A stretch of DNA of 64,000 bases from Desulfovibrio sp. (lineage in GTDB: Bacteria > Desulfobacterota > Desulfovibrionia > Desulfovibrionales > Desulfovibrionaceae), in the NCBI GenBank assembly GCA_031272405.1, contig JAISTW010000050.1, forward strand, positions 40,623-104,622, given 5' to 3'. Position numbers and translations under genes: made by a program. Of this stretch, positions 1-64,000 are shown in pieces; position 1 is the first letter of the stretch, and every line of letters begins with the position of its first letter. The notes under the pieces are model-generated. The model did not search any database. It was given only the letters and a program-made list of their open reading frames with translations, and was not told the DNA's origin.

Positions 1-822
1 CTCAAGGACACCGGCCTCACCCTGCATGAGCTGATTCTGGAAAACGAAACAGCCATTACCGGGATGGCCCGGCCGGCCATTTTCAACCGATTGGAAATCG
101 TGACGGAAACCATGTTCGACAGCGTCCGGCGAGGACTTCAGGGCGAAGGAACATTGCCCGGCAGCCTGGGTGTGGCCCGCAAGGCCAGGGGGCTTTTGGC
201 TTCTGCCGAACGTATCCCCTACACAGTGGATCGTTTTTTGGCCCGCGTCAACGCCTATGCCTTCGCCACGGCGGAAGAAAACGCCGGCGGCGGCGTCATC
301 GTCACAGCGCCCACCTGCGGCGCGGCCGGGGTTATGCCGGCCCTGCTCTACGCCATGCGCCACAATCTCAACATCGGAGACAGGGCGCTCAGAGAGGGGG
401 TGCTGGCCTCAGCGGCGGTGGGCTTCCTGGCTAAATACAATGCCGCCATCGCCGGCGCGGAAATGGGCTGCCAAGGAGAAGTGGGCGTGGCCTCAGCCAT
501 GGCCGCGGCCATGTTGGCCCACGCCAGGGGCAACGCTGTGGCTGTGGTGGAAAACGCGGCCGAGATAGCCCTGGAACACCACTTGGGGCTGACCTGCGAC
601 CCGGTAAAGGGTTATGTGCAGATTCCCTGCATTGAACGCAACGCCGTAGGCGCCGTCAAGGCGTACAACGCCTGCCTTTTGGCGACCTGCGAAAACCAGA
701 AACAACACATGGTCAGTCTGGATGCCGTCATTCAGGCTATGGCCGAAACAGGCCTGGAAATGAACTCCAAGTTCAAGGAAACCAGCAAAGGCGGACTGGC
801 TGTCAGTGTTGTGGAATGCTGA
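1..822 (+). CDS. sdaA: L-serine dehydratase, iron-sulfur type (3' part, cut by window edge)
   Basis: Catalyses deamination of L-serine to pyruvate and ammonia in the cytoplasm. The reading frame is open from base 1 (LKDTGLTLHELILENE), so the N-terminus lies outside the window; an internal ATG at 64 is not the real start. The visible 273 residues are the catalytic alpha domain of the single-chain bacterial enzyme, with the conserved APTCGAAGVMPA stretch and the cluster cysteines in TCGAAG and LTCDPVKGYVQIPC. The chain ends in a Cys (SVVEC), as the tail does in the Fe-S serine dehydratases. The labile 4Fe-4S cluster suits an anaerobe. It is the only plus-strand gene in the first 21 kb. Confidence 0.93.
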   Translation, partial: LKDTGLTLHELILENETAITGMARPAIFNRLEIVTETMFDSVRRGLQGEGTLPGSLGVARKARGLLASAERIPYTVDRFLARVNAYAFATAEENAGGGVIVTAPTCGAAGVMPALLYAMRHNLNIGDRALREGVLASAAVGFLAKYNAAIAGAEMGCQGEVGVASAMAAAMLAHARGNAVAVVENAAEIALEHHLGLTCDPVKGYVQIPCIERNAVGAVKAYNACLLATCENQKQHMVSLDAVIQAMAETGLEMNSKFKETSKGGLAVSVVEC

Positions 823-843
823 CAGCGCCGTCAGGAAAACGGC

Positions 844-1068
844 TCACCAGTATCCGTTTACAATGGAGCCCAAGCCGTGCATATTGTCGGCCACGGTCCG
901 CCACTGGTTCTGCATGAACGAGCGTGTGCTGGCGGAATCTGTCAGCTGGCCCACTGCGGCCAGGCCGTCCACAACCATGGAAGGCGGATAGGAAATAACC
1001 ACCACCTGATCCCGGCCGGAATGTTGGATGACGGCATTTCCCTGGGAAATGGGATCGTAGATTATCAT
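844..1068 (-). CDS. small hypothetical protein, 74 aa
   Basis: Not recognised. The frame begins with ATG preceded by GGGGAG at a 7-base spacing and ends in GYW. Third codon positions are rich in G and C like the neighbouring genes, which supports coding. There is no membrane segment or signal peptide; the text is soluble-looking (DQVVVISYPPSMVVDGL near the middle). It starts 30 bases downstream of the M23 peptidase stop on the same strand, so it may be the last gene of that unit. It could still be a chance frame. Confidence 0.5.
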   Translation of the reverse strand: MIIYDPISQGNAVIQHSGRDQVVVISYPPSMVVDGLAAVGQLTDSASTRSFMQNQWRTVADNMHGLGSIVNGYW

Positions 1069-1098
1069 GCCATTTCTCCCCGTATTCGGCTTACGCGT

Positions 1099-2748
1099 CT
1101 AATTTGACCCTCCGCGCCGTTTCTTCGCGCCGGAGGCCTTCCGGCGCGGAGGTTTTTTCCCTTTCTCCACCCTGTCCGGAAGTAGCGGGGTCAATACTAT
1201 ATGTTCCGGCACCAGACTGTCAACCGTGTATCCGTCAAGCGTTTTTTCGCCATTGAGCAAGGCCGTCTCCGCAGCCGCCGTCCGCTCAAAGGCCTTCTTG
1301 TTCCTGGAAGAGATCGGCTCTCCGCGCGGATTGATGGCCTTGACGGGGTTGATGAAACGCCCGCCCTGACGCAGGCGAAAATCCAGATGCGGGCCGGTGG
1401 CAAGGCCGGTGCTGCCCACAAAGCCTATGACCTGCCCCTGGCGCACCCTGCTCCCCTTGCCGATGCCGCGCGCGTAGCCGGAAAGATGCGAATACAGCGA
1501 TTCCAGTCCGGCGCTGTGCCTGACCACAATCTGATTGCCGTATCCCCCTGCCCAGCCTCTGGTCGTGACGACGCCTTCGCCTACGGCCTTGACAGGCGTG
1601 CCGGTAGGGGCGGCGTAGTCCACGCCCGGATGGGGGCGGCCCACGCCCAGGATGGGATGCAGCCTGTTCAAGCTGAAACGCGAGGTGATGCGGGTAAAAG
1701 CGAGGGGGGACTGCAGAAGAGTTTTGCGCAGATTCTCTCCCTTGCGGTTGTAAAACTGCGCCCGCTCCCCGTCGCGGAACAAAAAGGCTTCGAAGGTTTT
1801 GCCCTTGTTGGTGAAACGCGCTGCCAAAATGCGCCCGTATCCGGAAGGCCTGTCTTCCCGCCAACGCTTTTCGACAAGGGCGGCAAAAGAATCGCCTTCT
1901 TGCAGGTCGCGGATAAAATTGATTTCCGCCCCGAAAATATCCGCCAGACGCAGGGCCAGTTGCGGACTTTCCCCTATGTCGGCCACGGCTTGAAACAAAT
2001 TGTCGCCGATCACCGCCTCCAACGCGGTCAGCGTGGTCATGTATTCGATGGCCTCCAGTCTGGCCACAGGGATCTCCGCCCCCTCAACCACCAGACGCCG
2101 GCGTGCGTCAATCTCGTATTCAAAACGTTTGACCTGACCGCTGGCGCTGTCCGTGACAATCACATAGGGCTGTCCGGCGCGGAAAGAGCGCAGGGAGAAT
2201 ATCCGCCGCGCCGCCTGCACGAAGGGTTGCGCGCCGCGCTCGGAATTTTCCTCCAGAAGCTTGCCGACCGTGTCTCCTTTTTCCATTGTGCCGCGCACCA
2301 CAATCTCAGCTGGCCGACCCTCGTCCTGTGCGGCAGGCTGCTCGGCGAATTGCGCGGTTGGCTGTTCCCCTGCCCCCTCAACGGCTTGGGTTTCTTTCTG
2401 TTCCGGCTCAGCTTGCGGTGGCGGTGATTGTCGCAGTTCTACTTCCTTGTCCAGGCCTTTGCCTTCTCCGCTTGCGTTCTGCGGCGCTCCGGGTTCTGGC
2501 TGTCGCGCTTCCTCTTTGAGCGGTTGTGGTTCACTTTTCGGAGCGACAGCGCCCCCATCCTGTTGCGGCGCCTCGTCCTGCGCGGAATCCGACCTTTGCG
2601 GATTGTCCCCGATTTGTTGCGGTTTGTTTTTCTGCTGTTGTGGTTCAACTTCCGGCGGCGCGGGGCTGTCCTGGCTGACGGACAGGCCGCGCGCAGCGGC
2701 AAGGCCCAATAGGGACAGCAGGCAAAAAACAAAGAAACGCTTTTTCAT
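1099..2748 (-). CDS. secreted M23 (LytM-type) metalloendopeptidase
   Basis: Predicted periplasmic or envelope-anchored peptidoglycan hydrolase, 549 aa. An N-terminal hydrophobic signal (KKRFFVFCLLSLLGLAAARG) is followed by about 120 residues of low-complexity P/E/Q-rich linker, then an OapA/LysM-like middle part (ARRIFSLRSFRAGQPYVIV, IEYMTTLTALEAVIGDNLF) and the C-terminal M23 domain (about residues 370-480). The zinc motif HPGVD is present. The usual HLH pair reads GPHLDF, so one zinc ligand would be Asp instead of His. The organisation matches MepM-like DD-endopeptidases, which cut cross-links during wall growth; it sits near other wall genes (amidase, mre operon). Confidence 0.85.
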   Translation of the reverse strand: MKKRFFVFCLLSLLGLAAARGLSVSQDSPAPPEVEPQQQKNKPQQIGDNPQRSDSAQDEAPQQDGGAVAPKSEPQPLKEEARQPEPGAPQNASGEGKGLDKEVELRQSPPPQAEPEQKETQAVEGAGEQPTAQFAEQPAAQDEGRPAEIVVRGTMEKGDTVGKLLEENSERGAQPFVQAARRIFSLRSFRAGQPYVIVTDSASGQVKRFEYEIDARRRLVVEGAEIPVARLEAIEYMTTLTALEAVIGDNLFQAVADIGESPQLALRLADIFGAEINFIRDLQEGDSFAALVEKRWREDRPSGYGRILAARFTNKGKTFEAFLFRDGERAQFYNRKGENLRKTLLQSPLAFTRITSRFSLNRLHPILGVGRPHPGVDYAAPTGTPVKAVGEGVVTTRGWAGGYGNQIVVRHSAGLESLYSHLSGYARGIGKGSRVRQGQVIGFVGSTGLATGPHLDFRLRQGGRFINPVKAINPRGEPISSRNKKAFERTAAAETALLNGEKTLDGYTVDSLVPEHIVLTPLLPDRVEKGKKPPRRKASGAKKRRGGSN

Positions 2749-2930
2749 GGCCGTTGATATTACACCAAAAAACGACGCAATTCAAGACGATGTCCAAAAG
2801 GCGACAACGCAGCGGCGTCCGAACGGGACTCGATTGACGGTCGGGCAAAGGTTGCCGAGCAAGACAAATCCGGGACAAGGGCTTGATGTTTGTTGCCGCT
2901 TTTGCCCGCTTGCGCGGGCTGCCGTAAAAG

Positions 2931-2962
2931 AAAAAGCCTCTCCGGCGAAGCCGGGAGGCTTT
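2931..2962 (-). terminator. rho-independent terminator after ompH/skp
   Basis: On the minus strand the sequence forms a GC-rich stem (AAAGCCTCCCGGC / GCCGGAGAGGCTTT, one mismatch) with a TTC loop, followed by TTTTTCTTTT. It lies 24 bases past the stop of the OmpH/Skp gene and separates it from the M23 peptidase gene. Confidence 0.85.
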
Positions 2963-2985
2963 GGAACATCGGGGTCGTAAGACCA

Positions 2986-3591
2986 TCACTCGTCTTTGGA
3001 CTTTTTGTCTCCCTTGGTTTCCTTAGCTTCGTCTTTCTTGTTGCCCTTTGCCTTGTAAAGTTTGTTGACTTCCGTCAGAACCGCGTCGGTGAGATCCATG
3101 GATTGATCCGCATAGAGCACGCCGCCGGCTGTGATGTCGACCACAAAGTTGAAGCCCCTGGCGCGGGCGACTTCATAAGCGGCCTGGAAAACAAGAGTCA
3201 CCATATCCTGACGCAACTTTACTTCTTCTTGTTCAACCTTGCGGACAAAATTGCGCGTTTTTTGATCCAGGTCTTGCTTGGCGCGAATGAATTCCAGTTT
3301 CTTTTCTTCGCTGATTTTGGGATTTTTCAGAGTTTCGGCTTTTTTCTTCAAGGCCTCGCCCTGTTTTTCCAATGCAGTCCGCTCCTTGCCGAATTTGGAG
3401 TCCATCTGTTTTTTCGCGGCCTCGGCCGGGGCGGATTTTGTCGCGACAGCCTGCATATCCACAACGCCTATTTTGGCGATCTGAGCAACTTTTTCCTCAG
3501 CGCCCGTCTTGTCATCCGCAGCAAACGCCTTGACGACAGGGCCGACCGCAAACAAGCACACCGCTACAGCGGACAGCAAAATGGTGCGCAT
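2986..3591 (-). CDS. skp: OmpH/Skp family periplasmic chaperone
   Basis: Predicted periplasmic chaperone that holds unfolded outer-membrane proteins. The 201-aa product starts with a clear cleavable signal (MRTILLSAVAVCLFAVGPVVKAFA). It continues with the Skp pattern: a short beta-strand start (IGVVDMQAV), a long charged, Lys/Glu-rich coiled coil (about residues 60-140) and a C-terminal strand (NFVVDITAGGVLYAD). The Lys-rich tail is highly charged. The start at 3591 is preferred because AAGGAG lies ten bases upstream and a signal peptide follows directly; longer frames upstream lack this. It follows the amidase gene on the same strand, with its own possible promoter. Confidence 0.88.
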   Translation of the reverse strand: MRTILLSAVAVCLFAVGPVVKAFAADDKTGAEEKVAQIAKIGVVDMQAVATKSAPAEAAKKQMDSKFGKERTALEKQGEALKKKAETLKNPKISEEKKLEFIRAKQDLDQKTRNFVRKVEQEEVKLRQDMVTLVFQAAYEVARARGFNFVVDITAGGVLYADQSMDLTDAVLTEVNKLYKAKGNKKDEAKETKGDKKSKDE

Positions 3592-3676
3592 GAACTGTAA
3601 TCTCCTTGTTCTGAATTCAAGCCAAAATTTGAAATATGCTCCCCACGAACCGCATGTTCCATACGCGGCAGGGAGT

Positions 3677-3705
3677 GACATAACACCACAAACTGTTGGC
3701 GTCAA
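3677..3705 (-). promoter_or_regulatory. possible sigma-70 promoter for ompH/skp
   Basis: Reading the minus strand, TTGACG (3705-3700) and TATGTC (3682-3677) are separated by 17 bases, about 85 bases upstream of the Skp start codon. The -35 is good, the -10 weak (3 of 6). Confidence 0.4.
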
Positions 3706-3732
3706 GAAATTCTGTGGAAAATCTATAGATTT

Positions 3733-5241
3733 TTAGCGCGTCAACTCAGCCTGCATTGCGCTGCCTTTGCTCAGGCTGTTTTTGTAATTCAATATGCCTA
3801 CCGCCAATCCTTCGGCCAAGGCCAGACGGTAGGCGGGGCTGGCGAGTCTGGCCGCTTCGGCGCTGTTGGTGCAATATCCCAACTCAACCAGCACGGCGGG
3901 CATATGCGCTCCGATGAGCACGTGGAAGGGGGCCGCTTTGACGCCGTTATTTTTTACCGTGAAATCGTAGCTGGCCAATCTGGAAACAGTGAGCTGCTGC
4001 AATGCGCGCGCCAGTCTGACAGATTCTTCCACGCGGGCGTTGACCATGACTTCCGCCATAAGGCGTTGCATGTCGCCCAGGCGTTGATCTCCAACCGCGT
4101 TTTCCAGGGCGGCCACCCGCGCCGCCTCAGCATTGGCGGCAAAATCCAGATAGTAGGTTTCAAAGCCGTGGACGGACGTATCAGCGTTGGCGTTGACATG
4201 CACAGAGACAAAAATGTCCGCTCGCGTCTCATTTGCCCTGCGTGTGCGCTCAGTCAGAGACAGCGTTTCGTCACGGGTGCGGCTGTATACGACGTCAAGC
4301 CCACAGGCCTGAAGCAATCGCCCCAGCGTGTAGGCGACATCCAGAGACACATCGCTTTCCTGCACGTTGTGGGAGCAAGCTCCAGGGTCGCGCCCGCCGT
4401 GTCCGGCGTCAATATAGATCCTGTTTACCGTCAGGCTCAATTGATCCGCGATGCTCACAAAGCGGCTGTCTTCCGCGTCGGCCACCACCGGTCTGGCCGT
4501 CCCGGCAAGGCCGGCCCCTGCGTCTTCAGCGCGACGCAACATTGTCGTCTTGGCGGCACGGGCGCGGACAACAATAAGGCCGGGGGCCTGGCTGGTGACA
4601 ATATCAGTTTTTTGCCCAAAATCCAGATCCAGCACGGTGGCGTTTTCCTGGCGGATGGCGTGAATATTTCGCAGAAGGCTGTCGCGTACTGAAACGCCGT
4701 CCCCCAATTCTTCCACAGCCGTCACTCTGTCCAGGGTCAGACGCAGGCGTGAGCCGTCCCGTGATTTGAGTATACGGCTGGTGCAGGATGCCGGACCACT
4801 CAGCGTCAAGGTGATCTCCACGCTCTCCTTGCCCTGAGAGTCCCAAGAGAGCATGGTCAGCAATACCGGAGCGTTTTGCGGAGCGCTGTTATTTTCTGCA
4901 GCAACGCTTGTCATCGCGGCGATATTGAGCGCGCTTCTGGCTAAAGCTTCAATGTCTGCCGTGACTGATGATAATCTGGCAAGCGTCGGGGGCGGATCAG
5001 GTGGACGATTTTCCACAGACCAGCGCTGCCAGGTTGACTCGGTGTGGGGCGCAGCCATTGCGTCGCCGGAATGGCTGTTCCCGTATTCCTGACCGTCTGC
5101 GCTCTGGAAAAAGGTTGGCTGGGTGTAAAAAACCGTGGCGCACAGGGCCAGGACAAGGCCGCCGACAAAAGATGGGATACGCCGCCGTAGGCGGCTGGCA
5201 ACACTATTTTGTCCGGAATTTTTACGCTTCTTGCATGACAC
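3733..5241 (-). CDS. N-acetylmuramoyl-L-alanine amidase (AmiC-like, Amidase_3)
   Basis: Predicted periplasmic zinc amidase that removes stem peptides from murein during cell separation, 502 aa. A basic N-terminus and one hydrophobic segment (FVGGLVLALCATVFY) give export. About residues 120-235 form an AMIN-like beta domain for septal targeting, and residues about 270-490 the Amidase_3 domain. The zinc and catalytic residues are all visible: DAGHGG (His), NVQESDVS (Glu), VSVHVNA (His) and VELGYCTN (catalytic Glu). It lies 97 bases downstream of lepA on the same strand. A perfect palindrome AAAATCTATAGATTTT (about 3718-3733) overlaps its stop and may act as a weak terminator. Confidence 0.92.
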   Translation of the reverse strand: MSCKKRKNSGQNSVASRLRRRIPSFVGGLVLALCATVFYTQPTFFQSADGQEYGNSHSGDAMAAPHTESTWQRWSVENRPPDPPPTLARLSSVTADIEALARSALNIAAMTSVAAENNSAPQNAPVLLTMLSWDSQGKESVEITLTLSGPASCTSRILKSRDGSRLRLTLDRVTAVEELGDGVSVRDSLLRNIHAIRQENATVLDLDFGQKTDIVTSQAPGLIVVRARAAKTTMLRRAEDAGAGLAGTARPVVADAEDSRFVSIADQLSLTVNRIYIDAGHGGRDPGACSHNVQESDVSLDVAYTLGRLLQACGLDVVYSRTRDETLSLTERTRRANETRADIFVSVHVNANADTSVHGFETYYLDFAANAEAARVAALENAVGDQRLGDMQRLMAEVMVNARVEESVRLARALQQLTVSRLASYDFTVKNNGVKAAPFHVLIGAHMPAVLVELGYCTNSAEAARLASPAYRLALAEGLAVGILNYKNSLSKGSAMQAELTR

Positions 5242-5338
5242 GAAATTTTCTCCGCGCCGAAATTACGACACTCAGGCGCTGTAAACGTGTTTTGCCGAGG
5301 TTTAAAGCATATTTCGTGCCAAAAACAGCAGGACAGAG

Positions 5339-7141
5339 TCAGTCTTCCACCTTCAAGGCGGCTAAAAAAGCCTCCTGCGGCAGCTCCACGTTGCCCATAC
5401 GCTTCATGCGTTTTTTCCCTTCTTTCTGTTTTTCCAAAAGCTTGCGTTTGCGGGTAATGTCCCCACCGTAGCATTTTGCCGTGACATTTTTGCGGAAGGC
5501 GGAAACCGTTTCCCGTGCGATGACTTTTTGCCCAACGGCCGCCTGAATGGCCACTTCAAAGAGTTGACGTGGAATGGTGCGCTTGAGTTTGAGGGCCAGG
5601 GCGCGGCCGTAGGAATATGCTTTGGCCCTGTGCACGATGACGGCCAGCGCGTCCACCGGATCGCCGTTGAGCAGAATATCCAGACGCACGAGGTTGGAAA
5701 CGCGGTAGTCAACAGGCTCGTAATCCATGGAGGCATAGCCGCGGGTGAGGGATTTGAGTCTGTCAAAAAAATCATAAACGATTTCGGCGAAGGGCAGCTC
5801 ATAGGTGGCGACGGCCCTGTTTGCGGCGAGGTAACGCAGGTTTTTCCGCAGCCCGCGTTTTTCCTCGCACAGCTTCATCACGCTGCCTACGTATTCGCTG
5901 GGGACGTGTATGTCCAGGCGCACAAACGGTTCGTACAGAGCTTTGATTTTCGCGGCATCAGGCAGGCGGGAGGGATTGTCAATATCCAGGCTTTTGCCGT
6001 CTGTCGTTTCCACCCGATAGACAACGGATGGCGCCGTGGCGATGAGGGCCATCTCAAATTCGCGCTCCAGTCGTTCCTGGATGATTTCCATGTGCAAAAG
6101 TCCAAGAAAGCCGCAGCGGAAGCCGAATCCCAGAGCCTGAGATGTCTCGGGATCAAAGGTGAAGGCCGCGTCGTTGAGTTGCAGTTTTTCAAGGGCAGCC
6201 TTGAGATTTTCATAATCTTCCGAATCCGAAGGATACAACCCGCAAAAGACCACGGGTTTGACTTCCTTGAAACCGGCCACGGGTTCGGCGGCAGGTCTGT
6301 CTGCCAGAGTAAGTGTGTCACCCACGCGCGCATCGTTCAGGGCCTTGATGGAGCCGCACAAAAAGCCGACCTCGCCTGCGGCGAGGCGAGGCACATCAAC
6401 AGCCTCCGGCGCGAAGACGCCCAGACGCAGCACATCGTATTCCTTGCCCGTACTCATCAGACGTGCGCGGTCGCCCAAATGCAAAGCGCCGTCCATCACC
6501 CGGAACAGGATGACCACGCCCTGATAGCTGTCATACCAGGAATCAAAGACAAGCGCTTTTAGAGGCGCTTTGGGATCGCCGTCCGGAGCCGGAAGACGGG
6601 AGACAATGGCCTCCAGCACATCACTGACCCCGAAGCCTGTTTTGGCGGAAACGGGCAGGGCATCAGAGCAATCCAGACCGATGGTTTCCTCAATTTCCAT
6701 CCTTGTGCGCTCCACGTCGGCGCTCGGTAAATCTATCTTGTTCAAGACAGGAATAATCTCGTGATTGTGCTCCAAGGCCAGATAAACATTGGCCAGCGTT
6801 TGCGCCTCCACGCCCTGTGTGGCGTCCACGACAAGCAGAGCGCCCTCGCAGGCCGCGAGGGAGCGGGAAACCTCGTAGTTGAAGTCCACATGGCCGGGCG
6901 TGTCTATGAGATTGAGCTGGTAGTCCTTTCCGTTCTTCGCCTTGTATACGATGCGCACCGTTTGCGCCTTGATGGTGATGCCGCGCTCACGCTCCAGATC
7001 CATTTTGTCCAGATACTGTTCGCGCGCATCCCGCGCGCCGACAAGACCGGTCTGTTCAAGAATGCGGTCGGCCAGGGTGGATTTGCCGTGATCAATGTGG
7101 GCTATGATGCAGAAGTTGCGTATGTGTTCCTGTTTGCTCAT
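5339..7141 (-). CDS. lepA: translation elongation factor 4 (LepA)
   Basis: Ribosome-binding GTPase, 600 aa, the usual family length. G-domain motifs are in order: [10 protein letters not shown] (P-loop, about residue 14), [12 protein letters not shown] (switch I), [12 protein letters not shown] (G3) and [10 protein letters not shown] (G4). They are followed by EF-G-like domains and the LepA-specific C-terminal domain with the Lys/Arg-rich stretch ending in [16 protein letters not shown]. No strong Shine-Dalgarno sequence is seen before the ATG at 7141. The upstream side is closed off by the gapA terminator, so lepA should have its own promoter; the amidase gene follows. Confidence 0.97.
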
Positions 7142-7214
7142 GACATCGGTGGTTCTATTTGTATTCGATGCAACTCGTTATGAGCGCATGGAAATTTTTC
7201 GGCGCGTACTTTTC

Positions 7215-7244
7215 AAAAAAGCCCGGCGCTGGGCCGGGCTTTTT
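7215..7244 (-). terminator. rho-independent terminator after gapA
   Basis: A-run, GCCCGGC, short loop, GCCGGGC, then TTTTT. The stem is symmetrical and would work in both directions. It lies 22 bases past the gapA stop and upstream of lepA. Confidence 0.88.
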
Positions 7245-7265
7245 GACGGTTTTCGAAAATGGAAC

Positions 7266-8282
7266 TCACAGCCCCTTGTCCTGCATCAGGCGGATGAGGT
7301 CGCAGACGCGGTTGGAGTAGCCCCATTCATTGTCGTACCAGGAAACGACCTTGACCATGTGGCCTTCTTGCACAGTGGTGTATGGAGCTTCCAGAATGGA
7401 AGAAGCGGAGTTGCCCTTGAAGTCCATGGAAACCAGCGGTTTGTCGTTGTACTCCAGGATGCCTTTGAGATAGCTTTCGGATGCCTCTTTGAGTTTGCCC
7501 AACAGGCCTTCAGTGTCGGTCTGCTTTTCCAGAATGCCGGAGAAGTCCACCACCGAAACCGTGGGAGTGGGCACACGCAGGGAATAACCGCTGAACTTGC
7601 CCTTGAGTTCGGGAATGACCTTGGCTACGGCCTGAGCCGCGCCCGTGGATGTGGGAATGATGTTGCAGGCGGCGGCGCGCGCGCGGCGCGGGTCTTTGTG
7701 AGCCATGTCCAGGATGCGTTGATCGTTGGTGTAGGAATGGATGGTGACCATATTGCCAATCTGGATACCGAATTCCTTCTGCAGCACCAGTGCCACAGGG
7801 GCCAGGCAATTGGTGGTGCAGGACGCGTTGGAAACAATGTGGTGTTGGGCCGGGTCGTACTTTGCGTGGTTGACGCCCATAACGATGGTGATGTCTTCTT
7901 CCTTGGCCGGGGCCGTGATGATGACTTTTTTGGCCCCGTTTTCCAGATGCACGGCAGCCTGTTTGGCGCTGCGGAAAATGCCCGTGCTCTCCACGACGAT
8001 ATCCACGCCGTGGTCGCGCCAGGCAAGCTTGGCCGGGTCACGTTCAGCGAAGCAATGGATGTTCCAATCGCCCACGCTCACTTCTGTTCCGTTGACCTTG
8101 GCGTCCAGATAGCCTCGTCCGTATACGGAGTCGTATTCCGCCAAGTGAAAATTGGTTTCGGCGTCAAAGAGGTCGTTGATGGCCGTTACCTGCACATGGT
8201 CGCCGTAGCCCTTGCGCAGAGCGCGGAAAACCTGACGGCCGATGCGGCCGAAGCCGTTGATGCCAACATTGATTTTTTTCAT
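7266..8282 (-). CDS. gapA: glyceraldehyde-3-phosphate dehydrogenase, type I
   Basis: Glycolytic NAD-dependent enzyme converting glyceraldehyde 3-phosphate to 1,3-bisphosphoglycerate; 338 aa, normal length. The Rossmann start [18 protein letters not shown] and the catalytic cysteine motif [12 protein letters not shown] are both intact, as is the C-terminal [13 protein letters not shown] good ribosome site (AAGGAGTTTGAT) precedes the ATG. It follows the GAF-domain gene by only 13 bases, so the two are cotranscribed. Confidence 0.97.
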
Positions 8283-8295
8283 ATCAAACTCCTTA

Positions 8296-8850
8296 CTAGT
8301 CCTCGTATACGGAATAGGCGTGCTTTGCCATCAGATCATAGTTGTTGCGCAACGCTTCGTGCAGGCGCGCGTTCTCAATGGCCACAGCTGAGATGGCGGC
8401 CACCGCTTCCATGAAAGTCTGCTCGTCGGCGGAAAACTCCCGCTCCACGTTCGAGTACACGCGGATCAAACCTATTGCTTTCCCGTCAGCCATGAGCGGT
8501 GCGGAAAGAACGGAGACCAGGCCCTCGCTTTTGGCAGATTCCGGGTACTGGAAGCGCCCGTCAGCTGCGGCGTCCTTGAGATGGATGATTTTGCCGGCCA
8601 AAACTTCGCCGTCCATGCCGCTGCGTTTGATTTCCACGGGGCCCTTGCGCATATACTTTTCGGAAAGGCCATATGCTGCGCTCGGCAACAGGAAACGGCC
8701 CGTGCTGTCGAGCAGGCGTATGGTGCTGGCTTTGCAGCCCATAGTTGTGGCGGTCTGCTCCGTTATTTTGTGCAGAACATGCCCGGGTTCAAGGCTGGAG
8801 TTGATGACCAGCGCGACATCTCTGAGAGCGCGAAAAAAATCTTGTGCCAT
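8296..8850 (-). CDS. GAF-domain sensory protein
   Basis: 184-aa cytoplasmic protein made of a single GAF domain (about residues 15-165), with the family hallmarks TASTIRLLD-like and [19 protein letters not shown]. No output domain (kinase, EAL, GGDEF or HTH) is present. It therefore either binds a small ligand and acts through a partner, or is a free-standing redox or methionine-sulfoxide-reductase-like GAF. It is the first gene of a two-gene unit with gapA, preceded by AAAGGAGACGACT. The pairing suggests, but does not prove, a link with central carbon metabolism. Confidence 0.85.
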
Positions 8851-8899
8851 AGTCGTCTCCTTTGGTTAGGCCAATGATCCGTTTGATTTCAATAAAAAT

Positions 8900-8935
8900 C
8901 AAAAACGGTGTCGGCAGTGTGCCTCATTTCACTGC
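8900..8935 (-). terminator. possible terminator after the bactofilin gene
   Basis: On the minus strand, 11 bases after the bactofilin stop, GCAGTG and CACTGC can pair across a 10-base loop. About 8 bases further on is GTTTTTGATTTTTATTG. The stem is short, so the call is tentative. Confidence 0.4.
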
Positions 8936-8946
8936 GGAATGCAATG

Positions 8947-9312
8947 TCAAGCCTTTCCTTCACGTTGTATTTTGGCGGCATTCTTGTCGGAATTTTTCAT
9001 ACGCACCTGCCCTTCTATGATCCCGCCTTCCTCGGTGAGCAGGGAAGGGGTTTGCACGACGCCTTCCAGAATACCCGAGGAATACACCACAACCCTGCGT
9101 TTGGCCGCGACTTCGCCGTTGAAGCGGCCGGACAAAAGCAGTTCCCCCACGTTCAGCGTGCCGTCAACCGCGGCATCCTTGCCCACGTTCAGTGTGCCGT
9201 CGCTGGTGATTTCTCCGGTATACTTGCCTTCAATACGCACTGTGCCTTTGAAGGAGAGCTTGCCTTCATAGATGGTGTCGGAACCGAGGAAAGCGATTTC
9301 TTCTTTGCCCAT
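8947..9312 (-). CDS. bactofilin
   Basis: 121-aa polymer-forming cytoskeletal protein. The short N-terminus (MGKEEIAFLGSDT) is followed by the repetitive right-handed beta-helix of bactofilins (IYEGKLSFKGTVRIEGKYTG, LNVGKDAAVDGTLNVGELLL) and a charged tail. Start at 9312 is chosen because GGGGG lies 8 bases upstream and the longer frame would add unrelated sequence. It lies directly downstream of rodA and the mre genes, which suits a role in positioning wall synthesis and cell shape. Confidence 0.92.
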   Translation of the reverse strand: MGKEEIAFLGSDTIYEGKLSFKGTVRIEGKYTGEITSDGTLNVGKDAAVDGTLNVGELLLSGRFNGEVAAKRRVVVYSSGILEGVVQTPSLLTEEGGIIEGQVRMKNSDKNAAKIQREGKA

Positions 9313-9330
9313 AATAACCCCCAGTAAAAT

Positions 9331-9360
9331 GAAAACCGGACTTCTGTCCTGTCCGTTTTC
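9331..9360 (-). terminator. possible hairpin/terminator between rodA and bactofilin
   Basis: Minus-strand GAAAACGGAC pairs with GTCCGGTTTTC (one bulged G) and is followed by ATTTTAC. It overlaps the rodA stop codon. The U-tract is short, so it may only attenuate read-through into the bactofilin gene. Confidence 0.4.
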
Positions 9361-10465
9361 AGCCTTTGAACATGAAACGCCGCATGGAAACATTGAGCAC
9401 AATGCCGATCAGTGTAAAATTAACTATGGTGGCGCTGCCGCCGTAACTGATAAACGGCAGGGGAATTCCGACCACCGGCATCAGCCCGATAACCATGGAG
9501 ATATTGATGAATATCTGCCAGAAAAAGTAAAAGAACACACCCACGACAAGCAGGCTGCCAAAGCGGTCCTTGGCCAGAGAGGCGGTGGAAAAAATAGCCA
9601 GCAAAAAAAGACAAAACAGCGATATGAGGACGAGGCAGCCCACAAAGCCCCACTCTTCGCCAAAGACGGCCACAGCGAAATCCGAATGTCGTTCGGGCAG
9701 AAAACGGAGCTGGCTTTGGGAACCTTCCATAAAACCCTTGCCCCAGAGCTGTCCGGAACCGACGGCAATGTGTGATTGTATGATGTGGTAGCCGGCCCCG
9801 CGCCGGTCATTGACGGGATTTAAAAAGGTAAGTATGCGCTGACGCTGGTAATCATGCATGCCTACAAACCACATGAAGGCCGCTGCGCAGGGTGCGAGCA
9901 ACAGGCAGGTTTTAAACACATAGCCGCGCAGACCGTGAAAAAGTATCATTCCCGCCAGAATCAACAGTATCATTAAAGTTGTGCCCAGATCAGGCTGCAG
10001 GATGATGAGGGAGCACGGCAGTATGGCTACGACGATCACGTTGAAAAAGTCTTTCCAGCCCAAAGGGTTCTTTCCACGCGCCAGAATGCGGGCCGTAATC
10101 AGCACCACCGCCAGTTTGGCCACTTCCGAAGGCTGTATGTTCATAAAACCCAAGGAGAGCCAGCGTTTTGCGCCGTATACTGTTTTTCCGGTCATTGGCA
10201 CCAGAGCGAGCAGAACAATGGCTACGATGAAAAGCGGCCAGGCCAGATTGCGCAATCTACGGTAATCAAAACTCATGGCCGCGGCCATGCCGCAAAGACC
10301 GAATATCCCCCAGACCAGTTGGCGCTGGTAGAAACCGGAAAAAGTCATGCCGCTGTCAAGGCGTGTGCTGCTCGCCGAATAGAGGTTGACGACTCCCATC
10401 AGGTAGAGCAGGATCATGAGGGCCAGCAGGCTCCAGTTGATATATCCGAAAAGTCGTGTGTCCAT
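9359..10465 (-). CDS. rodA: peptidoglycan glycosyltransferase RodA (SEDS family)
   Basis: Polytopic inner-membrane SEDS protein, 368 aa from the chosen ATG (MDTRLFGYINWSLLALMI). It polymerises lipid II for side-wall growth with PBP2. About ten hydrophobic segments are visible, with the SEDS signatures RWLSLGFMNIQPSEVAKLA and GMPVVGIPLPFISYGGSA-like (here GLMPVVGIPLPFISYGGSAT). The start at 10465 lies 7 bases after the mrdA stop with AAGG upstream; the longer frame would run into mrdA. It is the fifth gene of mreB-mreC-mreD-mrdA-rodA. Confidence 0.95.
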   Translation of the reverse strand: MDTRLFGYINWSLLALMILLYLMGVVNLYSASSTRLDSGMTFSGFYQRQLVWGIFGLCGMAAAMSFDYRRLRNLAWPLFIVAIVLLALVPMTGKTVYGAKRWLSLGFMNIQPSEVAKLAVVLITARILARGKNPLGWKDFFNVIVVAILPCSLIILQPDLGTTLMILLILAGMILFHGLRGYVFKTCLLLAPCAAAFMWFVGMHDYQRQRILTFLNPVNDRRGAGYHIIQSHIAVGSGQLWGKGFMEGSQSQLRFLPERHSDFAVAVFGEEWGFVGCLVLISLFCLFLLAIFSTASLAKDRFGSLLVVGVFFYFFWQIFINISMVIGLMPVVGIPLPFISYGGSATIVNFTLIGIVLNVSMRRFMFKG

Positions 10466-10472
10466 GCATGCC

Positions 10473-12365
10473 TTATTGAGCCGTTGCGGCGACGGTTGCT
10501 GTTTCCGGGCCGAAAATATGGTCATAGATTTTTTTGGCTACCGGCCCGGCCACGCTGGAGCCGCCACCGCCGTGTTCCACCATCACAACGACCACACAGC
10601 GCTTGCCCTGTTTCATTCCCCAAGTGGCGACCCAGGCATGGTCACGCTGGGCGTATTCCATTTCGGAACTGCTCAGACGTCTGTCGCCGGCAGCCATTTT
10701 CAGCTTGACAACCTGGGCGGTTCCCGTTTTGCCGCCCATATCGGCATCCTTGCGCGCCACGACGCGGGCCGTGCCGCCGGCGGCGGTCTTGCGCATGGCG
10801 GCGACAATGAATTCTCTGCTTTTCACGCTCAAGGGCAAGCGCCCTGTCACAGTGCGCGTTTCATCTTCCGTAAGCAGGGGTTTGAGCAAATCTCCGCCGT
10901 TGAGCAAAGCCGACACATACACAGCGATCTGTACCGGCGTGACCAAGGTGTATCCCTGGCCGATGGCGATATTGTAGGTTTCCCCACGCACCCAGGGTTG
11001 GCCGAAACGGCTGCGCTTCCATGTTTTGGAGGGCACAAGGCCCGTTCTTTCATGGGGCAGGTTGATGCCGGTTTCTCGTCCGAAACCGCAGGCTTTGGCA
11101 AAGGCTTCTATTTTGTCAATGCCCATCTTTTCGGCCATAAGATAATAATATACATCGCAGGACTCCACAAGAGACCTTTCAAGGTTCACGCTCCCATGTC
11201 CGCCGCGTTTCCAGCAGCGAAAAATCTGATTTCCCAGTTTGACTTCGCCGGAACAGAAAACGCTTTCTTTTGGAGAGATTCCCTGTTCCAGAAACAGCCC
11301 GGCCATAATCAGCTTCCATACGGACCCCGGGGGGTAAGTGCTTTGGATAACGCGATTTTGCAAGGGAAAACGATTGCTTGTACGCAAGGCCTCCCAGTCG
11401 CGTTTGGAAATGCCTGTCGCGAAGAGGTTGTTGTCGTAGGCCGGGGACGTGACCAGCGCACGGAGTTTGCCGGAGTCTGGCTCCATGACGACCACGCAGC
11501 CGGCTTCTCCGCCAAGCGCTTCCCAGGCGGCCCGCTGGAGCGACAGATCCAGAGAAAGCTGAACTTCATGGCCGCTGCGCGGTTCCTTTTTCAGGTTTTT
11601 GCCCAATGAGCGTCCATGCACATCCACTTCCACATTGTACAGGCCCTTTTGCCCGCGCAATTTTTTTTCCAACTCCAACTCCAGGCCGGCCTTGCCCACA
11701 AGGTCGCCTGCAGCCAGCGTCTGATCGTCTTCCATTTCCTTTTCGTTGACTTCAGCCACATAACCCAGCACGTGCGCCAATATATCCTTTTCGGGATAAT
11801 TTCGTTTGGTGCGCACTTCGATTTCCAGGCCGGGCCAGGCATAAATTTCCGATTCAATGCGGGCCAGGAGTTCCCTGTTTATATCTTTGAGCAGACGAAT
11901 GCGTTCAAAGGATTTGACTTTGAAACGTTCCTGTTGGTAAATTTCCCATAACTGCGAAAGGGGGATGCCGGACCAGACGCTTATCTGCGTGAGTGTGGCC
12001 GAGATGTCACGACAGTCTTCCCGCACTAGGGAAAGCCCGAAGGCGGTGCCGTTGTCTGCTATGATTTCCCCGGCATTGTCCATAATGCGGCCGCGCGGTG
12101 CGAATATGCGCTCCTGGCGCAAGCTGTTTTCCAAGGAAAGACGCGCGAAATCTTCTCCGCGTTGTATCTGCAGGTACCACAGACGCGTGACCAGCACAAA
12201 GAACATGACGCCTATAAAAATTTGCAGTAAAATCAATCCGTTGCGTGGCGGATGATAGCGCTCGTCCTCCATCTGTATCTTCAGCCAGGCGCGGAAAAGC
12301 CGGTTGCGGTGTGATGGGGTAGCCCCCAGCTCAGGTGTGTCGGTTTTTTTATTCAGCAACTTCAT
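10473..12365 (-). CDS. mrdA: penicillin-binding protein 2 (elongasome transpeptidase)
   Basis: Class B PBP anchored in the inner membrane, acting in the periplasm to cross-link side-wall peptidoglycan; 630 aa. One transmembrane anchor near residues 43-63 (NGLILLQIFIGVMFFVLVTR) precedes the pedestal domain and the transpeptidase. Active-site motifs are in order: YPPGSVWK (SxxK), SCD (SxN position) and GGKTGTAQ (KTG). Its start overlaps the end of mreD by 17 bases, so translation is probably coupled. Confidence 0.96.
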   Translation of the reverse strand: MKLLNKKTDTPELGATPSHRNRLFRAWLKIQMEDERYHPPRNGLILLQIFIGVMFFVLVTRLWYLQIQRGEDFARLSLENSLRQERIFAPRGRIMDNAGEIIADNGTAFGLSLVREDCRDISATLTQISVWSGIPLSQLWEIYQQERFKVKSFERIRLLKDINRELLARIESEIYAWPGLEIEVRTKRNYPEKDILAHVLGYVAEVNEKEMEDDQTLAAGDLVGKAGLELELEKKLRGQKGLYNVEVDVHGRSLGKNLKKEPRSGHEVQLSLDLSLQRAAWEALGGEAGCVVVMEPDSGKLRALVTSPAYDNNLFATGISKRDWEALRTSNRFPLQNRVIQSTYPPGSVWKLIMAGLFLEQGISPKESVFCSGEVKLGNQIFRCWKRGGHGSVNLERSLVESCDVYYYLMAEKMGIDKIEAFAKACGFGRETGINLPHERTGLVPSKTWKRSRFGQPWVRGETYNIAIGQGYTLVTPVQIAVYVSALLNGGDLLKPLLTEDETRTVTGRLPLSVKSREFIVAAMRKTAAGGTARVVARKDADMGGKTGTAQVVKLKMAAGDRRLSSSEMEYAQRDHAWVATWGMKQGKRCVVVVMVEHGGGGSSVAGPVAKKIYDHIFGPETATVAATAQ

Positions 12366-12822
12366 TGTGTCGCGTCCACCGCCTTGTCAGCGTCAGAATA
12401 CGCCAGGCAAAAGGCAGAAAAAGGGCCTGAAGAAGACATTTCTCCAAAGTTTTGTCCGTGTCGAATGAGATATTCTGCAACGGGGCCATAAGCCAGTCAA
12501 GGGCATAATAGGGGGCGACAAGACAGGCGGAAAGCAGCACTATGAAAAAAAAACTCTCCACCTCAAAAAGCCATTGTCCCATGCGCAAAAATAGTGTTGT
12601 CACCGTGTACAGCAGCATGGAGCTGCCGAAAAAACGGGTACCCACGCCTTCCTGCAAAAAAATGAAGAGCGGGGCCAGCCAGAGCAGATTTTTATAGTCG
12701 CGTTCCTGCAACAGGATAAGCAGGCCGACCACAAGAACATCCAGGCCCGGTAGCAGCGCTTGGACCGCAATGGCTGTCACGATGAAGAGGCTCCACCAGA
12801 TAAGGTTACGTATTCCATTCAT
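12349..12822 (-). CDS. mreD: rod shape-determining protein MreD
   Basis: 157-aa inner-membrane protein with four to five hydrophobic segments (LIWWSLFIVTAIAVQALL, LVVGLLILL, ESFFFIVLLSACLVAPYYAL). MreD sequences are poorly conserved; the assignment rests on size, topology and its place between mreC and mrdA. It overlaps mreC by 4 bases and mrdA by 17. Confidence 0.85.
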   Translation of the reverse strand: MNGIRNLIWWSLFIVTAIAVQALLPGLDVLVVGLLILLQERDYKNLLWLAPLFIFLQEGVGTRFFGSSMLLYTVTTLFLRMGQWLFEVESFFFIVLLSACLVAPYYALDWLMAPLQNISFDTDKTLEKCLLQALFLPFAWRILTLTRRWTRHNEVAE

Positions 12823-13714
12823 GGGTTTGCCGTTTTTTGCGGCGCAGGCGGGCCGACAAATTCTGCCGGGGCGTCGTCAAGTTCTTCGGGCAGGCGTACG
12901 ATGCCTGTCGGTTCCAAAAGGACGACTTCTTCCAGGTTGTACAAATCCACGAGAGGAACCGCCTGAACGGTAAGGAATTGCGTATAATCGGAAGGGGCCA
13001 CGCTTTTGACGCGCGCTGCCGGAATGCCTTTGGGGAATTTTTGATCCAGCCCGGCGGTGACAAGAATGTCTCCCTGGTGGAGTTTGGCGTCACGCCGCAC
13101 AAAGTTGACCTCCAGTGCCTTGTCCGGTCCTTGACCGGTCAGGATGCCGAAAACCCGGCCGGATTGGCTGATGACGGCGATGCGGCTACCGGGATCCGTC
13201 AGCAGCAGGACATTGGCTGTGTGTGGGCTGGCTCGCAAAATTCGGCCCACAAGACCCTTGTTGGTGATGATGGGGGTGTTGGGGCGTCCGCCAGTTACGT
13301 AACCGCGGTTGACGACGATGCTGGCCAGCACGGCGTTGGGCCCCAAACGCCCCGCCAAAACACGGGCCCCCAGGGCCTTCCAGGCTGGATCCTGGGGCAG
13401 GTCGACAAGTTTTCTCAGGCGTTCAAGTTCAGCCAGTGATTCCTTGTCGGCCATGACCAGGTTTTCGAGTTCTTCAACGCGGGCCTTGAGGTGTTCATTT
13501 TCTTCCCGCACGTTGACAAGATCAAAATACTTCTCCCAGAATTCCTGGAGGGAGTCCTGCATGGCGCGTAGCGGAGAGAGTACGGCGCCTGCGAGTTCAA
13601 GGCCGATATTCGTCGATACCTCGTCCAAGGTGCGAGTACGCTGATTCCAAGTGTACATGCCCAGAAAAAGTATGAGCAGTATGCCTGCAAGAATCAGAAT
13701 ACGTCTGAATGCCA

Positions 13715-13715
<1 letters not shown>
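12819..13715 (-). CDS. mreC: rod shape-determining protein MreC
   Basis: 298-aa periplasmic scaffold linked to the inner membrane by one N-terminal helix (ILILAGILLILFLGMYTW). A coiled coil follows (about residues 60-100, EENEHLKARVEELENLV), then the beta-rich MreC domain (SIVVNRGYVTGGRPNTPIIT, GLVGRILRASPHTANVLLLT). Translation starts with GTG; the mreB stop TAG and this GTG share one base (TAGTG), so the two are coupled. Confidence 0.95.
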
Positions 13716-14900
<1,185 letters not shown>

Positions 14901-14927
14901 GGAAAGAAACGACGAGTTCAAAATATT

Positions 14928-16841
14928 TTACAATTCCTTTTGCCGATTTTCCAACCAGATTTGCAGCACCAGCAGCGTCCACAACGGTTTGCGCAAATCC
15001 GCTCGACCCGAAATATGGGCGTTCATCAGATTCCGCACGGCCTGGGGATTGAACATGCCCTGGGCACGCAATTTGTCCGTCGCCAGCATGTCTTCCATGA
15101 GCGGTCGCAGTCTGCTCTTGAGCCAGGTCGCCACAGGTATTTGAAAGCCGCGTTTGTTGCGGTGGAGAATTTTCTTCGGCAAAAGGTCGGCAAATGCCTT
15201 TTTGAGGAGATATTTGCGCCTGAAGCCGCACAATTTATAGCGCATGGGGAGGCGGGCGGCAAATTCCGCCACATCCGTATCCAGAAAGGGCGCCCGTACC
15301 TCCAGCCCGTGGAGCATGGAACAACGGTCCACTTTGACCAGAATGTCGTCCAGCATGAATTGGCGCGCATAGACATGGAAGGCGCGGGCTAAAGCGGATG
15401 CGGCCTTGGGGGGGGGCCAGTGCTCATAGTGTAGGCGGGTGGGGGCAAAAAGGACCTGCGAGTCAAAGAGGACAGTCTCAGCATAGTCAGAGTTGAGGAT
15501 ATCACGTTGCATTTGCGGGTTGAAGGCGGTGAGCAGGCTCTGCACACGCAGAGATGCCTGAGCGTCCGCGCCTCTGAGAAAGGTTTCCACCGCCAGACGT
15601 GGATTGATATAACCTGCGGAGGCAGGCAACAAACGCGGCAATCCGGCGAGAACGCTCCGCACTGGGGAGGGCAGGGCATTGAACCATTCTGCCGTGCGGA
15701 AGGCGATATAGTGTTCATAGCCGGCCCAGAGTTCGTCGGCGCCGTCCCCGCCCAGGGCCACTGTAACTTTTTCCCTTGTGGCGGCGGAAAGCAGCCAGGA
15801 GGGGGCGACAGAGGCGTCAGCCATGGGAGTGTCCATGCGGCGCACAACGGCGGGGAGGATGTCGGCGCAGTCTCCGGCGGCCAAAATGCGTTCCTGATGT
15901 TCCGTGCCGTAGGCCGCGGCGGCCGCGCGGGCATAACGGCTTTCGTCGTAGCTGGCTTCGCGGAAACCGATGGAGAATGTCTTGATGGGCGTCGTTGAGT
16001 GGCGCGCCATAAGTCCGGCTATGATGGTTGAATCAATGCCGCCGGAAAGAAAAACGCCCAAAGGGACATCACTGATCATGCGTCGCCGTACCGCTCTGGA
16101 GAGCAGATCGCGCAACTGCCGACATAAATCGTCTTCATTGCGTTTGTCCGCCTCATCCGGAACAGGCATGTCCCAGTATCGCGCGATGCGCGGACATCCA
16201 TTTTCCAGAACCAGATAATGGGCCGGCGGGAGGCTCATGGTTCCGCGATAAATGGTTTGGGGCGTGGGCACATATTCGTAGGCCAGATAGCGCATGACGG
16301 CGCTTGGTTCAATGGGGAAGGAAAAATTTTTCAGACGTGTCAGGGCCGTCAATTCTGAGGCGAAGGCAAAAATGCCGTTTTGAGCGGTGTAAAAGAAAGG
16401 TTTTTTGCCGAAGCGATCACGCCCGCAAAAGAGCCTCCGCCTGCGGCTGTCCCATAGGGCAAAGGCGAACATGCCGTTGAAGCGCTCCAAACAGGCGTCA
16501 CCCCAATGACGGTATCCCTCCAGGATGACTTCGGTGTCGGAATTGGTGGCGAAGCGCGCGCCCGCAGCCATAAGCTCTTTTTTGAGTTCCTGAAAATTGA
16601 AAATTTCCCCGTTAAAGGTAACGCACAGTTCTCTCCGCGTGTCAAACATGGGCTGGCCCCCGCCGGAGATGTCAATGATGGAAAGGCGTCTGTGTCCGAG
16701 ACAGACAGAACCATCCAGCCATACACCCTGTCCGTCGGGGCCGCGATGGGCCAGCGCGTCACACATGGCTTTTGTCCGGGCGGCTGCCTCCGGTCCGAAC
16801 GACGATCCGTCCAGGCGGCAGATCCCGGCTATGCCGCACAC
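14928..16841 (-). CDS. asparagine synthetase-like glutamine amidotransferase (AsnB family)
   Basis: Two-domain class II amidotransferase, 637 aa. The start is taken as GTG at 16841, because this puts the catalytic Cys at position 2 (V/M-CGIAGI) and GGAAGG lies 4 bases upstream. The N-terminal glutaminase domain has AHRGPDGQGVWL, GHRRLSIIDIS and FNGEIFNFQELK. The synthetase domain has the pyrophosphate loop FLSGGIDSTIIAG and VALGGDGADELWAGYEHY. Such proteins in polysaccharide loci amidate a sugar or acid rather than only making asparagine. It is the last gene of a five-gene overlapping cluster with glycosyltransferases, so a biosynthetic role in that product is more likely than housekeeping. 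Confidence 0.88.
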   Translation of the reverse strand: MCGIAGICRLDGSSFGPEAAARTKAMCDALAHRGPDGQGVWLDGSVCLGHRRLSIIDISGGGQPMFDTRRELCVTFNGEIFNFQELKKELMAAGARFATNSDTEVILEGYRHWGDACLERFNGMFAFALWDSRRRRLFCGRDRFGKKPFFYTAQNGIFAFASELTALTRLKNFSFPIEPSAVMRYLAYEYVPTPQTIYRGTMSLPPAHYLVLENGCPRIARYWDMPVPDEADKRNEDDLCRQLRDLLSRAVRRRMISDVPLGVFLSGGIDSTIIAGLMARHSTTPIKTFSIGFREASYDESRYARAAAAAYGTEHQERILAAGDCADILPAVVRRMDTPMADASVAPSWLLSAATREKVTVALGGDGADELWAGYEHYIAFRTAEWFNALPSPVRSVLAGLPRLLPASAGYINPRLAVETFLRGADAQASLRVQSLLTAFNPQMQRDILNSDYAETVLFDSQVLFAPTRLHYEHWPPPKAASALARAFHVYARQFMLDDILVKVDRCSMLHGLEVRAPFLDTDVAEFAARLPMRYKLCGFRRKYLLKKAFADLLPKKILHRNKRGFQIPVATWLKSRLRPLMEDMLATDKLRAQGMFNPQAVRNLMNAHISGRADLRKPLWTLLVLQIWLENRQKEL

Positions 16842-18229
16842 GATGCCTTCCAACGGGCGTTTTGGCGAACAAGCAGGTCAGAAAGACGTCGGCAGTTGCG
16901 ATCGGTATCGAACATTTCCTCGGCCAGGGCCATACCGTTTTGTCCCATGCAACGAGCGTCTTCCGGGTGAGCCACCAAGCGGCGGATGGCGTCGGCGAGC
17001 GCGTCTGCGTTGCCGGGTGGCACGAGAAGGCCTGTTGTGTTGTCAAGTATAACTTCCGGCAGGGCGTTGACGCTTGTGCCTATAACCGGCAGACCGTAGG
17101 CCATGGCTTCAATGATCGTGTTGGGAATGCCATCCCGCCGTCCCGACTCATGCACGACGCACGGGGCGAGAAATATATCGTGGCTCAGCAGGATATCGGG
17201 CAGACTGTCATGGGACACAAAACCCGGCATGGAAACAAGTTCTTTCAAGCCAAGTTCCTTACGCAAATTCGCAAGCGTGCGTCCCATGCGGCCAAGTCCC
17301 ATAACTTTGCCGCCGCCGCCGGCAAGAGTCAGATGAAAATCCAGGCCGGATTCTTTGAGCAGATGGCAGGCATGCAAGAGTACATCGAAACCTTTGGTGA
17401 CGTCAAAACGGCCCAAGGCCAGCAGACGGGCTGTTTTTTTCGACAAAACGGTCTCTTGGCGCCGAGTGGCCAGAGGCAGGGTGAGGCTGTTATAGATAAG
17501 TTCCACTTTCCCTTTGGCCTGCCCCTGATTGAAGTTTTCTATACGTTTCATGTCGTGGGCGTTATTGGCGCGTATGAAGAGAGCGGCGGAGAACTTCGCG
17601 CCCAGGTCGGGATCAGCCGGGTCAAGATTGTCTCCGCGCGCCGATGTGCCGAAGGGAATGCCGGCGATCTCTGCGGCCACCCACGCAGCAGTGGCCGTGC
17701 CTCTGGGCCAGGGCGCGTAAATCATGTCAATGCCGTCTTCACGCAGTTGGCGGCCGAGGTACACTCCGGCTAAAAATGCCCACAGATTTTCGGCGAAACT
17801 TTCCAAACTGCGCCAGGGTCTGCACAGGCTACGGATAAACAGACGGCGGAACATCGCGGGTTTTGTAAACAGACAACGCGCCGTTTCAAGCAGAAAGGCG
17901 GGTAGAAGTTTCAGACCGGCCGTGCGCGTCGAAGGGAGCGCCGCCAACATCTCCTTGGAACAGCAACGGGGGTTGGATGCATAGAGTGAATAGACTTCAA
18001 GGGGCAGACGTCGCCTCAGTATCTCCACTTCGCGGAAAATAAAGGGTTGGGTGAAGAGTGGATACCATAATAAAATGTAGGCGATGTGCGGCAGACCGGC
18101 AGGCAGAGGCCTGCCGTCGCCGTCGTGTTTTGTCTCCGTATTGCGCCGGCCGGGGCTGTTTTTCGCGATTTCGTCATTCACTGATGTCGTCTCCAGTTCA
18201 GGGGCCATTTTCGGCGCAACACCAATCAC
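16829..18229 (-). CDS. glycosyltransferase family 4 (first of two in cluster)
   Basis: Predicted cytoplasmic GT-B glycosyltransferase, 466 aa. The N-terminal 45 residues are polar and poorly conserved-looking; the fold proper begins near PHIAYILLWYPLFTQPFIFR. The C-terminal donor-binding half carries LLALGRFDVTKGFDVLLHA, MPGFVSHDSLPDIL and the E-x7-E-like GIPNTIIEAMAYGLPVIGT. GTG at 18229 is used as start because AGAGG lies upstream; ATG at 18208 lacks a ribosome site. It overlaps the deacetylase gene before it and the AsnB-like gene after it. The substrate is unknown. It resembles the second GT4 of the cluster in layout (same FIFREVE motif near the start). Confidence 0.88.
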   Translation of the reverse strand: MIGVAPKMAPELETTSVNDEIAKNSPGRRNTETKHDGDGRPLPAGLPHIAYILLWYPLFTQPFIFREVEILRRRLPLEVYSLYASNPRCCSKEMLAALPSTRTAGLKLLPAFLLETARCLFTKPAMFRRLFIRSLCRPWRSLESFAENLWAFLAGVYLGRQLREDGIDMIYAPWPRGTATAAWVAAEIAGIPFGTSARGDNLDPADPDLGAKFSAALFIRANNAHDMKRIENFNQGQAKGKVELIYNSLTLPLATRRQETVLSKKTARLLALGRFDVTKGFDVLLHACHLLKESGLDFHLTLAGGGGKVMGLGRMGRTLANLRKELGLKELVSMPGFVSHDSLPDILLSHDIFLAPCVVHESGRRDGIPNTIIEAMAYGLPVIGTSVNALPEVILDNTTGLLVPPGNADALADAIRRLVAHPEDARCMGQNGMALAEEMFDTDRNCRRLSDLLVRQNARWKASCAA

Positions 18230-19214
18230 ATTTGTTATCCTCTCTCAAGGACGCTTCGTTTTCACATGCCGCGTCTTGCCCAAGCTCACGCATGGTCAGC
18301 GAACACACGGAAAAATTATCATACAACCATTGCGTGTAACGATAGATTTTATCCAACAAGGCGTCAACAGACGCCGCATCCGGAATATGGGGGGCGCCGC
18401 CGGGCATCATTTCTGAGGAATGCCAGGTCAGGGAGAGCACTGTTCCGCCGCGTTCCACAAACAGGCGTGTGGTGAGCCGCATCAACCACAGGGGATGGTG
18501 GACGGGCAACAGCGCCAGCGCTCCCCAGTTTTTCAGGCCGGCGCGTGTGCGCCGGCTCAAGTCGCAAACATCGGGCAGACGTTCCAGCAGTCGGGGCAGG
18601 GAAGGAAACAGCGGGGTGACGGTAAGGGGTATTTCTACGATGGTTTTGTCGGCTGCCCGAATGCGGTAAGGATTGGCGGGTGCCGCGAAATGATTCGGCC
18701 CTTTGAGGGGGCTGTGCAAGGGGCGCACGGAGGCGTCGCAGGTGATCCCGGCCAGGGCCAGCAAAGGCCAATGCTCCGCGCGTATGTCCCATCGGCCCAT
18801 GCGAAAGGAGGTCGGTCGCTCCCCGCAAAAATCTTCGGCCAGTTCAAGCAGATGATTCAGTTTTTCCCCCATAATGTCCGGGGGAACATCCGCCGAACAG
18901 ACCGAACATGCCGATCCGTTCTTTGTTTCGGACAGCGGGGGCGTATTCCAGTGATGCAAATGTGTTCCAATTTCCACCCTGCCCGGAAATTCGGCGCAAA
19001 AAGCGGCGATGTCCGCACGGGCCCCAGGGTTGTCCAACACGCTGTGAGCGCAGAGAAGCGTGGGGCGTATCGGCATGCTCATCAAGGGCCTGAGCCGGAG
19101 GAGGTTGGCGGTGTTTGTCACTTGTGGCGAGAACCTGGCGTATTGGCCGCCGAAAAGGCCTTCTTCCTCCACATCCAGACTGACGGCAAGGATGATCTCC
19201 AGTTTCTGCTTCAT
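18198..19214 (-). CDS. polysaccharide deacetylase-like (NodB-fold) protein
   Basis: 338-aa cytoplasmic-looking protein with no signal peptide. NodB-type motifs are visible: VSLDVEEEG (the TxDD position), GTHLHHW (HxxxH zinc region), RMGRWDI (the RxPY-like arginine) and LTWHSSEM near the C-terminus. This predicts metal-dependent removal of an acyl group from a sugar, probably a nucleotide- or lipid-linked intermediate, given that the protein is not exported. It lies between two GT4 genes with overlaps of 4 and 32 bases. Confidence 0.75.
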   Translation of the reverse strand: MKQKLEIILAVSLDVEEEGLFGGQYARFSPQVTNTANLLRLRPLMSMPIRPTLLCAHSVLDNPGARADIAAFCAEFPGRVEIGTHLHHWNTPPLSETKNGSACSVCSADVPPDIMGEKLNHLLELAEDFCGERPTSFRMGRWDIRAEHWPLLALAGITCDASVRPLHSPLKGPNHFAAPANPYRIRAADKTIVEIPLTVTPLFPSLPRLLERLPDVCDLSRRTRAGLKNWGALALLPVHHPLWLMRLTTRLFVERGGTVLSLTWHSSEMMPGGAPHIPDAASVDALLDKIYRYTQWLYDNFSVCSLTMRELGQDAACENEASLREDNKCDWCCAENGP

Positions 19215-20530
19215 GCGTCCCCGCCAGCGACGCAGTGGCTAATATACAGATTCCGCAACATAGTGATATTTTTTTTACTGTCAAACATTTGCTTGACCAG
19301 CGCCTTTCCCGCTTCGGCCATGCTTCGGGCGCGCTCCCTGTTTTCCAGCATGCGTCGCAGAGCGTCGGCCATGGCCGTCGGATTACGCTGTGGAACCAGC
19401 AGGCCCGTTTCGTTGTTGCGGATGACTTCGGGGATGCCGTTCACGTCTGTGGCCACCACGGGCAACCCGCAGACAAGGGCCTCCATAATGACATTGGGTA
19501 TGCCGTCCCTGTCGCCGTTGCTGTGCACTACACTGGGAACCACCAGCAGGTCGTGGCTGCGCATGAAGGCAAGAATTTCGTCGTGGGGTATGAAACCCGG
19601 CATATCCACAATGTCCCGCAGCCGCATGCGTCGCAGCTGACGCAAAAGCCTGCCGCGCCAGCGTCCGTCTCCCACCAGAGTAAGCCGTACTGGAAGGCGT
19701 TCGCGTCTTAAGCGCGCCAATGCGCTGAAAAGTTCCGGAAAACCCTTGGTACGGGCAAAGCGGCCTACGGCCAATATGCGGAAGACATCGTCAGAACGCT
19801 CTTCGCGCGGGGAAATTTGTGCATCCCCAACAAAAGTGAGGCTGTTGTAGACAAGGTGTATTTTGTCCGCCTGGTCGTGAGGGCAAAACTGTCGAAGCCA
19901 GCGCACGTTAGCCAGATTGTTGGTGCGCACGAAGATGGCGTCGCGGGATTTCTCCCGCAAGAGGCCATCTTCCGGATAAACGTCTCCAGCTCTTCCGGTG
20001 AAGGCAAAGGGTATCCCCGTCAGATGCGAGGCTACCCAGGCGGCAGTCGCCGGTCCGTTTGCCCAGCAGGCATGTATAAGGGTAATGTTCTGATCGCGGC
20101 AGTGCTCAGCCAGCAAAAAACCGGCCATAAAACACCACAGGTTTTCTCCAAGGGCCTCCACGTCGCGCATTTTGTGAAAAAATCCTTCGCGTAGGAGGGC
20201 AATCACATTGTGGGGCCGGCGCATCAAGGCGCGAAAAAAAGCGGCCAGCACCGACAGGGTGACCATGATGCCGTAGTGCCGCACAGGGCCGGGAAAAGCC
20301 CGCATTTCGGCGCTGCACCCCGCAAGCGATTCTCCGTACATGGTGTACACCTGGATGGGTAACCCAAGGGCCAGAAGACTCTTAACCTCCCGAAAAATGA
20401 ATGTTTCCGAGGAGAGCGGAAACCAGAGCAAAATATAGGCGATTTTAGGGGCAAATCCGGGACGCTGGCAGGTTGACGTCGTCCCGGCGTTATCGCTGTC
20501 CATGCCTGTGTTCATGATTGTATTGTTCAA
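19211..20530 (-). CDS. glycosyltransferase family 4 (second of two in cluster)
   Basis: 439-aa GT-B enzyme. The acceptor half begins APKIAYILLWFPLSSETFIF. The donor half has ILAVGRFARTKGFPELFSAL, DMPGFIPHDEILAFM and GIPNVIMEALVCGLPVVATD, the usual GT4 nucleotide-sugar site. It overlaps the alpha-oxoamine synthase gene by 41 bases if the first ATG is used; ATGs at 20515 and 20503 are alternatives. The sugar and acceptor cannot be told from sequence. Confidence 0.88.
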   Translation of the reverse strand: MNNTIMNTGMDSDNAGTTSTCQRPGFAPKIAYILLWFPLSSETFIFREVKSLLALGLPIQVYTMYGESLAGCSAEMRAFPGPVRHYGIMVTLSVLAAFFRALMRRPHNVIALLREGFFHKMRDVEALGENLWCFMAGFLLAEHCRDQNITLIHACWANGPATAAWVASHLTGIPFAFTGRAGDVYPEDGLLREKSRDAIFVRTNNLANVRWLRQFCPHDQADKIHLVYNSLTFVGDAQISPREERSDDVFRILAVGRFARTKGFPELFSALARLRRERLPVRLTLVGDGRWRGRLLRQLRRMRLRDIVDMPGFIPHDEILAFMRSHDLLVVPSVVHSNGDRDGIPNVIMEALVCGLPVVATDVNGIPEVIRNNETGLLVPQRNPTAMADALRRMLENRERARSMAEAGKALVKQMFDSKKNITMLRNLYISHCVAGGDA

Positions 20531-21794
20531 CTATGGCTCGGGCTTTGGGCAATTCTTCCACGACCGCGTCCAGCGCTCTGCTGACGTGCTCTTTTTCATG
20601 GACTGCGGAGAGGAAAAAACGCAGGCGGGCTGTGCCTTCCTGAACAGCCGGAAAGGTGACGGGCATAACGTAGATGCCTCTGCTGAAAAGGGCAGTGGAC
20701 AAAAAACCGGCGACCATGGAGTCTCCGACAATGACAGGCAAAACGGCATAGCCTTGGGCCGCTCCAGTATCCAATCCTTTGCGCTGCGCGTATTCCAGAA
20801 AATACTTTGAAATGCCCTGCAAGCGTTCCACGCGTTCCGGCTCGCGCAGCATGATTTCAAGGGCTTTGTGACAGGCGGCCGCAACAACCGGCGGCATGCC
20901 CACGCTGAAGACAAAACCGGGGGAACCGTATTTGAGATATTCCACCAGTTCCCGGTTACCGGCAATAAAACCACCACAACCACACATGGTTTTGGAAAGA
21001 GTGCTCATCCACATGTCCACATCGTCGGCATTCAGGTTGTAGTATTCCCGCACACCACGGCCGGTCTTGCCGAGCACGCCAAGCGAATGGGCCTCATCCA
21101 CGAGGAGCATGCAGTCATACGCTTTTTTCAGGGTGATGAGTCTGGGCAAGTCCGGGATATTGCCGTCCATGCTGAACAACCCTTCAGTGACGATGATGGC
21201 GTGTTTGTGAGAACGTCTGTACTTTTTGAGTTTTTTCTCCAGGTCATCGCAATTGTTATGGATGTAGGAATAGCGGGAGGCTCCGGAAAGCCGTGCGCCC
21301 TGCACTAAGGAATTATGGGCCAGCCCGTCGTGAAATATGGCGTCGCGCGAGTTGAACAAAAAACCCAGGGTGGAGACATTGGCTGCGTGACCACTGACGT
21401 AAACAATGCAGTCGTCCACGCCGTAAAGGCGGGCGAACGCCTTTTCCAGTTCACGGTGTTGTGGACGTTCTCCGCCCACCAGACGGCTGGCGCCGCTGGA
21501 TGTGCCGAAAACACGCGCTGTTTCTGCGACGATTTGCGTTATTTCCGGATGGGCGTTGATGCCGAGATAGTCGTAGGTGGAAAAATTCAGGTATTCCTTA
21601 CCGTTGATCATCGCTGTGGCTTTGGCGGCGCGATCATGACAGACGAAAAGAGGGTTTTCCATGCCCATTTTGTGTCCCATTTCCACTAGATGGGCGAAGG
21701 AAAGTTTGGAGCGCGCCCGAAACATTGAGCCGTGCCCTTCGTCTTTCGGCTGGGATGTCGTTGTTCCGCCCGAAGAGTGATGTTTTTTCATCAT
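20490..21794 (-). CDS. alpha-oxoamine synthase family PLP enzyme
   Basis: 434-aa fold-type I PLP enzyme that should condense an amino acid with an acyl thioester, with loss of CO2. Motifs: FSTYDYLGINAHPEI, GTSSGASRLVGGERPQHREL, VDEAHSLGVLGKTGRG (PLP-contacting Asp and His) and MSTLSKTMCGCGGFIAG with the Schiff-base Lys. The STLSK form and overall text recall the synthase domains found at the ends of polyketide synthases and serine palmitoyltransferase-like enzymes more than BioF or Kbl, and no other biotin gene is near. It is the first gene of the cluster, so the product may be an amino-ketone or sphingoid-like lipid that is then glycosylated. Confidence 0.82.
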   Translation of the reverse strand: MMKKHHSSGGTTTSQPKDEGHGSMFRARSKLSFAHLVEMGHKMGMENPLFVCHDRAAKATAMINGKEYLNFSTYDYLGINAHPEITQIVAETARVFGTSSGASRLVGGERPQHRELEKAFARLYGVDDCIVYVSGHAANVSTLGFLFNSRDAIFHDGLAHNSLVQGARLSGASRYSYIHNNCDDLEKKLKKYRRSHKHAIIVTEGLFSMDGNIPDLPRLITLKKAYDCMLLVDEAHSLGVLGKTGRGVREYYNLNADDVDMWMSTLSKTMCGCGGFIAGNRELVEYLKYGSPGFVFSVGMPPVVAAACHKALEIMLREPERVERLQGISKYFLEYAQRKGLDTGAAQGYAVLPVIVGDSMVAGFLSTALFSRGIYVMPVTFPAVQEGTARLRFFLSAVHEKEHVSRALDAVVEELPKARAIVEQYNHEHRHGQR

Positions 21795-21856
21795 GCCATG
21801 CCCCTGGATGCTGAGTTACGCACGGAGAGGACGTATTTCTGTTGAAATTTCAAGAG

Positions 21857-21884
21857 ATGATACATTCCCAAATGAATATAACAA
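21857..21884 (-). promoter_or_regulatory. possible promoter for the 21.8-14.9 kb glycan cluster
   Basis: Minus strand TTGTTA (21884-21879) and TATCAT (21862-21857) are 16 bases apart in an AT-rich stretch, about 65 bases upstream of the alpha-oxoamine synthase start. An inverted repeat CCGAT-GT-ATCGG (about 21896-21907) lies just upstream and could be an operator. Confidence 0.4.
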
Positions 21885-21946
21885 AATAAAATACCCGATG
21901 TATCGGCGAAAGGCAAGAGCGCGCGCCATAAAAATCTTTAAGCGGC

Positions 21947-21975
21947 TTGACCATAACCGGGGGCGGGCGTATAAA
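21947..21975 (+). promoter_or_regulatory. sigma-70 promoter for tatA
   Basis: TTGACC (21947-21952), a 17-base spacer and TATAAA (21970-21975), 40 bases upstream of the tatA start codon. Both hexamers match 5 of 6 consensus bases. Confidence 0.7.
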
Positions 21976-22014
21976 AAATGAAAGCTCTGGTTGTCTAAAC
22001 TTGGGAGGCTCGCT

Positions 22015-22212
22015 ATGTTCGGGATTGGCATGCAGGAATTACTCGTCATTTTAGTGGTTGTGCTCCTGGTTTTCGGGTCGAAGAAACTACCGGAAATAGG
22101 AGGTGGTTTGGGAAGGGCTATACGCAATTTTCGTCGGGCAAGCACTGAGCCGGACGAAATTGACATAACTCCCAAGGAGAACAAGACGGCCGAAGGGGAT
22201 CACAAAGCCTGA
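22015..22212 (+). CDS. tatA: twin-arginine translocase subunit TatA/TatE
   Basis: 65-aa inner-membrane protein forming the Tat pore for folded proteins. It has the typical short N-terminus ([12 protein letters not shown]), one membrane helix ending in [14 protein letters not shown], the amphipathic helix ([10 protein letters not shown]) and an acidic tail. ATG at 22015 is chosen because GGGAGG lies 6 bases upstream. Partner tatB and tatC are not in the window. The ACT-domain gene follows 30 bases later. Confidence 0.93.
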
Positions 22213-22242
22213 GATGTATACAAACGCAAACGGGGTCAAGCG

Positions 22243-22671
22243 ATGAAAGCAGAGCAGATATCCGTTTTTTTGGAAAATCGGACCGGACGTCTTGCGGAAG
22301 TGACTCATGTGTTGGCTGAGGCCGGCATCAACGTCCGTGCGCTCTCCCTGGCAGACACGTCGGATTTCGGCATTTTGCGCATGATTGTGTGCGAAAACGC
22401 CAAGGCTCAGGCCATACTGAAGGAAAAGGGGTTCACCCTGGGGCGGACCAGTGTGGTGGCTGTGGAAGTTCCCGATAGACCCGGCGGTCTCGACGAAGTT
22501 GTGCAGCTTGTCTCCGGCCACGGCATCAATGTGGAATACATGTATGCCTTTATCCAGCGCGAGCGGGACGCGATTTTGATTTTTCGTTTCGACAAGGCGG
22601 ACTTGGCCGTCGAAGTGCTTGAAAAAAATAATTTTACCGTGGTTTCGGCCGATGAGCTTTGCCGTATCTAG
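22243..22671 (+). CDS. tandem ACT-domain protein
   Basis: 142-aa protein consisting of two ACT domains (about residues 4-70 and 72-140: ISVFLENRTGRLAEVTHVLA and VVAVEVPDRPGGLDEVVQLV) with no catalytic part. Such stand-alone tandem ACT proteins bind amino acids; in many genomes they follow a phenylacetate-CoA ligase gene, which is absent here. It may be cotranscribed with tatA. The ligand is unknown. Confidence 0.88.
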   Translation: MKAEQISVFLENRTGRLAEVTHVLAEAGINVRALSLADTSDFGILRMIVCENAKAQAILKEKGFTLGRTSVVAVEVPDRPGGLDEVVQLVSGHGINVEYMYAFIQRERDAILIFRFDKADLAVEVLEKNNFTVVSADELCRI

Positions 22672-22683
22672 CACGGGGCGATG

Positions 22684-22716
22684 AAAAAGCGTGAGGACCG
22701 GGCCTCGCGCTTTTTT
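22684..22716. terminator. bidirectional rho-independent terminator
   Basis: AAAAAGCGTGAGG pairs with CCTCGCGCTTTTTT across an ACCGGG loop (one G-U pair). It lies between the convergent ACT-domain and EAL/HDOD genes and can stop transcription from both sides. Confidence 0.85.
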
Positions 22717-24082
22717 ACATCGGCGCGTCCTGACTTTCCGGTGGGAAGAATTCGGCGCTCCAGTTCAGAGCGTAGGCCCAGGCCGCGGAGAGGTCGCTTT
22801 CTTCCAGGCCATGTTCGGCGCCCAGCGCAAGGGCGGCTTCCCATTCGCCGTGCAGGTAGCGCGTGAGCAGGTCAAACCAGGGAGAATAGCGGCTTTTCGT
22901 GCCCGTGAGCGCGTCTATGATCCCTGGGTCAAGGGGCACGCCCTGCAGGATGGTAGCCAGAGGCAGTTTTACAATGGCCTCCAGCAGAGAAAAAAGACCC
23001 AGCAGGAAAAGTTCCTGGATTGTTACGTCGGTGGGCAGGGATCCGCGATTTTGCAAGGCGATGCCTATCTGTTCCAGAAATTTCCCTCGTTGGGAGGCCA
23101 AAAACGAAAGTTCGAAGGATGTCGGATTGCGGTCAAGCGAAGAGAGAACGGCCACGCACAACCATTGGGTAAAGACGTCCGAGCCCATAAGCTGAAGAGC
23201 GCCCGGGACATTTGTTATCTCTTCCTCAAAAGCGAAATGCGGAGAATTGACGAAGGCGAGCAACTTGGCGGTCAACACGGGGATATGCAGAATTGTGTCG
23301 CTCAGAAGCTTTATGTTTATCGGGTTCTCGTTCAATACGGTAAAGATTCTCATGCGTTCCACAAGAGATGATTTGTATCTCGTATCGGGCAGAAGTTCCG
23401 GCTTGCTGAAAAAAAAGCCCTGAAAGAGCGTAAAGCCAAGCAAACGACAAAATTTTCTGGTGGTTTCGTCCTCCACCTTTTCAGCCAGACAGACATGCCC
23501 AAGCGACGCCACACGCTCCACAAGCTCGACGATCGCCTCCCGGTCGCAACGCAACACATCGAATTTGACAATATCCGCCAGGGACAAAAAGGGAGCGAGT
23601 GTTTCCTGGCCTGTATAACCGTCCAGAGCCAAAGCGTATCCGGCCGCTTTTATGTGTTTGAGGGCCGTCAGCACGTCCGGAGTGGGGGAGGTGTTTTCCA
23701 TGATTTCCAGTATGCAACGCTTTTTGGGCAGCAAGGTGATGGCCCGCGTCTCAATCATGGCGGCGGGAAAGTGGATAAGCAGTTTTTGTTCCTGTCTCAG
23801 GCTGCGTCTGACCGCCGCCAAACCCGAGGCAATGACGCGGGCTGTGGCCACGGCGTCGCTGGTTTGGTCGGAATCGTCCGCGCCGGATGTTTTGTGGTAC
23901 AGCAGTTCGTAGCCCCAGATATTGCCTTTGATGTCAAAAACAGGCTGACGGGCAACGGCCACGTCAATTTTGAGGGGCTTGCCGCATTTTGCCGAGATCG
24001 CGAACTCGTCCAGGGTCCTGCGTATTTCCCGATGGACAATGTCCTGAATCTGTTCCAACATGACATCTTGTTTTTGTTGCAT
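22715..24082 (-). CDS. EAL-HDOD (YuxH-type) signalling protein with degenerate EAL
   Basis: 455-aa cytoplasmic protein. The N-terminal half (about residues 35-240) is EAL-like (VARQPVFDIKGNIWGYELLY, LIHFPAAMIE, LAEKVEDETTRKFCRLLGFT). The c-di-GMP motifs are broken: ELL for EAL, and LALDGYTGQ where active enzymes have the DDFGTG metal motif. It should therefore not hydrolyse c-di-GMP. The C-terminal half is an HDOD domain (VLNENPINIKLLSDTILHIP). Its ATG overlaps the lysS stop (TGATG), so it is translated with lysS. Confidence 0.88.
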   Translation of the reverse strand: MQQKQDVMLEQIQDIVHREIRRTLDEFAISAKCGKPLKIDVAVARQPVFDIKGNIWGYELLYHKTSGADDSDQTSDAVATARVIASGLAAVRRSLRQEQKLLIHFPAAMIETRAITLLPKKRCILEIMENTSPTPDVLTALKHIKAAGYALALDGYTGQETLAPFLSLADIVKFDVLRCDREAIVELVERVASLGHVCLAEKVEDETTRKFCRLLGFTLFQGFFFSKPELLPDTRYKSSLVERMRIFTVLNENPINIKLLSDTILHIPVLTAKLLAFVNSPHFAFEEEITNVPGALQLMGSDVFTQWLCVAVLSSLDRNPTSFELSFLASQRGKFLEQIGIALQNRGSLPTDVTIQELFLLGLFSLLEAIVKLPLATILQGVPLDPGIIDALTGTKSRYSPWFDLLTRYLHGEWEAALALGAEHGLEESDLSAAWAYALNWSAEFFPPESQDAPM

Positions 24083-25665
24083 CAGAATTCCGGCCGCAAC
24101 AACGGGAAGAGGATGACTTCACGGATGGAAGGGCAGTCCGTAAGCAACATGACAAGCCGGTCTATCCCCACGCCCTCGCCTGCCGCCGGCGGCATGCCGT
24201 ATTCCAGGGCGCGCAGGTAATCCTCATCCATGCTGTGGGCTTCCTCGTCGCCAGCCTCCTTTTCCCGCGCCTGTTCTTCGAAGCGCATGCGCTGATCCAC
24301 AGGATCGTTCAACTCTGAAAAGGCGTTGGCCATTTCACGGCCGGAGATGAAGAGCTCAAATCGGTCCGTCAGTTCCGGCTGATCATTGTTCCTGCGGGAC
24401 AACGGCGATATTTCTGTAGGGTAGTGGTGGATGAAGTGCGGCTGCACCAGTTTGTCCTCCACATCCAGGTCAAAAAGCTTGGCCTGAAGTTTTTGCAGGC
24501 TTTCTTTGTCGGTTGTTTTTTCGCCGCGTCCTCGTATATATTCCCGTAATTTATTGTAGTTGTTGTAAAAATTCTCAGCATGGCCGCCGATTCTGCTCAG
24601 GGAGTCATAAAAGGATATCCGTGTCCAGCGCCCCGGGGTAAGGTCTATTTCCTTGCCTTGATAGGTTATAACTGTTGAGCCGCATACTTTGAGGGCCAAA
24701 TGGGCAAAGAGCTTCTCCGTAAGGTCCATCAGGTTTTCAAAGGTCGCGTAGGCCCAGTAAAATTCGCACATGGTGAATTCGGGGTTATGACGCGTGTCAA
24801 TGCCTTCATTGCGAAAGTTGCGATTGAGCTCAAAGACTTTTTCGAAGCCGCCCACCAGGAGTCGCTTGAGATAGAGTTCCGGCGCTATGCGCATATACAG
24901 GCGCAAATCCAGCGCATTGTTGTGGGTGACAAAGGGGCGCGCTGTCGCGCCGCCGGGCAGCGGCTGCATCATGGGCGTTTCCACTTCCATAAAACCGTCG
25001 TCTTCCATGAAACGGCGGAATTCGCGCACTATCTGGCTGCGTTTGCGGAAAATATCCCGTGTGCGCGGAGTGACGATCAGATCCACATAACGCTGGCGAT
25101 ACCGTGTTTCCTGATCCTTGAGGCCGTGGTATTTTTCGGGCAGGGGCCGCATGGAGCGGGTGAGCAGAACGACGCTGGCGCAGTCCAGAGTGAGTTCGCC
25201 TGTTTTGGTACGGAAAAGATGCCCGATCACGCCGACGATATCGCCGACCTCCAATTTTTTGATGACCAGGCATCCCGTTTCGTCCAGATGCTCCCGCGCG
25301 GCATAACACTGCATGCGGCCGCTCTCATCCATGATGTGAAAAAAAAGCACCTTGCCGAAGGAGCGCAGGGAAACAATGCGCCCGGCAAGAGACAGCGACT
25401 CCGTGTGTTGGGACAGATGTTCGGCGCTTGTGTTTCCGAACTGTTCCAACACGTTGTCCACATGGTTCAATTTGTGAAAGTTGTTGGGGAAAAGCGGAAT
25501 GCCGGCATCCAGCAAATCACAGGCCTTGCTCACGCGGTTTTTGAGTACTTCATTGAGACCTTCGCGCGCGGAAATGCTCTCCAGCATGGGCGCAAAATAG
25601 GCTGCGTGCGGGGATTTGGTGTTCAGCCGTATGGCCGGTTTGCGATTTTTTCTGGGCTCGTCCAC
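24082..25665 (-). CDS. lysS: lysyl-tRNA synthetase, class II
   Basis: 527-aa aminoacyl-tRNA synthetase. An N-terminal OB-fold anticodon domain (AGRIVSLRSFGKVLFFHIMD) precedes the class II core with motif 2 (NFRNEGIDTRHNPEFTMCEF) and motif 3 (PPAAGEGVGIDRLVMLLTD). It starts with GTG preceded by GGGGAG at a 7-base spacing; ATG at 25587 is a shorter alternative. The C-terminus overlaps the EAL-HDOD gene. Confidence 0.96.
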   Translation of the reverse strand: MDEPRKNRKPAIRLNTKSPHAAYFAPMLESISAREGLNEVLKNRVSKACDLLDAGIPLFPNNFHKLNHVDNVLEQFGNTSAEHLSQHTESLSLAGRIVSLRSFGKVLFFHIMDESGRMQCYAAREHLDETGCLVIKKLEVGDIVGVIGHLFRTKTGELTLDCASVVLLTRSMRPLPEKYHGLKDQETRYRQRYVDLIVTPRTRDIFRKRSQIVREFRRFMEDDGFMEVETPMMQPLPGGATARPFVTHNNALDLRLYMRIAPELYLKRLLVGGFEKVFELNRNFRNEGIDTRHNPEFTMCEFYWAYATFENLMDLTEKLFAHLALKVCGSTVITYQGKEIDLTPGRWTRISFYDSLSRIGGHAENFYNNYNKLREYIRGRGEKTTDKESLQKLQAKLFDLDVEDKLVQPHFIHHYPTEISPLSRRNNDQPELTDRFELFISGREMANAFSELNDPVDQRMRFEEQAREKEAGDEEAHSMDEDYLRALEYGMPPAAGEGVGIDRLVMLLTDCPSIREVILFPLLRPEF

Positions 25666-25754
25666 TGTCTTCTCCCCTTGATGACGGGAGCGTCAAAACT
25701 ATGTTATCCTGTCTCCGCCGTCAAGGTGTGCGTCGCGTTGGCGGGTGACGACTT

Positions 25755-26738
25755 TTACCGGCACGGCGTCGCGACGGTGACGCCGTTGACGACATTGACG
25801 GGCGTGCCTTGCTTCCAGCGGTGAATGTTCTCCGCCGTCAGCGTGATGATGTTCTGGCGCGCCTTGTTCGTGGCCCAGGCGATGTGCGGCGTGATGACGG
25901 TATTGGGCGCCTTGAGCAAGGGGTTTGAGGCGGGCGGCGGCTCGACGGAGAGCACATCGGTTCCCAGCGCTCCAAGTTTGCCGGATTTTAGTGCCTTGGC
26001 GGCGGCGGCTTCGTTGACAAGTCCTCCGCGGGCGGTATTGAGCAAAATGACGCCATCACGCATTTTCGCGATGCTGGTGCTGTTTATGATTTCCTGGGTT
26101 TGCGGCGTGAGCGGGCAATGCAGGGATATGACGTCTGAAGCGGTCAGAAGTTGTTCCAGGGAAGCAAAGGAAAAGGGACTGTAATTGGGGGGATTTTTGG
26201 GATGTGGGCAGTGCGCCAGCACGCTCATGCCGAAGGCGTGGGCCAATTCGCCCACGCGTCTGCCTATGGAGCCGAAGCCTATCACACCCATGGTCAAGCC
26301 CTTCAGACACACCGGAGTTTTTTTCCAGTAACACCACAAGTGTGACTTTTTCCACTCCCCGGCCTTCACGCTTTCTGTGTGCTCGGTCACATGCCGGCAT
26401 ATTTCAAGCAGCATGGCCAGCGTGTGCTGGGCCACGTCGTCAACGCCGTAGGCCACGACATTGCACACCGGGATGTTTTTGGCAGCGCAGGCCTCAATGT
26501 CCACCACATTGTAACCTGTCGCCAAAACGCAGACCAGTTTGACCCGTTCGAATCCGGCTATATCTTTGGCCTTCAAGGGAGTTTTGTTGGTCAAAAGCAC
26601 ATCGGCCCGCGCGGCGCGTTCCGCGACCTTGCCGGGAGGCGTTTCGTCGTGAACGCGCAGTTCGCCGATTTCCGAAATGGGGCCCCAGTCGACATCGCCG
26701 GGGTTGAGGATAGCGCCGTCCAGAACGACTATTTCCAT
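25755..26738 (-). CDS. D-2-hydroxyacid dehydrogenase (glycerate/hydroxypyruvate-type)
   Basis: 327-aa NAD(P)-dependent oxidoreductase. The nucleotide-binding motif GVIGFGSIGRRVGELAHAFG lies mid-protein, and the catalytic Arg, Glu and His are in LLNTARGGLV, LSVEPP and ITPHIAWAT. The order and spacing fit the hydroxypyruvate/glyoxylate reductase and D-glycerate dehydrogenase branch; substrate is inferred only. It lies between lysS and pal and is not tightly linked to either. Confidence 0.9.
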   Translation of the reverse strand: MEIVVLDGAILNPGDVDWGPISEIGELRVHDETPPGKVAERAARADVLLTNKTPLKAKDIAGFERVKLVCVLATGYNVVDIEACAAKNIPVCNVVAYGVDDVAQHTLAMLLEICRHVTEHTESVKAGEWKKSHLWCYWKKTPVCLKGLTMGVIGFGSIGRRVGELAHAFGMSVLAHCPHPKNPPNYSPFSFASLEQLLTASDVISLHCPLTPQTQEIINSTSIAKMRDGVILLNTARGGLVNEAAAAKALKSGKLGALGTDVLSVEPPPASNPLLKAPNTVITPHIAWATNKARQNIITLTAENIHRWKQGTPVNVVNGVTVATPCR

Positions 26739-26794
26739 GTTGATTCCTCCTTTTTCCTCGCCGACGGGGTGTTTTTGCCCACGCGGGCCAAAGC

Positions 26795-26816
26795 AAAAGC
26801 CGCCCTTGCGGGCGGC
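26795..26816 (-). terminator. rho-independent terminator after pal
   Basis: On the minus strand GCCGCCC and GGGCGGC pair across a four-base loop, followed by TTTTGCTTTG, about 45 bases after the pal stop. Confidence 0.8.
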
Positions 26817-26860
26817 CGTAAGTCAAGCATATTCCGCTGCCCGGAGGGGCAACAGAGAAT

Positions 26861-27328
26861 CTAGTGAGCAACCACGCGGAAGTCGTCGCGACGATTTTTG
26901 GACCATGCGGACTCGCCTTTGCCCTGGACTGCCGGATTTTCTTTGCCGTAGCTGATCATTTCAAGCTGGCCGGGATTCACACCGAGGGTGACCAGATATT
27001 CATAGGCGGCGCGGGCGCGGCGTTCGCCAAGGGCCAGGTTGTATTCCTGGGTGCCGCGTTCGTCGCAGTTGCCCTCAATGCGCACGCGAATGGTGGAATA
27101 GCGCTTCATCAGATCAGCTTTGTTTTTCAGCATGTCTTTGTATTCGGATTTGATGTCGAATTTGTCAAAGGCAAAGTACACGCGAGCGTCTGTGATTTGC
27201 TGAATGGCGGCGCGCATTTCAGGGGTCAGGCCGTCGTCATAAGCGCCATCGGCAGATTTTTTTGCGCAGCCGAAACCGGCGGCGAGGGCCATAACCAAGG
27301 TGAGAATCAAAGCGTAACGTTTCATCAT
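26861..27328 (-). CDS. pal: peptidoglycan-associated lipoprotein Pal
   Basis: 155-aa outer-membrane lipoprotein that ties the outer membrane to murein. The signal peptide ends in a lipobox-like AAGFGC with Cys21 as the lipidation site. The OmpA-like domain has FAFDKFDIKSEYKDML and the peptidoglycan-binding IEGNCDERGTQEYNLALGER. It is the last gene of the Tol-Pal set, 145 bases after tolB, closed by a terminator. Confidence 0.95.
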   Translation of the reverse strand: MMKRYALILTLVMALAAGFGCAKKSADGAYDDGLTPEMRAAIQQITDARVYFAFDKFDIKSEYKDMLKNKADLMKRYSTIRVRIEGNCDERGTQEYNLALGERRARAAYEYLVTLGVNPGQLEMISYGKENPAVQGKGESAWSKNRRDDFRVVAH

Positions 27329-27375
27329 GTCCTCCTGAACAGCTCATACTCCAAAAGATTACCTTCCCTTTCTAG

Positions 27376-27393
27376 GTGGTCTCCCACGACCAC
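27376..27393 (-). repeat. stem-loop in the tolB-pal gap
   Basis: GTGGTC and GACCAC form a perfect 6-bp stem with a 6-base loop, about 50 bases upstream of the pal start. A second palindrome, GTGAAAAATTTTTTCAC, lies near 27448-27464 close to the tolB stop. They may tune pal expression relative to tolB; no promoter was recognised. Confidence 0.4.
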
Positions 27394-27473
27394 GGAGGAA
27401 TGGTATCCGTCCAGCGATTTTTGTCAAGGCATCAATCGCCTTTTTCGTGAAAAATTTTTTCACCGGGAAAACG

Positions 27474-28793
27474 CTATTTCACCGCCGCGCTCCAACGAGG
27501 AAATGCGGCCTGGCCGCCGCCGCCCGTGGGCACCTGTTTGGGTTCGCCCCCGTGACGTGTGGTCAGATAGATGCCTCTTCCGCCGCCGCGCGAGGAGGCG
27601 AAGGCGATGAAATAGCTGTCCCCGCAGAAGGACGGTTGTTCATCGCTGCCGGGACCGTAAGTGATCTGGCGTTCCATGCCCGTGACCATGTCCTGCACGA
27701 AGATGCGGTGCCCGTAATCCGTCATGCGGCTGAAAACAACCAGCGTGCCGTCCGGGGAGAGGTTGGCTTCCGTGTTGTATGTGCCGTTTTTGCTCACGCG
27801 GGTGACGGCGCCGCTGCGCAGATCCTTGAGGAATATCTGTGGGCCGCCCATGCGGGAGGAGGTGAAGGCCATCTTGGTTCCCGTGCTGTCAAAGGTGGGG
27901 GAAACATTGATTGAATCCCCGCCCTCAAGAATGCGTTCTTTCTGGAAAACGTGGTTCAGCAGAAAAATGACCGGATATTTCCCGTTGGAGAGAGCCACAG
28001 CCACCTTGTTGTCGGGCATGAAAGCCGGGCCTATGACCACATTGCCGGGAAAGCGTATACGCTGCACTTTTTTGCTGCCGCTGTCCCATACGCCCAGGGC
28101 GTGGGACTTGGGATCAATATGGGAAAAGACAACAAAGCGTCCGTCAGGCGACCAGGACGGAGACAGCGCCTCCCCGGGCATGTTGGTGATCTGTCTCAAA
28201 TCCCGCCCGGTGGGTTTGACAAGCCAGACGTTGGCGCTCATTGTTCCTGTCTTCTTGACAAAAGCCAGGGTGGAGCGAAAAAAGGCTCCGCTGCCGGTGA
28301 GGGCCTCCAGCAGATCGGCGCAAAATCTGTCCGCCACTTCCGGAAGCTCGCTGGAGGAAACCCGGGTATATTCCTTGCCGAAGAGACGGCCGCCGGTGTT
28401 TGTTTCGAAGGCCCGCAACTGTACGGACCTTGTGCCGCTGTCGCCCTCCGGCCAGTAGCATGTCACCACAATGTCGGAACCGGCGAGCTGAAAGCGCTTG
28501 AAATCAATGCTCGGCGGTTCATAACCGGCCAGCACGGTACCGCCCAGCACGCTCTTGGGATCCGTCAGACGCACAAAGGGCAGGAAGCCCAGATTTTGTT
28601 CCACAAGGCGCTGCAGGTCCCGCCCCATGCCGGTTGCTTCGCCGCGGGAGCTGTTGAGCGGCGCCGCCAGAGCCAGGTTGACGATGTTCTGCCCCGGACC
28701 GTAAATATCCACACGCAGGGCGGCCTGGGCCGCATTGTCGCCGATGGGCGACAACGCGCAGAACAACAATGCAAGGAGACAGATTTTTTTCAT
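27474..28793 (-). CDS. tolB: Tol-Pal translocation protein TolB
   Basis: 439-aa periplasmic protein with signal peptide (MKKICLLALLFCALSPIGDNAAQA). The N-terminal domain reads VDIYGPGQNIVNLALAAPLN. It is followed by a beta-propeller with repeated SPSWSPDGRFVVF-type blades (also LSPDGTLVVFSRMTDYGHRI, QPSFCGDSYFIAFASSRGGG). It links Pal with TolA. It lies between the double TonB-C gene and pal. Confidence 0.95.
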   Translation of the reverse strand: MKKICLLALLFCALSPIGDNAAQAALRVDIYGPGQNIVNLALAAPLNSSRGEATGMGRDLQRLVEQNLGFLPFVRLTDPKSVLGGTVLAGYEPPSIDFKRFQLAGSDIVVTCYWPEGDSGTRSVQLRAFETNTGGRLFGKEYTRVSSSELPEVADRFCADLLEALTGSGAFFRSTLAFVKKTGTMSANVWLVKPTGRDLRQITNMPGEALSPSWSPDGRFVVFSHIDPKSHALGVWDSGSKKVQRIRFPGNVVIGPAFMPDNKVAVALSNGKYPVIFLLNHVFQKERILEGGDSINVSPTFDSTGTKMAFTSSRMGGPQIFLKDLRSGAVTRVSKNGTYNTEANLSPDGTLVVFSRMTDYGHRIFVQDMVTGMERQITYGPGSDEQPSFCGDSYFIAFASSRGGGRGIYLTTRHGGEPKQVPTGGGGQAAFPRWSAAVK

Positions 28794-28892
28794 GGCATGT
28801 TTTCCTCACTGCCGGGGCCCGTCGGGCGGGCCTCAGATTAAACGTATTTCCTTCGCTGCTTGTGTTCAACAACAACGCGTGTTGTTCGCCGT

Positions 28893-30086
28893 TCAGCGAC
28901 GCCTCAGCTTGAGGGTGATTTCAACCGGATTCCCGAGGGCGCGCGGCGGCGGCGCGAGGTTGCCGGCACGTTTGACGCCGCGCAGCACATACTTGTCAAG
29001 CAACGCATCCCCGGTTGTCTTCACAATCTCATAATTCTCCACGACTCCATCGTTTTTGATGTGCAGGCGCAACACGACCACATACTCGCCGGGGGCTGTT
29101 TCCTGGGGTATAAGGATGGACGTGAGTATTTTCCACCTGATCTTGCGCAAATATTTTTCCGGCGGCTGGTCGGCGCCGTCCGGCGCGCCGCCTCCCGCAT
29201 CCCCGGATAAAATTCCCTCCGCTGTCTTCATCTCTCCGGGGGACTTCTTCGTTTCATGTTCGGGAACTACGACAGGCTTGGGCGGTTCCGCGAGTTTCGG
29301 CGACAGGTCGGGTTTTGACGGGGCTGCGGGTTTTTCATCTCCGGGAGCGTCAGCGGAGCCGGCGGAATCCGCACGTTGGGGCGTTGCCGCGGGCTTCAGC
29401 GGTGTGGCGGATTTGGGCGTATCCACAACCAAAATCACCGGTCTGTCCGCCTTTTTCAGCAACTCCGGGTCAGTCTTGGTCTGTTTGGGTCTGGGCCCCT
29501 TGGGCGGCCCAAGCGGCCGAGGGTCGGCGGGGTCAACGGGATGCTCCCTGGCTTCGGGCACGCTCTTCCCCGTGCGTTTGGCCGCCTGTTCGGCCATCTG
29601 CCTGGCTTTGTCCTCGACCGCGTCGGCGTCTTTTTTGTCTTTTTCCCGCGCCGTCCTGTCCCTCTCCATGATTTCCGTCTTCAGAGCCTTGACGGGATCG
29701 GGCCTTTCCTTGGTGTTGCCCCTGGGCACGCCTGTCCAGAAGGAGATGTGCACCTCGCTGGGTTCGGCATAGGGCGGCGGGGGGAATTTGCCTATTTGTC
29801 GCGCGGCTCCGCAAGCTGACGTGTCCAGAGGCTCCACGCCGGAACTTTTGACGACGGAGCATTCGGTGAGTTTGCCCGTTCCGTCCAGGGCGAGTTTTAT
29901 TCTGACCTGAAACTCTCCACGCAAATCGGGGGGCGCCCAGACCGTATAGAGTTTTTCGAGTATCTTGCCGCTGTAGCCTCCGTCGGTGTCGGCGGCGGCA
30001 AGACTCGCGCAGGGGCCGGGCCGGGGGAAGCTCATGGCTGTCGCTGCGGACAGAACAAGGCAAAGCGTGAGGGCATGTTTTTTCAT
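28893..30086 (-). CDS. periplasmic protein with two TonB/TolA C-terminal-type domains
   Basis: 397-aa exported protein (signal MKKHALTLCLVLSAATAMSF). Two TonB-C-like modules flank a long linker: residues about 35-110 (FQVRIKLALDGTGKLTECSV, GKFPPPPYAEP) and about 310-397 (YVVVLRLHIKNDGVVENYEI, GNLAPPPRALGNPVEITLKL). The 200-residue linker is rich in Lys, Pro, Glu and Ala. There is no membrane anchor like that of TolA or TonB. Start 30086 is chosen for the signal peptide and GGGGAG upstream. It sits 7 bases after tolA, so it likely works with Tol-Pal; the exact job is unknown. Confidence 0.8.
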   Translation of the reverse strand: MKKHALTLCLVLSAATAMSFPRPGPCASLAAADTDGGYSGKILEKLYTVWAPPDLRGEFQVRIKLALDGTGKLTECSVVKSSGVEPLDTSACGAARQIGKFPPPPYAEPSEVHISFWTGVPRGNTKERPDPVKALKTEIMERDRTAREKDKKDADAVEDKARQMAEQAAKRTGKSVPEAREHPVDPADPRPLGPPKGPRPKQTKTDPELLKKADRPVILVVDTPKSATPLKPAATPQRADSAGSADAPGDEKPAAPSKPDLSPKLAEPPKPVVVPEHETKKSPGEMKTAEGILSGDAGGGAPDGADQPPEKYLRKIRWKILTSILIPQETAPGEYVVVLRLHIKNDGVVENYEIVKTTGDALLDKYVLRGVKRAGNLAPPPRALGNPVEITLKLRRR

Positions 30087-30093
30087 GGCGCGA

Positions 30094-30990
30094 CTATCTC
30101 CCCATAAGTTCGTCAAGCGTGAACACCAGATCAAGATCGGCATATTCCCGCGAAGGCGGGGGAGGAAACTGACCGGCCTGGCTTGTGCGCAGAATCGCGT
30201 TGACCGCCGAGGCGTCAAACTGCGCGTTGCCGGACGATTGGACCAGACGGGCTTGCAGCACTTTCCCCTGCATGTCCACATTGACGTTGACGACGCAGCT
30301 CAGATTGAGACGGGCGCCGGAGGCGAAGCCCCAGTTGGGGCGTACAGCCAGCATGACCTGCCCCATGTAGACGTCTCCCAGGCCGCCGCCGCCGGGACCT
30401 TCCCCTTCGCCTCCTCCGCCCCCCCGATTGCCGGAGGCGTTGCGCCTGGCCTGGGTCAGGGCCTGTTCAACAGCATTGCCTCTGTCCCCGGAATCAGCGC
30501 GCGAACTGGCCTTGCGCTTGGCCTGCTCCAGCGCGGCCTGGATGGGATCGACCGGTTTTTTTGGGGCTTCCTTGGGCTTGTCCGGTTTGGGCGTTTCTTT
30601 TTTGGGCTCCGGCTCCGGTTTGGGTTCCGGCTTGGGCTCAGGTTTCGGCTCCGGTTTCGGCTCGGGCCTGGGGGTCGGCTTTTTAATCGGCGTCACGTCT
30701 TCCCTGACCTGGGGAGGAACAGGAATCGGTTCCTTGACCGGCGACTTTTCAGGGGCGGCGATTTCCTCCTTGGGCGCGGGTGCCGTGGGGGCCGTGGGGC
30801 CCTGGCCCTGCTCTCCACTGGGCCCGAGTATGGGGGATGGCGTTCTGTTGCCTCCGGGCGCGCCTTCCACCAGGCTTATCATGACCGGCGGCGCGTCAAG
30901 GCGCAGAGGCGGTTTGGACGGCCAGAAGCAGACGAGCAGAAGCAATGCCGCGTGCAGACAGAGGGAAAGAACGTAGGAAGCCAGGCGCAT
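30094..30990 (-). CDS. tolA: TolA/TonB-type energy-transducing protein
   Basis: 298-aa inner-membrane anchored protein. One N-terminal helix (MRLASYVLSLCLHAALLLLV) is followed by a proline-rich spanning region with PEPK repeats, a Gly-rich hinge and a C-terminal TonB-C domain (VMLAVRPNWGFASGARLNLS, GQFPPPPSREYADLDLVFTL). Position after tolR and before tolB makes TolA the best name; the C-terminal domain looks more TonB-like. It couples proton flow in TolQR to the outer membrane. Confidence 0.88.
   Translation of the reverse strand: MRLASYVLSLCLHAALLLLVCFWPSKPPLRLDAPPVMISLVEGAPGGNRTPSPILGPSGEQGQGPTAPTAPAPKEEIAAPEKSPVKEPIPVPPQVREDVTPIKKPTPRPEPKPEPKPEPKPEPKPEPEPKKETPKPDKPKEAPKKPVDPIQAALEQAKRKASSRADSGDRGNAVEQALTQARRNASGNRGGGGGEGEGPGGGGLGDVYMGQVMLAVRPNWGFASGARLNLSCVVNVNVDMQGKVLQARLVQSSGNAQFDASAVNAILRTSQAGQFPPPPSREYADLDLVFTLDELMGR
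30602..30680 (-). repeat. PEPK-type coding repeat inside tolA
   Basis: Imperfect 12-base direct repeats encode a run of Pro-Glu-Pro-Lys units in the periplasm-spanning part of TolA. Such runs form extended rods and can vary in length by slippage. Confidence 0.7.
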
Positions 30991-31000
30991 GCGGATGATG

Positions 31001-31468
31001 CTACTTTGGTTTTGAAGGCGTTCCGGGCCCGGACTTCGCTTTTGTTCCCGCCCCTTGCACTTCCGGCTTGTCGGCGACGACGCCGAGTTTTTCTATCCCG
31101 GCGCCCTTGATATGTCCCATGACCTCAACCACAAGACCGTAGGGCACGCTTTTGTCCGCCTGGAGAAAGAGCGTCTTGTTTTTGTCTTTGACCAGGTTTT
31201 TGAGATAACCTTCAAGATCATCCAGATTGTCTATGGCGTACTCATCCAGAAAAATCTTGCCGTCGCGCCGCACGGTCAGCATCATGTGGTCGTTTTCGGA
31301 GGGAAGGGCGGCCACCTGCTGGGTTTGGGGCAGATCTACGTCCAGCCCCTGGCTCATCATGGGGGTGGCTACCATAAAAATGATCAACAGCACCAGCATC
31401 ACGTCCACGAAAGGGGTGACGTTGATCTCCGAAACGAATTTGTTCTGGTTTCCCGTGGATGCGCCCAT
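31001..31468 (-). CDS. tolR: TolR/ExbD family proton-channel protein
   Basis: 155-aa inner-membrane protein with one N-terminal helix holding the proton-responsive Asp (NVTPFVDVMLVLLIIFMVAT) and a periplasmic domain (LFLQADKSVPYGLVVEVMGH). It overlaps no neighbour but lies 3 bases from tolQ and 10 from tolA, so the three are one unit. Confidence 0.95.
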   Translation of the reverse strand: MGASTGNQNKFVSEINVTPFVDVMLVLLIIFMVATPMMSQGLDVDLPQTQQVAALPSENDHMMLTVRRDGKIFLDEYAIDNLDDLEGYLKNLVKDKNKTLFLQADKSVPYGLVVEVMGHIKGAGIEKLGVVADKPEVQGAGTKAKSGPGTPSKPK

Positions 31469-31471
31469 GGT

Positions 31472-32167
31472 TCAGGCCTCCGTGCCGCCGGCGCGGCTGA
31501 CAGGGCGATGGGCGTTGAGCTCGCGCTGGACGCGGTTGAGAAAGGTGCTGGCGAAGTTGACCAGCAGCGTGTCCACCTGGGAGAGGCGGCCCATGAAGAG
31601 GTTGAAGCCGATAGTGGCGGGCACGGCCACGGCCAGGCCCACGGAAGTGGCTATGAGCGCTTCGGAAATGCCCGGGGCCACTGTGGCCAGGGATGCGGAT
31701 TTGAGCATGCCGATGGAGTGGAACGACTGCATGATGCCCCAGACAGTGCCGAACAGGCCGATGAAGGGCGCCGTGTTGGCTGTTGTGGCCAGCAGGGAAA
31801 GAGACGCCTGCAGACGGGCCAGCTCGCTGCCCACGCCCTGGCGCAGGGCGCGGCGCACGTTGTCCACCACCACATCGCTGGAATTGCCCAGTTCCTTGGA
31901 GCGGTTGAATTCCTGCACTCCCTGATGGGCTATGTAATACAGCGGCGAGGAAGGGTCGGCGCCCAGCGAATGCACCGCGTCGCGGAGATTGGCGGCTTTG
32001 CTGAAGCGTTCCGTTCCGTCCCTGGCCTTGGTCCCGGCCGAACTGAGCATGATGAACTTCTGGATCATCAATCCCCAGCTGACGACGGACATCAGCACCA
32101 GAATCGCCAGCACTGTTTTGGCTATGAGACTGGATTGAGCCACTATCGCGAAAAAACTGAACTCCAT
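31472..32167 (-). CDS. tolQ: TolQ/ExbB family proton-channel protein
   Basis: 231-aa inner-membrane protein with three hydrophobic segments (LIAKTVLAILVLMSVVSWGL, and a pair in the second half). The MotA/ExbB signature spans LSLLATTANTAPFIGLFGTV and PGISEALIATSVGLAVAVPA. It forms the ion channel with TolR that drives TolA. Confidence 0.95.
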   Translation of the reverse strand: MEFSFFAIVAQSSLIAKTVLAILVLMSVVSWGLMIQKFIMLSSAGTKARDGTERFSKAANLRDAVHSLGADPSSPLYYIAHQGVQEFNRSKELGNSSDVVVDNVRRALRQGVGSELARLQASLSLLATTANTAPFIGLFGTVWGIMQSFHSIGMLKSASLATVAPGISEALIATSVGLAVAVPATIGFNLFMGRLSQVDTLLVNFASTFLNRVQRELNAHRPVSRAGGTEA

Positions 32168-32207
32168 CTTTTTCTCCGTGCGCGTCGGTTTGCCGGAATC
32201 GGCAGGT

Positions 32208-33089
32208 TTATTGTTGTTTCAGAAGCGGCGTTTCGTTGGAAAGGACAATTTTGCTGTTTTCCCTGAAAGATTTGCGCAGCGTCTCCAGCCAGCGCTGCCA
32301 GGCGTAAAATTCCGGCGACCTGTTGTATGCGTCGGCATAGACGGATGCGGCTTTGGCGTCGCCCCGGCCGCGTTCCACCTGGGCGTCGCGGGCGGCCTCC
32401 GCCAGGATGACGGCGCGCTGGCGGTCCGCGTCGGAACGGATGCGTGTGGATTCCTCCTCGCCCTCGGAACGGTACTGCTTGGCCTGGCGCTCGCGTTCCG
32501 CGCGCATGCGCCCGAAAATAGCCCGCTGGTTTTCCGCGGGCAGATCCGTGCGTTTTATGCGCACGTCCAACACTTCCACGCCGAAGTTTTTCATGAGGTC
32601 CGAAACCTTGTCGGTCACTTCCCTCATGATGTCGGCGCGGTGCGCCGAGACCACTTCGGTAAGGGTATAGGCGCCCACCAGTGCCCGCAACTGGGAGTAC
32701 ACCACGTCGTCCAGGCGGGCCTGCGCGCCGGGTATGGTGCGCATGGTGCGGTAGAACTGCAGGGGGTTGATGATACGCCAGCGGGCGTAGTTATCCAGCA
32801 CGATGGCCTTTTTGTCCACCGTGAAAGCTTCCCGCGAGCGGGCCTCGTAGTCCAGCACGCGGGCGTCGAAAAAAATCACGTTCTGAATGAACGGCAGCTT
32901 GAAATGCAGGCCGGGGTCGTAGACACGCGGCAATGGTTCGCCCAGTTGCAGCACAATGGCTCTTTGGGTCTGGTGCACGGTGAAAAAGCTTTGAAAGGCC
33001 AGAAAGGCCAGCACCAAAAGCGCGACTGCCGGGATGAAGGGGCTTTTTGCGACGCTTTGGCCGGAATTGCCTGTCGGTGAATTTGTCAT
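32208..33089 (-). CDS. hflC: HflC, membrane protease modulator (SPFH)
   Basis: 293-aa SPFH/prohibitin-family protein with an N-terminal membrane helix (FIPAVALLVLAFLAFQSFFT) and the band-7 domain (VLQLGEPLPRVYDPGLHFKL). It ends in the coiled coil ERERQAKQYRSEGEEESTRI typical of HflC. It forms a complex with HflK that restrains FtsH. ATG at 33089 is used, although the ribosome site is weak; a longer frame to 33140 overlaps hflK. Confidence 0.93.
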   Translation of the reverse strand: MTNSPTGNSGQSVAKSPFIPAVALLVLAFLAFQSFFTVHQTQRAIVLQLGEPLPRVYDPGLHFKLPFIQNVIFFDARVLDYEARSREAFTVDKKAIVLDNYARWRIINPLQFYRTMRTIPGAQARLDDVVYSQLRALVGAYTLTEVVSAHRADIMREVTDKVSDLMKNFGVEVLDVRIKRTDLPAENQRAIFGRMRAERERQAKQYRSEGEEESTRIRSDADRQRAVILAEAARDAQVERGRGDAKAASVYADAYNRSPEFYAWQRWLETLRKSFRENSKIVLSNETPLLKQQ

Positions 33090-33117
33090 ATGGGTATCGC
33101 GTTGTTGGAGGTTGCGG

Positions 33118-34284
33118 TTATTTTGCCGCCGCCGGAGCATTCAGACCGGGCAGAGGCAGGAGCGGCAGGGCATGGTTGCCGGCCGTTCCGTCCAGAAGCA
33201 CTTTTTCCCGCGTTTGGGCAAGCACTTCTTCCACCGTTTCATAATAGAGCCGTTTTTTGGTCACTTCCGGGGCTTTTTCGTATTCCACGCGCAGGGCGTC
33301 AAAACGCCTGGCCTCGCCTTCCGCGTTCTGGGTGCGGGTGGTGCTGTATGCCTGGGCGTTGTTGCGGGCCGCGGCGGCCTGACCGCGCGCCTTGGGCAAA
33401 AGTTCGTTGCGGTAGGCTTCGGCCTCGTTGATGATGCGGCTTTTGTCCTCCCGGGCGCTGGCCACGTCCTTGAAGGCGTCAATGACTTCCTGGGGCGGAT
33501 GTACGTCCTGCAACTGGACGGCCAGCACCTGTATGCCGGATTCATAACGGTTGAGCACAGTCTGCAGAAGCTGGGTGGCCTCGCTCTGTATTTTCAGCTT
33601 GCCGTCGGTGATGGCGGCGTCGATCTGGCTGTTGCCGATAACCTCGCGCATGGCGGCCTCGGCCGCGTTGCGCACCAGAGCCGTCGGAGCGCTCACGTTG
33701 AAGAGATAGGCTACCGGGTCGCTGATTTTGTACTGCACGCTAAACTGCACGTTGACGATGTTTTCATCACCCGTGAGCATGGAGGCCTCTTCGGGAACGG
33801 TGCGCAACTGTCCCTGTTGGAACGTGGCCGACTGCCCCACGGAGCGGAAGCCGACCTCGCTGCGCAGAACCTGGGTGACTTGCGGCTTGTACACGCTTTC
33901 CACGGGCATGGGCCAGGCGTAATGGGGGCCGGGGCCCTCTGTTCTGTCGTATCTGCCGAAACGCAGAACCACGCCCTGCTCGTCCGGATTGATGATGTAT
34001 ATGCCCGACAAAAGCCAGATCAGCAGGATGGCCGGGATGACGAGAAATGCGGAGCGGCCGGGAAGACGAAAGCGCGGCGGCAGATTGGGGGGGATGAAGA
34101 TCGGCCTTCCCGGGCCCCGTTTCTCGTCCTGTTTTTGCCGCTCGGCGCCTCCATTGCGGGTTTCGCGCTTGTCTCCCCCTTCGGGGCCGGCGCTTTTGCC
34201 GTCGTCGTCCGACGCTTTCGGTTGAGGCCGCATGGCCTGCTGCCGCTGTCGTTTTTCCTGTAATTTGTCCCAGTCCCAGTTCAT
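33118..34284 (-). CDS. hflK: HflK, membrane protease modulator (SPFH)
   Basis: 388-aa partner of HflC. A Gly/Lys/Gln-rich cytoplasmic N-terminus leads to a membrane helix (FLVIPAILLIWLLSGIYIIN). The SPFH domain follows (EQGVVLRFGRYDRTEGPGPH), then the coiled coil with NEAEAYRNELLPKARGQAA. It lies 28 bases upstream of hflC and upstream of the tol genes on the same strand. Confidence 0.95.
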   Translation of the reverse strand: MNWDWDKLQEKRQRQQAMRPQPKASDDDGKSAGPEGGDKRETRNGGAERQKQDEKRGPGRPIFIPPNLPPRFRLPGRSAFLVIPAILLIWLLSGIYIINPDEQGVVLRFGRYDRTEGPGPHYAWPMPVESVYKPQVTQVLRSEVGFRSVGQSATFQQGQLRTVPEEASMLTGDENIVNVQFSVQYKISDPVAYLFNVSAPTALVRNAAEAAMREVIGNSQIDAAITDGKLKIQSEATQLLQTVLNRYESGIQVLAVQLQDVHPPQEVIDAFKDVASAREDKSRIINEAEAYRNELLPKARGQAAAARNNAQAYSTTRTQNAEGEARRFDALRVEYEKAPEVTKKRLYYETVEEVLAQTREKVLLDGTAGNHALPLLPLPGLNAPAAAK

Positions 34285-34329
34285 GGTCCCGCCGTTCTGT
34301 TTGGTGTTTGGTGAAATATACTACATAAA

Positions 34330-37300
34330 TCAGGCCGGCGTGTCGGTCAAGCCGGATTTTGTCGGATTTTGCTCATCCGCGGCCCGCGCGTTCACATGGC
34401 CCAAGTCCACCAGGATTTGCAGGAGTTCCCGGATTCTGGCGCGGGGCGCGCGGGCGAATCTCGCGGCGACCGTTTCCGCCGTCACCGGCGTGTCGGCGGC
34501 CAGCAGAGTCTGGACGGCATTGCGGACGGCGTCTACCTGTTCCACCAGTTCCGAAGGCCAGCCTGTTTTGGGTTCGGCTGGGCCGCTTTTGCCTCTGGCC
34601 GGAACGCCCGCCCGAACCGGCGGCATGTCCAGCGTGCCCTGAATCATTTTCCGCTCTTCTTTGGATTTGGTCTGGTACTCCGGGCGCAGCCAGCGGATTG
34701 TGCCCTGTTTTTCTTCTTCCGCCCGTTCGGCGTTCAGGGCGACAAGACGGGAGAGGATTTCCTCGTCCGGCAGGCCGGCGGGCCAGCCGTAGGCGGCGGC
34801 CACGGCGCTGTCCAGTTCATCGTGAATCTCGCCCAGGACGGTCACAAGGCCCTGTTCGTGGATTGTCTTTTCTTTGGCCGTCAGTTCCCGGCCCTGGCGC
34901 AAGGCTTCCAGGACATTGTACATGCCGGTCATGGTCAGATCGGGGGAAGAGCGCCTGCCGGGCCTTGCGGTGGCCGTCCAGCCGTTCCCCCAGAGCGCGG
35001 ATGCGGGCCTGCAGTTCCGGCGTGGCGGCGGGGAAAGGAAAAGGCGCGAAACAGACGGAATTGTTGTAGCGCGGTCTGTCTTCCAAGGTTCCCCCGGCGG
35101 CCAGGGACCAGCAAACATGGATGCGGCTGGAGAGCACGCCAAGGTGAAAGGCGTCGGAAGAGGCGATAACAATAAGGCTATGATCGGCAAGAAGTGAGTC
35201 CGGTTGAAAAGTAAAAAAACAATGTTTTGCAACATAGGGAGTGACAATATAGCGTTCAAGCCCATTGAGTGCTGGCCGCAGTGTCTTGCGTGGTTCTCCG
35301 AAAATCCACCACAAATTTCTATGAGAAGCGCGCCTGTCTTGGTCGCGTACTGGCTTCACTCGTGTTAATAGCCATTGATAAACTTCAGGAAATTTGTTGC
35401 TAACTTCTTCTATAGATAGACCAAGCAAATCTATAATCATAATATTACGCGGCTTATCCGTAATATCTTTACCATTTTTTGAAAATCGAATGTGTTTTTC
35501 AAGAGTAGGTATGCGTCCAAATCCAAGACATTTTGCTTGATCTGGTGTAACAATAAAACCATCACCATATAGTGCTACACCATGATTGCTTAAAGATTCA
35601 TTTGCCCTGAGCGGTATGGATTTAGCTATATTGGCTCCTAGCCGCAAATCAGCATGGATTTTTCCCAATCTTTCCTCGAATGAAACAAAGCGTTCCCTAC
35701 TGTCTGTTTCGCTCTCTTGGGAAACAGAAGCGAGAATCCCTGTCCCCGCGCCTTTTTCTCCCACGGTCATGGAAATCCGTACCGCCGCCCCGTCTGAGGC
35801 GTCCACCCAGGGATGGTCGGGCACGACGAAAGCCAGATGCAACGGTTTTTTATCTTCCAGATGACGGGAGACAATACGGCGGTTAAAAACTTGGGTAAGG
35901 CTGTTGGTGGTGATAAAGCCAAAACGTTCCACTTTGCCCAGCCGCGTCAATTCCGCCGCCTTGTGCCACCAGTACATGACGAAATCGCAAGATTCTGGCA
36001 AGTTGGCATATGCCGCCCGTAAAGCTTCGGTATATCCGTGACCGAGCGCCAGCCGCATACGTTTATTGCCTACAAACGGCGGATTGCCGACAATAAAGTC
36101 CGCCCTGGGCCATTCAGTCGCCGTCACTCCCTCATACACTTCATCCATGACAACGGCGTCTTCATTGGGAACTTCCCGGCCGGTCACGGGGTCCGGCTTA
36201 TACGTCACGCCGTCCCAGCGCGTCACAGGCTTGCCCTGCTTGTCCTTTGCCCATTTCCGGCTTTTCCAGGCAATCAGCGCGTCTTTCTTCTGGATGTTGT
36301 TGAACTTCTTAACAACCGGCTCCGGCGGGTTCACATTGCCGTGAGTGCGAAAATGCCATTGCAGATACCCTATCCAGAGCACCATTTCCGCGATGTGCGC
36401 GGCCCGGGGATTGATTTCCAGGCCCAGAAACTGGTGCGGGTCAATCTGCAACAGCGTTTGCCGCTGTTCGCCGTAGGTGTCCAGGCTGTGCAGCACTTCG
36501 CCTTCCAGACGCTTCATGTGTTCCAGAGTCACATACAAAAAATTCCCCGAGCCGCAGGCCGGGTCAAGGACACGGATTTTCAGCAGGCGTTTGTGAAATG
36601 CGCTCACCGTATTCCGGGCTTCATTTTCCTTGCCCTGGCTGAACAGCAGACTTGCCGCCGCCTGCACGTCGTCCCATTCTTTCCGCAACGGTTGCATGAC
36701 AGTGGGAATGACCAGCCGTTCCACATAGGCGCGGGGCGTGTAATGCGCGCCCAGCTTGTGCCGTTCCCTGGGGTCAAGGGCGCGTTCCAGCAGGGTGCCG
36801 AAAATGGCCGGTTCCACCTCTTTCCAGTCAGCCCTGGCCGCTTCCAGCAGAATGCCGATCTGCGCCTGGGACAGGGGCAGGACTTCTGGATTGGCAAAGA
36901 TGTTGCCGTTGAAACGCAGGAGTTTTTTACCCAGGGCCACGGAAACAGAACCATTGTTCATGGCCGTCCACAAATCCCTGACAAAATGCGCGTACAGTCT
37001 GGGTTCCAGAACGGCTTTCTGCAGAATGTCCGTAAAGCTGCCCGCCGGAATGAGGCTCACGTCCTCGGCGAACATGGAAAAGACGCAGCGCATGAGAAAG
37101 CGCGACACCTTTTCCGGGCCATGCCCATCCGCTTCCAGCAGACGGGCCAGTTCCGCCAGATGGGCCGCGACTTCTTCCGTGACTTTGGCCGCCCGGCGGG
37201 AGGGGTCAAGAGAAAGGGGATCGTTCCAGATTGCCCGGAACAGTTCCCGGACTTCGGGCTTTTTCAGGTCGTCCAGTCGAATGCGGTACTGGCGGGCGTC

Positions 37301-37804
37301 GGGGAAATGCAGGTACACGCCGCCGCTGCGGGTGAATTCCGTATACAGGTCAAAGCAGAAGCCCACATCGGCCACGATGAGGAAAGGCGGACGCCCTTCA
37401 TTGGCGGGCAGGCAACGGATGTAGTTTTCCGCCTGCCGTCTGGCCCGTTGCATGGCGTCTTCCCATTGACGACTGCCGCGCTTTACGGCGCTTGAGGAGG
37501 TGAAGCCGGGCAAAGACAGTGGCGTGGCCCTGTCCTGCCCCTGTTTGGCCTCCAGCACGAAGCAGCCCTTGCGGTACAGGTCAAGGCGCTTTTGTTCCTT
37601 CGTGCCGTCCCCGCGCGGGATAAAAACTTTGCGCTCAAAGGAATAAACATTTTTCTCGTTGATTTCACGGGCCGGGTCAGGACGCGGCACTTCCAGAACG
37701 TCGCACAATTCCGCCAGAAAAAGCTGGGAATTGGCCTGCTCTGAACCGCCGGACGCTTTCCAGCGCGTGATGAAGTCGGCAATCTGGCCGTTATTCAAGA
37801 GCAA
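34330..37804 (-). pseudogene. MmeI-like type IIG/IIL restriction-modification enzyme, frameshifted
   Basis: One gene in two frames. The main frame (37804-34817) starts with TTG 6 bases after tsaB. It holds a PD-(D/E)XK-type nuclease (D75, E85, K87 in RLDLYRKGCFVLEAKQG), a helical part, the N6-adenine methyltransferase (DPACGSGNFLY and NPPF) and the target-recognition region. After KARQALFP the frame goes off into nonsense-like text, while the next frame resumes PDLTMTGMYNVLEALRQG and runs to 34330 with the usual C-terminal domain. A run of five G at 34942-34946 (five C on the coding strand) is one base too long. Restored, the protein would be about 1,157 aa. It is either a real inactivating or phase-type shift, or a sequencing error. 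Confidence 0.85.
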
Positions 37805-37810
37805 GGCCGT

Positions 37811-38629
37811 TCATCCCCGACTCGCGGGCGGGCGGTTGAGCAGGTCTTCCAGGCGGGCGGCGACTTCGTCTCCGGGCAGTCCCTGCCGTTCGGCCAGAAG
37901 GGGCAAATTTTCCACAGCGTCGCAGGGCCGCAGATACAGAGGCTCAATATCCCGGTCGAAATAATCTCCGTGCCGTGCCAGCAGGCGCAGGGCCGAGACA
38001 GACGGAGCGCGGCATTCCGGCATGAGAACAAGACCTGCCCCCTCAAAAACGGCCGCGTTGCGCGCAAGACCGCTGCCGCAGACATACGTCGCGTCTGAAC
38101 GGCCGGTTTTCAGCTCTGTTTCCGACTCCGTTTTCAGACGGCTCAGAACTTCCTGAGGGCCGGCAAGCCGCGCCGCGTCAACGGGCATGGGCGGAATAAC
38201 CGGCCCCAAAGAGACAAAGGAACGACAGTGAACGAGATTGCGGCGAGCATGGGTGAGAACGACGATGCGCGTCCCGTAGAGCAGATTCCGGTGCATGGCG
38301 GCGGTGGCGGCCAGGGCCTGCAAATAGTCCAAACCGGCCAGACGGGCGCGGCCGGCGCGGCGCAAGGCCGCGGATGCAGTCAGAACAAGACGTATGCCCG
38401 TAAAGGAACCCGGTCCGCGTACACAGGCCACGCGGCAGAAATCCCGCATTGTTATGCGCAGCGCGGCGCATATCTCGGCCAGAGCCGGCGTGAGCAACTC
38501 CGCGCCCCGTTGCGGGCTGTTCCACTCCTGAGCGCAGCGCGGCGTCTCGTCGTCGGTGACGACAATCTGCAAAAGGCCTTCCGAAGCGTTAAGCACGAGC
38601 TCCAGACCGGTGGAATACGCTTTCGCCAT
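37811..38629 (-). CDS. tsaB: tRNA threonylcarbamoyladenosine biosynthesis protein TsaB
   Basis: 272-aa ASKHA-fold protein needed with TsaD and TsaE for the t6A modification of tRNAs reading ANN codons. The N-terminal part has LVLNASEGLLQIVVTDDET, and the signature RGPGSFTGIRLVLTASAAL is clear. ATG at 38629 fits the family start. It lies 29 bases after rseP on the same strand. Confidence 0.9.
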   Translation of the reverse strand: MAKAYSTGLELVLNASEGLLQIVVTDDETPRCAQEWNSPQRGAELLTPALAEICAALRITMRDFCRVACVRGPGSFTGIRLVLTASAALRRAGRARLAGLDYLQALAATAAMHRNLLYGTRIVVLTHARRNLVHCRSFVSLGPVIPPMPVDAARLAGPQEVLSRLKTESETELKTGRSDATYVCGSGLARNAAVFEGAGLVLMPECRAPSVSALRLLARHGDYFDRDIEPLYLRPCDAVENLPLLAERQGLPGDEVAARLEDLLNRPPASRG

Positions 38630-38658
38630 GACAATTGGGCCTCGGCATTCCGGGGGCT

Positions 38659-39759
38659 TCAACCGGCGCTTTTGACAATGCGCCAGATATCGTTGAACGT
38701 GGCCAGCAGCATGAGGCAGACCAGCAGGGCGACGCCCAGGCGCATGGCATAGGCCTGCACCTGTCTGGCTATGGGACGTCTGAAGATGGTCTCCCACAGG
38801 CAAAAGACTATCTGCCCTCCGTCCAGCACAGGAATGGGCAGCAGATTCAAGATGCCCAGGTTCACGCTGATGAGCGCCGTAAGAGCCAGCAGACCGGCCA
38901 GCCCCTCATTGGCCTGTTGCCCCACAAGCTGCATGATCATAATGGGGCCGCCCACCTGATCCAGAGGCACAACCCGTTGAACCAGCTTGACCAGTCCCTG
39001 CCAGGTCAGAGAAATCATCCTACCGGCGTGATTCGCGCCCTCGCCGGCGGCGCTCCAGAAATCCAGCGGCCGCACAACCACCTTGCCCGAAGCCCGCACG
39101 CCGATGAGCCAGGCGTTTTCCTCATCGCCGAAAACGGTTTTGCGCGCAGACCTGAACGGATGGACAACGCAGCGCAAGGTAGTGAAATCGCCGTTGGAGG
39201 CCAGAGACGAAGCCGGGCGGGCGATCTCCAGGGACAGGGGTTGCCCCTCGCTCGCGTTGATGGCTTCGGACAGGTCCTCCCAGGAAGCCACGGCGATGCC
39301 GTTGATGCTGAGGATGCGGTCTCCGGCTTGCAGCCCGGCCGCGGCGGCCGGGCCGTCTTCGTTGACCGCGCCGATTTCGGGCAGCAGGGTTGTCGCGCCC
39401 CAACTGAAAGCCAGAAGCCAGCAGAGCAGCCAGGCCAGCAACATGTTGGCCAGAGGGCCGGCAGCCACCACAAGCAGGCGTTGCCAGGCCGGGCGCAGGG
39501 CAAAGGATTCCTCCGGGGTGAAGCCTTCGGGAATGTCTTCCTCGTCGCTTTCTCCCACCAGGGCGACATAACCGCCAAGAGGAACAAGGGACAATGCGTA
39601 TTCTGTTTTGCCGCGCCGCATTTTCAAAATTTTCGGACCAAAGCCCAGGGAAAAAACGGAGACGCCCATGCCCAACCCGCGGGCCACGGCAAAATGTCCA
39701 AGTTCATGGAAAAAAATAAGGCCGCCCAAAACGACGACGACGGCGAAAACTGTTGTCAT
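38659..39759 (-). CDS. rseP: site-2 zinc metalloprotease RseP (M50)
   Basis: 366-aa inner-membrane protease that cuts anti-sigma factors and leftover signal peptides. The zinc motif HELGHF is in the first helix, one PDZ domain lies in the middle (AGLQAGDRILSINGIAVASW) and the second metal site is in NLLPIPVLDGGQIVF. Four membrane segments are visible. It overlaps dxr by 4 bases, a common arrangement. Confidence 0.95.
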   Translation of the reverse strand: MTTVFAVVVVLGGLIFFHELGHFAVARGLGMGVSVFSLGFGPKILKMRRGKTEYALSLVPLGGYVALVGESDEEDIPEGFTPEESFALRPAWQRLLVVAAGPLANMLLAWLLCWLLAFSWGATTLLPEIGAVNEDGPAAAAGLQAGDRILSINGIAVASWEDLSEAINASEGQPLSLEIARPASSLASNGDFTTLRCVVHPFRSARKTVFGDEENAWLIGVRASGKVVVRPLDFWSAAGEGANHAGRMISLTWQGLVKLVQRVVPLDQVGGPIMIMQLVGQQANEGLAGLLALTALISVNLGILNLLPIPVLDGGQIVFCLWETIFRRPIARQVQAYAMRLGVALLVCLMLLATFNDIWRIVKSAG

Positions 39760-41069
39760 GCGGTGCTGTCCTTCTTCGCCAGTTTGAAAACCATTGCCCG
39801 GCTTTGGCGATCAAGCCGTTCAATGCGCTTCTCAAGGGCCTGCGCCTCTTTTTGGATATCGGGCAAACATGCGCCTGTCAAAGGCGGACAAAAGGGTTTG
39901 CCCATGTCATCGGGGTGGGCCGCGGCGTGGGCGCGCATGGCCGCTCCGATAAGACGCGGAATGTCTGGAAAGGCGATGTGGCCCTTGAGGAAAAGTTCCA
40001 CAGCCGCCTCATTGGCGGCATTCATGACCACGAGGAGGCCCCCGCGCATTGACAGGGCCTGACGCGCCAGATCAAGAGCCGGAAAGGCCTCCGCCTCAAA
40101 GAAAGCGAGGTGTCCTGTCCGGGCGAGATCCAGGCCCGGTACGCCCGAGGGCAGACTGAGCGGCCAAAGCATACAGGCGGCCAAAGGCATGCGCATGTCG
40201 GCCGTGCCCAGTTGGGCGAGCTGGGAGCCGTCGCCGAATTCCACCAGAGAATGCACCACGGACTGCGGATGTATGAGCACCCGAATTCTGGACGGAGGCA
40301 CTCCAAACAGGTGGAAAGCCTCGGCGATTTCCAGTCCCTTGTTCATCATGGTGGCGGAGTCAATGCTTATCTTTTTGCCCATAGGCCAGACAGGATGCCG
40401 CACGGCCTGCTCCGCCGTGACGCGGGTCAACTCCCCTTCGCTTTTGCCGAAAAACGGGCCGCCGGAGGCCGTGAGCAGGAGTTGCGCCGCTTCTTGACCG
40501 CGTCCCGCCAAACACTGAAAAATGGCGTTGTGCTCGGAATCCACCGGCAGAATTGCGGCCCCTGTGCGCCGGCAGATGCCTCTGACCAGATCGCCGGCGA
40601 GGACAAGCGATTCCTTGTTGGCCAAACAGATGACCTTGCCGGCCAGCGCGGCGGCAACGGTTCCGGCCAGCCCGGCCCCGCCCACCTGGGCCGACAGTAC
40701 GGTGCTCGCCGATGGTTCGAATGCGAGTTCCGCATAGCCCGTCGGGCCTTCAAGAACGCGCGGCGTGTAGCCTGGCGGCAGCAGAGATTTGAGTTTTCGC
40801 GCCGACTCGCCGTTCAGAACCGCCAGAAGAGGCGGACGAAAACGCGCCGCCTGTTCGGCCAGCCGCTCCACATTGACGGCGCAGGAAAGTCCCCGCACTT
40901 CGAACCTGTCAGCGTGTTCGGCGATAACGGCCAGGGCGTTGCGGCCTATGGAGCCCGTGGAACCCAGAATGGCGATGCTTCTGGGCCAGGCGCGCCGCCA
41001 TGCTTCAGAAGGAGGCGGGGAAATATAGGAAATGTTCGGGCCATCCAGCCCCGGCCACAAGTCCGCCAT
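39756..41069 (-). CDS. dxr: 1-deoxy-D-xylulose 5-phosphate reductoisomerase
   Basis: MEP-pathway enzyme making 2-C-methyl-D-erythritol 4-phosphate for isoprenoids. The NADPH motif SIAILGSTGSIGRNAL is near the start. The metal/substrate site is in PVDSEHNAIFQ, and IDSATMMNKGLEIAEA and HPQSVVHSLVEFGDGS are present. ATG at 41069 with GGAAAAG upstream is preferred over a TTG at 41081. It lies between cdsA and rseP. Confidence 0.96.
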   Translation of the reverse strand: MADLWPGLDGPNISYISPPPSEAWRRAWPRSIAILGSTGSIGRNALAVIAEHADRFEVRGLSCAVNVERLAEQAARFRPPLLAVLNGESARKLKSLLPPGYTPRVLEGPTGYAELAFEPSASTVLSAQVGGAGLAGTVAAALAGKVICLANKESLVLAGDLVRGICRRTGAAILPVDSEHNAIFQCLAGRGQEAAQLLLTASGGPFFGKSEGELTRVTAEQAVRHPVWPMGKKISIDSATMMNKGLEIAEAFHLFGVPPSRIRVLIHPQSVVHSLVEFGDGSQLAQLGTADMRMPLAACMLWPLSLPSGVPGLDLARTGHLAFFEAEAFPALDLARQALSMRGGLLVVMNAANEAAVELFLKGHIAFPDIPRLIGAAMRAHAAAHPDDMGKPFCPPLTGACLPDIQKEAQALEKRIERLDRQSRAMVFKLAKKDSTA

Positions 41070-41081
41070 GTTCTTTTCCAA

Positions 41082-41903
41082 TCAAAAAAAGAAAAACCAT
41101 TCATCCACCACGGCCACCATGGGCATGGCGAAGAGGATGCTGTCCGCTCTGTCCAGCATGCCGCCGTGTCCGGGCAGAATATTGCCGGAATCCTTGACGT
41201 GGACGGAGCGTTTCAGGGCCGATTCGAACAGATCCCCCAACTGGGCGAACGCGTTGACCACTATGCCCAGAAGGGCGAAAGAGAACCAGCCCAGCTTGCC
41301 GAAAATGGCCCCATAGACGGAGCAGAAAATCACACAGCCCACCAGACTGCCGATGGCGCCTTCCGAACTTTTGTGCGGGCTGACCCGCGGCCAGAGCTTG
41401 TGATGCCCCCAGCGCGTGCCCACAAACCAGGCGGCCGTATCGGATACGCCGACCGCGGCCAGCACGAAAATCAGCTTGACGTTGGAAAGGTAGGTCGCCG
41501 GCAAAAGCAGCAGCGGCACATAGGCCAGACCAACCAGAAATATTCCGCTGGAAGCGAAGGCGCTGTCTTCTTCCACCACATCCCAGCGAAAGAGAAAACT
41601 CATGGAGGCCAGCACAAAGCCGGCGCCCAGGCAGACCAGGGCGTCCTGCGGGCGCCGGTTCCAGGTCAGCACTATCATGGCGCAGCCCAGAGCAAGACCG
41701 AAAATACGGCTGGTCAGGCGCTTTTTCGGGCCCCAGAACAGACTGTAAAATTCCCACAGACACAGGGACGAAACCAGCAGCACGGCAAAAAGAAGCGTCC
41801 ATCCTCTGAGCAAAAGCACACCGGCAAGAGCGGCAATCAGGGCCAGCCCCGTGGCTATGCGGGGCGCTTCCTGGATGCGGCTGACACGGGAAACGGAATT
41901 CAT
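41082..41903 (-). CDS. cdsA: phosphatidate cytidylyltransferase CdsA
   Basis: 273-aa polytopic membrane enzyme that makes CDP-diacylglycerol. About seven hydrophobic segments are visible. The family signature region reads VGVSDTAAWFVGTRWGHHKL followed by SPHKSSEGAIGSLVG and PGHGGMLDRADSILFAMP. It lies between uppS and dxr, as in many bacteria. Confidence 0.94.
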   Translation of the reverse strand: MNSVSRVSRIQEAPRIATGLALIAALAGVLLLRGWTLLFAVLLVSSLCLWEFYSLFWGPKKRLTSRIFGLALGCAMIVLTWNRRPQDALVCLGAGFVLASMSFLFRWDVVEEDSAFASSGIFLVGLAYVPLLLLPATYLSNVKLIFVLAAVGVSDTAAWFVGTRWGHHKLWPRVSPHKSSEGAIGSLVGCVIFCSVYGAIFGKLGWFSFALLGIVVNAFAQLGDLFESALKRSVHVKDSGNILPGHGGMLDRADSILFAMPMVAVVDEWFFFF

Positions 41904-41933
41904 GCGAAAATCCTTGTCTCATGCTTTCTTGTT

Positions 41934-42626
41934 TCAAACAGTTCCGAAACGCCGGGAGCGGGAGGCGTAATCCTCAAGCGCCGCGCGCAGATGCACTTCA
42001 CCGAAATCGGGCCAGTAAGCCGGCGTGAAGTGCAGTTCCGCATAGGCGCATTGGTAGAGGAGAAAATTGCTCAGGCGCAACTCCCCGCCGGTGCGGATCA
42101 ACAGGTCCGGATCTGGCTGGCCTCCTGTATACAGACGTTCCGCCAGGCTCAGCTCCGTCACATCTTCCGGCCTTGCGCCTTCACGGACAAAGCTTTGCGC
42201 CGCGCGCACAAGCTCAGCCCGCGCGCCGTAATTGAGCGCGAGGTTGAGCGTCATGGCCTTGCCGCCAGCCGTCCTTTTGATGCCGCGGACGAGGGCGGCG
42301 CGCGCCGTCGCCGGCAGGGCTTCCATGCCGCCAAGCACATTCAGGGCAATGCCTTTTTCTGCCATTAGAGGAACTTCCGTTCCCAAAAATTCCCGCAACA
42401 GACTGAAGAGATGTAAAATTTCAGCCTTTGGTCTTCCCCAGTTCTCACTGGAAAAGGTATACAGAGTCACATGCCTTATGCCCAGTTCCCGACACAGGGT
42501 TATGACGCGTCGCGCGGCTTCGGCGCCGGCCCTGTGCCCGTCCGCGCGCGGCAACCCGCGCGCTTCAGCCCAGCGGCCGTTGCCGTCCATGATAAAGGCG
42601 ATATGCGCCGGCAGGTGCTGGGGCAT
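41934..42626 (-). CDS. uppS: undecaprenyl diphosphate synthase
   Basis: 230-aa cis-prenyltransferase making the C55 carrier lipid for wall and glycan synthesis. Motifs HIAFIMDGNGRWAEARGL, TLYTFSSENWGRP and LLIRTGGELRLSNFLLYQCA are intact. The ATG at 42626 overlaps the frr stop (TGATG), so the two are coupled. Confidence 0.96.
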   Translation of the reverse strand: MPQHLPAHIAFIMDGNGRWAEARGLPRADGHRAGAEAARRVITLCRELGIRHVTLYTFSSENWGRPKAEILHLFSLLREFLGTEVPLMAEKGIALNVLGGMEALPATARAALVRGIKRTAGGKAMTLNLALNYGARAELVRAAQSFVREGARPEDVTELSLAERLYTGGQPDPDLLIRTGGELRLSNFLLYQCAYAELHFTPAYWPDFGEVHLRAALEDYASRSRRFGTV

Positions 42627-43186
42627 CAAATATCCATGATCTCTTTTTCTTTGGCCGCGCACTTCTTTTCCACGTCAGCCACGAATCTGTCCGTCAGTTT
42701 CTGCACCTCGTCCGTGGATTTTTTCAGCTCGTCCTCGGTAATTTGTTTGTCCTTCTCAAGCTTTTTCAGCGTCTCATTGGCGTCGCGGCGCACATTGCGC
42801 ACAGCCACTCTGGCCTCCTCGCTGTACTTGCGGGCCACCTTGACAAGCTCCTTGCGCCGCTCCTCGGTCAGGGGGGGCATGACGATGCGCACGATTTTGC
42901 CGTCATTGACCGGGGTGAGCCCCAGATCAGACTTGAGCAGGGCCTTTTCCACGGCGGCGAGTCCGCTTTTGTCCCAAGGCTGTATGGTGATGGTGCGGCT
43001 GTCCGGCACGGCTATGGAGGCCATTTGCCCCAGAGGCGTGGGCGTTCCGTAATAGTCCGCCTTGATGTCCTCCACAAGGGTTGCGGATGCCCGGCCCGTG
43101 CGCAGCTTGGAAAAATCACGCGTCAGGGAGGTCATGGCTTTTTCCATTTTCTCCTCGGCGGTCAAAATCGTGGTTTCCATATCCAT
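42626..43186 (-). CDS. frr: ribosome recycling factor
   Basis: 186-aa factor that, with EF-G, splits post-termination ribosomes. The three-helix bundle sequence is typical: [40 protein letters not shown] and the C-terminal Lys/Glu-rich helix. GAGG lies 8 bases before the ATG. Standard pyrH-frr-uppS order. Confidence 0.97.
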
Positions 43187-43239
43187 AGCGTATACCTCAT
43201 GACATGATGACTGTTTTTTCGCTGTAACAGGCGGGCGGC

Positions 43240-43956
43240 TCAGCGTCCGCTCACAAGAGTTCCCACGCTTTCGCCGGACACGGCCCGGCGTATGTCCCCG
43301 CCGAACATGCGGCAGACGATGATAGGCAGGTTGTTGTCCCGCACCAGGGCAATGGCCGTGGCGTCCATCACGCCCAGATGTCGGGCGAGAGTTTCATCAT
43401 AGCTCAGATTGTCAAACTTGACGGCATCGGCGTGCAGGGTGGGATCCTTGTCGTAAATGCCGTCAACCTTGGTGGCCTTGATGATGGCGTCGCATTTGAG
43501 TTCCATGCCCCGCAGGGCCGCGGTGGTGTCCGTGGTGAAATAGGGATTGCCCGTGCCCGCCGCGCAGATCACCACGCGCCCCTTTTCCAGATGACGCAAA
43601 GCCCTGCGGCGGACAAAAGGCTCGCACACCTCGCGCATGGAGATGGCCGAGAGCACGCGCGTGGGGTAACCCTGCTTTTCCAGCATGTCCTGCACGGCCA
43701 GAGCGTTGAGCACAGTGGCCAACATGCCCATATAGTCCGCCGAAGAGCGTTCCATGCCCTTGGCCGAGCCCGACAGACCGCGAAAAATATTGCCTCCGCC
43801 GATCACCAGGGCCATCTCCGTGCCCATGTCCAGCACAGTTCCGATTTCCCGGCAAATGGCGGAAACCGTGTCCGGGTCAATGCCGTTTTTTTCTTCTCCG
43901 GCCAAAACTTCGCCGCTCAGTTTCAGCAGCACCCGCTTGTATTTTGGTGTCGGCAT
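43240..43956 (-). CDS. pyrH: uridylate kinase
   Basis: 238-aa UMP kinase of the amino-acid kinase fold: [36 protein letters not shown] and [17 protein letters not shown] are visible. ATG at 43956 is used because AGAGG lies upstream and [13 protein letters not shown] is the family start. tsf and rpsB, which usually precede pyrH, are missing; the sulfonate island lies there instead. Confidence 0.96.
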
Positions 43957-44133
43957 GAAGGCCTCTCGCTGTATTGACAGGATAGTTTTTACAAACGGCG
44001 TAAGCATAGCAGAAAAACGCCGCGCCTTAAAGCAAATATTTGATGGAGATTAAAATCAATGATTCAAGTATATTATACTGAAGCGCAAGTGGTGTTCATC
44101 TGTCCAGGTCTATCTTTATGATATCTCCGTCTA

Positions 44134-45030
44134 TTACCCCCGGTATTGCACTCCCAGCGCTTGCTCAAACACCTTGATCATGGCGCCTTTATCCTCTTTG
44201 CCCAGCCCCATGAGCAGCGCCTTCTGGTAGGTGGCGGTAGCCGCCGCCAGCACGGGGAGGGGGATGCCCTCCGTCGCGGAAATCAGCGCCCCACTGACAA
44301 GGTCTTTATAGGCATGGCCCAGAGGGAAGCCTTCGCTGAATCCGCCTTTCAGGATGCGCGGGATGAAGAACTCCGAAGCGTGGCTGCGTCCGGTGCCGCT
44401 GTTGACGATTTCTCCCGTCTTCACCGGGTCAAGGCCCAGCTTTACGGACATGGGCAGTATCTCGGCCAGAGCGGCCGCGTTGATGTCAAAAAGCAACTGG
44501 TTGATGAGCTTGGTTAACTGGCCGCACCCAGTGCCGCCCACATGCAGAATTTTGTTGCCGATGCGCCGGAAAAACGGCATTATCAGTTCAATGTCCTCTT
44601 CTTTTCCTCCCACCATGACGGAGAGCGTGCCGTCTTTGGCCCGTGCCTCCATGCCGGACACGGGGGCGTCCAGAAAGGCGACGTCCCTTTCCCGGCAGGC
44701 CGCCGCCACATCTTTTGTCAGGGAATAGCTTATGGTGCTGCAATCCACGACGCTCTGCCCCCTGCCCATGCAAAGCGCAAGCCCTCCTTCACCCAGCATG
44801 ACGCTTTTCACAGCCGCGTCGCCGGGCAGACAGAGAAACACTATGTCATTTCCGGCCAGATCAGAGATCCGCGTCGTGCCGCGTACCCCTTTCTTGCGAA
44901 AGGGGGCCAGACTTTCCTCATGCCGGGCGCAGACAGTCATATCCACATCTGGGCCAAGAAGATTCCAGGCCATATGCCTGCCCATCTGTCCCAGGCCCAC
45001 GAAGCCTATCGCCGTTTTTCCGCAGCTCAT
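44134..45030 (-). CDS. beta-hydroxyacid dehydrogenase family oxidoreductase
   Basis: 298-aa NAD(P)-dependent dehydrogenase of the 3-hydroxyisobutyrate / tartronate semialdehyde / sulfolactaldehyde reductase family. The Rossmann motif GLGQMG (residues 12-17), the substrate motif DAPVSG (121-126) and the catalytic Lys174 in the QLTKLINQ stretch are all present. Start 45030 has GGGAG 8 bases upstream. It is the last gene after islA-islB-activator. By context it could reduce sulfoacetaldehyde (to isethionate) or a related sulfonated aldehyde, as the YihU branch does for sulfolactaldehyde; this is inference only. Confidence 0.87.
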   Translation of the reverse strand: MSCGKTAIGFVGLGQMGRHMAWNLLGPDVDMTVCARHEESLAPFRKKGVRGTTRISDLAGNDIVFLCLPGDAAVKSVMLGEGGLALCMGRGQSVVDCSTISYSLTKDVAAACRERDVAFLDAPVSGMEARAKDGTLSVMVGGKEEDIELIMPFFRRIGNKILHVGGTGCGQLTKLINQLLFDINAAALAEILPMSVKLGLDPVKTGEIVNSGTGRSHASEFFIPRILKGGFSEGFPLGHAYKDLVSGALISATEGIPLPVLAAATATYQKALLMGLGKEDKGAMIKVFEQALGVQYRG

Positions 45031-45092
45031 GGCGCAACGCTCCCACAACTTTTTGGCGCTACAACCGGCGCCCCCTGCCCAAAAGAGAAAGA

Positions 45093-46550
45093 TTACCGGT
45101 GTGTCCCGCCGTTTTCTTCTCCGGCAGCTTCTTCCTTTCTGCGTCCGTCCTGGGGAATATCGGAACACTCCTGGATTTTACGGAAAATGGTGCTGCGGTT
45201 GATCTGAAAAAGGTCGGCCACTTTTCGAATTGAACCGTATTCTTCTATAGCTCTGAGCAAAAAATCGCGTTCGAGTTCGGCCATAATCTGTTTCAGGGGA
45301 CGGCGCGCTGTTGGAAGGGGCAAGGAAATGGCGCCTTTTTCCTGAGAACCGCCCGAGATGTAAGAGGGCAAATCGCGGGGGGCGATAAGCGGCCCTTTGT
45401 GTGTGATGACAAGACTGTGGACAAGGTTTTGTAACTCCCGAACGTTGCCCGGCCAGGAGTAACGGGTGAGCATTTCCAGAACGACGTCCATGAAGGTCGC
45501 GACTTTTCTGTATTTCGCAGTGTACATCTGTAAAAATTGCCGCGCAAGGGGCCGGATGTCTTCCGGCCGTTCCCGCAAGGGGGGGATACGCAGTATGGCG
45601 ACATTGAGGCGATAATACAGATCCCGGCGGAATGTGCCTTTGTCCACGCATTGCGACAAATCTCTGTTGGTGGCCGCAATGATGCGCACGTCAATGTTGC
45701 GGGGAGAGGAAGAGCCGACCCGTACAATTTCACCATCCTGCAATACCCGCAACAGTCGGGACTGCATGGCGAGGGGGAGTTCCCCGATTTCATCAAGAAA
45801 CACTGTTCCGCCATCGGCAATTTCAAAATATCCCGCCTTGCCCTTGCTGGAAGCGCCGGTGAACGCCCCGGGCATGTAACCGAACATCTCCGACTCCGTC
45901 AATGTTTCGGAAATACCTCCGCAGTCCACCTTGAGCAGCATTTTGTCGTGCCTGTGACTGTAACTGTGCACAAGCCGGCCAAAGACATCCTTGCCCACTC
46001 CTGTCTCTCCAAGGATCAGGACAGTGGCGTCTGTTTCCGCGACACGGCGCAGCGTGGCCATGAGAGAGGTCATGAGGGGGCTTTCAAAGACGGGTTCCGG
46101 GGTTTTGGCCTGCTCCTGAGCGATGAAGGCCAGCTGTCCGTTCATTTGTTCGATCAAACGGCGCTGTTCGGTCATCTGTTCGCTCATCTGCATAAGCAGG
46201 GTGGTATCCCGGGCAAAGGTCACCACGAGAACAAGTTTGCCGGATTCGTTGAAAACGGGGAAACCGGACAGCACCAACTGCTTTCCGTTGCGCAATGTCT
46301 GCACATGGGTGGCCGGTTTGCCCGTAGCCACGATTTCCGGATTGAGGACGTAGTCAAAAACTCCCTCCTCAACCAGCGCGCGCACATTTTTCCCTTTGAG
46401 GCTTTCCTGGGTCAGGCCCGTGAGGTGCTCGTACATCCTGTTCACCCGCACAGTAGTCCCCTGCGGGTCGGAAATGAACAGACCATCGGGCAGAGAGTCG
46501 AGGATGCACTCAAAATGTTTGGACAGGTATTCCGTCGGCAGACTTCTCAT
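45093..46550 (-). CDS. PAS-containing sigma-54-dependent transcriptional activator
   Basis: 485-aa bacterial enhancer-binding protein. A PAS domain (about residues 12-120, ILDSLPDGLFISDPQG) is followed by a short coiled coil and the AAA+ domain, with Walker A GETGVGKD (181-188), GAFTGA (228-233) for sigma-54 contact and GTVFLDEIGELPL. The C-terminal Fis-type helix-turn-helix is IRKVADLFQINRSTIFRKIQ. It is encoded 26 bases after islB and is the obvious regulator of the two sigma-54 promoters found upstream. What the PAS domain senses is unknown. Confidence 0.94.
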   Translation of the reverse strand: MRSLPTEYLSKHFECILDSLPDGLFISDPQGTTVRVNRMYEHLTGLTQESLKGKNVRALVEEGVFDYVLNPEIVATGKPATHVQTLRNGKQLVLSGFPVFNESGKLVLVVTFARDTTLLMQMSEQMTEQRRLIEQMNGQLAFIAQEQAKTPEPVFESPLMTSLMATLRRVAETDATVLILGETGVGKDVFGRLVHSYSHRHDKMLLKVDCGGISETLTESEMFGYMPGAFTGASSKGKAGYFEIADGGTVFLDEIGELPLAMQSRLLRVLQDGEIVRVGSSSPRNIDVRIIAATNRDLSQCVDKGTFRRDLYYRLNVAILRIPPLRERPEDIRPLARQFLQMYTAKYRKVATFMDVVLEMLTRYSWPGNVRELQNLVHSLVITHKGPLIAPRDLPSYISGGSQEKGAISLPLPTARRPLKQIMAELERDFLLRAIEEYGSIRKVADLFQINRSTIFRKIQECSDIPQDGRRKEEAAGEENGGTHR

Positions 46551-46576
46551 GAGCCGCCTCTTTGGGCTGGGGTAAA

Positions 46577-47518
46577 TCAGGGACTGCGAAAGCGCTCCTT
46601 GAGAATGTCGCGCGCAGTTGATTCTACACGAGACATTATGGTCTTGTCCAGCGTCACGTCCCCCATGGAGCAGGAACGATCCAAAAACACATACTTTTGG
46701 GTTCCGAGCCTGTGGTAGGGGAGCAATTCGTAGCGTACCTGTTCATAAGGTTTCAGGAAGGCGGCAATGGCGGCAATGGCTTCTTCGTTGTCGTTAAAGC
46801 CCGGAATAACAGGGGTGCGGGCCAGCAACCTCAGATCGGGGAATTCTTCCGCCAGAATACGGAAATTTTCAAGAATGCGGGCATTGGGCGCTCCGGTGTT
46901 GGCTTCGTGCACAGCGCTGTCCATATGCTTTAAATCAAACAGGATGTCGTCAAGCAATACCCTTGCCTGACGCAGCGTTTCCGGCTGCGCCATGCCCGAT
47001 GTTTCCATGGCGGTCTTGAGACGGCGTCGTTTCGCTTCCTGGAGCAAGGCAAGGGTAAAATCTCCCTGATAGAGAGGTTCGCCGCCGGACAGCGTCATAC
47101 CGCCGCCGGAGCGGTTATAGAAAGCCGCATCCTGCTCCACCGTCCGTAACACATCGTCCACGGACATATTTTTTCCGTAAGCGACAAGCGCCTGGGCAGG
47201 ACAGGCGTCCACACAGGGTCTGTGGCAGCCCTGGCAACGCGTTCGCTCAATGTCCAGAGTCGCGTCCTGCCGACGGGTAAGCGCGTTGCGCACGCAGACT
47301 GCGGGGCAACGGACACATTTGTCCAGTCCCAGACACCTGCCCTTGTTATAGGCCAGTTCTGTCTGGTTGCTCTGAGATTCCGGATTGCTGCACCAACGGC
47401 AGGAAAGAGGGCAACCCTTGAGAAAAACGATAGTTCTGATGCCCGGTCCGTCATGGACCGAATACTTTTGGATGTTGAACACCAACCCTGTATGCCTACG
47501 ATCGGCGGCGGAAGACAT
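46577..47518 (-). CDS. islB: glycyl-radical enzyme activase (IslB-type)
   Basis: 313-aa radical-SAM protein that installs the glycyl radical on IslA. The CxxxCxxC cluster motif is in KGCPLSCRWCSNPES, after the start VHDGPGIRTIVFLKG. Two more ferredoxin-like clusters lie in an insert (CLGLDKCVRCPAVC and CQGCHRPCVDAC), as in activases of the larger eliminase-type enzymes. TLSGGEPLYQ is the SAM-binding GGE. AAGGGA precedes the ATG at 47518. It lies 63 bases after islA, separated by a stem-loop. Confidence 0.92.
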   Translation of the reverse strand: MSSAADRRHTGLVFNIQKYSVHDGPGIRTIVFLKGCPLSCRWCSNPESQSNQTELAYNKGRCLGLDKCVRCPAVCVRNALTRRQDATLDIERTRCQGCHRPCVDACPAQALVAYGKNMSVDDVLRTVEQDAAFYNRSGGGMTLSGGEPLYQGDFTLALLQEAKRRRLKTAMETSGMAQPETLRQARVLLDDILFDLKHMDSAVHEANTGAPNARILENFRILAEEFPDLRLLARTPVIPGFNDNEEAIAAIAAFLKPYEQVRYELLPYHRLGTQKYVFLDRSCSMGDVTLDKTIMSRVESTARDILKERFRSP

Positions 47519-47532
47519 ACGTGTCCCTTTGC

Positions 47533-47565
47533 GCCGGCGGCGTCCTGCAAAAGGACGCCGTCGGC
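47533..47565 (-). repeat. strong stem-loop between islA and islB
   Basis: 13-bp inverted repeat (12 of 13 pairs, GCCGGCGGCGTCC and GGACGCCGTCGGC) with a 7-base loop. On the minus strand no U-run follows, so it is not a standard terminator. It may protect the 3' end of islA mRNA or reduce read-through, giving more lyase than activase. Confidence 0.7.
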
Positions 47566-47581
47566 CTTGTTTTAGGCCAGC

Positions 47582-50077
47582 CTAGAGCGCTCCGTGTTCC
47601 GTTCTGGCTATGAGATCGTTTTGCAGATCGGGGGACAGGTCCACAAAGTAAGCGCTGTAACCGGCAATCCGTACAATAAGATTGCGGTATTTCTGCGGAT
47701 CTTTCTGCGCAGCCAGCAGGGTGTCCTTACGGATGACGTTGAATTGCACATGCCACAATTTCAGGTCGCAGAACGTTCTGATAAAGGCGACAAGTTTTTC
47801 GGTTCCCTGCTCGCCTTCAAGACATTTGGGAGTAAACTTGATGTTGAGCATCCGGGCCGCCCTGTCGCGCATCCCCATGTTCTTTGTGCTGTAGTTGGAG
47901 AGCATGACCGCCGTCGGTCCATTGACATCCGCCCCGTGCGAAGCGGACGAGCCGTCGGACAGGGGAAACCATTCCGTACGGCCGTTGGGGGTGGCCGAGA
48001 CGACTTTGCCGAAGGGAACATGAGAGGTGAAGGGCACATAGCGCACATCGTTGTGTATGCCCAAATCCTTCATGCTGTAATTCTTTCCGTATTCGACGGA
48101 TATTTTGTCTATGGCCCTGCCGATTTCATCGGCATAGGGATCGTTGTTTCCGTAGCAGGGCGCTGTGCGCAGCAGGGCCTTGATGTCCTCGTAGCCTTCA
48201 AAATTGGCGTCAATGGCTCGGAGAAGCTCATCCATGGTCAATTTCTTTTCTTCAAAGACAAGTTTTTTCACCGCCGCCAGAGAATCCACCACTGTGCCCA
48301 ACCCCATGTATTCAAAGTAGCCGAAGTTGATCCCTTCGGGAATTTGCGGCTGGTGCAGATCAATGCAGTGCTTCATGCACAGATCGTGCATGGCCGAACC
48401 CATAGGCTGCGCGAAATGTCTCGCCCGCAGATTGATGATAATATGCTGCTGGATAAAGGCGGCTTTCATAAAGAGCATGTGCTGTTGCACATAGGCGTCC
48501 CAAAATTCCTTCCAGGTCTTAAAAAAACGGGGGTTGCCGGTTTCAACGCCCAAAAGCTGATCCCCGTACTTTTTCATCCTGCCGTTGCGCAACACCATTT
48601 CCACCGCCGCCGCGAAATTGATGTAGGCGCCGCCGGAGGTATAGGTGTCCCGATTGGGCATCCTGGCCTCGGTGCATCCCGAAACGGCGTAGTCGAGCGC
48701 CTCCTCAAAGGTCGCGCCCTTGGATACATACAGGGGAACCACTTCCTCGTCGTTGATAAGCTTTGGAAATCCGGAGCCGAACTTGATGGTTTCCGCCACG
48801 TCCCACAAATAACGCTCAGGCGCGCGGGAATGGATGCGGGCGGCCAAATCGGGATAATGCAGAGGGAATTCCCTTTTCGACTTGAGAATAAGATAGGTCA
48901 GATCATTGGTCGCGTCCCTCCCGTCCGGGGTCTGCCCGCCGACGGTAACGGCCTCCCAATGGGCATAACCCTCGTTGAAAGCGCCTCCTGTGGGAGAGAT
49001 GTACATGTCGATAAATTCCGCCATGCCCACCCACATGCATTCCAGAAGTTCAATGGCCGTCTCCTCGGTAAGGGAACCGTCTTCGATCCCCTTTTGGTAG
49101 TAGGGATAAAAGTACTGGTCCATTCTTCCATTGGAGATGGTCGTGCCGGTCTTTTGCTCCAGCCGGGAAAACATCTGGGTGAACCATTGGCTCTGGCAGG
49201 CATCGTAGAAATCTCTGGCCGGCTCTCCGGGCACGCGATCCGCAATTTCGGCCATGCGCGACAATTCCGCCTTGCGCTGCGGATTGAATTCAATGGCGGC
49301 CATTTCCCGCGCCAGGGAGGCGTGACGCTTCGCCCACAAAACGATGGCGTCGCACACAATGACGACAGCTTCCAGGAAGGGCCTTTTCTCGCAGTAATCT
49401 TTGGCGCTCAAGGGATCAAGCGCGTCAAGCTTTTCCTGTGCTTCTTTCTTGATGTCGTTGAATCCTCTTTTAAGAATTTTTTCGTAATCATGCACCCACT
49501 GTATGGATGATCTGAAAGAAGACGTTTCGTTGACGATAAACCGGGAAATCAATCCCAGCGGATCATCATAGGTCAACTTGTGAATTTCCGGCGGCAACGC
49601 GGCATTGAGGGCTTCGTGGTAGGTTTTTCCCTTCCAGTAGGGAGCTATTTCCTCAATAACCCTTTTGGCGTCTTCCGGAGTGATGGTGGCGGGAGATGTG
49701 GCCCTTGTGGGCAAATCACGGACGGCGATGTCCAGAAAATCCCCATCAAGCTCAGGATACAGTATGCCGTAGCGGCCGTCGCAGCCTGCGCGCCCCAGCA
49801 GCAACTGGTCCTCCTGCACATACACGGTGATGTTTCGCGCTATGTGCATGAGGGCCTTGGCCCAGCGCAAAACAAGGGGCTGTCCCTCCGTCTCGCGCAT
49901 GGATTGCGTAAAATAAAGGGCGCGTTCAATGTCTATGCGCGGCTTTTGTCCTTCAAAGCGCTCCAGCAGGCTGAAGACGCGGGAATGCGTTTTCCTGTAC
50001 CTGTCTTCTTTTCCCTCGATCTGATCGTGAACGCGTTGTTCCTGGGGGGACAGGCAATCACATATGACTGTGGACAT
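47582..50077 (-). CDS. islA: isethionate sulfite-lyase (glycyl-radical enzyme)
   Basis: 831-aa glycyl-radical enzyme predicted to split isethionate into acetaldehyde and sulfite. Start 50077 (MSTVICDC) follows AAAGGAGTTTGCGCC; the frame extends 9 codons further without a better site. With this numbering R189 and Q193 (SSFRSSIQW), W374, C468 and E470 ([14 protein letters not shown]) fall at the positions I recall for characterised IslA. R679 and F683 are one off the recalled R678 and F682. The radical Gly is G806 ([10 protein letters not shown]). Choline lyase (GCVEP) and glycerol or propanediol dehydratases differ at the 468-470 loop. No encapsulation peptide is obvious. Confidence 0.9.
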
Positions 50078-50123
50078 GGCGCAAACTCCTTTTCTTAATT
50101 CCAAACAGCTAACGGGACAAAAC

Positions 50124-50190
50124 CCGAGATTGGCGAAATGCCGAATGGCAACCTGAAGAGCATACTTCGTGCCATCTTCGCCAATCCCGG
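50124..50190. repeat. inverted repeat flanking the islA sigma-54 promoter
   Basis: CCGAGATTGGCGAA (50124-50137) and TTCGCCAATCCCGG (50177-50190) are complementary in 13 of 14 positions and are separated by 39 bases. The islA -24/-12 element lies inside the loop. On the plus strand the right arm is followed by TTTTTT. It could be an operator pair or a hairpin. Confidence 0.65.
50159..50174 (-). promoter_or_regulatory. sigma-54 (-24/-12) promoter of islA
   Basis: Minus strand TGGCACGAAGTATGCT: the invariant GG and GC are exactly 10 bases apart, and all but one consensus base (A for T before TGC) match. It lies about 82 bases upstream of the islA start. Confidence 0.8.
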
Positions 50191-50248
50191 TTTTTTACGC
50201 TGAAATGCGCTTGTCTCGTCACTTCTGCCAAAACAGGACGCCGTCTAG

Positions 50249-50264
50249 GTCGCAAATATGCAAC
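50249..50264. promoter_or_regulatory. candidate activator site 1 (dyad)
   Basis: GTCGCA-AATA-TGCAAC, an imperfect 16-bp dyad, 75 bases upstream of the islA -24 box. The same sequence apart from the spacer occurs at 50424. The spacing suits an enhancer site for the sigma-54 activator encoded in the islA operon. Confidence 0.65.
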
Positions 50265-50423
50265 TATCAGGAACCATTCTTAAGATGTCCTGTTGTCATT
50301 TTGCATCATCCCATCGAAATGGCGAAACCCGAAACGACGTACGCAACGCAAAAAGCGTCTCCGTCAGGTTGTTTCAAATTTCACAATCACCGACATTCCG
50401 GAAAGTGCCGTCAAGGGGAGAAA

Positions 50424-50439
50424 GTCGCAATTTTGCAAC
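50424..50439. promoter_or_regulatory. candidate activator site 2 (dyad)
   Basis: GTCGCA-ATTT-TGCAAC, with both 6-base arms identical to those of site 1. It lies 95 bases upstream of the -24 box of the importer operon promoter. Confidence 0.65.
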
Positions 50440-50533
50440 ATATCATGAGGGAAAAACTGCCCGCCGAGAAAAATAAATACAATAAATACAATAGAATAAG
50501 TATTTCTTCCCCAGTAAATCCCACACTGAAATA

Positions 50534-50549
50534 TGGCACATCGTTTGCT
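50534..50549 (+). promoter_or_regulatory. sigma-54 (-24/-12) promoter of the importer/microcompartment operon
   Basis: TGGCACATCGTTTGCT matches the sigma-54 consensus at every defined position, with GG and GC 10 bases apart. It lies 222 bases upstream of the binding-protein start and points toward it. Confidence 0.88.
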
Positions 50550-50770
50550 AAGCACTCCCCGACTGCCGGCAATTGAACGGACTGCGTCGCGCGCAGATGT
50601 GACTCCACAGCAACCCGCTTTATACGTTTCGCAGATAAGCTTTGTTGAAATAAACAGTTCCAGGGAGAAACGGAAGAGCAATATCCTAATAAGGCGCTTA
50701 TGAATGTCGTCCACGAAACCTGTTCGGGGACGCGAAGCAGTATACACCATTATTCCTGTCGGAGGAGCGT

Positions 50771-51883
50771 ATGAAAAATTGCTTTCGTCTGTTGTGCGCG
50801 ATGCTCGCAACGCTGTTGAGCGTTGCCGGCGCGCAAGCCGCCCAGAAATTCACCATCGGCTTTCAACCTTATGACACCATCTCGTATCAGGTCATCGTCA
50901 ACGCGGAACTCGGACTGTGGAAAAAGTACATGCCCAAAGACGTTGAACTGGAATTTTCACCGGCCCTGCAAGGGACGATCGTGGCCAATAACATGCTGGC
51001 AGGCAAGGCCGTGGCCGGCTACATGAGCGTCATGCCCGCGACTATCCTCTGCTCCAAGGAAAAACAGGCGCGCATAAAAATGGTCGCCTCCCTCGGCATG
51101 TCGGAAGGGACGCGTTGTGCGCTGGTGCTGGTGCGCAAGGACGCTCCGAATTTCAAGAGCAACGAGGAAGTCGCCCGCTGGCTTGACGGCAAAGTCATCG
51201 CCGCCCCCAAGGGAAGCGCGTCGGATCAGTATCTGCGCCGTTTCTTCGAGCGCTACAAGGTGAAACCCGGCGAATACCTGAACCAGTCCATTGAAGTCAT
51301 CGCGACCAACTTCCGCACAGGAAAACTGGACGCCGCATCCGCGTGGGAACCCACCGCATCCCGAGTCGCCAGCGACGTGGGCGAAGGCATAGCCCGCATT
51401 GTCGCTGATGGAAGCGCGTGCGACAACCCGGATCTTGGTATCCTCGTCATGCGTGAAGACTTCATCAAGGACCATCCTGAAGCCGCCAAGGGATATCTGC
51501 GCTCCGAACTTGAAGCGCAGCGCTATCTCGTTGATCCTGCCAATCAGGAAAAGGTTGTGCAAATGGTGGCTAAATACGCCACCGGCATACCCAACAAAAT
51601 ACTCTGGTACTCCATTTACGGAAAAGTGCCCGCCACTCGTGCCAACCCGATTCGTGAGTGGAAGTCCTTCTATTTCAACAAGAAGGAACTGGACAACATC
51701 AAGGAAGTCGCTCCATTTCTGTATCAGGAGAAGGTCATTTCCATTCCCAAGCTTAGCGAATGGGCAGTGGACGACTCGCTTGCGCGGGCCGTGTTCAAGG
51801 AAGCCGGTTATAAGCCTGTTGATGACGAAGCCACGCTGGGCTACATCAAAGGGCTTCCGGCATCTGATTGTCCCTTCAAGTAG
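50771..51883 (+). CDS. sulfonate-type ABC transporter substrate-binding protein
   Basis: 370-aa periplasmic protein of the TauA/SsuA/NMT1 family. The signal peptide (MKNCFRLLCAMLATLLSVAG, cut near AQA-AQ) is followed by KFTIGFQPYDTISYQVIVNA and the two-lobe fold with LVLVRKDAPNFKSNEEVARW and GKVIAAPKGSASDQYL. A strong GGAGGA site precedes the ATG. It is the only binding protein in an operon with two permeases and two ATPases. The ligand is probably isethionate, taurine or another small sulfonate, by context; sequence alone cannot say. Confidence 0.9.
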   Translation: MKNCFRLLCAMLATLLSVAGAQAAQKFTIGFQPYDTISYQVIVNAELGLWKKYMPKDVELEFSPALQGTIVANNMLAGKAVAGYMSVMPATILCSKEKQARIKMVASLGMSEGTRCALVLVRKDAPNFKSNEEVARWLDGKVIAAPKGSASDQYLRRFFERYKVKPGEYLNQSIEVIATNFRTGKLDAASAWEPTASRVASDVGEGIARIVADGSACDNPDLGILVMREDFIKDHPEAAKGYLRSELEAQRYLVDPANQEKVVQMVAKYATGIPNKILWYSIYGKVPATRANPIREWKSFYFNKKELDNIKEVAPFLYQEKVISIPKLSEWAVDDSLARAVFKEAGYKPVDDEATLGYIKGLPASDCPFK

Positions 51884-51991
51884 CGGCTGACCCTGCTTTT
51901 TCGATTCCAGGCCGGCCACGCGGATCGCGCGGGGCCGGCCCGGAGCGAAACTGTCGCCGGGAGAACCTTTATCCAGCAAGGAGAGTTTCCC

Positions 51992-52903
51992 TTGACCACA
52001 GATACAGTCGCCAACGGCGCCAAGGGCGTCAGTGTAGGTTTGCCGGGTGCCCCGCAAGCGCCGCAAAAGCAAACCTCGGATTTCAGGCTGACCTTGATCC
52101 GCCTTAAATTCTGGCTGAAAAGTCCCTCTCCCTACCTGAATATCCTGGGACTCGCCGGTTTTCTTCTGTTCTGGTACCTCACAACGGAAGTCCTGAAACT
52201 TCCCCTGTTCGAAAAACTCCCGGGGCCCACCGCCACGCTGGACGAATGGCTGTCCCATGACCCAATGTTCGGGATTTCCTTCTTTACGCTGGAATATTAT
52301 CAGCACATCGGCATCAGCATCTGGCGCGTTTTCCAGGCCTTCGCCCTGGCAACCATGCTGGGCGTGCCCATCGGGCTGTTTATGGGGTGGAAGAAGACTT
52401 TCAAGGATTATACATTCCCCCTCCTGGAAGTGTTGCGTCCCATTCCCATGCTGGCCTGGGTTCCCCTGTCCATTCTCATGTGGCCGGGCCGCGAGGCCTC
52501 CATCGTTTTTCTCACTTTCCTGGGTTCCTTTTTCGCCACAGTCCTCAACACGCTGCTCGGCGTCGAATCCATCGACGAATGCTATTTCAGGGCGGCGGCT
52601 TCGCTCGGAGCATCGGAGAAGCAGATATTCTCCAAGGTCATAGTTCCCGGCGCCCTTCCCTTTATTTTCACCGGCCTTCAGATCAGCATGGGATACGCGT
52701 GGTTTTCGCTGGTGGCCGGTGAAATGCTGGCCGGCGAATTCGGCCTGGGCTATCTTATATGGAATTCCTACACATTGGTTCAGTATCCGGTCATCATCAT
52801 CGCCATGATCACTCTGGGCGTTATCGGTTCCCTGAGCAGTCTCATTATACGCCTTGTAGGCGACAAACTCATGCAATGGAAGGTCAGGGAGGCGGCGCAA
52901 TGA
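51992..52903 (+). CDS. ABC transporter permease 1 (TauC/SsuC-like)
   Basis: 303-aa inner-membrane protein with about six helices. TTG at 51992 is used as start because AAGGAGAGTTTCCC precedes it. The binding-protein-dependent permease signature (EAA loop) is in AAASLGASEKQIFSKVIVPG, the contact site for the ATPase. Its stop overlaps the next ATG (ATGA), so translation with ATPase 1 is coupled. Confidence 0.92.
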   Translation: MTTDTVANGAKGVSVGLPGAPQAPQKQTSDFRLTLIRLKFWLKSPSPYLNILGLAGFLLFWYLTTEVLKLPLFEKLPGPTATLDEWLSHDPMFGISFFTLEYYQHIGISIWRVFQAFALATMLGVPIGLFMGWKKTFKDYTFPLLEVLRPIPMLAWVPLSILMWPGREASIVFLTFLGSFFATVLNTLLGVESIDECYFRAAASLGASEKQIFSKVIVPGALPFIFTGLQISMGYAWFSLVAGEMLAGEFGLGYLIWNSYTLVQYPVIIIAMITLGVIGSLSSLIIRLVGDKLMQWKVREAAQ

Positions 52904-53751
52904 ATACGGCGGGATTTGAAACAGCGGACGAAAAAAGCCGCGGAGCCATCAACATCCGCAACGTTACAAAGGTATACGATCCTGACGGGGCTTGCGTCCT
53001 GGCTGTGGACAATTGCTCCATGGACATCTCCGCTGGCGAATTTTGCGTTGTCGTCGGACCTTCGGGTTGCGGCAAGACGACGCTGCTCAACGCCATCGCG
53101 GGATTTCACGGAATCAGCGGCGGCGAGATATACCTTGACGGGGAGCTGCTCTGCACCTCTGAACGCATGCCGAAACCCGGTTCGGACAGAATCGTTGTCT
53201 TCCAGAACGGGGCGCTCTTCCCCTGGTTTACTGTTCTTGAAAACGTGACCTTCGGCCCGGTCATGCAGGGCGTCATGGCAAAAAAAGACGCCGAAGACAA
53301 AGCCCTGCATATGATGGGGCAAATGGGACTTCAGGGTATATCCATGAACTATCCCAGCGAAATATCTTCCGGCATGCGGCGCCGCGTGGAAATCGCCCGC
53401 GCTCTGATGAACAACCCCAGAGTCCTCCTGCTGGATGAACCCTTCCGCGCAATGGACGCGTTGACCAAGACAGTGGTGCATCAATTCCTGCTCAACGTCT
53501 ATGACGAGTACAAGACCACGATTTTTTTCATCACCCATGATCTGGACGAAGCCATATTTCTCGGCAGCAAGGTCTACATCATGACAACCCGTCCGGCCAC
53601 AATCAAAAAAATACTCGAAGTCACCATACCGAGACCACGGGATTTTCGCATTCTGGCCTCTCCGGAATACCAGCGTCTGCGGGACGAGTGCATTTCCGCC
53701 GTGCATGAGGAAGCCGTCAAGGCCTTCAAGGCCGGCGAGCGAGAAATGTAA
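52900..53751 (+). CDS. ABC transporter ATPase 1 (degenerate signature motif)
   Basis: 283-aa TauB/SsuB-like nucleotide-binding protein. Walker A GPSGCGKTT (53-61), Q-loop Q102, Walker B with catalytic E180 (LLLDEPF) and H-loop H213 (FITHDLDEAIF) are intact. The signature motif, normally LSGGQ, reads ISSGM (155-159). It therefore can supply a working ATP-binding face but a poor signature face. It complements ATPase 2 of the same operon, which has the opposite defect. Confidence 0.92.
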   Translation: MNTAGFETADEKSRGAINIRNVTKVYDPDGACVLAVDNCSMDISAGEFCVVVGPSGCGKTTLLNAIAGFHGISGGEIYLDGELLCTSERMPKPGSDRIVVFQNGALFPWFTVLENVTFGPVMQGVMAKKDAEDKALHMMGQMGLQGISMNYPSEISSGMRRRVEIARALMNNPRVLLLDEPFRAMDALTKTVVHQFLLNVYDEYKTTIFFITHDLDEAIFLGSKVYIMTTRPATIKKILEVTIPRPRDFRILASPEYQRLRDECISAVHEEAVKAFKAGEREM

Positions 53752-53774
53752 CATCAACGTGGGAGGTCTGAAAC

Positions 53775-54614
53775 ATGCATGACAACGCGACGTCACCCTC
53801 ACATGGCGAAGGGCTTGCCCCCGTCGAGAACGATTTCATCAGGATTCTGAAAAAAAGGGCATCATCCGTCGCTTTCTGGCGCGGAATAGCATCCATAGTG
53901 GCGTTCACGCTTTTCTGGGAATTTTGCGCGCGCTTCCACGTCCCCGTCATAGGCAACGTGCCGGCGCCGTCCGAGGTGCTTGCCTCGCTCGCCGTGCAGA
54001 TCAAGCTTGCCTACTATTGGCTCTCCTGGGCCGACAGTATGATCCGCATCTTCACCGGCTTCATCATCGCGCAAATCATCGGCGTCCCGCTGGGATTATT
54101 TCTCGGCGCCAACAACAAGGCGCGGGAAACATTGTTTCCCATTTTTGAGATCATGCGCCCCGTGCCGCCCCTCGCTTGGGTGCCCGTCTCCGTCATTTTC
54201 TGGCCTTCCGCTGAAATGAGCATGATATTCGTCACCTTTCTCGGAGCGTTTTTCACCGTGGTGCTGAATATTGTGGAAGGCATCACAAGTATCGACATAC
54301 GCTATATCCGGGCGGCGTATTCCCTGGGCTCCACAAAACGCGACATCTTTTGGCGCGTGTTGCTGCCCGCGAGCTTGCCCAGCGTGGTCGTCGGCATGAC
54401 TGTCGGCATGGGCATCACATGGGCCGTGGTGGTAGCCGCGGAAATGATCGCCACCAATACGGGCCTCGGTTTCCTGACTTGGCGTGGCTATGTGGCTGGA
54501 GAATATCCGATTATCGTCGTCGGCATGATGAGCATCGGTTTGGCCGGGTACCTGTCGTCAGCGTTGATTCGCTACGTGGGAGCGAAGTTCACCCCCTGGC
54601 TGAAAACCAGATAA
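53775..54614 (+). CDS. ABC transporter permease 2 (TauC/SsuC-like)
   Basis: 279-aa inner-membrane permease paralogous to permease 1. EAA-type loop IRAAYSLGSTKRDIFWRVLL and about six hydrophobic segments are visible. GGGAGG lies 8 bases before the ATG. No second binding protein goes with it, which suggests that it pairs with permease 1 in a heteromeric channel. Confidence 0.92.
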   Translation: MHDNATSPSHGEGLAPVENDFIRILKKRASSVAFWRGIASIVAFTLFWEFCARFHVPVIGNVPAPSEVLASLAVQIKLAYYWLSWADSMIRIFTGFIIAQIIGVPLGLFLGANNKARETLFPIFEIMRPVPPLAWVPVSVIFWPSAEMSMIFVTFLGAFFTVVLNIVEGITSIDIRYIRAAYSLGSTKRDIFWRVLLPASLPSVVVGMTVGMGITWAVVVAAEMIATNTGLGFLTWRGYVAGEYPIIVVGMMSIGLAGYLSSALIRYVGAKFTPWLKTR

Positions 54615-54662
54615 TCCGTTTCGGCACCCCAACCCGCCGTCAGGACACAAGGGAAGCAGCAT

Positions 54663-55553
54663 ATGATCAACAACATGTCAAATACCGGCATGCAGGCCGG
54701 CGAAATGGTCGTAGACAACCTCGTCAAGACATATGGAACGGACATTCTGACCAAGGTAGTGTTGGATGATTGCTCGTTTGTCCTGGAGCGGAGTAAATTG
54801 ACGGTGCTTGTCGGCCCGTCCGGCTGCGGCAAGAGCACCATCATCAATGTGCTCGCGGGCTATGAAAAACCGACTTCAGGAAGGGTGCTTCTTGACGGGG
54901 AGCAGATCAGCGGTCCCGGCCCCGACCGGCTGGTGGTTTTTCAGGAAACAGCCCTTTTTCCCTGGATGACCACATTTGAAAATGTCGCATACGGCCCCGA
55001 GGTCCGGAAAGAAATGAAGGGCAAAGAACTCAGGGATGCGGTCATGCATCTGCTGGAATTGGTTGGCCTGGAAGATTTCCGGGACAAGTATCCCACGCAG
55101 CTTTCCGGGGGCATGCAACGGCGGACCGAATTGGTTCGCGCCATGATCAATCACCCGAAGGTCATGTTCATGGATGAACCCTTCCGTGGACTGGACGCCA
55201 TGACCCGTTCCCTGATGCAGGAATACTATGTTAGACTTTTTGAGGAACACCGCGGAACAAATCTTTTCATCACGTCCGAGCTGGAGGAAGGCATTTTCCT
55301 TGCCGACAGGTTGGTCATCCTCACAAACCAACCCTGCCGGGTCAAAAAAATTATGAATGTCGATTTGCCGCGACCGCGCGATTTCAGCGTTATGGGCTCC
55401 TCGGAGTATCTGAATATAAAGCGGGAAGCGCTGGAACTTCTCCATGAGGAAGCAATGAAATCCTTCGCTTCAGGGGCTGTGAACGCCGCCGACTTTCTTG
55501 AGGCGTATTCCCACATGGGCGAAGACCAGGCAAAACCGCGTTCCCACGTTTAG
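54663..55553 (+). CDS. ABC transporter ATPase 2 (H-loop His replaced)
   Basis: 296-aa nucleotide-binding protein. Walker A GPSGCGKST (51-59), Q94, a good signature LSGGM (147-151) and Walker B E172 (MFMDEPF) are present. The H-loop histidine is replaced by Ser205 (NLFITSELEEGIFL). Together with ATPase 1 it would form one canonical and one degenerate ATP site. The C-terminal tail of about 40 residues is longer than usual for TauB. Confidence 0.92.
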   Translation: MINNMSNTGMQAGEMVVDNLVKTYGTDILTKVVLDDCSFVLERSKLTVLVGPSGCGKSTIINVLAGYEKPTSGRVLLDGEQISGPGPDRLVVFQETALFPWMTTFENVAYGPEVRKEMKGKELRDAVMHLLELVGLEDFRDKYPTQLSGGMQRRTELVRAMINHPKVMFMDEPFRGLDAMTRSLMQEYYVRLFEEHRGTNLFITSELEEGIFLADRLVILTNQPCRVKKIMNVDLPRPRDFSVMGSSEYLNIKREALELLHEEAMKSFASGAVNAADFLEAYSHMGEDQAKPRSHV

Positions 55554-55576
55554 CCGGGAATTTTGGAGACGCATCC

Positions 55577-56512
55577 ATGAAAATCATAGACTTTCGTTTT
55601 CGCCCCAATACGCGTGAAGTCATTGACGGCATCAAGAACAGCTCCATGTTCAAGGCAACGTGCGAAGCCATCAACTTCGACAGGCGGGTGCCACAGCTTT
55701 TGCCGGAAATAGTGGCCGATATGGAAAAACGCGGCGTGGAGCTTGCCGTGATCACGGGCAGGGATTGTGAAGTCACATACGGCTTTCCAGCCAATAACGG
55801 AAGTGTTCTGGAATTTGTCAGAGCCTATCCAAAAAAATTCATTGGCTTCTGGGGGATAGACCCGCACAAGGGGATGAAGGCTGTTTACGAAATTGTACAC
55901 GCCGTGGAAAGTGACGGTATGCGCGGCATCGCCGTGGACCCTTATCTGGCCCATATTCCGCCGCACGAGGCCCGTTATTATCCCCTGTATTCCAAATGTT
56001 GCGAATTGAAAATTCCCGTCTTCATCACGACAGCGCCTCCTCCCCAGGTGCCCCGGGCTGTTATGGACTATGTTGATCCGCGCCATGTGGACATCGTTGC
56101 CCGCGACTTCCCGGAGTTGACCATCATCATGAGCCACGGGGGCTATCCTTTCGTGAATGAAGCTATTTTCGCCTGTATGCGCAACGCCAATGTGTATATG
56201 GACCTTTCGGAATATGAACTGGCGCCCATGGCCGATGTTTACGTGCAGGCGCTCAACAGCGCCATCGGGGACAAGGTCGTTTTCGCCAGCGCCCATCCTT
56301 TTGTGGAGCAGGAAGAGGCCATACGTATTTACAACAACCTCAAGCTGAAAGACGATGTTCGCCGCAAGGTCATGTACGACAACGCTCGGCGCATCCTCGG
56401 CCTCGCCGGCGAAACGCGCTCCGAGGGACGGGAGGGTGGAAGGCCGATTCTCTCCCCTGAACTCCCACTGCCCTATCTGCCCTTTATACCAACGTCGGGA
56501 CGCATGAACTGA
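55577..56512 (+). CDS. amidohydrolase_2-like protein lacking canonical metal ligands
   Basis: 311-aa TIM-barrel protein of the ACMSD/amidohydrolase_2 family. The usual DxHxH start reads DFRFR (residues 5-9), and the late catalytic Asp (FGSD-type) is Ala239 in VVFASAHPF. His187 in IIMSHGGYPF is kept. A normal metal-dependent hydrolase or decarboxylase is therefore doubtful; it could use other residues, be a lyase-like variant, or bind a substrate. It lies 23 bases after ATPase 2 and 6 before the RnfC-like gene, so it belongs to the sulfonate operon. Confidence 0.82.
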   Translation: MKIIDFRFRPNTREVIDGIKNSSMFKATCEAINFDRRVPQLLPEIVADMEKRGVELAVITGRDCEVTYGFPANNGSVLEFVRAYPKKFIGFWGIDPHKGMKAVYEIVHAVESDGMRGIAVDPYLAHIPPHEARYYPLYSKCCELKIPVFITTAPPPQVPRAVMDYVDPRHVDIVARDFPELTIIMSHGGYPFVNEAIFACMRNANVYMDLSEYELAPMADVYVQALNSAIGDKVVFASAHPFVEQEEAIRIYNNLKLKDDVRRKVMYDNARRILGLAGETRSEGREGGRPILSPELPLPYLPFIPTSGRMN

Positions 56513-56518
56513 CACCGT

Positions 56519-57868
56519 ATGAACAGGGACGAATTCATAGAAATGATACGGGCCGCAGGCGTTGTAGGCGAAGGGGGCGCCGGTTTCCCGGCGCACGTCA
56601 AGTATGCCGGGACGGCGGATACGGTCATCGCCAACGGATGTGAATGTGAACCTCTCCTGCACACGGACAGAAGCCACATGGAGCGGAATGCGCGAGATAT
56701 AGCCCAAGCCCTTGCGGAACTGCGGCGCGCGGTTGGGGCCGGCAAGGGCATTTTTGCCCTGAAGAAAAAACAGATCGGCGTCATCGACAAGGTACGCGAG
56801 GCTTGCAGGGAATTTGATCTGGAAATGGCCCTGCTTGACGATTTTTACCCCGCCGGGGATGAGCAAATACTCGTGCGCGAATTGACCGGACGTTCTGTGC
56901 CTGCCCTGGGCATCCCCCTTCAGGTGGGCTGCATAGTGGCCAACGTCGGAACGCTTGTCTCAGTAAACGCGGCATTGGGGGGCAAGCCCGTGACTCACAA
57001 GACGCTCACGGTTACCGGGGATGTGCGCAAGCCGGGGATGGTGCGCGCCCCCGTTGGGACTTCGATGGATGAATGCCTTGCCGCAGCCGGGGGAACGCTG
57101 ACGAAAGACCCTGTTTTCATTTTGGGAGGCCCCATGATGGGACGTCTTGTGGAAGACGAAGCCGCCCTGAAAAAAGAATATGTCGCTAAGGTTGACGGCG
57201 GTCTCATCGCGTTGCCGCGTGGACATTATCTGCACCACAACGCGACGCAGAAGGTGGAAAAAATGCGCCGCAGAGCCGCTGCCGCCTGTATTCAGTGCCG
57301 TTTTTGTTCGGATTTGTGTCCGCGTATGCTGATAGGACAGCCTTTTGAAACGCACAGGGTAATGCGGGTGTTCGGAGCAGACGCGGAAATGGAAAGCGAA
57401 AGCGGTACATTGGCGCACTTGTGCAGCGGGTGCGGCGTGTGCGAACACTATGCCTGCCCCATGCGTCTTTCGCCCCGTCGCGTCAATCAGGCCGTAAAAA
57501 AGGCGCTGGCCGACAAAAAAATATCCTATGAAGGCTCGCGTGAGATCAACGAACGCAGGACACAACCGCGGGAATATCGCAAAATTCCCTTGGCCCGTCT
57601 GGCGGCCCGACTTGATATCACGCGGTATATGCGCCTGGAAACGCCGGACCTCGGCACACTGACCCCCTCGGTGACGCGCGTGCCCTTGGGACGGCATATC
57701 GGCGCTCCAGCCAAACCGGTGGTGAATGTTGGACAAAAAGTGCGTTGCGGCGAGTGCATAGGGGAAATTCCAAAAAAATCCCTTGGCGCGCGGGTGCATG
57801 CGGGCATGGATGGCGTGGTTGTCTCTGTGGACGACGCGGTGACCATACGGGGTGAGAAATATGCCTGA
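56519..57868 (+). CDS. RnfC/PduS-like microcompartment electron-transfer protein
   Basis: 449-aa flavoprotein/iron-sulfur protein of the PduS-RnfC family. The N-terminal GVVGEGGAGFPAHVKY is the nucleotide/flavin-binding start, and the middle has the SLBB-like TVTGDVRKPGMVRAPVGTSM. Two 4Fe-4S motifs follow (Cys 257, 260, 263, 267 and Cys 302, 305, 308, 313). The C-terminal part has a biotinyl-like fold (GQKVRCGECIGEIPKKSLGA). In other microcompartments such proteins pass electrons between NADH and carriers across the shell. No cobalamin enzyme is near, so NAD recycling for the aldehyde dehydrogenase is the likely job. Confidence 0.9.
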   Translation: MNRDEFIEMIRAAGVVGEGGAGFPAHVKYAGTADTVIANGCECEPLLHTDRSHMERNARDIAQALAELRRAVGAGKGIFALKKKQIGVIDKVREACREFDLEMALLDDFYPAGDEQILVRELTGRSVPALGIPLQVGCIVANVGTLVSVNAALGGKPVTHKTLTVTGDVRKPGMVRAPVGTSMDECLAAAGGTLTKDPVFILGGPMMGRLVEDEAALKKEYVAKVDGGLIALPRGHYLHHNATQKVEKMRRRAAAACIQCRFCSDLCPRMLIGQPFETHRVMRVFGADAEMESESGTLAHLCSGCGVCEHYACPMRLSPRRVNQAVKKALADKKISYEGSREINERRTQPREYRKIPLARLAARLDITRYMRLETPDLGTLTPSVTRVPLGRHIGAPAKPVVNVGQKVRCGECIGEIPKKSLGARVHAGMDGVVVSVDDAVTIRGEKYA

Positions 57869-58418
57869 ACATTTCGCGGCTGTGGGGATGCTGGAGTTTT
57901 CCAGCATTGCCGAAGGAATGGAAGCGGCTGACCGAATGGTCAAGGCCGCCGAGGTCTTTCCCGTCTTTTTCAAAACAGTCTGTCCCGGTAAATATCTGGC
58001 CTGCGTCACTGGCGATGTCGCCGCCGTTTCCGCCTCGCTCGAAGCGGGCCGGGCATCGGTTTCCCCCCTTGTGGCAGACTGGTTTCTTCTGCCCAATATC
58101 CATCCCGATGTTATTTCCGCGCTTTCCGGCATGGCGCGGACAGCGGAACGCGCGGCTTTGGGAATACTTGAAACTTACTCCGCAGCTTCAATCGTCGCCG
58201 CTTCGGACGCCGCCGTCAAGGCTGCGGAGGTATGCGTGCTTGACGTGCGCATCGCCTTGGGGATCGGCGGCAAGGGCTATGCCCTGTTCGGCGGCGACGT
58301 GGCGGCCGTGCAGGCTGCTGTTGAAGCTGGTTCGCGGCAGCCTCGGGAAGCGGGGCTGCTGGTGGCCAAAGTCGTCATTCCCCGACCGGCGCAAGCCTTT
58401 TATGAACAGGTGCTTTGA
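57861..58418 (+). CDS. BMC-T shell protein (PduT-like, with pore cysteine)
   Basis: 185-aa protein of two BMC domains (about residues 7-90 and 97-182), forming a trimeric shell tile. Start 57861 has GGTGAG upstream and overlaps the RnfC-like gene by 8 bases. Cys41 in FKTVCPGKYL lies where PduT (KTICPGKF) holds its central 4Fe-4S cluster, so an Fe-S cluster in the pore is likely. That would link electron flow from the RnfC-like protein through the shell. Confidence 0.92.
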   Translation: MPEHFAAVGMLEFSSIAEGMEAADRMVKAAEVFPVFFKTVCPGKYLACVTGDVAAVSASLEAGRASVSPLVADWFLLPNIHPDVISALSGMARTAERAALGILETYSAASIVAASDAAVKAAEVCVLDVRIALGIGGKGYALFGGDVAAVQAAVEAGSRQPREAGLLVAKVVIPRPAQAFYEQVL

Positions 58419-59536
58419 TGGCGGCTCAATCTGCAATCACCGCGGATGACGTGCGCGCGGCCCGCAAGGAAGGACGAAAGGAAATTTTTGTGCCCTCAGG
58501 AACGCTTCTGACGCCTCTGGCCAGAGACGAAGCCGGAGAATACGGAATACGTTTTGTCTTTGCCGAGGGCGCTCCGGGGGGAGAGCCCGGTGGGCGAAGA
58601 CCGGCCCGCGTTCCGGCATTACGGAATGACGGAGCCGTTTTTACAGAGGCGGCGTCAGCGATTGTGCCGGGCCAGATTATTCTGCGCGCGGGGCAACCGT
58701 TGGCGCAAGCCTTCACGCCGGCATCGTCCGCAGTCCTGTCCGACAAGACAGGCGACGCGCGAGCAGGAGAAAATACCGCAGGCCATGCAAGCTGCGAACT
58801 GGGAGTATGTATGATCTTTTTGACGGAAGACGACATTCGGCAACGCGCCATACCCGAGGGAGGAGAGCTTGTTCTTTCCGCTGCGGAGAAATTGACGCCT
58901 TCAGCCATGGAACATATCCGGGAGCGGCGTCTCCGGGTGGTCGCAAGCGGTGATGCCCGGCAGTGTTGCAAGGAATCCCCCCCAAGCGTCATCGGCGACG
59001 GGCGCGCGGAATCCGGTCTGACCCATCTTGACGCCGCGACTATGGTGGCGAAAACGCATCCGCGCATTGAGGCGCGAGGCAAGCTGGACAATCTCATGGC
59101 AGAGATTGTGTTGACTCAGACCCTTTTCGACCCCAAGAGCAAACTTCCCCCTCTTCTCAAAGACTGTCTGTCTGAACTCAAAAACTGGGTGTTTCAAACT
59201 CTGGCGGCGGAGATATCCGGCAGCATATTGCCCGAGCAGAGCATGGCCGGCATGAACCCGGATGCCTTGCGGGCCGTCTCTCGCAATCCGCGTCGCTATT
59301 TAGCTCTGGATCATTTGACGCCCGACGCGACGCTGGGCATGAACATGGCGTTTTTAAACCGTTTGCGGACACAGGTGCGCGAGACGGAACTGACTGTGGC
59401 CAAAGCAGCCCTCTGTCGCAGCGATATCGGGGAATCCCTGAACAGGCTCTCCAGCGCCGTGTACGTGCTTATGCTGTTCACGCGGCTGGCCGAAAGCGGC
59501 GGGAAATTGCCGGAAACAGGCATTAAAATCGGTTGA
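58418..59536 (+). CDS. EutT-like (cobalamin adenosyltransferase family) microcompartment protein
   Basis: 372-aa protein. The C-terminal half matches EutT (THLDAATMVAKTHPRIEARG, ILPEQSMAGMNPDALRAVSR, FLNRLRTQVRETELTVAKAA). The short motif 'DDIRQRAIPEGGELVLSAAE...' that starts EutT occurs twice, near residue 10 and near residue 132, the first ending GTLLTPLARDEAG. The EutT metal motif (His, then CC-x2-C) is incomplete: only CC in RQCCKES. There is no B12 enzyme in the island. It may be a repurposed assembly or cargo protein. Its ATG overlaps the BMC-T stop (TGATG). Confidence 0.82.
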   Translation: MAAQSAITADDVRAARKEGRKEIFVPSGTLLTPLARDEAGEYGIRFVFAEGAPGGEPGGRRPARVPALRNDGAVFTEAASAIVPGQIILRAGQPLAQAFTPASSAVLSDKTGDARAGENTAGHASCELGVCMIFLTEDDIRQRAIPEGGELVLSAAEKLTPSAMEHIRERRLRVVASGDARQCCKESPPSVIGDGRAESGLTHLDAATMVAKTHPRIEARGKLDNLMAEIVLTQTLFDPKSKLPPLLKDCLSELKNWVFQTLAAEISGSILPEQSMAGMNPDALRAVSRNPRRYLALDHLTPDATLGMNMAFLNRLRTQVRETELTVAKAALCRSDIGESLNRLSSAVYVLMLFTRLAESGGKLPETGIKIG

Positions 59537-59551
59537 GATCAGGGCGCGACA

Positions 59552-60598
59552 ATGTTGATCACGGAACGCAGCGCGGCGTTATGCAGGGAGAAAAAGCCGG
59601 TCGTCGTCTTTCCCGACGGGGAGGATGAGCGCGTAGTGCGCGCCGCCCTCAGATTGCGGCGCGAGGGGCTTGCCCGCCCGCTTGTTCTTGGCCGCCCGCG
59701 CGTTCTGCTGGAAATTCTGAACAGGGAAGCCGGACAGGGGGAGTGTCTGGATGTGGCGGACACGTCGTCGCCTCAACTTCTGACGCTCAACGCCAAGGAT
59801 TACATGGCCGTCATGGCGGCGCGCGGCAAAAATGTCGACCCGGCCAAGGCGGAAGATGCAGCGCGTTGCCCCTTGGTCGCGGCTTGTCTGACTGTGAAAC
59901 GGGGAGACGCCGTAGTCGGCATAGCCGGAAATACTTCCTCCACGCCGGATGTAATGCGGGCCGGGCTGCGTATTCTGGGAACGAGCCCGGGCGTGCGCAC
60001 AGTTTCGGGATTCTTTTTTATGCTTTCGCCGGACGGGAAGAACTGTTTTATTTTCGCCGACGTCGGGGTGATCCCGGAACCTACGGTGGAACAGCTTGCC
60101 GACATCAGCATCGCCTCGGCTGAACAATACAGACGAATGACGCGGGAAGAACCGCGTGTCGCGCTGCTGTCTTTCTCCACCAAGGGGAGCGCCAGACACC
60201 ACAGGGCCGAGCACGTGCGCGAAGCATTCAATCTTGTCCGCAAACGGGAGCCGCATCTGCTTGTGGACGGCGAAATACAGTTTGACGCCGCCATTGACCC
60301 GACGGTGGCCCGTAGGAAATCGCCTGACAGCCCGTTGGCCGGGCAAGCCAATGTTTTTGTTTTTCCTTCGTTGGAAGCGGGGAATATCGCCTACAAGGTT
60401 GCTCAGCGCCTGGGGGGATATACGGCTCTTGGCCCGTTTCTTCAGGGAATGAACGGCGGATGGCATGATCTATCCAGAGGCTGCAATGCGGATGATGTCT
60501 ATAAGGTGGCCCTTATAGGGTTGGCTATGGAACTTGAAAAGCGGAGTGGACTTGCGGCCGCATGTCCCGGGGACGGATCGTCGTCCGATAAACGGTAA
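59552..60598 (+). CDS. phosphate acetyltransferase (PTA_PTB family)
   Basis: 348-aa enzyme predicted to turn acetyl-CoA into acetyl phosphate and recycle CoA inside the compartment. The Pta core is clear: VVFPDGEDERVVRAALRLRR, GIAGNTSSTPDVMRAGLRIL, EIQFDAAIDPTVARRKSPDS and VFVFPSLEAGNIAYKVAQRL. It is of the classic Pta/EutD type rather than PduL. Acetate kinase is not in the window. The N-terminal MLITERSAALCREKK might serve as a cargo helix. Confidence 0.93.
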   Translation: MLITERSAALCREKKPVVVFPDGEDERVVRAALRLRREGLARPLVLGRPRVLLEILNREAGQGECLDVADTSSPQLLTLNAKDYMAVMAARGKNVDPAKAEDAARCPLVAACLTVKRGDAVVGIAGNTSSTPDVMRAGLRILGTSPGVRTVSGFFFMLSPDGKNCFIFADVGVIPEPTVEQLADISIASAEQYRRMTREEPRVALLSFSTKGSARHHRAEHVREAFNLVRKREPHLLVDGEIQFDAAIDPTVARRKSPDSPLAGQANVFVFPSLEAGNIAYKVAQRLGGYTALGPFLQGMNGGWHDLSRGCNADDVYKVALIGLAMELEKRSGLAAACPGDGSSSDKR

Positions 60599-60618
60599 CC
60601 GAATAAGGAGATGAAACT

Positions 60619-60906
60619 ATGGATGCGCTCGGCATGATTGAAACCAAAGGTCTTGTGGCTTTGATCGAGGCGGCGGATGCGATGGTGAAAGCGGCGAGAG
60701 TCAGCCTTATCGCCTATGAACAGATAGGCGGCGGCTTTGTGACGGCTATCGTCAGGGGAGACGTCGCTGCATGCAAAGCCGCGACGGACGCCGGCGTGAG
60801 CGCCGTGCAACGCATGGGCGGAGAGCTCGTTTCTGTGCATGTCATCCCGCGCCCGCATAATGACCTGGAGGGAGTCTTCCCGCTTCAGCGCAAGGAATCC
60901 AATTGA
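60619..60906 (+). CDS. BMC-H hexameric shell protein
   Basis: 95-aa single BMC domain: [20 protein letters not shown], pore segment [16 protein letters not shown] and [15 protein letters not shown]. It makes the hexagonal facets of the shell. It is the only BMC-H gene in the island. AAGGAGATGAAACT precedes the ATG. Confidence 0.96.
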
Positions 60907-60938
60907 TGTCAAACAAGACAACAGCATGGTGAAAATGT

Positions 60939-61226
60939 ATGGAACTTGCCAAGGTTGCAGGGCAGGTGGTGGCCACCGCGCGGGCGCCAGGCCTGCCCAA
61001 TAATTCGCTTCTGCTCGTCCAGTTCATCAACGAAGCGGGCAAAGTTGTCGGCGACAGCCAGGTCGCGGCAGACCCGGTCGGGGCAGGCGAAGGCGAATGG
61101 GTGCTCGTCGTGCGGGGAAGTTCCGCCCGGTGCGCCATTGACAAGGACGTGCCGGTGGATCTGGCCATAGTGGCTATAGTGGACAGCGTCTCCTCCGGTG
61201 CTGCCAATCTGTACCGCAAACATTGA
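60939..61226 (+). CDS. BMC-P (EutN/CcmL) pentameric vertex protein
   Basis: 95-aa protein of the EutN/CcmL family that closes shell corners: MELAKVAGQVVATARAPGL, DPVGAGEGEWVLVVRGSSAR and VDLAIVAIVDSV. The ribosome site is weak. It lies 32 bases after BMC-H. Confidence 0.95.
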   Translation: MELAKVAGQVVATARAPGLPNNSLLLVQFINEAGKVVGDSQVAADPVGAGEGEWVLVVRGSSARCAIDKDVPVDLAIVAIVDSVSSGAANLYRKH

Positions 61227-61281
61227 AGGCAATCTTTATGACGTCCGGTTTTTTTACCGTACTCTCGTCGGAGCATCGCAT

Positions 61282-62697
61282 ATGAATTTGCGCGAACATG
61301 ATGTGGAACAGATTGTGGTTGAGGTGCTGAAGCGCCTCGGAGTCGCCAACGCCGCCGCGCGTGACGTCGGCGGAGATTTCGGCCTGTTCGAAACCCTTGA
61401 CGACGCCGTCTCCGCCGCCTCCGAGGCTTATCGAAAAATTCCCACCATTGCCCTTCGCAACAGGGTGATCGCCGCTATACGTAAGGCCGGAGCGGAGCAC
61501 GCCCATACCCTGGCGGAACTGGCGGTTCAGGAAACAGGCATGGGGCGCGTTTCCGACAAGACGGCCAAAAACATCCTGCAGGCGGAACATACTCCCGGCA
61601 CTGAAATTCTCACGCCGCGCGCCGTTTCCGGCGATGCCGGACTGGCCCTCGAAGAGAACGCGCCCTGGGGAATCATCGCTTCGGTAACTCCTTCCACAAA
61701 TCCGGCGGCAACAGTCATCAACAACAGCATCAGCATGATAGCCGCCGGCAATGCCGTGGTCTTCGCGCCGCACCCCGGCGCCAAAAAAACCTCGCAAACG
61801 GCGATTCGACTGCTGAACAAAGCGATCCACGAAGCGACGGGAATCGCCAATCTCCTCTGCGCTGTGCGTGAGCCATCCATTGAAATTGCCCAGCGGCTTT
61901 TTGCCCACAAGGACGTCAAACTTCTGGTGGTGACTGGAGGCGAGGCGGTGGTTGAAGCGGCCCGCAACCATGCGACCATGCGGCTTATCGCAGCGGGGGC
62001 CGGCAACCCTCCCGTTGTGGTGGACGAAAGCGCGGACATACGGCGCGCGGCGCGCAGCATCTATGCGGGCGCATCCTTCGACAACAATATCATTTGCGCT
62101 GATGAAAAGGAAATCATTGCCGTTGACGGCGTTGCCGACCAGTTGAAAAACGAAATGAAAAGCCTCGGGACGGTGGAGATATCTCCGGAGCAGGCCGACA
62201 CGATCGCCCGCTTCGCTTTGCGCGGATATCCAGGCCCCAAACCGTCCGCCAATCCGAAATGGGTTGGACGAGACGCCGCCTCCATAGCGCGGGAGGCGGG
62301 AATAACGGTGCCGGAAGACTGCCGTCTGCTTCTGGTGGACGTCGGCCGCGATGTTGCTCATGTCTTCGCGCGGGTGGAACAGATGATGCCTGTCATTCCG
62401 TTGTTGCGGGCGAAAGATGTCAACGAGGCCATTGAGTGGGCGCTGATTCTGGAACGCGGACTTTGCCATACGGCCGGCATGCATTCGCGCGATATTGACA
62501 ACCTGCATAATATGGCCTTGCGGATGAATACCAGCCTTTTCGTTAAAAACGGACCCCATATAGCCGCCTTGGGCGTTGGCGGAGAAGGATGGACTTCCAT
62601 GACCATTTCGACGCCCACGGGCGAGGGAGTGACTTCGGCGCGCAGCTTTGTTCGCATCAGAAGATGCGTTCTGGTGGACAATTTCCGTATTGTCTGA
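61282..62697 (+). CDS. CoA-acylating acetaldehyde dehydrogenase (EutE/PduP-like)
   Basis: 471-aa enzyme oxidising acetaldehyde with NAD and CoA to acetyl-CoA. Start 61282 is chosen because it opens with an amphipathic helix (MNLREHDVEQIVVEVLKRLG) like known encapsulation peptides, followed by a short linker; the longer frame from 61198 adds unrelated residues. The catalytic Cys is C272 in FDNNIICADEKEI, with APWGIIASVTPSTNPAATVI in the cofactor region. It converts the acetaldehyde made by IslA, explaining the shell. Confidence 0.94.
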   Translation: MNLREHDVEQIVVEVLKRLGVANAAARDVGGDFGLFETLDDAVSAASEAYRKIPTIALRNRVIAAIRKAGAEHAHTLAELAVQETGMGRVSDKTAKNILQAEHTPGTEILTPRAVSGDAGLALEENAPWGIIASVTPSTNPAATVINNSISMIAAGNAVVFAPHPGAKKTSQTAIRLLNKAIHEATGIANLLCAVREPSIEIAQRLFAHKDVKLLVVTGGEAVVEAARNHATMRLIAAGAGNPPVVVDESADIRRAARSIYAGASFDNNIICADEKEIIAVDGVADQLKNEMKSLGTVEISPEQADTIARFALRGYPGPKPSANPKWVGRDAASIAREAGITVPEDCRLLLVDVGRDVAHVFARVEQMMPVIPLLRAKDVNEAIEWALILERGLCHTAGMHSRDIDNLHNMALRMNTSLFVKNGPHIAALGVGGEGWTSMTISTPTGEGVTSARSFVRIRRCVLVDNFRIV

Positions 62698-62772
62698 GTT
62701 CCGGACACGGCCGGGAGAACTTTATTTTGGCATGGCGTTACTGCTCGCGGGTACGGCCGGCATGACAGACTC

Positions 62773-63513
62773 ATGTTTGTGTTGATGGGGCTGGCTTCCC
62801 TGTTTGTAAGCTTTCTTATCGGGGCTTGCGGCGTCGGCGGCGTATTGCTTATACCTTTTCTGGCGCTTTTCGGCCAACTTTCCACGCACCAGGCCATGGC
62901 TACCGCGCTGTTCAGTTTTTTTTTCGTCGGAGTCACGGTCACCTGTGTTTACCAGCGGCATGGCAGCATCCACTGGAAGACGACATTCCCCGTTCTGGCA
63001 GGCAGCCTGCTGAGCGGTTATCCCGGGGCCTGGCTTGGCGCGTTCCTTTCCGCCCGTATGCTTGATCTCATCCTTGCCGGCGTGATTATATTCTCCTGTC
63101 TGCCTTCTCTGAGAGCCCCCAAAAAAATTTGTTTCGCGCAACGGCTTGACGCGCGGGGGAATTTTTATCTTCTGTTCGGCATAGGTTTGTTCACCGGCTT
63201 TCTCTGCGGCATGACAGGGGCCGGCGGGGGCATAGTCTCCACCCCGGTCATGCTGCTTTTCGGCTACGCCGTCATGCCCAGCATCGGCACGGCTCAAGTG
63301 CTGCAATGCGTTGTCTCCATTTCCGGATCCGCCAGCAACTACAGCAACGGATATATTGTCTTTCCGCTGGTCTGGTGGGTAACGGCCTGGGAAGTGGCGG
63401 GCGTTGTTTTGGGGGCGCGTCTGGCCCACAGTCTGCCCACGGAAAAACTGAAATATTACGCGACAATCCTCTGTCTGGTCATCGGCGTTCTTATCGTCCT
63501 GCGCAGTCTTTGA
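62773..63513 (+). CDS. TauE/SafE (TSUP) family membrane exporter
   Basis: 246-aa inner-membrane protein with about seven helices and the two glycine-rich repeats of the family (SFLIGACGVGGVLLIPFLAL and GFLCGMTGAGGGIVSTPVML). Family members move sulfite, sulfoacetate and related anions. At the end of a desulfonation operon, sulfite export or sulfonate flux is the best guess. The ribosome site is weak, and 75 bases separate it from the aldehyde dehydrogenase gene. No clear terminator was seen after it. Confidence 0.88.
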   Translation: MFVLMGLASLFVSFLIGACGVGGVLLIPFLALFGQLSTHQAMATALFSFFFVGVTVTCVYQRHGSIHWKTTFPVLAGSLLSGYPGAWLGAFLSARMLDLILAGVIIFSCLPSLRAPKKICFAQRLDARGNFYLLFGIGLFTGFLCGMTGAGGGIVSTPVMLLFGYAVMPSIGTAQVLQCVVSISGSASNYSNGYIVFPLVWWVTAWEVAGVVLGARLAHSLPTEKLKYYATILCLVIGVLIVLRSL

Positions 63514-63655
63514 GCCGGGCATGACGCTGCTTCGGCCTTGTCTGTCTTTCATATCTGCACTTTGAAGCACTCCGACAACGCCACGGCGAAACGGCTGTCC
63601 ATGACGTGAACAAGGAGAGGGTATAACTTATAGAGCAATTAACTCTAGAAATAAT

Positions 63656-63681
63656 CTAGGTCGTGTTAACACAAATTGACA
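63656..63681 (+). repeat. likely left terminal repeat of an IS5-family element
   Basis: CTAGGTCGTGTTAACACAAATTGAC lies 30-55 bases before the transposase start and contains the perfect palindrome GTGTTAACAC. The right end is outside the window, so the repeat cannot be confirmed. A GTATAACTT repeat occurs on both sides (about 63621 and 63697). Confidence 0.4.
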
Positions 63682-63710
63682 AGATTATATAAAGAGTATA
63701 ACTTGTTCTG

Positions 63711-64000
63711 ATGGAAATCACACATGAACAATATGAGAGAATTGCTGACTGTTTTCCACGCCAGAGGGGCAATGCCCACTTTGACAACCTCCAAGTGTTA
63801 AATGCGATTCTTTATGTCGCGGAACATGATGCAAATGGCGCGGACTTCCAAAACATTTCGGATGTTGGCACACCATTTACACTCGTATGAACCGTTGGAG
63901 CAAGAACGGCGTTCTTGATCGCATATTTGAACGTCTTCAACGCGAGCAAATTCTCCGCCTGAGAATAGAAGCGGTCTCTCTCGACAGTACGATTGTCAAA
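63711..64000 (+). pseudogene. IS5-family transposase, 5' part, one-base frameshift (cut by window edge)
   Basis: From ATG 63711 the frame reads MEITHEQYERIADCFPRQRG and LQVLNAILYVAEH. It then loses sense, while the -1 frame gives WRGLPKHFGCWHTIYTRMNR and WSKNGVLDRIFERLQREQ up to the window end. One G appears to be missing near 63825, where EHGCKWR is expected. No slippery heptamer is visible, so programmed frameshifting is less likely than inactivation or a sequence error. The element marks the edge of the sulfonate island. Confidence 0.8.

Follow-up and report, generated by a model that had tools for sequence, protein, structure and literature searches.

The locus analysed here raises the question whether a single regulator switches on both operons that diverge from the intergenic region 50078-50770, one headed by islA and the other encoding an importer. 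Coordinates refer to the window, which is the whole stretch of 64,000 nucleotides taken from a 2.21 Mb draft genome (80 contigs) of a Desulfovibrio sp. From the DNA letters, the initial annotation had proposed two back-to-back σ54 promoters, each of them provided with its own copy of the same dyad. We consider the region, with a probability of roughly 0.83, to be a divergent σ54 control region at which one activator would serve both operons. The features concerned are listed in Table 1.

Table 1. Predicted features of the divergent control region and the operons on either side of it.
Feature	Position	Strand	Basis or remark
Predicted σ54 activator, third gene of the islA operon	45093..46550	-	PF00158, PAS folds, HTH_50
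islB, radical SAM activating enzyme	46577..47518	-	TIGR02494, NF048010
islA, isethionate sulfite-lyase (glycyl radical enzyme)	47582..50077	-	likely ATG at 50077
Predicted σ54 promoter (-24/-12) of the islA operon, TGGCACGAAGTATGCT	50159..50174	-	sequence; orthologues
Dyad O1 (GTCGCAAATATGCAAC), predicted activator site for islA	50249..50264	.	23.9 bits; conserved position
Degenerate dyad O2 (GTTGTCATTTTGCATC)	50292..50307	.	9.7 bits; one half-site intact; 43 bp from O1
Element TTTCACAA between O2 and O3	50369..50386	.	conserved in relatives
Dyad O3 (GTCGCAATTTTGCAAC), predicted activator site for the importer operon	50424..50439	.	23.9 bits; conserved position
Predicted σ54 promoter (-24/-12) of the importer operon, TGGCACATCGTTTGCT	50534..50549	+	sequence; orthologues
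ABC importer: substrate-binding protein, permease, ATPase, permease, ATPase	50771..55553	+
Amidohydrolase, family recurring in the divergent operon	55577..56512	+	PF04909; orthologues in many relatives
Co-directional run: RnfC/PduS-like, BMC shell proteins, adenosyltransferase-like, phosphotransacetylase, aldehyde dehydrogenase, TauE/SafE-like	56519..63513	+

Gene content of the two operons

The islA product matched the solved IslA/IseG structures 7kq3 and 5ymr with 1533 and 1492 bits, respectively, and 6lon with 1226 bits. The lyase also scored above the cut-off of the NCBIfam HpsG-type model, but this name was set aside because both IslA structures outscore 6lon, which we take to be HpsG. 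Judged by its sequence, the lyase is IslA, with the predicted activity of cleaving isethionate to acetaldehyde and sulfite.

The activator combines PAS domains with an AAA+ Sigma54_activat domain (PF00158, PF25601) and a Fis-type helix-turn-helix (HTH_50), and it carries the GAFTGA motif of bacterial enhancer-binding proteins at residue 228. The initial annotation was thus right about GAFTGA, but not in calling the gene adjacent, since it follows islA and islB at 3.5 kb from the promoters. RpoN is encoded in the same genome (PF04552, E-value of 5e-61; G000:C51). The activator gene is followed in the same direction by a gene of the 3-hydroxyisobutyrate dehydrogenase family (44134-45168), which may be co-regulated; no such gene was found at this place in the relatives.

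On the other side, gene orientation and short gaps suggest that a single transcript covers all genes between 50771 and 63513. The TauE/SafE-like membrane protein at its end was assigned from the appearance of its sequence alone. The predicted leader of the importer transcript would be about 210 bases long (50549-50770) and holds a reading frame of 24 codons near 50699, the stop of which overlaps the importer start.

Two promoters and their dyads

Both promoters and both dyads of the initial annotation were found exactly at the claimed positions. Each promoter has GG-N10-GC within a -24/-12 element resembling TGGCAC-N5-TTGCW, and the distances from the dyads to the -24 boxes are 75 for islA and 95 for the importer as claimed, corresponding to 74 and 94 intervening bases. 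The count of two dyads probably has to be raised to three: the degenerate O2 has a right half with flank that repeats the right half and flank of O3.

A 19-bp inverted repeat (50119-50137 and 50177-50195, 89% complementary) flanks the islA promoter. It was absent from the same place in 20 relatives and seems, from these sequences, to be specific to this Desulfovibrio sp. genome. The only Rfam match in the region, to narK at 50535-50590, reached 20 bits with a cut-off of 43 and was taken as a chance match.

Rarity of the promoter-dyad arrangement

The dyad GTCGCA-N4-TGCAAC occurs in two exact copies in the 2.21 Mb of the genome, both of them within 50078-50770. With a dyad matrix built from 69 sites in other genomes, none of them from the window, these two copies ranked first and second in the 64-kb window at 23.9 bits, the next best site scoring 11.7 bits. 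A very loose dyad pattern was uninformative, giving 143 genome matches versus 206 for a reversed control.

The combined promoter-dyad pattern (AGCA-N6-RTGCCA-N72..102-GNYGCR-N4-YGCRNC) had two matches in the window, none in 100 shuffles of the window, and two in the whole genome, in the same two places. By comparison, 26 matches to the -24/-12 element with at most two mismatches were present in the window versus 43.6 expected. A -24/-12 match alone is therefore unremarkable, and the evidence is the dyad together with its spacing and conservation. When the combined pattern was searched in 247 family genomes, it was present in 36 and 33 of them with the correct promoter spacer and in 4 and 1 with a spacer one base longer; the longer version does not match the window itself.

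Elsewhere in the window, a minus-strand sequence that is almost the same as the islA promoter (TGGCACGAAATATGCT, 5306-5321) is located upstream of an N-acetylmuramoyl-L-alanine-amidase-like gene (3733-5241) and just beyond where a LepA-like reading frame ends on its 3' side. This promoter-like site has no dyad in its vicinity.

Conservation in related genomes

Forty regions around activator homologues were taken from genomes of the family, and named loci of Desulfovibrio, Desulfomicrobium and Desulfobotulus were added. islA, islB and the activator gene share an operon in about 30 of the fetched loci. In about 30 related islA loci, three dyads of the form GWYGCA-N4-TGCRWC precede islA and stand well above their surroundings in conservation. 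The layout upstream of islA comprises a σ54 promoter, two close dyads and a third dyad further out. Most islA orthologues have an equivalent of the islA promoter, and most of the three-dyad loci also have an equivalent of the importer-side promoter, so that their dyads lie between two divergent σ54 promoters. The loci in which no divergent promoter was recognisable at the threshold used were L059, L070, L072, L073, L076, L077 and L082-L084, and the islA-side dyads of genus g39 score below 9 bits with the dyad matrix. Among ten regions of the same genus, the five elements had conservation values of 0.86-0.93 versus 0.60 for the background. The dyads and both promoters are thus conserved in orthologous regions, where a lack of dyad conservation would, according to the initial annotation, have spoken against a shared switch.

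The spacing of the elements is conserved as well. O3 and the divergent promoter are 115-119 bases apart, start to start, in most relatives. The O1-O2 spacing is about 54, or 42-43, or 51-53 bases across relatives (a range of 51-54 was also obtained). These O1-O2 spacings fit whole helical turns, with periods of 10, 10.5 and 11 performing equally well and with loci that are related rather than independent. L006, which is among the nearest relatives of the activator in the tree (82/90 support), has the same 16-mer as the islA promoter at the equivalent place and an O1-O2 spacing of 42 versus 43 in the window.

Presence of the pattern also follows that of the activator. Two hits of the promoter-dyad pattern were found in 13 of the 26 same-genus genomes with a strong activator homologue and in none of the 12 genomes without one (Fisher p = 0.003), and at least one match in 19 of 26 versus 2 of 12 (p = 0.002), where the p-values over these 38 genomes are optimistic as the genomes are related and not independent.

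Different importers behind the divergent promoter

On the divergent side, the relatives have genes for either a TRAP importer or an MFS transporter, usually accompanied by an amidohydrolase gene, whereas the window has an ABC importer. A related ABC operon is present in two other genera, g39 and g10, located apart from the islA promoter and equipped with its own dyads of the GTTGCA-N4-TGCAAC type and a σ54-like promoter. In our view, no other independent evidence speaks as strongly as these separate dyads for a common regulatory family of both operons, one in which the dyad would be read.

Another genome of the same genus holds a second IslA, 78% identical, downstream of an ABC importer that is about 79% identical to the one in the window (L094; G114:C10:268000-284000). 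The divergent activator of this locus is 51% identical, and its dyads represent a diverged version, GGTGCA-N4-CGCACC. The sequence of L094 hints that the locus in the window may be a hybrid of two isethionate clusters. Two further loci, L095 and L096, encode a lyase of 62-63% identity and, nearby, an activator of 48% identity; a σ54 promoter and repeats of the TTGCAA type are located upstream of the lyase gene. Their activator may be a paralogue whose operator has shifted.

Proposed mechanism and alternative readings

According to the mechanism that we propose, the one-component enhancer-binding protein encoded at 45093-46550 would bind the inverted repeats O1, the weakened O2, and O3. The dyad-bound activator dimers would loop to two outward-facing RpoN-RNA polymerase closed complexes and open both of them. 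One promoter would then transcribe islA, islB and the activator gene, and the other the genes for the ABC importer, the amidohydrolase, the microcompartment and acetaldehyde oxidation. The signal sensed by the PAS domain is probably isethionate or one of its metabolites. Since the activator gene is located within the islA operon, synthesis of the activator should rise on induction.

That one regulator acts on both operons through their own dyads, as the initial annotation had predicted, is supported by the conservation of dyads and promoters, by their co-occurrence with the activator and by the dyads of the separate ABC operon. What we observed are the sequences with their genome-wide uniqueness, conservation and spacing, the genes on either side, and an RpoN encoded in the genome. 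From these we infer that the activator would bind the dyads, that transcription would need RpoN, and what the inducer may be; the causal claim stays at this level because binding, RpoN dependence and transcript starts are predicted from sequence.

Three other explanations were considered. It is unlikely, though less so than the other two, that the two σ54 operons have different activators and that the dyads serve one operon only. This view would be in line with the existence of other σ54 activators of the same type in the family and with the relatives in which the divergent promoter is unrecognisable. However, a dyad lies some 75-100 bases upstream of each promoter, the distance from O3 to the divergent promoter is kept in most relatives, and the ABC operon keeps its dyads even when it is located away from the islA promoter.

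We regard it as distinctly less probable that the dyads are sites of a repressor or a global regulator rather than of a σ54 activator. Binding of the activator to the dyads is indeed a prediction from sequence, and the presence of a conserved CRP/FNR-like element in the region means that other regulators may act there. Many relatives conserve this element (50369-50386) as ATGA/TTGT...TTTCACAA. It is similar to CRP/FNR-type (HcpR-like) sites and may provide a further layer of control. The dyads, however, are located upstream of the promoters and not over them, at distances typical of enhancers, and the pattern is rare genome-wide and co-occurs with the linked activator gene. Lastly, a chance resemblance with no regulatory role, for which the abundance of -24/-12 matches in the window could be quoted, is hardly credible given the shuffling result, the two matches in the genome and the conservation in about 30 loci, which already refutes chance for the dyads. 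We thus retain one shared activator as the preferred reading.

Relation to known systems

A switch of the same kind was predicted in 2015 for a related species, so that the arrangement, while well supported, is largely known. In Desulfovibrio vulgaris Hildenborough, DVU2827 was predicted to act through σ54 promoters on the operon DVU2822-DVU2825 and on DVU2820, a neighbouring amidohydrolase gene with a σ54 promoter to itself (Kazakov et al. 2015, PMC4641369). Orthologues in five Desulfovibrionales genomes were predicted to have such sites upstream, D. desulfuricans and D. piger having MFS importers, and the regulon was labelled pyruvate metabolism and C4-dicarboxylate transport (PMC4641369). 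Compared by text, the published operator motif being a logo in a figure, the window resembles this regulon in coupling a one-component σ54 activator with the operon of a glycyl radical enzyme, the activator gene being in the islA-islB operon with a σ54-controlled amidohydrolase operon alongside. It differs in that its activator has GAFTGA where DVU2827 has GAFSGA, and in that its divergent operon encodes an ABC importer and microcompartment genes. Relatives of the activator with GAFSGA are present in genera g39 and g10; they are 53-56% identical and keep the linkage to islA.

The enzyme that was characterised afterwards as IseG/IslA (Q727N1) is DVU2824. Later work identified the lyase as an isethionate sulfo-lyase, and in D. 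piger the orthologous enzyme is prominent in isethionate-grown cells and absent from sulfate-grown ones (PMC6453916).

The gene content of the window is also similar to that of a Bilophila wadsworthia cluster comprising genes for a PAS regulator, islB, islA, an aldehyde dehydrogenase, microcompartment proteins, an RnfC/PduS-like protein and an amidohydrolase (PMC8667426). In that organism a single cluster holds the lyase and microcompartment genes side by side, whereas they are divergent in the window; the publication makes no use of the word "promoter" (PMC8667426). TRAP importers for isethionate are established, the genes of IsePQM being linked to islA (PMC11668362), and genes of an MFS importer are linked to islA in D. 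piger (PMC6453916). The importer of the window shares this linkage but is of the ABC type, with isethionate as its predicted substrate. In the literature searched, isethionate and σ54 were not found together.

Implications for isethionate metabolism

While the regulatory idea is not new, the present analysis adds the operator layout, a proposed correction of the function, and the version with an ABC importer and a microcompartment. For a regulon predicted in the literature, the functional label would thereby change from pyruvate and C4-dicarboxylates to isethionate. It is conceivable, though doubtful at present, that the region with its three dyads works as a conserved control module whose layout stays the same when one importer is exchanged for another (TRAP, MFS, or ABC with the microcompartment set). 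An activator spread across O1, O2 and O3 would then form a single enhancer assembly for the two promoters, and the regulator would need no change when a new importer is plugged in. What was found in the relatives is that the TRAP and MFS versions are located behind the same divergent control region, so that different importer classes are found behind one conserved region. Through this region, one activator very probably switches on isethionate uptake together with isethionate breakdown. The result thus provides a defined operator sequence, a layout and a candidate activator for the joint switching of uptake and cleavage, and isethionate cleavage feeds the production of hydrogen sulfide by gut and sediment bacteria.
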